IMG/VR virus record: IMGVR_UViG_3300031539_000178
Span: 1 to 32,456 of that record
DNA from: a virus
Direction: 5' to 3' (one strand)
Length of the DNA: 32,456 nt
Shown here: piece after piece, positions 1 to 32,456 of the stretch
How the letters are laid out: the number at the start of each line of letters is the position of its first letter
How positions within the stretch are numbered: position 1 is the stretch's first letter
Notes under the pieces: model-generated
What the model was told of the DNA's origin: nothing
What the model saw: the letters and a program-made list of their open reading frames with translations, nothing else
The model's database searches: none
Program-made: the position numbers and the translations under genes

Positions 1-37
1 TAGAAACCATATTTGCAATTTGTCTAGTTTTGCTCAT
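1..37 (-). CDS. Partial 5' end of another tail-associated protein gene
   Basis: Only 12 codons are visible before the window edge: MSKTRQIANMVS. The ATG (35-37) sits 14 bases downstream of a TCTAAATA late-promoter box that overlaps the stop codon of the preceding gene. The MSK-[AT]-R opening matches that of the 588-residue repeat protein just upstream (MSKARGL...). Openings of this kind are familiar from tail-fibre-like proteins of marine T4-like phages. No good Shine-Dalgarno sequence is visible in the short leader. The function is inferred from this opening and from its place in the adhesion cluster; the body of the gene is outside the window. Confidence 0.55.
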   Translation of the reverse strand, partial: MSKTRQIANMVS

Positions 38-51
38 GAGATGTTTTTAAC

Positions 52-59
52 TATTTAGA
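52..59 (-). promoter_or_regulatory. Late promoter box TCTAAATA
   Basis: This minus-strand TCTAAATA resembles the T4 late -10 element TATAAATA, which is read by a gp55-type sigma factor. It overlaps the TAA stop of the 588-residue gene and lies 14 bases upstream of the ATG at 37. Confidence 0.7.
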
Positions 60-1821
60 AATTAATATCCATTTCAATAATTTTATCAGATCCTGCTCCT
101 AAGAAATGGAGTTTGTATCCATCGGGTGTATTAACAACACGAACCTCAGTAGGATCTGCTTCAAATGATGATGTATCTATTGCTGCTACAAATGTCAATG
201 TGCTAGTAACATCAAAGGGAGTTGAGAGTGTAAAATGTCCAATTGTATCAGTAGAATTTCCACAAGTAAATATACCTTTTCCATCAGGAGTAAAGTCAAA
301 ACCTTTTAATTGTGGATCTGATGAAGTAAGAGATGATGATACCCCATCATAAACCATCGCAGTTGAACCTCTACCTAAAACATATGGTACGGCAAGACTC
401 CACTGATATATCGTATCATCAGTTCCATCCAAAACATAACACTTTGTTCCATCAGGATTAAACCTAAATGATACTGGAAAGTCGCTGCCACGAGTTACCA
501 AATCTATACAACCATCAGAAAAACTTGATAACTCGTATGGAGTTGTTAACGGAATTGATACTGCTTTATCATATGAGGAAGAAAATCTATCCAGAAATGT
601 AATTGTAGTTCCATCACCATTAAATCTACAACCACTTGGAGTAGCAATGTAATTTGTTAAATAAGCGGATCCAATGGGAGTCTGGGCCCACTGGGTTGGT
701 GATAAATCAATTGATTCGTAGTTTGAAATTGTTGATGAATCAAATCCTGTGCTTAGGTTATATGCTTTGACTGCATCCGTATCATAATCAATAACTACCA
801 ACTTTGTTCCTGTGGGATTGAAATCAAAGTGTGATGGATTAGTTAATCCTAATGCTGTTCCCGAAACATAGGTTACTGTTGACGATAAATCAAATCCAGT
901 GCTTAAAGTCCATTCGTGAATTTTGTCACTACCATTGCCAATAACAAACATTTGTGTTCCATCAGCATTAAATCCTACATCATAGGGATTGGTCTCATAT
1001 GATGTAGTAGTGAAATTTGTTCCCTCAGTTATTGTTCCACTCGTAACATCATATGCATTTGACACACTATACTCAACAACTGCATCTGTACCATAGTTAA
1101 CTACAAAAAATTTGGTTCCATCATTATTCCACCGGAAACTATATGGAGTTGTAAGACCATCTCCACCAAGACTATACGCACCATCATATGAGACTGTTGC
1201 GACAGCATATGCAGTTGATAATGTAAATTGTTGAATATTGTTATCACCAAATCCAATTAAATAAAACTTCGTGCCATCATTATTAAATTCAAATCCTCTT
1301 ACACTTGCATCCGCACTACCTATACTAAAAATATTATCTAATCTTTTGTTTATTTGTTCATATCCAGGAACCAACCGATTCGCCAGATTATCGTTTGCAT
1401 TGGTTGTTAACGTCCACGGAGTTCCCATTGTGAACTGGTTTATACTATCAACAGTAGTTCCACCAAAATAAAGGTATCTTCCATTTGGAGATACTTCTAT
1501 ACACCAAGTAGCGGTATCGTAAGGTAAACAGGTAAAGGTAGCTTGCGTACTTGATCCTGATGTATTAAAAGGAGAGGTACACTCAATGTGTTTAATATAA
1601 TCACCATCATATGCGAGATACAAATGAAGTCCATCTGGTGACCAAGCAAATGAATATGGAAAACTTAATCCAGTGGTGTATAAGTTTGTTTGCTGCGATC
1701 CCACTTTCTTCAATCCTGCTTGGGATATAGCAGCAATTCTTACATTATCAACACTGTCATACATTCCAGAAGATCTTGATTCAAAATTCCCTCCTGTAAT
1801 AAGACCTCTTGCTTTTGACAT
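55..1821 (-). CDS. Repeat protein, probable beta-propeller tail adhesin (588 aa)
   Basis: I do not recognise a named T4 homologue. From about residue 50 to the end there are ten copies of a motif of the form F-x-F-N-x-D-G-T-K-x-[FY]-V-[IV], then about ten residues, D-x-[IV], aromatic, x-LST-x-[YF]-D. The D-G (or N-G/T-G) turns fall near residues 63, 113, 182, 234, 287, 337, 403, 457, 513 and 567, a period of 50-69. Such four-strand repeats are typical of WD40/YVTN-like beta-propellers. There is no signal peptide or membrane segment. The ATG overlaps the stop of the 119-residue gene as TAATG, which suggests coupled translation. Its place among fibre genes downstream of gp16, and its MSKAR opening shared with the next gene, suggest an outer tail or receptor-binding role. 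That role is inference; the repeat architecture is directly visible. Confidence 0.75.
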   Translation of the reverse strand: MSKARGLITGGNFESRSSGMYDSVDNVRIAAISQAGLKKVGSQQTNLYTTGLSFPYSFAWSPDGLHLYLAYDGDYIKHIECTSPFNTSGSSTQATFTCLPYDTATWCIEVSPNGRYLYFGGTTVDSINQFTMGTPWTLTTNANDNLANRLVPGYEQINKRLDNIFSIGSADASVRGFEFNNDGTKFYLIGFGDNNIQQFTLSTAYAVATVSYDGAYSLGGDGLTTPYSFRWNNDGTKFFVVNYGTDAVVEYSVSNAYDVTSGTITEGTNFTTTSYETNPYDVGFNADGTQMFVIGNGSDKIHEWTLSTGFDLSSTVTYVSGTALGLTNPSHFDFNPTGTKLVVIDYDTDAVKAYNLSTGFDSSTISNYESIDLSPTQWAQTPIGSAYLTNYIATPSGCRFNGDGTTITFLDRFSSSYDKAVSIPLTTPYELSSFSDGCIDLVTRGSDFPVSFRFNPDGTKCYVLDGTDDTIYQWSLAVPYVLGRGSTAMVYDGVSSSLTSSDPQLKGFDFTPDGKGIFTCGNSTDTIGHFTLSTPFDVTSTLTFVAAIDTSSFEADPTEVRVVNTPDGYKLHFLGAGSDKIIEMDINF

Positions 1822-2180
1822 TATGAAATATCCTCATACCCAATAACAAGTTCAAGATCACTTGCTGCTGATGCAACTGCACGAATAGAGTCACCTTCTT
1901 CTAAGTAAAAATATGTATCCTTTGCACACAAAATTTGAGTTGCTTTTGCTGGAACAGAAATTACCTTCGCAATATATCTATCTGTTGAACCGTCGTAAAT
2001 ACTGACACTAATATCAGCAGAATTTGTGCCATCAACATTTGCACAAAGAATACTATTAATTTTTAATACCTTACCACTAGAAGAAGCATTGCTCAATGCA
2101 GCAGCAATAGATGCAGTCACAGCATATCTTGCAGTCTTTCCAGTAATTGTTGTTGGACTTTTTAAGTTTGGTGCAGCCAT
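1821..2180 (-). CDS. Small conserved virion-type protein (119 aa)
   Basis: It begins MAAPNLKSPTTITGKTARYA and ends LELVIGYEDIS. The sequence looks all-beta, with alternating hydrophobic strands such as KVLKINSILCANVDGTNSAD, DISVSIYDGS and YIAKVISVPA. The T-I-T-G-K-T, N-V-D-G-T-N and Y-L-E-E-G-D-S-I-R segments resemble short proteins that recur next to tail genes in marine T4-like phages; no function is known to me. The start is well supported: a TCTAAATA late box, then AGGGAGA as Shine-Dalgarno, 7 bases, then ATG. It overlaps the 588-residue gene by one base. A small tail or fibre accessory or decoration protein is the best guess, with low certainty on function. Confidence 0.68.
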   Translation of the reverse strand: MAAPNLKSPTTITGKTARYAVTASIAAALSNASSSGKVLKINSILCANVDGTNSADISVSIYDGSTDRYIAKVISVPAKATQILCAKDTYFYLEEGDSIRAVASAASDLELVIGYEDIS

Positions 2181-2198
2181 GTTTTTATCTCCCTGTTA

Positions 2199-2206
2199 TA
2201 TTTAGA
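2199..2206 (-). promoter_or_regulatory. Late promoter box TCTAAATA with strong SD downstream
   Basis: The minus-strand TCTAAATA overlaps the TAA stop of the 1,167-residue fibre gene. It is followed by TAAC, then AGGGAGA (Shine-Dalgarno), and then the ATG of the 119-residue gene at 2180. This is the clearest promoter-plus-RBS arrangement in the window. Confidence 0.78.
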
Positions 2207-5200
2207 ATATCATTCCCATGATTACTGGATCTGGTCCTGAACCTCCACCTCCAGAAGCAGAAATTGTAGTTCCACTAATACTTAAATTAGTACCTACAGT
2301 AAGATAAGTCAACTTGCCTTCAGAATCATCCCAAAATACTATTTTATCTGCACCAGCATCATCAGCACTAATTGCTCCAGAAGATACGGATAGAATATCA
2401 GCAGCATTAGATGTAATACTAACAGTATCTCCTCCTCCTCCTCCAGAGATAGCAACTTCGCTAATACCAGTTATTCTACCATTAGCATCTACTACAATCT
2501 GAGCAACATTAGATGCATCACCATAAGTTGCAGCAGAAGCACCAGTCAATCCCGTTAAATTTGCTGCAGAACCAGTGAATGATGTTGCAGTTACAACACC
2601 AGTGACATTAATACCACCTGTTCCGGTTATAAACTTACTATTAAGATCTAAGTTTCCACCTAACTGTGGAGTAGTGTCTTCTACTACATTTTTAAGGAAT
2701 GTGCTTGCTAACTTACCATCGGCAATAGAACCAGCAAGTTGGTCATTAGTTATGGTTCCGGTTAAAGATGATGTTGGATAGTTAGTAGCATCAGAAAGAT
2801 TAAATGCCGGTGTCGCATCAGTGTCACCTAAGTTAAGTGTTACACCACCAATAGCAATACTAGAGTTTGTTAGTGCTCCATTAGGAATTGAAGTTAATGA
2901 TGCACCAGAACCAGAGAAAGTAGTGGCAGTTACAACACCCGATGAATTGATGTGCCTAACAGACGTAATATCATCAAAATCTGTTTCGATGTTACCAACG
3001 GCAAACTTAGTGCCTGCCGACATTGATGTTGTTCCAACACCAAATGCATAGTTTGTCAACCAAGCATCAGTAGCAAGTCCAGTAAAAGCACCAGACTCAA
3101 ACCACATAATCTTTTTATATGTGATCGGGAGAGTTTCACCGGCACCAATAAGATTTACTAGAGGAGTTCCTTCTGTTGATGCAATAGCAATACCACCATG
3201 ACTTGCTGTAGTGTCATTTGAAACATCATTGCCATTAGAATCAGTTCTAAATCCAAGGATAAGATCTGCGTCACTAATCTTTAAAGTTTCCGCAAATATT
3301 GTTGCAGAAGTGCCTCCAATTGTTATATTCCCAGTAACATTTAAATTGCGATTAACTTGTAAATCAGTTGCAACAGTAACTGTTGTTCCCGGAAGTGTTG
3401 GGTTATTTGGAATCGAAATTACAGGTGTTGAACCTTCTCCTGTCCCACTACTTACTGTTATTTGATTTCCGGTTCCACTAATGGACTCAACATAATCACC
3501 AGTAGTGTCACCACCAAGAGCAACACTATTAGGTTGGATTGTTGCCGCTAAAGATACATTACCAGTACCATCAAAACTAATCTGAGAAGCAACAACATCT
3601 CCGGTTAATTCAAATGTTCTTGCGGTTGCTAATGATGTTGCCGTATCCGCATTACCAGTTACATTACCAACAAAAGAAGTAGCAGTTACGACACCAGTAA
3701 CATTGACTCCACCTGTTCCGGTTATAAACTTACTATTAAGATCTAAGTTTCCACCAAGTTGTGGTGTTGTATCACCTACAATTTCTGTAGTAATACCAGT
3801 AAGACTAGTATAAGGATAAGCAGTAGCATCAGAAAGATTAAATGCCGGTGTTGCATCAGAACCACCAAGACTTAGTTCTACTCCACCATAAGATACTGAT
3901 GAGTTATCTAATGCACCATTAGGAACTGATGTTAAATTAGCACCAGAACCACTGAAAGTAGTAGCAGTTACAACACCAGTAACATTAATACCATCAGCAT
4001 TAATAGTAACTCCAGAACCAACAGCGGCAGAAGTAAATGTTGGTGTAGAAGTAAATGTAATAGTAGCACCGACACCAGATGCAGTGGCAGTTAAATTATC
4101 ACCAACAATATTAATATCTCGAACACTATTTGAAGTGCCAACAACAGATCCCTCTTCTCTGACGGTTATACCACTTATACCATCACCACCACCACCACCA
4201 CCACCACCTAAAGCAGTACTGGAAATACCTACCCACTTAGATCCATCATAAATTAAAAGTTTATTAGTTCCTGTTGTCTGATCAAAACTAACATCGTCAA
4301 GATCTTTGATGAATCCTGCTCCACCACCACCCATCGTTGAGAGTTGAGTAGTAATCCTATTAATGAAAAGTCTGTAGTGATTTGATAGATCATCAAGAGT
4401 TGCAAACTTCTGATCAAGAGGTGTTAATGGATCAGTTTGTCCTCCTGCCTTTTCTTTTACTGATGGTGGTTCATTAAGAAGATAATTTTCCTTTAATATT
4501 TTTTGATCTTTCTTAATTAAAGATGATAGTTCGTTTAATTCTTTTAGACCACTTTTAAGTGAGGATATGTCTCCTTTAATAGATGAAATATCTTCATCAT
4601 AATACTTTACTTCAGGAAGTGTATCAACAGTTTCTTTGAGTTCATTGAAGAATTTCAGAATAGACTCATCGGCCTTAACACTCTGCTCGTCAATTTTCTC
4701 AATTTGTTTCTCAAGAGACTGTTTAAGTTTATTCTGTTCGCTGAGGATAGACTTCTTTAATTTTTTATCATCATCTTTAAATGTATTACGAAGTTCCCAA
4801 ATTCTAATTGAAGTTTCTTTAATTTCTTGATATATTTTATCCTTAGTTTGTGTAATCCTATCGTTTGTTAGATCAAGATTTTCATTAAGATTTTTTACAT
4901 CAACTTTGAATTCAAATTCTTTAACTTCAATAGACTCATTAATTGCACTAACTTCACGATCAATCTTGTCTTTGATTAAATCAATATGCCCCTGTACTTT
5001 ATTGAAATCATCATCAATGAGACTGAAGGTTTTACCAATCCAAGAGAAGTCTGGAACCTCCTGAACTTTCTGAATCCAGTCAGGAAAGGTAGGTATATCT
5101 TGATTTACCTGTTCAATTCTCAATTTTAAAGATTTTAGGTCTTCTTCATAGTATTTTACCTCTGGAAGATTGTTGATTTCTTCCTTAATATCCGTAATTT

Positions 5201-5705
5201 TATCATAAATTATATTAATATCGTGGTCATAGTACTTGACCGTAGGGATTTTTAACTCAATTTCAGATAATTTATCCCCAAATTCTTCATTTTGAATACT
5301 TAGAACATTAATTTTTTCACTTTTTGCATAATCTTGTTGAATTTGTGAAATTTTATCACAAATTTCCTCTAATTGTTCATCATAATACCTAATCTCAGGT
5401 ATTTTTGGGATATCTTTTCTTACATCATTGACCAAACGGATCAATTCTGACCATTCTTGAGACTGAACCACTTCCAGAAATGACTCACCATTCTCATCTT
5501 CTATGGTTTGAGTCTCTTCTTCAATAATATTTTGATTTGATTCTGAAATATAATCTTCTACTGATGGAAGTTGTTGCCTTTCTTCTATAAAATCTTTATA
5601 TGAGGGTAAGTTACTATCCTCCAGATAATCGTTTATTGATGGCAGATCCTCTTTGTTAGACATTCTATCAGTAATAATACTTTGGGATTTCTCTCCCTGA
5701 TACAT
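2202..5705 (-). CDS. Coiled-coil tail-fibre-like protein (1,167 aa; start possibly at 5663)
   Basis: Residues 21-55 carry three LPS-x-x-[DE]-[YF]-[LI] repeats. Residues about 80-410 are charged and helical, with a long predicted coiled coil punctuated by four [IL]-P-x-[IV]-[RK]-Y-Y-[DE] motifs (at about 102, 153, 180 and 363). Glycine runs at 459-463 and 500-507 flank a small domain. The C-terminal half is beta-rich fibre repeat of the VTGVVTAT-[TS]-F type, with two related blocks near 573-680 and 919-1045. It ends G4-S-G-P-D-P-V-I-M-G-M-I-F. The layout (helical shaft base, then beta fibre) fits a trimeric fibre or fibre adaptor of marine T4-like phages. Start problem: the first ATG directly abuts a GATAAATA late box, so a transcript from that box could not include it. 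The ATG at codon 15 (5663, MSNKEDLPS) is then the better start, although the AGGGAGA further upstream is about 28 bases away from it. Confidence 0.8.
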   Translation of the reverse strand: MYQGEKSQSIITDRMSNKEDLPSINDYLEDSNLPSYKDFIEERQQLPSVEDYISESNQNIIEEETQTIEDENGESFLEVVQSQEWSELIRLVNDVRKDIPKIPEIRYYDEQLEEICDKISQIQQDYAKSEKINVLSIQNEEFGDKLSEIELKIPTVKYYDHDINIIYDKITDIKEEINNLPEVKYYEEDLKSLKLRIEQVNQDIPTFPDWIQKVQEVPDFSWIGKTFSLIDDDFNKVQGHIDLIKDKIDREVSAINESIEVKEFEFKVDVKNLNENLDLTNDRITQTKDKIYQEIKETSIRIWELRNTFKDDDKKLKKSILSEQNKLKQSLEKQIEKIDEQSVKADESILKFFNELKETVDTLPEVKYYDEDISSIKGDISSLKSGLKELNELSSLIKKDQKILKENYLLNEPPSVKEKAGGQTDPLTPLDQKFATLDDLSNHYRLFINRITTQLSTMGGGGAGFIKDLDDVSFDQTTGTNKLLIYDGSKWVGISSTALGGGGGGGGDGISGITVREEGSVVGTSNSVRDINIVGDNLTATASGVGATITFTSTPTFTSAAVGSGVTINADGINVTGVVTATTFSGSGANLTSVPNGALDNSSVSYGGVELSLGGSDATPAFNLSDATAYPYTSLTGITTEIVGDTTPQLGGNLDLNSKFITGTGGVNVTGVVTATSFVGNVTGNADTATSLATARTFELTGDVVASQISFDGTGNVSLAATIQPNSVALGGDTTGDYVESISGTGNQITVSSGTGEGSTPVISIPNNPTLPGTTVTVATDLQVNRNLNVTGNITIGGTSATIFAETLKISDADLILGFRTDSNGNDVSNDTTASHGGIAIASTEGTPLVNLIGAGETLPITYKKIMWFESGAFTGLATDAWLTNYAFGVGTTSMSAGTKFAVGNIETDFDDITSVRHINSSGVVTATTFSGSGASLTSIPNGALTNSSIAIGGVTLNLGDTDATPAFNLSDATNYPTSSLTGTITNDQLAGSIADGKLASTFLKNVVEDTTPQLGGNLDLNSKFITGTGGINVTGVVTATSFTGSAANLTGLTGASAATYGDASNVAQIVVDANGRITGISEVAISGGGGGDTVSITSNAADILSVSSGAISADDAGADKIVFWDDSEGKLTYLTVGTNLSISGTTISASGGGGSGPDPVIMGMIF
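2614..2660. repeat. 47-base direct repeat, copy 1
   Basis: This stretch is identical by eye to 3709-3755, in the same orientation and 1,095 bases away, inside the fibre gene. It encodes the QLGGNLDLNSKFITGTGG segment of a fibre repeat block. Confidence 0.85.
3709..3755. repeat. 47-base direct repeat, copy 2
   Basis: This is the second exact copy of the segment at 2614-2660. The similarity continues imperfectly on both sides, which shows a duplicated fibre module. The 1,095-base spacing is a multiple of three, so recombination between the copies would keep the reading frame. Confidence 0.85.
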
Positions 5706-5713
5706 TATTTATC
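5706..5713 (-). promoter_or_regulatory. Late promoter box GATAAATA abutting the first ATG
   Basis: The minus-strand GATAAATA ends immediately before the ATG at 5705. By T4 rules transcription would begin about six bases further on, inside the annotated frame. This argues for translation starting downstream, at 5663. The box lies in the 45-base gap after the 111-residue gene. Confidence 0.68.
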
Positions 5714-5750
5714 AGTATTACTATTCTCTGTAATCTAACAATGTTTTGTT

Positions 5751-6086
5751 TTAAGTGGAAATACCTGCTGTCACTATAGCAGAACCTTCAACCATTCTTG
5801 TTACTGCTCCAGTAGAGGAGGTCAAAACAACATCATATTGATATCTTCCTGGTGACAGCTTTGTGGTAACAGGTGCTGTCATTGCAATAGAGACTTTTGA
5901 TGTTATGGTATTAATACCGACAGCAAAATTGTAAATGATTGGTGAGTCTGGATATTTTTTTAACTTGGATATCCCAGTAAATCCTACAAGATTAGAAAGA
6001 GATCCATCAGAATTAGTAGAAGTGAAAACTTCACTAAAATCTGCCCCTTGTGGGATGACAATGTTAATTGCAGGAGTGGCAGCCAT
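5751..6086 (-). CDS. Small beta-rich virion protein of unknown function (111 aa)
   Basis: It begins MAATPAINIVIPQGADFSEV and contains a P-G-R-Y-x-Y-D-V-V motif near residues 79-87, followed by M-V-E-G-S-A-I-V-T. The I-x-Q-G-[AD]-x-F opening, the central LKK segment and the PGRYxYDV motif give the overall pattern of small beta-sandwich domains found in phage baseplate and tail proteins (BppU N-domain-like). That comparison is by pattern only. It has its own GATAAATA late box 16 bases upstream of the ATG, overlapping the gp16 stop. It occupies the place directly after gp16 where T4 has gene 17. A tail or fibre accessory role is likely but unproven. Confidence 0.65.
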   Translation of the reverse strand: MAATPAINIVIPQGADFSEVFTSTNSDGSLSNLVGFTGISKLKKYPDSPIIYNFAVGINTITSKVSIAMTAPVTTKLSPGRYQYDVVLTSSTGAVTRMVEGSAIVTAGIST

Positions 6087-6101
6087 TTCTTATCTTTTTA
6101 G

Positions 6102-6530
6102 TTATTTATCTTGACTGTTTTGTTTCAACAGTTTTTGTAACTCGGCGGTAGAACCAATGAACAATGCATTATTGACAGTTGTTGGACCCTTAAGGTCTTT
6201 TTCCTCACTTACATCTTTTAATTTCTGTTGAAGTGTAAGTAACTTATCTGTTGCATCTGCTACGTTCTTGATCAACTGACCAGCAACTTCATATGCTCTT
6301 GGCATCTCACTTTCTTGAGCAAGTTCTAAGATACCATTGATAGCCTCCTGTCCCTTTTCAATAATAGAATATAAATTACCTCTGGTGTATTCGTAGTCTT
6401 TTTTAATATCTTCGGAACGAGAGGTTATCTTTTCAATCTTTTTTTCCACAACCGTCTCTACTGGTGTAGTTTCTATTTCTGTGGAAGAAACATCAAAAGT
6501 TTGGTCTAATTCATCATACTTTTTAGTCAT
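6102..6530 (-). CDS. gp16: Terminase small subunit (gp16)
   Basis: In T4, gp16 recognises viral DNA and regulates the large terminase gp17, which cuts the DNA and pumps it into the prohead. This 142-residue protein has the T4 gp16 layout: an acidic variable N-terminus (1-40), a central helical hairpin from about D45-Y46-E47 through E110 (DYEYTRGNL...QESEMPRAYEVAGQLIKNV... LLTLQQKLKDV), and a C-terminal N-A-L-F-I-G-S-T-A-E-L-Q motif at 121-132. T4 gp16 has a corresponding ATVFMGSPTEL. T4 gp16 is 164 residues, so the size fits. It starts 9 bases after the gp15 stop, which implies co-translation, and it follows gp13-14-15 as in T4. The large subunit is not the next gene. Confidence 0.93.
   Translation of the reverse strand: MTKKYDELDQTFDVSSTEIETTPVETVVEKKIEKITSRSEDIKKDYEYTRGNLYSIIEKGQEAINGILELAQESEMPRAYEVAGQLIKNVADATDKLLTLQQKLKDVSEEKDLKGPTTVNNALFIGSTAELQKLLKQNSQDK
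6103..6110 (-). promoter_or_regulatory. Late promoter box GATAAATA
   Basis: The minus-strand GATAAATA is built from the last codons and TAA stop of gp16. It lies 16 bases before the ATG of the 111-residue gene at 6086. Confidence 0.72.
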
Positions 6531-6539
6531 GGATTATTC

Positions 6540-7538
6540 TCAAAAAACATTACCATCGAAACCAAAGTTGTCACCGATTTCAATCAGAGAATTATCTGCT
6601 GCAGTAATCTTACCAACTTTTGAACCTAGTAGATGGTTCTCAAGTGGTGTTTCATCTTGAGCCCTATCAACGATAAGTTTATTACCACTCTTGGATTTAA
6701 TATACATCGACTCTTTGTCGATCATAATATAAGATCTAACTGGAATATTTGTTGCATCGTCAACTTCGATGACGCCATCATTAAGATCAACATTTGTTGA
6801 CAATAGGGTTACAACGTCTCCGTCATAATTTTTGGTTGCTCTAGGAGTAACTTGATAAGTAAGATCTCTCTCTGCAGCCCTAGAACCTTTAGAACCGGCA
6901 ATATAACCAACAGAAACCTTATCAATGATTTCGCTACTAACATCCTTCACAGGGCCGTACACGTATGTCTTAGCAGTAAATGTCAGTGTATATACAAGAG
7001 CTCTTCTGGTATCAAAATTTCCCTCATAATCATCCTCCATCTGAATGGTATCAAGGTTGACTGGAACATACTTAACTTCATTCAAGTTACCTAAAAACTT
7101 GATGGGAAGTGAATATGCAGGTTGGAAGTATGGTAAGATTTGTTCGACAATCTGTAACATATCATCATTCAACTTTGTCATAATCGAAAGCTGAACTGTC
7201 ATATTATATGGAACTGGAACGTAGGTTCTCTTTATAGAACCATCTGGTGTTTCAGTTACGATTGTTTGTGTTTGAGTTACTTTTCTACTTGGGTCATATT
7301 CAAGATTAGTGAATTCAAAGGACATTCTTGGAAGAGTAACCTGAACTGGACGATTCAGATTTGCCTCTTGTTCCATTCTTGCAAGAAACTTTTGAGTGGG
7401 CCCATAAGCAAGAGGAACTTGGATGACACTAAAAGTATCATTATCTCCATCTTTATGACGAACCTCTATCCCATTAAAAAGAGTTCCGAATCCAATAATG
7501 ACGGATCGAAAGACTTCATTGTAAAAATACTCAAACAT
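6540..7538 (-). CDS. gp15: Tail sheath stabiliser and completion protein (gp15)
   Basis: T4 gp15 forms a hexameric ring that caps the tail tube and sheath and joins tail to neck. This 332-residue protein begins MFEYFYNEVFRSVIIGFGTL and has the family features V-P-L-A-Y-G-P-x-x-K-F-L-A-R (41-54), L-P-R-M-S-F-E (69-75), the Y-D-P-x-R-K segment (81-86) and T-L-x-F-T-A-K-T-Y-V-Y-G-P-V (184-197). T4 gp15 is 272 residues. The excess is a C-terminal extension from about 235, containing an M-I-D-K-E-S...V-D-R-A...H-L-L-G-S-K-V module also seen in the baseplate giants here. It has its own late box at 7560-7567 and an AGCAGGATA Shine-Dalgarno region directly before the ATG. It lies between gp14 and gp16, as in T4. 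Confidence 0.93.
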   Translation of the reverse strand: MFEYFYNEVFRSVIIGFGTLFNGIEVRHKDGDNDTFSVIQVPLAYGPTQKFLARMEQEANLNRPVQVTLPRMSFEFTNLEYDPSRKVTQTQTIVTETPDGSIKRTYVPVPYNMTVQLSIMTKLNDDMLQIVEQILPYFQPAYSLPIKFLGNLNEVKYVPVNLDTIQMEDDYEGNFDTRRALVYTLTFTAKTYVYGPVKDVSSEIIDKVSVGYIAGSKGSRAAERDLTYQVTPRATKNYDGDVVTLLSTNVDLNDGVIEVDDATNIPVRSYIMIDKESMYIKSKSGNKLIVDRAQDETPLENHLLGSKVGKITAADNSLIEIGDNFGFDGNVF

Positions 7539-7559
7539 TATCCTGCTCTATATTATAAC

Positions 7560-7567
7560 TATTTAGA
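7560..7567 (-). promoter_or_regulatory. Late promoter box TCTAAATA
   Basis: The minus-strand TCTAAATA directly follows the gp14 TAA stop. It is 21 bases upstream of the gp15 ATG (7538), with GCAGGA between as ribosome-binding sequence. Confidence 0.74.
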
Positions 7568-8983
7568 TTAAGGCATTCCAAATGGATTGACTTCACTAAA
7601 ATCAATTAGTTTGTCACCTTCTGTTTCAATAGTATCATTATCTGCAAATGGTGTGACAAAGTCATCTTGTTTTTGTATCATTACCGAATACAGTGCTCCA
7701 GATTCAGTTCCATAAATGGGTTCACCTGAAGTAAATTCACCAGACACAATACTAATCTCAAGTTCCAAGGTAGAAGAAGTCCATCTATTGACTCTCGCAG
7801 TTGTTCCAGAAGTCGAACCAAGTATAATCTCATTGAACAAATATGTTCCTATACCAACCGTTGCTCCAACTCCAGTAGTTGGATTATCAACAGTTCCATT
7901 AATAGGAAGATCTCCAGTAGTATAACCAGTACCAGCATGTATTAGATAGGTGTCTGTAACGTTACCAGCAACGTTAATATAACCAATACCAGTTGCTGAC
8001 GTACCTCCTCCAACTGGTGGAGAGAAAGAAATTAGTGGATTGGTCAAATATCCAGAACCACTATTGGCAACAGACACACTTTGAATAGTTCCATCTCCAA
8101 GTCGTGTTGTCGCAGCTGCTCCTGCTCCAGACTTATTAGTTAAGTTTGTGAATGATACCCAAGGAGTAACAGTATATCCACAACCAGAGTTGGACATATA
8201 AACTGCATTGATCTTTCCTCCAGACCCACCTGAGCAATTGACATAATCATTGGTGATAGAAGAAATACCGGCAGTCATAGTTCCACCAGCAGGAGCTGAT
8301 GAGAAACCTACAATTGGACTATGATTATAATTATTACCCATATTCTTAATGAATACGTCAGTAACACCACCAACAGTACAAATACCTGCTGTTACTGTTG
8401 CGGTAGAACCAGCACCAATCATCTGAAGAGTTTGAATATAACCATGATCTTGAGTATTATCATCGATTTCATCGACACCAGTATCAATAACCTCATCTTC
8501 GATACGGAACAAACTACAAGTCAGTGTATAAACGTAATTTTTTTGTAATTGGTAGAAAGGTTGCTCATGTTCGACATATTTAATCTCAAATAATCTGTCA
8601 CCAAGAGGAAAATAAATTAAATCACCTTCTTTTGGTCTTGATGTCAGTTTACCATTAGAAATAGATTTTGCTAAAGGTGAAATATAGTTCTCGTATCTTT
8701 CTTTTGAGATAATAATCTTCAAATCGTCATAATTTTGTATTCCAAACTTACTTAAAAGTGTTCCTTGACCACCATATCCTTCATAACTGTCAACATACGC
8801 CTCAATTGGGTAAGAGTTATTGAACTCCGATTCAATAACCTCTTTGATAACAGTATTTACAGTCACAAACTGTCTGGGCATATAATATACTTCAACACCA
8901 TACATCCTCAACTGTTCGTTGATAAGATCTTGAACTAAATTTTGTTCAGATTGTGATCCTTGGAGAAAAAATGGATTTAACAT
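7568..8983 (-). CDS. gp14: Neck protein gp14, enlarged by a repeat-rich insertion
   Basis: gp14 with gp13 forms the T4 neck that seals filled heads and receives tails. I start it at the ATG of 8981-8983 (MLNPFFLQGSQSEQN..., 471 aa). This ATG begins one base after the gp13 TGA stop (TGATATG), a coupled arrangement; an in-frame TTG three codons earlier is less likely. The gp14 core is clear in residues 1-180: E-Q-N-L-V-Q-D-L-I-N-E-Q, Y-G-V-E-V-Y-Y-M-P-R, Y-E-G-Y-G-G-Q-G, and L-T-S-R-P-K-E-G-D-L-I-Y-F-P. The end, FSEVNPFGMP, is also gp14-like. T4 gp14 is 256 residues. The extra length lies between core and tail, about residues 185-440, and holds four S-G-x-G-Y-type repeats and two S-G-[AT]-x-A-x-V-type elements like those in the baseplate giants. 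Confidence 0.93.
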   Translation of the reverse strand: MLNPFFLQGSQSEQNLVQDLINEQLRMYGVEVYYMPRQFVTVNTVIKEVIESEFNNSYPIEAYVDSYEGYGGQGTLLSKFGIQNYDDLKIIISKERYENYISPLAKSISNGKLTSRPKEGDLIYFPLGDRLFEIKYVEHEQPFYQLQKNYVYTLTCSLFRIEDEVIDTGVDEIDDNTQDHGYIQTLQMIGAGSTATVTAGICTVGGVTDVFIKNMGNNYNHSPIVGFSSAPAGGTMTAGISSITNDYVNCSGGSGGKINAVYMSNSGCGYTVTPWVSFTNLTNKSGAGAAATTRLGDGTIQSVSVANSGSGYLTNPLISFSPPVGGGTSATGIGYINVAGNVTDTYLIHAGTGYTTGDLPINGTVDNPTTGVGATVGIGTYLFNEIILGSTSGTTARVNRWTSSTLELEISIVSGEFTSGEPIYGTESGALYSVMIQKQDDFVTPFADNDTIETEGDKLIDFSEVNPFGMP

Positions 8984-8984
8984 A

Positions 8985-9857
8985 TCAGCCAATCATGTCC
9001 ATCGGTGGAAGTTCATAAGTATTGGACATTTTTTCTCTAATTACTTCTAATTCTTTCTCTGCATCCTCATACATTTGTCTTCCATTCAGTTCAATTCCAC
9101 CAGGTAACTTAACACCTTGAAATTTCATCATATTTTGGCCCCATTGTCTCTTAATTAGGGATGTAAGGTATGGTTTTAGGAAGGAATCATTCCAAACTCT
9201 AGTATAATCTGTACCATCCATGGCTCTGTAGCACTCAATAACCAAGAATTCACCTACTGATACAGTATCATAGTCAATATCAAGATACATTCTATCTTGT
9301 CTTTGGTTAAATCTGATATGTTTGTGAGTATTTAAGAGGAAATTCATCGTTTCCAGGTAACTCATAGTCATTGAATATGACAACATGTCATATCCAGAGG
9401 CTGCTGTGACTCCGCCCCAAAGACCGAACACATCATTTAAGAAAAATTGGTATTTTACATTAAACATACCAGATCCAAGAGTATTATTGAACTGAAAAAC
9501 CTTTTCAATTCCAATAATATCTGCAGGAACTTGTATAAAATTACTATTTTCGTAGTAAGTGAACGTTGTTGCAGTCCCAACAATGGACGTTGTTGCACTT
9601 GTGGATGCAATTCCTGTCTGATTACTTCCTGAAGCACCAGGTGGTCTTGCTTTTCCTCTATCAATATCGTCTTGAGTTAATTGATATTTGAGAAAAACCT
9701 TATTTACACCATCAAAATGTCTTTCATTAAACAACTGAACGGCATCATCAACCAAATCTTCAATTTGTTCATCGGCAACATTAATCTCCAAGACAGGATA
9801 ACCCAACTGTCTCTTACAGTAATCAATTAATTCTTGTCTAGAAGCGGGTTTAGCCAT
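8985..9857 (-). CDS. gp13: Neck protein gp13
   Basis: In T4, gp13 completes the head portal and works with gp14 in head-tail joining. This 290-residue protein (T4: 309) shows the family opening A-S-R-Q-E-L-I-D-Y-C-K-R-Q-L-G-Y-P-V-L-E-I-N-V (5-27), then D-D-A-V-Q-L-F-N-E-R-H-F-D-G (37-50). The C-terminal half carries R-F-N-Q-R-Q-D-R-M-Y-L-D (182-193) and W-G-Q-N-M-M-K-F-Q-G-V-K-L-P-G-G (239-254). A Ser/Thr/Gly-rich loop at 74-100 is variable. The gene has a CATAAATA late box 20 bases upstream and is translationally coupled to gp14. Gene order 13-14-15-16 is the T4 order. Confidence 0.95.
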   Translation of the reverse strand: MAKPASRQELIDYCKRQLGYPVLEINVADEQIEDLVDDAVQLFNERHFDGVNKVFLKYQLTQDDIDRGKARPPGASGSNQTGIASTSATTSIVGTATTFTYYENSNFIQVPADIIGIEKVFQFNNTLGSGMFNVKYQFFLNDVFGLWGGVTAASGYDMLSYSMTMSYLETMNFLLNTHKHIRFNQRQDRMYLDIDYDTVSVGEFLVIECYRAMDGTDYTRVWNDSFLKPYLTSLIKRQWGQNMMKFQGVKLPGGIELNGRQMYEDAEKELEVIREKMSNTYELPPMDMIG

Positions 9858-9876
9858 TTATAGAACATTCTTTTTT

Positions 9877-10104
9877 CTATTTATGTTTGTCCATAAAATG
9901 ATTAAGCATCATCTTAATTTCACTCAAATCACCCTTAATACTACCAAGTTCATTTTCAATGTCGTTGATTCGTTCCTTATCAGAAGAAAGTTTTTTATGA
10001 TTTGTCATATACATGTTAAAATCATTTTCATTTTTGTTAATTATAGCATTAGAACGGGTATCCCTAAAATACCCGTCCTTACCTTCAATTGGTAACATGT
10101 CCAT
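9877..10104 (-). CDS. Small coiled-coil protein at the wac position (75 aa)
   Basis: The N-terminal part (LPIEGKDGYFRDTRSNAIIN) has a G-x-[YF]-R-D-x-x-S-x-A-I-x-N motif. The C-terminal half, from about residue 38, is heptad-like (I-N-D-I-E-N-E-L, I-K-G-D-L-S-E-I-K-M-M-L), a short coiled coil. The ATG follows the stop of the DUF4815 gene after one base (TAATATG), so translation is probably coupled. An alternative ATG lies two codons in. It sits between the baseplate and neck genes, where T4 has the coiled-coil whisker gene wac. The sequence is too short to claim homology to fibritin. Similar short proteins occur in marine T4-like phages, function unknown. Confidence 0.68.
   Translation of the reverse strand: MDMLPIEGKDGYFRDTRSNAIINKNENDFNMYMTNHKKLSSDKERINDIENELGSIKGDLSEIKMMLNHFMDKHK
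9878..9885 (-). promoter_or_regulatory. Late promoter box CATAAATA
   Basis: The minus-strand CATAAATA is formed by the last codons and TAG stop of the 75-residue gene. It lies 20 bases upstream of the gp13 ATG at 9857. Confidence 0.72.
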
Positions 10105-10105
10105 A

Positions 10106-13100
10106 TTATGCTAGAGCAATTGCACGTAGGTTTCTAAACTGAGGAACAATTGACTGGTTGGTCGATGTTCCAATAATCTTGATTCTGAATGACTTGAATG
10201 CAGGAAGATTATCATTACTGAATGTATACTCTCTGAATTGGTCAATTCCTGGACTTTGAACAATAAAGTCATCATACTTAGGAATGTTTATGTCCGAAGA
10301 ACCGTCATTGTCAACCTGACTGATAAGGTTTCCATCGACATCAAAGTTACCATAACCAGGGAATGGAACAAATACAGTCTCATCTGCCAGAGAATCATCT
10401 TGATCTAATGCATAGAATACTCTAACATCATTATATCTAGAGATGTAAGCATCAAGATAAACTTTCAGACCACTTGCTGGATTCTCCAAAAGAACATTCT
10501 TACTTACATAAGTGAAGTTATTTGGATCATCAACTGTTGTATTGACTCTAGGATCAGTTGCATAATTTGTAATTGGTGCATTGACTCTGTTGGTCACAAA
10601 TACAATAGAAGAATTGTCTAGGTCAATTGCTGGTGACAATCTATTGTCTGAACTGAAGAGGTTAATACCTGCAGTAAAGGACTTATTACCAGGTTGAGTA
10701 GTGAGATATGTGTTCTCATTAATCTGAGAAGCAATCATTCTAGGATCTTCAAAGTAGTTCTTTCTGAAGTTTGCGACTTCTGTATAACCCTTATCAACAT
10801 AAGAAGCTTCTCCGCCAGAAATACTGGTCTCAGAAATGGTTCTTACCTGAATGACAACATCAGTTCCTTTCGGTTCAATAGTATTGATCTTAGGAATCAT
10901 TAGGTTGAAAGGTAAGTTGTAAGTACCTTTTGCATTAGTACCACCAGCCTTTGCATTAGTTTCAAAGTATCTTGATCCAAAAACGGTACCTGCAGACCTG
11001 TCAATACCATAATCTGTGTCGTCCATATCAATCTTGACATTATAGTAGTCAAGCCCAATAGGATTGGCCTTAGTCACATCTCCAAGATTATGTGTCCTAT
11101 TAATTCTTCTTAGTGAAACACCGTCAAGTTCATATTTATAAACCAAGTCAGAAACACTGTGACTAGTTACCTGACTATTATCAATACCTCTAGTAATACC
11201 AGTCAAAGTATTGTTGGCGACTCCAGTATAGGAAACAATTTCCTTACCAATCTTGGCATATCCTGGATTAGTAGTTCCAACACCAACACCTTCAAACTGA
11301 CCAAAGACATTTGTATTCCCAACACTAATAAGTCCAGTATCAGTTCCAGTGTAACTTACTGTCAGAGTGGAAGGTGAGACATCAGATGCAACATCTGTTA
11401 AAGTAACACGGTTGATTCTTGTATGCATTCCATGATTTCTCTGGAATACTTGCATATGAAGTCCATCACTATTAATTCTAATTGGTGCAACTGGAATTGC
11501 ATTTCCACCAATACCCGAATTAACTACAGTAGTAATACCTACCTTATTGATATAAGAGAGTTGTGTGAGAGTATCAAACTCACCCTGAACATTGTCAATA
11601 ACAAGTTCATTATTACCAGAAATCTCACCAACTGAGAGTTTCATGTTTCTTCCAAGTTGAGTATTACCAACAGTGAGAGGTCTTAAGACATCACCAACTG
11701 AGTAACCCTTACCACCAGTATTAATGGTAGCACCAACTGCAATACCACCTTCAACATAAATGTCAGCAGTTGCATTTAGTCCATTACCAGTTATTGAAGT
11801 AAGTGCAACACCTGCAAAGGTATAACCACCTGAAGAAGGTGTATAACCAATACCAGAGTTTGTAATTGTAAGTGTTGAAGTTGCAGATCCTGCATAACCT
11901 ACTAATGTTCCACGACCAGTTTTACCTACCTGTAGAATGGTATTACCAAATTCAAGTTCTGTATCTTGAAGTGTGGTTCCAATACCTACACTAATATTTC
12001 TAGAGTCGATACTGATAGCATCTTTAGAAATACGAGAAAGTGAAGTTGGAAGTGTTGGGTTGAAGAAACCAACAAAACCTTGTCCTGTAAAGTTCGCTCT
12101 ATAAACAGTGAATTTCAAGTCTTCATACTGACTTGGTGTCCAAACAGATGCGTTTTGTGACTTGAATAATGAACCAAGAATTGGTTGTGATGATACCAAT
12201 TTCTGTCCAGACTCTGATCCCAAAGTTGTAACGTCAGGTTCGCCAAGTCTAGAAATCCATACTCTATACTCTAGAGAATCTGATAAGAGAACAACAGAAT
12301 ATTCTTTCAGTCCTGCAACATATACAGGCGATTCAAATTCAACTGTTGTTGGTACAGTTCCATCAAGAGACAAGTTAATATCCTTGGGATCAACATCAAT
12401 TTCAGAATAAGGAAGAATAGTAAGGTTTGGAGTACCAATAGTAGTTTCTCTAAGTTGAACAGTAACAGGAAGTGTGTCATCCTTTTGACTGAAGAACAAA
12501 TCAATTTTTGTTATGAATATACCAGTTTCTTCACTAATGAAGAATGTCTGTGCCAGAGGGTCACGACCAGGAGGTTGCGGTGGTGAAGGAGGAGATGGTG
12601 GAGATGGTGGTGGTGGTGGTGGGTTAATAGTAACATCACTTAGAATAAGACCTGTATCAGTATCTGATAGTTGTCTATTTTCGGCAAACTCACTGTTGAC
12701 TTCAACTCTTGCATTTCTGAGTGAAAGTGTTACTTCTTGAGTATTGTCAATACTACCTTCAGAATAGAAGATCTCCTCACCTGCGGTTGTTGAGAATCCT
12801 TCAATAGGACTATTAGTTGGATCATTCGTAAGTTTGAAGGTAGATCTACCGGTTTCAAATACAGGGTTCTTGAGGTCAGATACATTAGGAACTCTGAATG
12901 ATCCAATCAATACACCAAGTTTATCAGTAACCAATCTAACAGAATTGACTACTGCAGTTGCACCACTAGTACCACCAATAAGAACCATACCAGGTCTAAC
13001 TCTACCCTCAAATTCAGGTTGATTTTCATTTTGAAGACTGAAAGTATCAACATTCAAAATTGTAGATGTTTCTGAATATGTAGCAGGAACATTATTGTTC

Positions 13101-16100
13101 CTATCATATGGACTCTCTACATAAGTATCAGATGGATTATTGTATGGGCCGTACTTATGATTTGCAGTTGCTACTCTGAATGAAATTGAAGGTAAGGTTA
13201 TTGCCTGAACATTCTCAGTATTATTGGCTGCAGCCATTTCACCATTAACAGTCTCACCCACTACAAATGTTCCACTAATCATTTGAACTTCGACCAGTTT
13301 GTTGAAGGTAAAGTTAGAAACATCTACACCATCAAAGAATGGATAAACTTGAGTGAATGGCTTCAGACGTTTTGCAGTAACTTCAATATTACGAGATCTG
13401 ATGAAGTGAACCAGTTCTCTACTTACAACTCTATCACCAAGAGTTTCATTATTGATAACTTCAGTAACAGTTGATTGTGAACCTGTTCTCTGTTGATCCA
13501 GAGAAGTGGTATTTCTAATTGTAGTTGCATTACCAGTTGCACCCCATGGTGCTCGAATTCCGGCCTGATTAATTTGTTCCCTAGAAAGTTGTCTTCTTTG
13601 ACCAGTACTGTCTGTATCAATATCAACATTGACACCGACAGTTTCCCATGAGTCCCACTGAACAGGAGTAACACCAAGTCTGGATCCATCTTCTGCAGTA
13701 GTGACTTCTGCTTGAAGTGCCGAAGCAATTGCCTCAAATGCACCTTCATTTTCTACAGTTCTGGTTTCTAGTCTATTAACATCAATCCAGATATCAACAT
13801 CCGGTTCAAGAGAAATAGAACCATTCCAGAATTGTACCAGGTAAGGAGTTACACTCTCAGTTCTAGTAGCAAATGGTTGTACCAACCAGGAAGTGTCTGT
13901 ATAATCAAGAAGTACTGTTTGTCCTTTTCTCTTAACACCTTCTGCAACAATTTCAGCGAATCTGGAATCTTGATTTGCTTGAGTTGTAGTTCCAATTCCT
14001 GCAATTGCAGTAGATGCAACCTCCAGATTGATTGCAGTCGTATAATGAGATGGTCTCAGAACTCTGTTCTTAAGATCAACACTATTTTTAACCCCAATAG
14101 TAGTATCCTGAGGATTCAAAGTAGAGAAGTTATCGATAAAGATTCCACTCTTAAATCTGTTCAGACCATTTGAGTCAGGAACAAAGAGATTTAGTGTATT
14201 AGTTTCAATCAAACTTAGAGAACTATAATACTCAAGACTCTTAATTCTCTGCTCCAACTTAGAAATATCTCTCATCTGATATCTCTTATGTTGTACAACA
14301 GACACTCTTGCAGTTTCTGTTGTGTAAAGATATGCTGGGAGGAATATGTTTGCAATATTCAAAGAACCACTAACTTCATCAGGAAGTTTTGGATCATCTG
14401 ATGGAGTACCATACTTAATACTCAATCCACCATCTGGAGAAAGATAAACTCTATCAGCTCTTCCAAGATAATAATTATAATCAAGTGTCATTGACTCATC
14501 TGATGCAATAACATTTTTTGAACTATGTTGTCCAGTTACTCCACCATCAAAATCTCTTCCATAGAACTCAAGTGGAGATCTGGAATTTGCAGTGATAGAG
14601 TAATCTTTTACTCTTGGTCTTGCATCAACTATGTCAGTATTTCTGACTCCATCAATAGCATTGATTTCTCCATTATAATCAAAAGAATTATAAGAGTTTA
14701 CAACTGTGATATCACCAGTGTCGGCAGAATCGTAGAATGCCTTAGAATAATACACTCTTAACTGTCTTACAGGTGATTTAAAACCTGGTTTCCTTATTAG
14801 TCTGGAGTAGTCATAAATGGTCTCTCTTTGACCATTATCAAATGTATATTGATCTGTAATGTTTCTGGATCCAGCTTCAAATGTACCTACAATTCCACTT
14901 ACACCAGATTGACTGAACTGAACGACCTCATTCTTCTCAAAAGAAGTATCATTCAAATAAATGAATCCAACAGTTGTATCAGTCTTTCTAGTCAGATAAA
15001 AAGCTTTTGCACCACTGATTGTACCAGTAATGGTCTCACCTATAATGAGGTCATTTGTTGTTGCTGTAGGACCATCAAGAGACCCTAGAACCATACTTGG
15101 TGATTGCGCAGGACTAGTATTGGTAGATTCAAAAATACCGTGAATTTTGACAACATCAGGAACATTCAATGAAATCACAGAGTCTTGAACTCTGGTTCCA
15201 AATGGGTAGTTACCAAAGGTAAGTCCATCATTCAGACTAGTACCTGCAAAACCTGTATTTGTACCAGATGCAGAAAGTTTGGACTTATCAACAATAAGAC
15301 TATTTGATATTGATTTTCTCTTAACCTTGACAGTAACAGAACTCTTTCTCAGAGTTGTGATTAGGATTGAACCTGCAGAATCTGCACCAGAAAGACCAAT
15401 GATTTGAATAGTAGTAGAACCATTGGTAAGAACAACCTTATCAGAAGTCAGAACCTCTGTGGTTCCATTAGAGCGAATAAGAATATATCTCTCTTCATCA
15501 AATGGTAGGAAGGTTTCATTTGTTCCTGCATCAATTGCTGGAGTCTCTCCTTCAGCACTAATTGAAGTTTGGAACTGTTTTCTAATGACAAGATTAGAAG
15601 AACTAAGATCAACAGAAGATAGATTTTTCTTGGGAAAAATACTATAAAGAGACTGATTGGTGGATTCATTTCCACTTCCAAAGTTTCTTTGAACCTTACT
15701 ATTAACAATTGCTAGATCATTTACACTAGTAAGTACAGAAGGAACAGAACCTTCGACAACACCAGTGACTGTAGCAACACCGACAATTTTTAAAGCAGAT
15801 CCACTATTCTCAGTAATTCTACCAAGAGAAGGAACCGAACTAGAAATTGTGGTGTATTTTACCAGATTACCAACAGTAGCAATACCAATAAAGGATGTGG
15901 TTGCAGTTGTAATAGTTGAGATACCAGTCGCGGTATCACCAGCAGTCAAGGTTGCATTTCCAATAACAAAATTAGATTTTGGAACAATATTGGCAGTAAA
16001 CGTATTTGCTGCACCAACAATACCATAAACTGACTGAATATCAGAGTTACCATATGATCTAGAATCAATTACATATCTGTCATTATCCTTAACACCGTTA

Positions 16101-17674
16101 AATACCAGGTTTTCTCCAATAAAGAAGTTACCTTTTACATTATATGCAGTAACAGCAGCTCCTGCACTTACTGGACTTCTAAGATATGCAGAAGCACCAC
16201 TAGATTCACCTTGAATAAAGGTTGGAAGTGTAAGAGTTACGTTCTCATTGACTGTAAGATCTGTATTTGTTTGTACATCAAACAGTGAAAGATCCCACTT
16301 GTTCAGATTTGAGTTTGTAGTGTCATAAGAACCCGATTCTAGTGCAAAATCATAGATTCTTGCAACACCAATTTCCTTACCAGCAGCGGTTCCATTGGTT
16401 TGGACTCTTTGATCTCTGAGACTTAGAGTATTTGAAGTATTAAAACCAATTGTTGCAGATCCAAAGACAGTATCAACTTCAAAGGTGGGACCAAAACCAA
16501 AGTTAATGGCTTGATTTTGAAGTAAACGCGTGGTTCTTGGTTTTGGACAATCAATGAGAGTGGTAGATCTGGTTTCAACCTCAAAACCTTTCACATATGC
16601 CTTACCAGGTGAAATTCTGTAGATTGCAAGGTTTTCATTAGGAACACTACCCTGAGCAGTGGTTTGTCCCTCTTCGTAAATACCTCTATTTCCTTCACCA
16701 TCATTTAAACTATCTCTTAAAGAAGTAGTAAACTCTTTAATGTAGTAATTTCCTGATTCATCATAAGTTCTTCTGGCGAGTTCTTGAGACAGAATATTAT
16801 ATTCAGTTTTATTGACATCTGATCTTAATTCGCCACCAATAACTTCAGATAACTGAACAAAGTTACTATCTTCAAATTCGTCTAAGGGTCTCTTTGCAAG
16901 AATTGCACTAATTTTGAAGCGATCTGCCCCTGGAGCACTATAATTGTTAAAACCTTGGGCATTATCTGTGAGAGTTGGATCTACATCAGAAGAAATAATA
17001 CTTTCTGATACTTGTAGACCAATTCTGTAGTTTGGTTTGTTTGAATATTGATCAAGAATCAAAATTTGATCATACACATCAACAAAAGTACCTCTCAAAA
17101 AGTACACACCATTGTTCAGAGTAAATGCTGAACCCTTGGCAGAGGCATTTGTTGTAAGTGTATTTGCAAAACCTTCACCGGCAGAGATGAACGTGGTTGC
17201 ATAGTTAATATTGACTTCTGTTACCAGAACTTCATTATCAAAGAAAGTCTCAGTTACAGCATCTGTACTTGCAGAATCAAAATATGTAACATATAGAGTA
17301 TAATTTCCTCTCTCTGACTCTTTATTTGTGATATATGTAATAACTTTTGCGGTTACACCAGAATCTCTACCACTAATCTTCTTCCCAATCAACTGGTCAA
17401 GATATAGCGCAACAGGAATTCCAAGAAATTCTTCCTGAATCTGGATAGCGTAGAATGTTGAGTTATAAGTTACGTTACCAGGAATTACCTGAGCACCTTC
17501 TTTAAACAGGTGATCTCCCACATCTTCAACTTGATTCTGAAGAATGGACTGTAGATTATTAAGTTCCCTGGCCTGGACAGGATATCCAGGTTTGAACAAT
17601 ACCTTATAGTAGTTACTCTGAGGATCGAAATCATCAAAATAAGGAGCAACGTTGAGATTAGTTTCCTGTGGCAT
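10106..17674 (-). CDS. Giant DUF4815-type baseplate/tail structural protein (2,522 aa)
   Basis: The N-terminus (NLNVAPYFDDFDP..., then KVLFKPGYPVQARELNNLQS at 24-43) is the hallmark of DUF4815 structural proteins of marine T4-like phages. Other landmarks in order: an S-G-x-x-A-x-V element near 98-112; Y-Q-M-R-D-I-S-K-L-E-Q-R-I-K-S-L-E-Y-Y at 1132-1150; a proline-rich linker at 1685-1702; GRDPLAQTFFI immediately after it, opening an I-D-L-F-F...P-V-x-V-Q-[LI]-R domain; S-G-x-G-Y repeats near 1940-2000; an I-G-K-E-I...T-R-G...H-S-V-S-D-L-V module near 2140-2175; and the C-terminus F-R-N-L-R-A-I-A-L-A. The ATG is 6 bases after the gp8 stop. The gene fills the interval where T4 has 9, 10, 11, 12 and wac, so it probably supplies the baseplate-periphery or fibre-attachment functions of some of them. 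That assignment is positional inference; structural-protein status is well supported. Confidence 0.87.
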   Translation of the reverse strand: MPQETNLNVAPYFDDFDPQSNYYKVLFKPGYPVQARELNNLQSILQNQVEDVGDHLFKEGAQVIPGNVTYNSTFYAIQIQEEFLGIPVALYLDQLIGKKISGRDSGVTAKVITYITNKESERGNYTLYVTYFDSASTDAVTETFFDNEVLVTEVNINYATTFISAGEGFANTLTTNASAKGSAFTLNNGVYFLRGTFVDVYDQILILDQYSNKPNYRIGLQVSESIISSDVDPTLTDNAQGFNNYSAPGADRFKISAILAKRPLDEFEDSNFVQLSEVIGGELRSDVNKTEYNILSQELARRTYDESGNYYIKEFTTSLRDSLNDGEGNRGIYEEGQTTAQGSVPNENLAIYRISPGKAYVKGFEVETRSTTLIDCPKPRTTRLLQNQAINFGFGPTFEVDTVFGSATIGFNTSNTLSLRDQRVQTNGTAAGKEIGVARIYDFALESGSYDTTNSNLNKWDLSLFDVQTNTDLTVNENVTLTLPTFIQGESSGASAYLRSPVSAGAAVTAYNVKGNFFIGENLVFNGVKDNDRYVIDSRSYGNSDIQSVYGIVGAANTFTANIVPKSNFVIGNATLTAGDTATGISTITTATTSFIGIATVGNLVKYTTISSSVPSLGRITENSGSALKIVGVATVTGVVEGSVPSVLTSVNDLAIVNSKVQRNFGSGNESTNQSLYSIFPKKNLSSVDLSSSNLVIRKQFQTSISAEGETPAIDAGTNETFLPFDEERYILIRSNGTTEVLTSDKVVLTNGSTTIQIIGLSGADSAGSILITTLRKSSVTVKVKRKSISNSLIVDKSKLSASGTNTGFAGTSLNDGLTFGNYPFGTRVQDSVISLNVPDVVKIHGIFESTNTSPAQSPSMVLGSLDGPTATTNDLIIGETITGTISGAKAFYLTRKTDTTVGFIYLNDTSFEKNEVVQFSQSGVSGIVGTFEAGSRNITDQYTFDNGQRETIYDYSRLIRKPGFKSPVRQLRVYYSKAFYDSADTGDITVVNSYNSFDYNGEINAIDGVRNTDIVDARPRVKDYSITANSRSPLEFYGRDFDGGVTGQHSSKNVIASDESMTLDYNYYLGRADRVYLSPDGGLSIKYGTPSDDPKLPDEVSGSLNIANIFLPAYLYTTETARVSVVQHKRYQMRDISKLEQRIKSLEYYSSLSLIETNTLNLFVPDSNGLNRFKSGIFIDNFSTLNPQDTTIGVKNSVDLKNRVLRPSHYTTAINLEVASTAIAGIGTTTQANQDSRFAEIVAEGVKRKGQTVLLDYTDTSWLVQPFATRTESVTPYLVQFWNGSISLEPDVDIWIDVNRLETRTVENEGAFEAIASALQAEVTTAEDGSRLGVTPVQWDSWETVGVNVDIDTDSTGQRRQLSREQINQAGIRAPWGATGNATTIRNTTSLDQQRTGSQSTVTEVINNETLGDRVVSRELVHFIRSRNIEVTAKRLKPFTQVYPFFDGVDVSNFTFNKLVEVQMISGTFVVGETVNGEMAAANNTENVQAITLPSISFRVATANHKYGPYNNPSDTYVESPYDRNNNVPATYSETSTILNVDTFSLQNENQPEFEGRVRPGMVLIGGTSGATAVVNSVRLVTDKLGVLIGSFRVPNVSDLKNPVFETGRSTFKLTNDPTNSPIEGFSTTAGEEIFYSEGSIDNTQEVTLSLRNARVEVNSEFAENRQLSDTDTGLILSDVTINPPPPPPSPPSPPSPPQPPGRDPLAQTFFISEETGIFITKIDLFFSQKDDTLPVTVQLRETTIGTPNLTILPYSEIDVDPKDINLSLDGTVPTTVEFESPVYVAGLKEYSVVLLSDSLEYRVWISRLGEPDVTTLGSESGQKLVSSQPILGSLFKSQNASVWTPSQYEDLKFTVYRANFTGQGFVGFFNPTLPTSLSRISKDAISIDSRNISVGIGTTLQDTELEFGNTILQVGKTGRGTLVGYAGSATSTLTITNSGIGYTPSSGGYTFAGVALTSITGNGLNATADIYVEGGIAVGATINTGGKGYSVGDVLRPLTVGNTQLGRNMKLSVGEISGNNELVIDNVQGEFDTLTQLSYINKVGITTVVNSGIGGNAIPVAPIRINSDGLHMQVFQRNHGMHTRINRVTLTDVASDVSPSTLTVSYTGTDTGLISVGNTNVFGQFEGVGVGTTNPGYAKIGKEIVSYTGVANNTLTGITRGIDNSQVTSHSVSDLVYKYELDGVSLRRINRTHNLGDVTKANPIGLDYYNVKIDMDDTDYGIDRSAGTVFGSRYFETNAKAGGTNAKGTYNLPFNLMIPKINTIEPKGTDVVIQVRTISETSISGGEASYVDKGYTEVANFRKNYFEDPRMIASQINENTYLTTQPGNKSFTAGINLFSSDNRLSPAIDLDNSSIVFVTNRVNAPITNYATDPRVNTTVDDPNNFTYVSKNVLLENPASGLKVYLDAYISRYNDVRVFYALDQDDSLADETVFVPFPGYGNFDVDGNLISQVDNDGSSDINIPKYDDFIVQSPGIDQFREYTFSNDNLPAFKSFRIKIIGTSTNQSIVPQFRNLRAIALA

Positions 17675-17680
17675 AATTCT

Positions 17681-19237
17681 TTAGAACTGCAAGATAATCT
17701 TTACATCTTCTTTCTGTGACGAAGACCTTGTTACGGAAGGTCTGTTATCAAGGAAAATAATGTTTCCAGAATACTTTTGAGACTCTGGTTGTGAAACACC
17801 ATTAGTGAAGGACTGACCAAGATAATATGTCCTACTATTTAGAACCGTCGAAACACCGGTAAATACTGTGTCAATACCCAAGTTAGCACTTCCTCCAACA
17901 ATCGTAATACTACCACCAGTAGTAGTATTACTAGTAAATCTATTCATATTAAATCCATATGTTGGATCAGGATTTAATGAACCATTGGTACTAAAACCTG
18001 CAGTTGACTTATCCTGCCAGTACTTCAGAACACCAGTAACTTGATCATATGAAACAACTCTACCAACAGCAGTTGATCCAAGACCAACTGTTTGAGTGAT
18101 GTATGCGTCCTGAGTAAATGTTGCTGAACTATAACCAGTACCAGTTAATCTAAGAGCATATACTGCACTGGCCTTATCAAGTGTAAGATTTGAACTTGAA
18201 CCCTGTGTATATGGATTTTCTACAAGTCCTACAGACGCAAACTGGTTACCAGTGATAAAATCTGGATTTTCAGTATCATTTTCAAATCTAGAATATGTCA
18301 GAACGTTATATGCACCTAGTTCTCTATAGATATCAGCACCATGACCACCTTGTGGTGGGACAATTACATTAAAAATTGGTAAAGTTGTACCAGTAGGAAC
18401 TCCACCAGATTCCCAATCAACAGAACCAAAGGTATATCCAGAACCTCCTTTGGAAATATTAATACTTTCTACTTTAGAGTCATTGTTGATAACAATGGTT
18501 GCTTCTGCACCATTACCATCGCCCTTAATAGGGACTCTAGTATATGTTCTATTGGCAGTACCAATACCAACACCGCGGTTTCTGATTGTGACGACCTTTA
18601 ATTGGCCACTGTTTGCAGCATTATCTCTTATCGGAGAATCTTTAGTGTTTGTATACCAATCATTAGGAACAGGAATATAGTTAGTCGAATCAAACTTAAT
18701 TGCCTGACTTGGGCTAATGGTATAAAGGTATTTCCAAATGTAACCATCACCACTACTACCCGCCTCTCTTGGTTCTAGATCAGTGAAAGTTGGTTCGTCC
18801 AGAGAAGGACTACCAACAAAGTTGTTTTCGGGGTCAGCACCATTATAGAGACAAATATAGACTCTATAATCACTATTCATTACATAATAATTAGCAGAAT
18901 ATAAGTCAAACGAACCCGAAGGTTGTGAAGGATTATTTCTACTAATATCATTACGGTACATGTCATAGGTAGTACCCGATGTCCAGGTTACTTTCCTAAC
19001 AACTTGACTTACATCACTTGCATTGATTTTTTTCAACGCAAGCATTGAATCCCATGTGTTACTGTAGGTTTCAAAACTATCAATCGGAGTGGGAGGATTA
19101 GAATCCCAGTTCGATTGATAATCAGTTGCATTAGGAATACCAATGAATGTATAATAAGAGTTTGAGCTGGACTGGATACCGGCAACAAAATTCTTAGCAT
19201 TCAATATTCTAAGTTGATCAGTAATTATTGCTGCCAT
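17681..19237 (-). CDS. gp8: Baseplate wedge protein gp8
   Basis: In T4, gp8 is a dimer in each of the six baseplate wedges, bound to gp7 and gp10. T4-like features: A-A-I-I-T-D at the start; Y-Y-T-F-I-G-I (28-34); the P-P-T-P-I-D-S segment (48-54); Y-R-V-Y-I-C-L-Y-N (124-132); G-D-G-Y-I-W-K-Y-L-Y-T-I (163-174; T4 has GDGYVWEYLFEI); and the C-terminus G-N-I-I-F-L-D-N-R-P...D-V-K-I-I-L-Q-F (T4: ENRPP...EEINILFTF). It has 518 residues against 334 in T4. The added middle, about 205-450, includes S-G-x-G-Y and R-G-V-G-I repeats. It follows the gp7-position gene after a 107-base gap holding two late boxes. The nearer one, ACTAAATA at 19256-19263, is 18 bases upstream of the ATG. Confidence 0.93.
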   Translation of the reverse strand: MAAIITDQLRILNAKNFVAGIQSSSNSYYTFIGIPNATDYQSNWDSNPPTPIDSFETYSNTWDSMLALKKINASDVSQVVRKVTWTSGTTYDMYRNDISRNNPSQPSGSFDLYSANYYVMNSDYRVYICLYNGADPENNFVGSPSLDEPTFTDLEPREAGSSGDGYIWKYLYTISPSQAIKFDSTNYIPVPNDWYTNTKDSPIRDNAANSGQLKVVTIRNRGVGIGTANRTYTRVPIKGDGNGAEATIVINNDSKVESINISKGGSGYTFGSVDWESGGVPTGTTLPIFNVIVPPQGGHGADIYRELGAYNVLTYSRFENDTENPDFITGNQFASVGLVENPYTQGSSSNLTLDKASAVYALRLTGTGYSSATFTQDAYITQTVGLGSTAVGRVVSYDQVTGVLKYWQDKSTAGFSTNGSLNPDPTYGFNMNRFTSNTTTGGSITIVGGSANLGIDTVFTGVSTVLNSRTYYLGQSFTNGVSQPESQKYSGNIIFLDNRPSVTRSSSQKEDVKIILQF

Positions 19238-19344
19238 TTTGTTAGGACTTTTTGTTATTTAGTTAGTTAAATAAAATCGTTTTCTTTCAACAGTAGGTTG
19301 CCCCTTAACTGACACAATATCACTCTAATCCATTATAAACTTAT
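19238..19344 (-). promoter_or_regulatory. 107-base intergenic region with tandem late promoters
   Basis: This is the longest non-coding gap in the window. It contains the near late box (19256-19263); the far box (19342-19349) overlaps its upstream edge. It has a perfect 7-base inverted repeat (TTATTTA, 6-base loop, TAAATAA) at 19255-19274 that includes the near box. No gene, strong hairpin or terminator was seen. A minus-strand ATG close after the far box is followed at once by GAT TAG and is not a gene. Confidence 0.6.
19256..19263 (-). promoter_or_regulatory. Late promoter box ACTAAATA (proximal to gp8)
   Basis: The minus-strand ACTAAATA is 18 bases before the gp8 ATG. The spacing matches the other late boxes here. 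It lies within an inverted repeat. Confidence 0.7.
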
Positions 19345-19349
19345 TTAGA
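19342..19349 (-). promoter_or_regulatory. Late promoter box TCTAAATA (distal to gp8)
   Basis: The minus-strand TCTAAATA overlaps the TAA stop of the 3,998-residue gene, about 104 bases upstream of the gp8 ATG. A second box closer to gp8 makes this a tandem arrangement. Confidence 0.62.
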
Positions 19350-22300
19350 CATAGTTGTCTGATTTAAGAGGACTATTTCTACTAACAAGACCAGAAGTTG
19401 ATATTCCTGTATATCCATTCGATGTATATGCAGTAAATGTCTCAATTCCTGTTCTTGTATTAAAGAGAATCTTACCCCAACTATATTGTCCTGTAGCAGT
19501 TGATCCATAACTAATACTACCAATAGAACCAACATTTGTTGTAATTCTTCTGACAGCTGTAATACCATAACCAGTAACGGTGATCATTTCTGTCGATACT
19601 GCCGCAACCTGATAGACTGCGTCAGAGTAAGTAATGGCAGTTCCAACAACATTGGACGTGGTGTCCTGTGTATTAAATGATCCCCCAGCGTCAATATTAG
19701 TATCAAATACAGTTAGATAATCACCAACATTAATTGTACTGACTGTAATACCAGTTCCAATCAAATATCCATCCCTCATAAATGAATCTTCTGGAATAAA
19801 GAGGTCAAATATGTATTTGTTTTGTGAACCAACCTTTGTAGTATTGAAACCAACAATGGTTCCATAATCTCCACTGTAGGAATTGATAGGAATTAATTCA
19901 CTAACAACTTCTGGGGTTTCAATAAGAACAACTGGTGGATTGGAAGATGTATAACCTGCTCCAGGATTTACAACTGTGATTGTATTGACCGATCCACCAG
20001 AGACAGTTGCGGTTGCAGATGCCCTCTGTGTCAATCCAATTCCTACAGGTGTAGAAATGACGACCTGTGGTGCAACTGTATAACCAATTCCAGGATTGGT
20101 GATGTTGACAGAAGTAATTGTTCCTGCGGAAGAAACAATTGCTGCAGCAGTTGCTCCAACCAAAGTATTTTGTGATACAATGTTAATGCTGTTTTGGAAG
20201 GATCTTGTAGTCGCTTCGTTCTCTGCCCCATAAAGAGGTCTTACTGAATCAACATATGCAACGGTTGATGCCAAACTTACTGGTTGAATCAGATAGGATG
20301 AAGGGTAGATCAGAGGCTCATAATGAGTTCTGTCCTTACCAACAACCTCACCATCAATAATCTTATCGACAAGTTGTTTACACCAGGTAACAGGTCTTAA
20401 GAGATTTGCGTCAGTTGTAATACCTGAACCACTATAAGGATTGGTGAATACAGAATCAATAGTGATAATGTCAGTAACTATTCTCAAATCTTCTTCAAGA
20501 CTAATACCCTGACCAAGTTCTGGGTTATTGTCAATGTCAAGACTATCACCAGGTTTGACAGTTTCTAGAATATCAACGAATCTAACATCAACACTACCGG
20601 TTCCTTTATAGAACAAAATCTTAGATGTATCACCTACCTTAGGTGCCTCAGTAAATTGAATGATACTACCACCCTTGAAGATATATGCACCTCCAGGAAC
20701 TTGTAGTATATCATTGATGAAGACAATTAAAGTTTGTTCAACATCAACAAGAGAACCTTTTGCAGCAACAATTGTAAATGGGTCTTCATTAAGTGTTATT
20801 TGGAAGTTAGTCTTCTGACCATCAAACTCATTATCAAGAGTATCGAGAACCTCTAATTCTCCAACAGACCAAGAGTTGAACTTATCATCATAAACTTCAT
20901 CGATCAGAAGTTGGAAGTTTTCAAATGTTACACTTGGATCAGTAGGAATACCAGTAGTTCCACCAGATTCAATTGTAAGTCTCTCACCATTACCATAACC
21001 AAATCCATAACTTCTAAGTGTGAAACTAATAACACTAGAACCTTGACCAACTACAATATCAACAGTTGCACTTTGGCCAGAACCAACATAACCAGGTGAG
21101 TAACTCAAAGGAATATTATCATAACTCAGTGGTTCATCAAATACAAGATCTGGAAGATTTGTTCCAGTGTATCCTACACCTGGATTTGTGATTGCAACAC
21201 TTACAATATGGCCACCACTTACCGCGGCAGTTCCAATAAATTCAATATTAGGAACACCTGTACTATAAGTCTGAACACCAACATTAACAACAGTTTGAAT
21301 ACCAGATCTATAACCAGAACCAGAATTTGCGATACTGACATTGGTAATTGTTCCAGTAGCAGAAACAGTTACGGTTCCACCAGCAGAAACAAGAGGCTGA
21401 TATCCAAATCCATTAGAAGACCCAACGGAAACCATCAGACCACCAATTGGATACTCGCCATTATTTGGATCATAACCAGTAGGAAGACCATTATTACCAG
21501 TGAATGTGATACTGGTAACACCAGTATTTTCGGCCATTCTATAATCACCAACTTGAAGTGAAGGTGGCTGATTTCCCGTAGGTTGTTGGAAGATGCCGTT
21601 AATAATAACAAATGGATTTTGTGTCGCAATACCAATAACATCAGAACCACCAACTTTCATACTAAATTCACTTCTAATACCAGTGAACTGATCAGAAATA
21701 TTATCATAGATATAATTTTGATAGTATGTTTCATTGGTCGAATTTATAAGACCAGATCTTATAAACGATCTTCCTTGGAAGGATGAGTAACTGGTAATAC
21801 CAGTCCAATCAGTTTCATCAGGATTTTCTGCTGTAGTGACACCAACTGGCTCTGTGCCTTTAGGTGCAGATGCAAAGTTCAAGGTGTTTCCAATAATATT
21901 ATACTCACCACTTAGTTTTTCGACTAGATCACCAGCAGAGTGTGATCCTCTTAAGGTTCCTAGTCTTCCTCTACGAACATTGATTGATGTTGTATTACCA
22001 ACTCCAACAGATGCGACAGTAACAATCTCATCACCAATACGAAGGTTATCGCCAGTGAAGATTGAAGTGATACCTGTAAGTAGGATGTCCTGTTGGAATA
22101 CAACATCTTGTGCGAGAGTTGTTGTAATACCAAAAGAAACAATTGGTGATTGGATAATATTATCAACTGCAAGAAGAACCTTCTGATTCTGTTTTGTTGC
22201 AGTAATACTATGTCCTGCACCAATACCAGTAGATCCGATACTTAGAACAACTGGATCAAGTTTCAGAGCATTTTCACTAGTAGTGGCAAACTTAAGATCC

Positions 22301-25300
22301 TTACTATTTGGAGCAACGACATATAGAGTTGTTGGTAACTTGTCAGTAAGACCGATACCAGGAACTGTTGTTGCAGCAATACCAATTGCTGCAGTTGTTC
22401 CTGCACCAGGAGAACTATAAACAACTTCCTCACCAGTTACAAAGAAGTGATTTGGAATGGATATACTATTATTTGTTGTTGAAACGATTCCAGGATCACT
22501 ACCATCAAATCCTCTCAAGAAAATCTGATCACCCTCATGCTTCAGGTCAAATGATGTTGCAAGATCAAGTAAAGTTCCTATGTAAGTTTCTTCATCACCG
22601 ATAATACGCAAATTATTCAAATTGATAAGATCTGGTCTACCACTATCAGTAGAAGGTTCCATTCCAATAGTGAATACTCTTACCTCAGCATTAATACTTG
22701 CATTAGGTGTATATGTAAGATTAAGAGTACCACTAGTCGTATCAATACCAACTTGACCTAGAGAACCACCACTCTTAACGTTTGCATATTCAACAAACTC
22801 AGATGGAGTAGTAACAGATTGAAGTGTGATAACTTCAAATGATTCATATTCGTTGTTAGTAGTATCTTCAACAGTAACAATATGGTAACCAGCTTCTGTT
22901 ATTCCAGAGTAACTAGCGATTGTATTTGCGGTGGGAGAACCAGATGCAGCGATTGAAGTAAATTTAGAATCTAGTTTTGCACTGTTTAGATAAGTTGTTC
23001 CTGCAACACCAGTATTATCGGAGGTAGCAATAATAGACGTATTGACAGTAAGTCCAACCCCAACGCTTGGGATGAGATCAACATCAATATTACTTCCATC
23101 AACATAAACATTGAAAGTACCAAATCCAGTTATATTAGTAGAAATATTACCGTACTCCAAGAAATATACGTCAGTTCCATCGTGAACCAAATTAAGTTCA
23201 TCTACAGAGTAGTTATTACTAGTATCTTCAATTTGTACAAGTAACTTGGCAGATCTATAAGTATTTGGAATGGAGACAATTGTTGTAGTTGTGCCAGCAG
23301 AAACATTGACATGAGTACTATCAACTTGAATAATATCACCGAATGAAGTTGTACCTATGCCACTAATATTGTCAAGAATACTAAATGATAGGGTATTGAC
23401 ATCGTAAGAGTTGTATGCAAAATTGATTGGATAAAATCTTAGTTCCCACTTTGTGGGGTCACCACTTATAACGAAGTCAAATGAGCCCAGATTATTTCCA
23501 CTATCAACCTCACCATATTCTGAAATATGTGCTGTATTATTGTCATGAAGAACAGAGACAAATTCGATTTGTCTCTGGTTAGTCAGAACCTGATCTCTAC
23601 AATATGTAAGAATTTTATTATAGGTATGACTTGTAGGGAAAACACCTACATTAGAGTATTTCTCCAATCTTACAACACTGTTGAAAGTGTCACTGAAATC
23701 ATCAATACTCAGAACCCTATTACCAAAAGATTCGTTATAATCTACAAGAATTTTATTATCAAAATTAATTTGATCGGAAGTTAAATTACTATCAACATAA
23801 AATGAATTTTCTGATACGTTATCAAAATCGTGCCAACAATGAATACTTGACTCACTAATGACATCAATGACAACTTCAACATCAGATTGTGCAGAAGTTA
23901 CAACTAAACCACCTGGGGTTTGTTCTGTAGATTCTACTCTTAGATCTGCAAACTTTGCAAGGCCTGCAACGTGACCAAGACTACTGACCGCATCATCCCA
24001 CTTATCAAAAGCTACACTGGATTTAAGTGAATATGAAAGATTTTGATAATATTCATTATTCGGAATTCTCTGAAGACTATCATTCAAGAATCCAGAGTTT
24101 GTTTTCCAACCATTAACGAATGTCGTTCCTGCACCCGTCGAAACAGTTGAATTGAAGTTTAATTTGTTCTGAACAATGACTTCTGTTCCAGAAGACCCAC
24201 CAATAACTTTAGAACCAATTTCAAATTCATTAGGAGTAGAAACTACTAATCTTCTGTTAGTTGGATTCCATCTTTCAACAACACCTTTCTTAGTACCAGA
24301 AGTTACAACCTCGTCAATATTGAATTGATTTGGTTTTAAGGTAATGTCAAATACTGGGAAGTCGCTTTCAGGAATTGCTCTACCTACAGATCTTGTAGGA
24401 TCCATTATACCTGGGTTCTCACCAGACCTTAGGTATCCATTAAGATTGTAGTCGAAGTATGCACCAGAACCACCAATTTGAGAATCAAATCCAGTTACTT
24501 CGAATAATGTATAGTTGTAATTTTGAGAATTGTATCCCCTACCTGTAGAACCGATACCAATAGAGATACCTTCGATCAGTACCTTTTCTCCGGTTCTGTA
24601 TCTAAAGTTTTGTGGTTCACTAAACTGAGCACTCAAAAATACTCTGACATTTTTAGTAGCTTCTGTATAGACAACTGAAGAAATACCTACACCGTTAGAG
24701 TTTTTAACTGGGATGATCGTTGGAATGTTACTATAAAGACCATTAGTATTTTTAAGAATCTTGACTTCAGTATCACCAAGAGTGTATCTGATATCTACAT
24801 TCTCAACAACTTCACCAGTAAATCCATCAAGAATAACTAATTCTGGATTTACCAGATAATTTTTACCAGAAGAAGTGATACCAATACTATCAAATGATTG
24901 TAGTGCTTCTACTTCCAAAATCTCTGGAACATTTGTAACAACTTTAAGTGTTTGATCAGTGGGATAATTAAATCCAATATCCTCAAATTTGGTAGAAAGA
25001 ACTTCACCAATACTTTCACTGGTTAATGTGATTATTGCATTACTACCAATACCACTTCTTATTGAAGTAATACCAGGAAACTCTTTATAACCGGTACCAC
25101 CGTCACTAACATCAATTTTTGCAATAGGACCAAATGTACTTCTAGAATTTGTGGTGTACTTACAAATCGAATTAGAAGAATTGTATAGAGAAACATCGGG
25201 CACATCCTTAATACTATATTCAAATGTGGTTGTTCCTACACCAACAATGTTATAGTTACCATCATATAGTGACTTAATAACTTCAATACCGTTATATGAA

Positions 25301-28300
25301 CTTACGTCTTCATCAATAACAAGATCTGATTTGATTGATGGAACAATATTCAAGAAGTCCACATCAAACTTGTAGTATAATTGTGTTGGGACAGAATCAC
25401 GAACATTTAACTTGAGAGTTGCTGTTGTATCAATACCAGGTCTCCCACTCTTGACAACATCAAAAGTACTTGTTTTACCTGCAGTAAAGAAGATATTTGA
25501 ATACTCTCTGTCAGAGAATAGATTCATATCAAAGGCAGAGTATCTGGCCCCACCACTAATAAATGATAATGAACTGTCAGAAAGATCGAACGTAAGTGTA
25601 TTATTTTTCTTGGTTTGAACCTGTGGATTAATCTTGGAGAGTGTTCCAGTAGAGGCACTAGTAATATCAATGAAGTTTGGATTCTCTAAGTTGACCTCAT
25701 ATTTTTCTCTTACTAGTCTTACCATAGTGTCGTTGAAAGGAACTATGTAATAAATTGTATTATCTTCAAGACCACCAGAAGGTGATGATGAAGTGTGAAT
25801 AACTTTGTCTCCAAGTTTAAAGAACTCATCGGAGAAGGTAATAGAGTTTCTTACAATATCCACATCACCGGCAGTAAATGATCTTGGATCAAATACAATT
25901 CTTCTATTATAATCATCATACTTAACAATTACTGTATCTTCTAAATTTGGTTTAATTTCAACGTTAACTAAATCTCCTCTTACCAACCCATGAGTGGAAG
26001 AAGTTGATACTGTTACAGTATTTTTGGAAACCTCTGCAGTAACTACCTTGTTCAGGTTTGTAGTAAATTTATGTGTATTACCAGTACCAACATTAGTAAA
26101 GTAAAGAAGAGCTGTAGAAGTATTAACACCAACATAAACTCCAGTACTACCAAGTCCTACTTTATTGGAACTAATACCAATACTATTCTTAGAAAGTGGT
26201 ATTGCATAAAGATTTTGGTATGACGTGAGATTTACATAACCTGCAGAAGTTCCATTCCAAACTTGAACAGATGATCCACTGTTTGTAGAGTAGAAAATTG
26301 GATCATTCAATCTCAAATCATGATCAGGATAGTAGATACTTTGTGGTTGAACAAATACCTGAGTCAGACCAACACCTGGGTTTGAGAATGTAATGGTATT
26401 ACCAATACCTGTTCCCAATACAGTTCCAAGACCAACAGACTCTGCAGGATCAAAGTAGAGAGTATTGTTAATATTGAATGTTCTAGTAGTTTTTAATGTA
26501 CCAACATTGATACTAAACTTTTTAGGATCCTCAAAGAGGATAGAAGAGTTTGTATGTGGAGCACCATTAGATCCTTCTACAGCTCTTTGAACTCTGATTC
26601 TTCCTGTCTTCTTGTCAATGTTTAGAACTTTTACTTTCTCATTATCAACTTTAAAGATATCATCTGGTCTGATATATGGGAACTCAAGGAGACCATTAAC
26701 ATATAGGTATCCAACATCATTAGTATTTGCAGTAGAAATGCCAAGAGTCAATACAAAGTTGTCAGTTCTAACACCTACACGATAAGACTTATCAAATCCT
26801 CTAAAGTAAGATGAAAGACCACTTACGTTGACAACATCATTATTGTTGAATGAGTGAATCTGTGTCGAGAAACCAATGAAGGATCCATCATTAAAGGGCA
26901 CAAATTCAATATCATAAAATATCGTTGATGCAATACTTACAGTATCAATTGTCTTACCATCAAGTAATGTGACTCTTGCTTGAGCACCATTACCACCACT
27001 ATTCGAATTATCAAATACTACAGAATCGTTGATCTTATAGTTAGAACCACCGGTCAATATACCTACACCTTCTATAACACCCAGAGATGCTGAGGTTACC
27101 TCTATAACTTGTTTGTTGACAATATTGGAGTTGAAGATATAGTTATATCCAGTTTCTTCATTATCAAGGTTATAGTAATATGTGTTTCTCAACCAACGAT
27201 CACTTTGAATATCATATTCAGTTTGGTTGGAAGATGATCTGAAATTAAAGTTGTTCGGAACTGAATGATATGAATCACCAATCAGATAAGGGAACTGTGG
27301 TCTTCTGAATCCTTGGAAAGGGCCAATAGAATCATTGATTCCATTAATAGTTGCAAAGTATGCATAGACACCATTTGGATAATCTGGTGTTACACAAAAT
27401 CTACCGTTGTGTTCATCAAGATCGCCACCTCCAGTGTAGACGTAATCTTCAACGAAGAAACCTAAAGAATACTGGGAGGCAGATGGTCTGTTTACAGTGT
27501 TAGACCTTAATTCATATCCAGACTTCATCTCCCTTACAAAACCTGAACCAGAAGCTTCAGTGAAACCATATGGACCATAAATTGGATTACCATCATATGC
27601 CCAACCAATAATTGGTGAGTGAAATATATTTGAAACCTCAACACCATTTACCAGAGTGAGATCTGGAACACCATAGTTGGTATTATCTTCATCAGTTCCA
27701 GTAATGACAAAAGTATTCTGTCTTAATGGACGTGGTGCATACAAACAAGAGTATTGTAATTCATCATCATTAATACTGTTATCAAGAAAACCATCATCAT
27801 CACCAATGACATTGAGATTTCTTTCGAACAGGTTGATATTCCACTGGTTAATCATTGGATCAACCACAACTTCATTACCGGCAGCAGTTACCTTGATGGA
27901 TGTTTTATCGGGAACATAACCTGCACCAGCTTTGATAATTTTGACAGATACAATTCCACCATTCTTAAGAACTGGAGTAAGAACTGCATTCTTACCAGTT
28001 GATGTTTGAAGTTCAAGTTCAGGAGGAGAGTTATATCCACTTCCAGAATTATTAACCAACACATCTACGATCTGACCATTGTTAACAACAGGGATCAGAA
28101 TTGCACCAGAACCACTAAAGAGTGTTACTACTGGTTTTCTATCAAAGTTAATAATATCAGATGAACCATATCCGACACCACCACTAGTCACATCAATAGA
28201 TTCAACATTTCCTCTGAATACTGGTTGAACCTGACATGAAAAGTCCTGATCAGATCTGGTAGAAACACCAGTTACACCATTGACACTAACAGTGATTGGT

Positions 28301-31300
28301 TGATAGTTGAAAGATCCTGAACCAACTGATCTAAGTTCAACTTTAACATTTCTATCATAGTAATAATTAGTAGTGGTGTTTCCAGTTCCAACTTCTACAA
28401 GTGAAAACTTATCACCACTAAGTCTTACAACATAATAATCTTTGGATTCTACAAGACCTTCAATTGGCGAAGAACCAGTTGTATATCTTACGATTTCTTT
28501 TTCAGAGTAACCATGATTCTCAATAGTAAACTCATTTGATGCAGTATTAACACCAACAATATTTCTCTCTTTATTTTCGTATCCAGTACCAGGATTCGTT
28601 ACAACTACAGATGTGACAATACTTTTTAAAGTAGAAGACCTAAATCTATGAACACCATTACCAAATAAAGTTAAGCCAATGGTATTAATACCCGTAATAG
28701 AGTCATTTAGATTTTCGTAAAGTTTGATTGTCTTACTGTCCTCAACTCCAACGTAGTATGATGCCGTACTAGAAAGACCTCCAACGGCAGTCTGACCATC
28801 TGTTAGATAGATTACTTCCTCACTGTCTCTAAACTTGTGATAGGTGGAAAATCCAATGGTACTAGATCCCAAACTTACCTGTGCAGAATTCTGTTCTGCA
28901 TTAAATGATACACTATGAGTTACAGACGAAAGTCTAACTTCTGCGGATGCATTAATACCATTACCACCAGATATGGAGACAAAGGGTCTGTCTTGATAAT
29001 CAAAACCACTATCGAGAATATCAATTCTTTCTAACTGACCCTTGACATTTACAGTACCAGTTGCACCAGTTCCTACATTATCATCAATTCTTACGATAGG
29101 GGGATTGATAATATCATAACCCCTTCCACTATTTGTAATTTTAAGTTCGGTTATATTGCCATAATTCACTTTGTTAGGAGATTTATAGTTTAGAATCTCT
29201 ACACCATTATTCAGAATACCGGTGTATCCAGAAACAGTTTTATATTCACCACTCTTGTTTATAGGTGATAGTATTTCTCTATAGATTGATTGCGGTTCAA
29301 ATGTTTTATTGTAGAAATTGAAGTATTCAAATTTGACGTTTGATACTGTACCATTCAATGTAACAAAGATATCATTAAAAAGATTTGATCTACTTTTTGA
29401 AAGTTTGATACTAAGACTATCGACTCTCTTGACATAGAATACACCTTCAGTAACATTATCAAATGTTGATAGAACTGATGTAGTAATTGTATTTCCATCA
29501 CTATCTGTGGTTGTAGTGATAGATTTACCTGGAGTGTAGTAGATAGCATCACCAGTATAAAAACCATGATCACCACTATTCAACAGTTGAATAGTATTAT
29601 TAGTCGCAGTACCACTAAATGTCAAAGATCTATTATATGGATTTATTAAAACATTTCTGTATGATGGAATTGAATTGGATGAAACAAGAAGGTCGTCATT
29701 AAACTTAGAGTAAGTATTCTGAACATTTGTAAAATACTTATTCAAATAAGAATACTTCGTCGAGTTTGTATAAAGTATTTGGTTCTCTGCTCTATACTCT
29801 TTTGACGAATCAAGTAACGTTTGTGTATTTACTGAAAACTCTTTTCTAGAAGAGATTGCCGAAACAGTTCCTTCGGTAATAATATTATTTTTATCAATAA
29901 AGTGAACTTTATTACCAATCTCTAAGAGATGATCTTCATTTAAAACAATACTATATTTTTTTGAACTAAGATCAGTTAAATTGAATGATTGTACTTTCCA
30001 ACCAGTTTTAATATTTAAATTCCAGTTTTTTGTTTTCTCTGTATTCTTCTCAATACCAATAGACTGAATTTGAATTGTATCATCCTTCTTTAGAGAAAAG
30101 TTCTTCTCCTCAAAGGTAATGTTCTTAAGTGCTGTAGAGATCTTTACCTCAATCTTCTCTTGAGACTCACTTTGATCGACATATGCATAAGCAAGATTGT
30201 ATAGGGTAATATCTGTTCCCTTTTTGATTATATTACTTACTGGAGAGACGTTAAAAAACTGATTATTGTTTTTGGTCGAGTATGATGCAATATACTCATT
30301 GGCATCAACATCAACAGTGTCTAATGTTCCTTCTTCTGGAAAACCAACTGTCGAATCTACATCAATGTATGTTGAACCAATTGAAACGTCATTTAGAACT
30401 TTTGTCTTTTGATTTGGTACAAAAGAACCTAAAACAGTACCGTCTACATTGATATCTCTCTGATACCCAAGATCAAGACTGACTTGATAGTAAACTACTC
30501 CATTATATACGACGGGTCTGACATTACTTACAGAACCTCTGGCCCCACTACTGTCCTGGAAAAGAGTTTTATTCCTGAGATCCATAGGATCACCAAGATA
30601 TTGCTCAACAATAATATCATTGGTTACCTTGAAGTTTGCATTGGAAGGTCTTAATAGAAACTCACTGGGTCTGATAACCTCTACATCTTCACCATAAAGT
30701 GCTCTGAAAAGAATTTCAAAGGATCTATCAGTTCCTTTTGATTTATAAAAACTATCTGAATGATATATAAAGTTCTCTTGATTCAATCCAGAATATAAAG
30801 TTCTATCTTCAAAACCAGGGACAACTTGTGACTTTAGTTTTAATAAAAACTTTTGTAAGAAGAGAATATTTAAATTCTTTATTTCTGTATTTTTAGTGTG
30901 AGTATCAGCCTCTGTTGTAGTGAATACTAACTCATCGGGAGTGTTGGATCCTTCATATGACGTTACTGCACTAAAACCCCTTCTACAGTTCTCAAAAGTT
31001 ATATCAGTTTTATATTCGTAGTAAATAATCTCATCGTCAATCTGAATCAAACCATCTCTAGTTGGAAATCCTTCGGTAAAGTTTTCTGTAGAGTTTGTCG
31101 TAATTGTCGTATCAGTATATGATAAATCTGCACCAAGAATTGTGGAGGTTTTGAGGTGGGTTAATTCCTCAACCTTTACATATTGGTCAATATTCTGAAC
31201 AATATCATATGTTCCACTTTCAAATTCTTGTGAAACATAATATTGTTTTAAGAAATCAACAAGAAGTGGGTAGTCGTCTCTAACATAGTCGGGAACTTGG

Positions 31301-31341
31301 CTCTCGACAATATTCTGGAACTTAATTCTATCTACTGACAT
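19345..31341 (-). CDS. Giant baseplate protein in the gp7 position, with YHYH domain (3,998 aa)
   Basis: This gene lies between 6 and 8, where T4 has baseplate wedge gene 7 (1,032 aa). Residues 20-40 (DDYPLLVDFLKQYY) and 192-222 (F-I-Y-H-S-D-S-F-Y-K-S-K-G-T-D-R-S, then F-E-I-L-F-R-A-L-Y-G-E-D-V-E-V) resemble the C-terminal third of T4 gp7, which has Y-D-F-Y-S-T-K-G-I-E-A-S-Y-K-F-L-F-K-V-L-Y-N-E-E-V-E-I. So the N-terminus is probably the wedge-binding gp7 equivalent. The rest is a long beta-rich array. It contains about fourteen S-G-x-G-Y/N-P-G-x-G-Y repeats; a YHYH-type domain with HSPIIGWAYDGNPIYGPYG from residue 1241 and L-D-E-H-N-G-R from 1308; three I-D-x-E...R-G/A...H modules; and a V-F-I-N-D-I-L-Q-V-P-G-G-A-Y fibre-type domain near 3540. 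The start is 6 bases after the gp6 stop with no separate late box, so it is probably co-transcribed with gp6. gp7 orthology is inference; baseplate structural protein is firm. Confidence 0.82.
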   Translation of the reverse strand: MSVDRIKFQNIVESQVPDYVRDDYPLLVDFLKQYYVSQEFESGTYDIVQNIDQYVKVEELTHLKTSTILGADLSYTDTTITTNSTENFTEGFPTRDGLIQIDDEIIYYEYKTDITFENCRRGFSAVTSYEGSNTPDELVFTTTEADTHTKNTEIKNLNILFLQKFLLKLKSQVVPGFEDRTLYSGLNQENFIYHSDSFYKSKGTDRSFEILFRALYGEDVEVIRPSEFLLRPSNANFKVTNDIIVEQYLGDPMDLRNKTLFQDSSGARGSVSNVRPVVYNGVVYYQVSLDLGYQRDINVDGTVLGSFVPNQKTKVLNDVSIGSTYIDVDSTVGFPEEGTLDTVDVDANEYIASYSTKNNNQFFNVSPVSNIIKKGTDITLYNLAYAYVDQSESQEKIEVKISTALKNITFEEKNFSLKKDDTIQIQSIGIEKNTEKTKNWNLNIKTGWKVQSFNLTDLSSKKYSIVLNEDHLLEIGNKVHFIDKNNIITEGTVSAISSRKEFSVNTQTLLDSSKEYRAENQILYTNSTKYSYLNKYFTNVQNTYSKFNDDLLVSSNSIPSYRNVLINPYNRSLTFSGTATNNTIQLLNSGDHGFYTGDAIYYTPGKSITTTTDSDGNTITTSVLSTFDNVTEGVFYVKRVDSLSIKLSKSRSNLFNDIFVTLNGTVSNVKFEYFNFYNKTFEPQSIYREILSPINKSGEYKTVSGYTGILNNGVEILNYKSPNKVNYGNITELKITNSGRGYDIINPPIVRIDDNVGTGATGTVNVKGQLERIDILDSGFDYQDRPFVSISGGNGINASAEVRLSSVTHSVSFNAEQNSAQVSLGSSTIGFSTYHKFRDSEEVIYLTDGQTAVGGLSSTASYYVGVEDSKTIKLYENLNDSITGINTIGLTLFGNGVHRFRSSTLKSIVTSVVVTNPGTGYENKERNIVGVNTASNEFTIENHGYSEKEIVRYTTGSSPIEGLVESKDYYVVRLSGDKFSLVEVGTGNTTTNYYYDRNVKVELRSVGSGSFNYQPITVSVNGVTGVSTRSDQDFSCQVQPVFRGNVESIDVTSGGVGYGSSDIINFDRKPVVTLFSGSGAILIPVVNNGQIVDVLVNNSGSGYNSPPELELQTSTGKNAVLTPVLKNGGIVSVKIIKAGAGYVPDKTSIKVTAAGNEVVVDPMINQWNINLFERNLNVIGDDDGFLDNSINDDELQYSCLYAPRPLRQNTFVITGTDEDNTNYGVPDLTLVNGVEVSNIFHSPIIGWAYDGNPIYGPYGFTEASGSGFVREMKSGYELRSNTVNRPSASQYSLGFFVEDYVYTGGGDLDEHNGRFCVTPDYPNGVYAYFATINGINDSIGPFQGFRRPQFPYLIGDSYHSVPNNFNFRSSSNQTEYDIQSDRWLRNTYYYNLDNEETGYNYIFNSNIVNKQVIEVTSASLGVIEGVGILTGGSNYKINDSVVFDNSNSGGNGAQARVTLLDGKTIDTVSIASTIFYDIEFVPFNDGSFIGFSTQIHSFNNNDVVNVSGLSSYFRGFDKSYRVGVRTDNFVLTLGISTANTNDVGYLYVNGLLEFPYIRPDDIFKVDNEKVKVLNIDKKTGRIRVQRAVEGSNGAPHTNSSILFEDPKKFSINVGTLKTTRTFNINNTLYFDPAESVGLGTVLGTGIGNTITFSNPGVGLTQVFVQPQSIYYPDHDLRLNDPIFYSTNSGSSVQVWNGTSAGYVNLTSYQNLYAIPLSKNSIGISSNKVGLGSTGVYVGVNTSTALLYFTNVGTGNTHKFTTNLNKVVTAEVSKNTVTVSTSSTHGLVRGDLVNVEIKPNLEDTVIVKYDDYNRRIVFDPRSFTAGDVDIVRNSITFSDEFFKLGDKVIHTSSSPSGGLEDNTIYYIVPFNDTMVRLVREKYEVNLENPNFIDITSASTGTLSKINPQVQTKKNNTLTFDLSDSSLSFISGGARYSAFDMNLFSDREYSNIFFTAGKTSTFDVVKSGRPGIDTTATLKLNVRDSVPTQLYYKFDVDFLNIVPSIKSDLVIDEDVSSYNGIEVIKSLYDGNYNIVGVGTTTFEYSIKDVPDVSLYNSSNSICKYTTNSRSTFGPIAKIDVSDGGTGYKEFPGITSIRSGIGSNAIITLTSESIGEVLSTKFEDIGFNYPTDQTLKVVTNVPEILEVEALQSFDSIGITSSGKNYLVNPELVILDGFTGEVVENVDIRYTLGDTEVKILKNTNGLYSNIPTIIPVKNSNGVGISSVVYTEATKNVRVFLSAQFSEPQNFRYRTGEKVLIEGISIGIGSTGRGYNSQNYNYTLFEVTGFDSQIGGSGAYFDYNLNGYLRSGENPGIMDPTRSVGRAIPESDFPVFDITLKPNQFNIDEVVTSGTKKGVVERWNPTNRRLVVSTPNEFEIGSKVIGGSSGTEVIVQNKLNFNSTVSTGAGTTFVNGWKTNSGFLNDSLQRIPNNEYYQNLSYSLKSSVAFDKWDDAVSSLGHVAGLAKFADLRVESTEQTPGGLVVTSAQSDVEVVIDVISESSIHCWHDFDNVSENSFYVDSNLTSDQINFDNKILVDYNESFGNRVLSIDDFSDTFNSVVRLEKYSNVGVFPTSHTYNKILTYCRDQVLTNQRQIEFVSVLHDNNTAHISEYGEVDSGNNLGSFDFVISGDPTKWELRFYPINFAYNSYDVNTLSFSILDNISGIGTTSFGDIIQVDSTHVNVSAGTTTTIVSIPNTYRSAKLLVQIEDTSNNYSVDELNLVHDGTDVYFLEYGNISTNITGFGTFNVYVDGSNIDVDLIPSVGVGLTVNTSIIATSDNTGVAGTTYLNSAKLDSKFTSIAASGSPTANTIASYSGITEAGYHIVTVEDTTNNEYESFEVITLQSVTTPSEFVEYANVKSGGSLGQVGIDTTSGTLNLTYTPNASINAEVRVFTIGMEPSTDSGRPDLINLNNLRIIGDEETYIGTLLDLATSFDLKHEGDQIFLRGFDGSDPGIVSTTNNSISIPNHFFVTGEEVVYSSPGAGTTAAIGIAATTVPGIGLTDKLPTTLYVVAPNSKDLKFATTSENALKLDPVVLSIGSTGIGAGHSITATKQNQKVLLAVDNIIQSPIVSFGITTTLAQDVVFQQDILLTGITSIFTGDNLRIGDEIVTVASVGVGNTTSINVRRGRLGTLRGSHSAGDLVEKLSGEYNIIGNTLNFASAPKGTEPVGVTTAENPDETDWTGITSYSSFQGRSFIRSGLINSTNETYYQNYIYDNISDQFTGIRSEFSMKVGGSDVIGIATQNPFVIINGIFQQPTGNQPPSLQVGDYRMAENTGVTSITFTGNNGLPTGYDPNNGEYPIGGLMVSVGSSNGFGYQPLVSAGGTVTVSATGTITNVSIANSGSGYRSGIQTVVNVGVQTYSTGVPNIEFIGTAAVSGGHIVSVAITNPGVGYTGTNLPDLVFDEPLSYDNIPLSYSPGYVGSGQSATVDIVVGQGSSVISFTLRSYGFGYGNGERLTIESGGTTGIPTDPSVTFENFQLLIDEVYDDKFNSWSVGELEVLDTLDNEFDGQKTNFQITLNEDPFTIVAAKGSLVDVEQTLIVFINDILQVPGGAYIFKGGSIIQFTEAPKVGDTSKILFYKGTGSVDVRFVDILETVKPGDSLDIDNNPELGQGISLEEDLRIVTDIITIDSVFTNPYSGSGITTDANLLRPVTWCKQLVDKIIDGEVVGKDRTHYEPLIYPSSYLIQPVSLASTVAYVDSVRPLYGAENEATTRSFQNSINIVSQNTLVGATAAAIVSSAGTITSVNITNPGIGYTVAPQVVISTPVGIGLTQRASATATVSGGSVNTITVVNPGAGYTSSNPPVVLIETPEVVSELIPINSYSGDYGTIVGFNTTKVGSQNKYIFDLFIPEDSFMRDGYLIGTGITVSTINVGDYLTVFDTNIDAGGSFNTQDTTSNVVGTAITYSDAVYQVAAVSTEMITVTGYGITAVRRITTNVGSIGSISYGSTATGQYSWGKILFNTRTGIETFTAYTSNGYTGISTSGLVSRNSPLKSDNYV

Positions 31342-31347
31342 TCTTTA

Positions 31348-32456
31348 TTATCTGATGAGAGATCCGTTTGTATAACTGGATGATACTATGTAATTTGTAC
31401 CCGAAATATCATTACCAGAGGAAATGTTATCGGAGATGGTACTTATTGTGGATTTTGAACTGTCCAACTGTAAGTAGAGATCCTGATAACCGATTACATC
31501 GTTTGAATATGGAGAAATAGAAATTTCAATTAGTGGAACAGCCCTACTCACAACTGTTGATATAATATTGATTGGATTCAGTTTAATTTCACCTTTAACA
31601 TAATCAATAGTTCCAATTGACTGTTTCAATATGACAGGTTCTGTTGGGGAGTTCAACTTGAACAAGAATATGGATCCTGTCTTCAAATCAGTGCTCGGTC
31701 TATCACTGAGATAAACGGTATCACTGATACCACTAACCTTAAATCCTGATGATTTAATGTTGTAACCAAGTTCACTCTTGACGTGGAAACGATTTCCGTA
31801 ACAAATTTCATATTCGGTAAAACTATTTAACACAGGTTCCAAATCCCTTCTCATGGTCACTGTGGTGATATTCGAAGTTATCGAAACATTACTGTCGTCA
31901 ATAATTTTTTGAAACTTACTATACTTAAATCTCGCACCGAATCGATTCAACCCTCCAGATTTTGAATATCTATCAATGTTCTGAATGATCAATGTCCTAA
32001 CAAAATCAGCAGAAGGTGCAACTTCTGTATTGTAATATGCTTTGACATCAGTCTCAACATACAAATACTTTAGATCAACAATCTCTGGAAGAATACCGAC
32101 AACAGAATATTTCTTCAAATCATCAATAAGATTCTCTTTGATATCGATAGAAAGATATACTCCATTATTTGGTTTCACACTTATAAAGACCTTACCATAT
32201 GCTGGAGGTGTCAGAACCTCTCCACCAAATGCAGATACAGATTCAGTCTCTGTATAAAGTTTAGGAACAAGCGCTTCATAGTCGGCTGCAGTAACTGCCC
32301 TGTTCTGTGATGCATAGATCTGTGTTGAATATTTCTTAACGGATTCGGTAGATTCAATATCCTTTCCACCATAGGAAGCAGTATTGATAGTTATCAGTGA
32401 GATACCGTTGTTAACTGCAATACCATTATTATCTACCAGAGTACCAGAGAATCTAA
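31348..32456 (-). CDS. gp6: Baseplate wedge protein gp6 (3' part, start outside window)
   Basis: gp6 forms the inner ring of the T4 baseplate and links neighbouring wedges. The frame is open to the window edge, giving 368 residues. An in-frame GTG at 32178 is internal, because family sequence continues upstream of it. Family features: N-R-A-V-T-A-A-D-Y-E-A-L-V-P-K-L-Y, then T-E-S-V-S-A-F-G-G-E, then P-P-A-Y-G-K-V-F-I-S-V-K-P-N-N-G (the T4-gp6/gpJ-like [AG]-[VI]-T-x-x-D-Y-E pattern). Downstream are V-G-I-L-P-E-I-V-D-L-K-Y-L-Y-V and a C-terminal I-E-I-S-I-S-P-Y-S-N-D-V segment. T4 gp6 is 660 residues, so roughly half is visible. It is followed after 6 bases by the gp7-position gene. Confidence 0.93.
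   Translation of the reverse strand, partial: RFSGTLVDNNGIAVNNGISLITINTASYGGKDIESTESVKKYSTQIYASQNRAVTAADYEALVPKLYTETESVSAFGGEVLTPPAYGKVFISVKPNNGVYLSIDIKENLIDDLKKYSVVGILPEIVDLKYLYVETDVKAYYNTEVAPSADFVRTLIIQNIDRYSKSGGLNRFGARFKYSKFQKIIDDSNVSITSNITTVTMRRDLEPVLNSFTEYEICYGNRFHVKSELGYNIKSSGFKVSGISDTVYLSDRPSTDLKTGSIFLFKLNSPTEPVILKQSIGTIDYVKGEIKLNPINIISTVVSRAVPLIEISISPYSNDVIGYQDLYLQLDSSKSTISTISDNISSGNDISGTNYIVSSSYTNGSLIR

Follow-up and report, generated by a model that had tools for sequence, protein, structure and literature searches.

The window analysed here, a stretch of viral DNA of 32,456 nucleotides, encodes between gp6 and gp8 a protein of 3,998 residues that is most likely the gp7 of a T4-like cyanophage, with residues 1-300 as its wedge core and the remainder as a large peripheral baseplate body. 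Sequence profiles identify residues ~180-290 as homologous to the core of T4 gp7. Giant gp7 proteins built in this way are frequent among cyanophages, where public records already give them gp7-type labels, and the window protein is another of them.

The gp7 slot and the homology to T4 gp7

An earlier note on this DNA had placed a 4,000-residue protein in the gp7 slot, and the locus bears this out. The gene is a single intact ORF with an ATG start and no internal stop, its product has a computed mass of 434.7 kDa (~435 kDa), and Pfam and PHROG identify its neighbours as gp6 and gp8. An assembly artefact is unlikely because near-identical stretches are present in other IMG/VR contigs: residues 1-300 are 100% identical in two of them, and residues 1160-1480 match in the same two at 98%. 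The gene order is the same in P-HM2 and P-SSM2, with a giant gp7 between gp6 and gp8, while in S-PM2 and S-SSM7 a different gene follows the giant gp7, ahead of or replacing the annotated gp8. The genes and the N-terminal features are as follows.

31348..32454, minus strand: gp6, C-terminal part, running off the window (Pfam Gp6_C-I and Gp6_C-III; phrog_219)
19345..31341, minus strand: gp7-type giant baseplate wedge protein, 3,998 aa (single ORF; phrog_2885; collinear with Bellamy gp111)
31162..31341, minus strand: residues 1-60, predicted helical N-terminal segment, candidate core-bundle helices (AF2, Pfam PF23786 traces)
30868..31161, minus strand: residues 61-158, small beta-barrel between helical segment and core (AF2 model, VIA matches)
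30475..30801, minus strand: residues 181-289, gp7 core, homologous to T4 gp7 703-813 (hhalign, PDB profile search, reciprocal HMM)
17681..19237, minus strand: gp8 (Pfam Phage-Gp8, E 6e-13; phrog_438)

The resemblance to T4 gp7 had been noticed by eye, and profile comparison confirms it. Residues 181-289 align with T4 gp7 703-813: an hhalign comparison of the cyanophage core profile with one built from 8 T4-type gp7 proteins gives a probability of 96.9, E 1.6e-10 and a score of 73.8, against a mean of 15.0 and a maximum of 28.6 in 200 column-shuffled controls, and three control pairs all had probabilities below 1. The profile search of residues 1-300, which the earlier note had named, alongside a structural comparison, as the test that could refute a gp7 relationship, found one. 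Against 177,635 PDB sequences it returned six matches up to E 10, the top two being T4-type gp7 (E 0.00088 and 0.0017) and the third unrelated (E 0.23); phmmer with residues 1-300 against PDB gave a single chance match (E 1.6). An HMM of the T4 core recovers the same segment from the ORFs of 255 loci (window protein, E 6.4e-5), and a full T4 gp7 HMM run against 12 window proteins clearly matches only the 3,998-aa ORF (E 7.6e-6; next 0.18). The homologous core surrounds an F-Y-x-S-K-G-type motif at residues 198-222 (FYxSKG at 198-203). Its T4 equivalent lies at 734-758 of 1,032, which makes the earlier description of T4 gp7, ~1,030 residues with the like segment near the C-terminus, a fair one. 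The alignment of residues 1-300 comprised 28 non-redundant full-length segments taken from 80 loci, or 29 members with the window's own; an earlier core profile omitted one 144-aa stub, and 80 further loci were scanned only as ORFs, for repeats and with the T4-core HMM, and not aligned.

The similarity to T4 gp7 is limited to ~110 residues of the window protein. No counterpart was found for the parts of T4 gp7 outside the core (~1-700 and 815-1032), the full T4 gp7 HMM aligning only over positions 721-750, and hhalign finds no sequence match for the T4 N-terminus. The protein is therefore not classed with the gp7 proteins of the Straboviridae type. A candidate match between the window N-terminus and T4 gp7 ~109-130 was rejected (1.5 bits, iE 0.26; visual inspection shows it lacking in the remaining seven T4-type gp7 proteins).

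Ahead of the core, AF2 places helices at residues 5-15, 18-23 and 27-40 with low to middling confidence. Pfam PF23786 (Baseplate_wedge) is touched at E up to 1 by all 29 members of the alignment, the window protein scoring 23.1 bits, under the Pfam cut-off of 27. The beta-barrel is the region best predicted when AF2 models residues 1-330 (29 sequences). This model is weak overall (pLDDT 56.5, with block means of 32-49 over residues 171-240), and too weak in the core to be superposed on T4 gp7. VIA matches to this model lie mostly on the barrel (63-161); over 59-161 they include 9in6_M (Z 9.4, rmsd 2.4, 79 aligned) and the JBD30 baseplate chain 8rk3_b (Z 8.4, rmsd 2.2, 77 aligned), and the top row, 8jov_1, has Z 9.8 but rmsd 6.4. 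Many are ATP synthase chains, which we take as a probable sign of a common barrel arrangement, and gp7 is absent among the VIA matches listed. A Foldseek search of PDB with the same model returned 206 matches at E 10 but nothing, gp7 included, at 0.001 or better; the best was again 8rk3_b (E 0.062).

Giant gp7 proteins in cyanophages

The window protein matches phrog_2885, annotated 'baseplate wedge subunit', with 3,485 bits (best stretch 4-3362), and its homology to annotated members of that family is full-length. Bellamy gp111 (4,067 residues) is collinear with it: a single alignment spans 3,997 of the 3,998 residues at 43.5% identity, and the identity is fairly even lengthwise (33-57% per 200 residues). 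A search with residues 1-300 hits 390 phage records, every one cyanophage or marine by name, and 'gp7' or 'baseplate wedge initiator' are frequent labels among the matches listed. All of the 16 relatives that were sized, a hand-picked and non-random set, are giants of 1,937-7,124 residues, which puts the window's 3,998 in the mid-range; seven of them were sized by gene extent alone, without neighbours (S-SCSM1, ACG-2014f, ACG-2014e, S-RIM2, ACG-2014d, S-ShM2 and DSL-LC02). The earlier suggestion that the gp7 slot had been 'rebuilt' here is too strong, since giant gp7 proteins of the same layout are common and are labelled gp7 in cyanophages, and since the small gp7 counterpart of XM1 likewise starts with a wedge core.

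The helical segment, the core and the YHYH domain were each found by HMM in all 10 cyanophage gp7 proteins compared, among them the window's own, and the small barrel is likewise kept in the set; in this test KBS-M-1A was covered for 5,447 of 6,395 residues and P-SSM7 for 5,439 of 7,124. Bellamy gp111 and the gp7 of P-SSM2, P-HM2 and S-SSM7 resemble the window protein in their position after gp6, helical segment, barrel, core and YHYH, whereas the cyanophage relatives differ from it in sequence and in their middle and C-terminal domains. In the gp7 of P-SSM7, KBS-M-1A and S-SZBM1 the core lies at ~650-777 (HMM), because of a ~500-residue insertion inside the small barrel. Two homologues (HMM) have been detected by mass spectrometry in purified virions, data that concern these homologues and not the window phage: S-SZBM1_208, of 6,619 aa (71 peptides, 13.5% coverage; PMC9146016), and S-CREM2 ORF122 (91 unique peptides, 27.2%; PMC10665884). 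No cryo-EM baseplate structure turned up for any marine T4-like cyanophage in the open-licence literature.

T4 gp7 shares gene position and core with the window protein, but its 1,032 residues are disposed differently, with ~700 ahead of the core and ~220 behind, while in the window protein the core starts at ~180 and ~3,700 residues follow. An N-terminal core is nothing unusual in itself, given the gp7 counterpart of phage XM1, and in the three cyanophage giants mentioned the core lies further in, at ~650-777. As described in the published account of the XM1 structure (PMC10457771), gp17 has 242 residues, with its core-bundle helices at residues 1-48, so that it likewise has an N-terminal wedge core, and the parts leaving the core bear host-contact apparatus. 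In XM1, separate spike proteins attach to gp17, whereas in the window protein the extension lies within the same chain. Speaking against a cyanophage gp7, one publication lists gp7 among the genes common to non-cyanophages (PMC3037559).

Repeats and the YHYH domain

The earlier note had reported beta repeats in the long C-terminal part. Recurrence is confirmed, iterated HMMs identifying two families, YYV-type and GSGY-type; the beta fold is likely from sequence. Self-BLAST of the protein gives no internal pair at E 1e-3, though iterated HMMs detect the repeats. The YHYH-type domain that had been noted is also found, as a match to Pfam PF14240 (E 1.4e-25, 90.8 bits against a cut-off of 25). The fibre-like domains could not be confirmed: for the whole protein, neither PDB (up to E 1) nor NCBIfam (up to 0.1) gives a match. 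In all, 1,796 of the 3,998 residues lie in assignable segments, including three weak ones. The repeats (iterated HMM) and the YHYH domain are placed as follows.

29341..29622, minus strand: residues 574-667, YYV-type repeat
28939..29181, minus strand: residues 721-801, GSGY-type repeat pair (seed)
28642..28917, minus strand: residues 809-900, YYV-type repeat (seed)
28312..28575, minus strand: residues 923-1010, YYV-type repeat
28141..28347, minus strand: residues 999-1067, GSGY-type repeat
27865..28086, minus strand: residues 1086-1159, GSGY-type repeat
27118..27807, minus strand: residues 1179-1408, YHYH domain (PF14240 match 1241-1332, 27346-27621)
26119..26364, minus strand: residues 1660-1741, YYV-type repeat
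25642..25875, minus strand: residues 1823-1900, YYV-type repeat
24937..25146, minus strand: residues 2066-2135, GSGY-type repeat
22216..22494, minus strand: residues 2950-3042, YYV-type repeat
20950..21363, minus strand: residues 3327-3464, GSGY-type repeats
19825..20181, minus strand: residues 3721-3839, GSGY-type repeats

The GSGY family also occurs in gp8 and in the neck protein gp14 (iterated HMM). YHYH is not found in T4 gp7 by HMM, unlike in the window protein, and the scans did not report the two repeat families for T4 gp7 either. An AF2 model of the YHYH region (40 sequences) reached a pLDDT of 42, too low for a structure search, and phmmer of the region against PDB returned nothing up to E 10; the alignment drew on 39 of 80 loci, hand-chosen for spread, with one locus removed for a stop in the segment.

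Role in the baseplate

We propose that residues 1-300, presumably in one copy per wedge, would pair with two copies of gp6 and so form the wedge, the part that gp7 plays in T4 and gp17 in XM1. The other 3,700 residues would exit the core C-terminally and form a large peripheral body carrying the repeats and YHYH, of ~2.6 MDa in six copies. Together with a 2,522-residue protein in the position of T4 gp9-gp12, this body would probably serve in host contact and triggering, and YHYH might bind a metal and cleave surface polymers, a metal-binding or hydrolase role on the host envelope being a published prediction (PMC7824862). The even identity along the protein, unlike that of a fast-changing adhesin tip, fits a structural body better than it fits a receptor-binding fibre. 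A link to the host through mutation is weak. S-PM2d081, a gp7 homologue by HMM, was 'hypothetical' in a coevolution study (PMC9910659), which reports in it non-synonymous mutation #3 by day 39 with the host and at day 500 lists it once more with the ORFs that had late mutations; because the deposited genome also contained most of the early alleles, selection by host contact on this gene is suggestive only. For S-TIM4, tail fibre and baseplate genes are reported to have mutated as the phage adapted to its host (PMC6224464), mutations that could not be assigned to gp7.

Alternatively, the extension may be, rather than an outward projection, a compact, load-bearing body at the baseplate rim that replaces the functions of T4 gp9, gp10 and gp11, while separate fibres make the host contact. 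We consider this a serious possibility, though not the favoured one, since conservation is even along gp7, the GSGY family is shared with structural parts (gp8 and gp14) not known as receptor binders, and the window has a separate fibre-type ORF (2202-5705); the proposed action of YHYH on the host envelope (PMC7824862) and the mutation of the S-PM2 homologue during coexistence with its host argue against it. It is very unlikely that a VrlC-type protein (10106-17674, 2,522 aa) fills the gp7 slot and that the 3,998-aa ORF is a separate host-recognition protein. The 2,522-aa ORF is VrlC-type by 32% identity to the part of P-HM2 VrlC compared, and T4 gp7 has been called absent from pelagi- and cyanomyophages, where in the wording of one published comparison it 'appears to be substituted' by VrlC (PMC7029224). 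However, among the 12 window proteins the T4 gp7 HMM gives the VrlC-type protein E 0.89 against 7.6e-6 for the 3,998-aa ORF, and the VrlC-type gene is located beyond gp8 rather than in the gp6-gp8 interval. Even more improbable is a chance motif in a large adhesin merely located between gp6 and gp8: the T4 match covers only ~110 residues and is without structure-based support, but the profile tests and shuffle control agree and the gene order recurs in P-HM2 and P-SSM2. The earlier idea of a ruler or tape of domains setting a length is scarcely credible, for although the length is great and variable among the 16 relatives, homology points to a wedge protein, and S-CREM2, whose tail is reported as the longest of any isolated cyanomyovirus (~418 nm; PMC10665884), has the shortest gp7 of the 16 (1,937 aa).

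Returning to a gp7 with a wedge core and a peripheral body, we tentatively suggest a wider reading, possible though rather doubtful, in which gp7 is an open platform: one wedge core would take large additions at two places, and the cyanophage chain and the VrlC-type protein would together replace the jobs of T4 gp9-gp12, with a YHYH enzyme within the wedge. The two sites are inside the barrel before the core (~500 residues in P-SSM7, KBS-M-1A and S-SZBM1) and after the core (~1,600 to 6,300 in the cyanophages sized); the ~700 residues before the core in T4 gp7 do not necessarily occupy the same insertion place as the cyanophage ~500.

As the profiles indicate, the cyanophage giants in the gp7 slot are true gp7 relatives and not replacements, which counters the printed statement on VrlC substitution and gives S-PM2d081 a gp7 identity. 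The cyanophage wedge protein exceeds T4 gp7 in size by a factor of ~2 to 7. If gp7 is indeed an open platform, the YHYH enzyme, envelope-processing, would be physically part of the wedge.

Gene block and likeness to T4 gp7

The record (32,456 bases) carries tail and neck genes of a T4-like cyanophage, and the entire block lies on the minus strand.

Genes in block order
gp6, C-terminal part; minus strand; first in the block
19345-31341; minus strand; gp7-slot ORF, 3,998 aa, after gp6
17681-19237; minus strand; gp8, after the 3,998-aa ORF
10106-17674; minus strand; DUF4815/VrlC-type ORF, 2,522 aa, phrog_358 (unknown function)
gp13-type head-tail adaptor; minus strand; after the VrlC-type ORF
7568-8992; minus strand; gp14 (neck protein), after the gp13-type gene
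gp15, gp16, then fibre-type genes; minus strand; after gp14

The 19345-31341 ORF is intact, with six bases between the gp6 stop and its ATG, and other IMG/VR contigs carry segments highly similar to it. The interval from gp8 to the gp13-type gene, which in T4 holds gp9, gp10, gp11 and gp12, is filled here by a single VrlC-type ORF. The fibre-type ORF at 2202-5705 (1,167 aa) has PHROG matches to tail fibre and wedge; the 119-aa ORF downstream of it (1821-2180) has no Pfam or PHROG match. Beyond these, the 588-aa ORF at 55-1821 shows seven-bladed beta-propeller similarity, matching Pfam Lactonase as a whole protein (E 2.2e-8, no single stretch passing) and no PHROG at 1e-5.

The likeness to gp7 that the earlier note had seen by eye is genuine, as profile-profile, PDB profile and reverse HMM searches and a shuffle control agree. 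A cyanophage profile covering residues 1-330, drawn from four cyanophage records and from relatives on viral contigs, was compared with a profile of eight T4-type gp7 proteins (T4, RB49, IME13, Nando, LPCS28, AS-yj, K491 and F86). In hhalign, residues 181-289 of the window protein, the core with its FYxSKG motif, paired with T4 gp7 703-813 (probability 96.9, E 1.6e-10 for the single comparison), and three control pairings of other parts each had a probability <1. The real score was 73.8, against 28.6 for the best of 200 column-shuffled T4-type profiles. When a profile of 29 N-terminal segments was searched against 177,635 PDB sequences, six matches were obtained up to E 10. T4-type gp7 proteins took the top two places, 5hx2 with its relatives at E 0.00088 and 9f4a at E 0.0017; the third match is unrelated (E 0.23). 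Conversely, a T4 core HMM was searched against 664 ORFs from 255 loci and the 12 window proteins; of its 216 rows, the best 45 (E 1.4e-11 to 9.8e-8) placed the match on this segment in ORFs of the cyanophage gp7 slot, a check of position and not of uniqueness, since most of these loci were collected as relatives. The window protein itself was matched at residues 192-223 (E 6.4e-5). The full T4 gp7 HMM gave the window protein E 7.6e-6 and gp8 0.18 among the 12 window proteins, a database so small that these values are meaningful solely as a contrast. Neither hhalign nor this HMM found any part of T4 gp7 in the window protein beyond the core. The core is among the poorest parts of the AF2 model. 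Homology, as judged from sequence profiles, shows a putative wedge anchor in the window protein.

Position of the core

In all 10 cyanophage gp7 proteins searched with HMMs of window segments, the window's included, an N-terminal helical segment, the core and the YHYH domain are present, always in that order. The core starts at ~150-175 in seven of them and at ~650-664 in P-SSM7, KBS-M-1A and S-SZBM1, because in these some 500 residues part the two halves of a small barrel (second halves weak, iE 0.0008 to 0.07). Within this set, then, the core lies early more often than not, and large additions occur at two places. In XM1, gp17, the 242-aa gp7 counterpart, is reported to have its core-bundle helices at the N-terminus, and two gp17 regions leaving the core hold the tail spikes (PMC10457771). 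Given the early core in seven of 10 proteins and, by analogy, the XM1 helices, the N-terminal position looks more like the wedge protein's plain form than like a rearrangement.

Relatives and prior labels

Giant gp7 proteins are not new, being already in public phage records. By tblastn, residues 1-300 matched 390 phage records (334 Synechococcus, 34 Cyanophage, 18 Prochlorococcus and 4 Marine by name), 160 of them with coverage of at least 80%; among the 60 matches listed, many are labelled 'baseplate wedge initiator', 'gp7' or 'structural protein'. The YHYH region matched 463 records (40 listed with details), named Synechococcus (372), Cyanophage (61), Prochlorococcus (24), Marine (5) and 'Actinomycetia' (one). 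Bellamy gp111 (4,067 aa, 'baseplate wedge initiator') aligned to 3,997 of the 3,998 window residues at 43.5% identity. Sixteen hand-picked relatives range from 1,937 to 7,124 aa, and the window protein is mid-sized.

Sizes of sixteen hand-picked relatives
S-CREM2, 1,937 aa
DSL-LC02, 2,514 aa
S-SSM7, 3,007 aa
S-PM2, 3,048 aa
ACG-2014e, 3,495 aa
Bellamy, 4,067 aa
S-SCSM1, 4,120 aa
ACG-2014f, 4,225 aa
P-HM2, 4,454 aa
P-SSM2, 5,195 aa
S-ShM2, 6,198 aa
S-RIM2, 6,378 aa
KBS-M-1A, 6,395 aa
S-SZBM1, 6,619 aa
ACG-2014d, 6,817 aa
P-SSM7, 7,124 aa

In the S-SSM7 locus (17992-36870), the gp7 label is attached to two large genes of about 3,000 aa each, with a 340-aa gene between them.

The status of gp7 is less settled in the literature than in sequence records. 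It is placed among the large divergent genes of a non-cyanophage set, with divergent cyanophage copies expected (PMC3037559), and elsewhere T4 gp7 is stated to be absent and apparently substituted by VrlC (PMC7029224). In this block the VrlC-type protein is encoded after gp8 by the 2,522-aa ORF, with 32% identity to part of P-HM2 VrlC and 46% to part of Bellamy gp113, and the full T4 gp7 HMM found no gp7 match for it among the 12 window proteins (E 0.89). At the level of sequence, this would run against the substitution statement.

The extension and its probable role in host contact

Two repeat families, named here for their GxGY and YYV motifs, recur in the window protein. For the GxGY family, 10 of the 12 listed stretches, some overlapping, are at iE 0.001 or better, and the YYV family has six (iE 2.2e-8 or better). 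GxGY stretches also occur in gp14 (within residues 189-361) and gp8 (206-269); it looks as if this domain has spread among several virion proteins of one phage (gp14, gp8 and gp7). The YHYH domain, for which a published prediction proposes metal-dependent hydrolase activity (PMC7824862), lies at residues 1179-1408. Identity to Bellamy per 200 residues varies from 33% to 57%, with no hypervariable tip; residues 3201-3600 are most conserved (56-57%), and residues 1201-1400, in the YHYH region, come second (52%). No counterpart of window residues 3201-3998 was found in the S-SSM7 alignment.

Proteomics has reported two gp7 homologues in CsCl-purified virions: S-SZBM1_208 (6,619 aa; 71 peptides, 13.5%, emPAI 0.41; PMC9146016) and S-CREM2 ORF122 (91 unique peptides, 27.2%; PMC10665884). 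Both match the window protein by HMM at the N-terminus, core and YHYH. S-PM2d081 (3,048 aa; 15986-25132 of the S-PM2 locus) is, by HMM match, the gp7 of S-PM2. A coevolution study in chemostats, where it is listed as 'hypothetical', reports a non-synonymous mutation (#3) in it by day 39 and names it again at day 500 among ORFs with late mutations (PMC9910659). According to its authors, most early alleles were already in the deposited genome, and these mutations therefore support host-related selection weakly. We infer that the extension forms a peripheral body that probably takes part in contact with the host.
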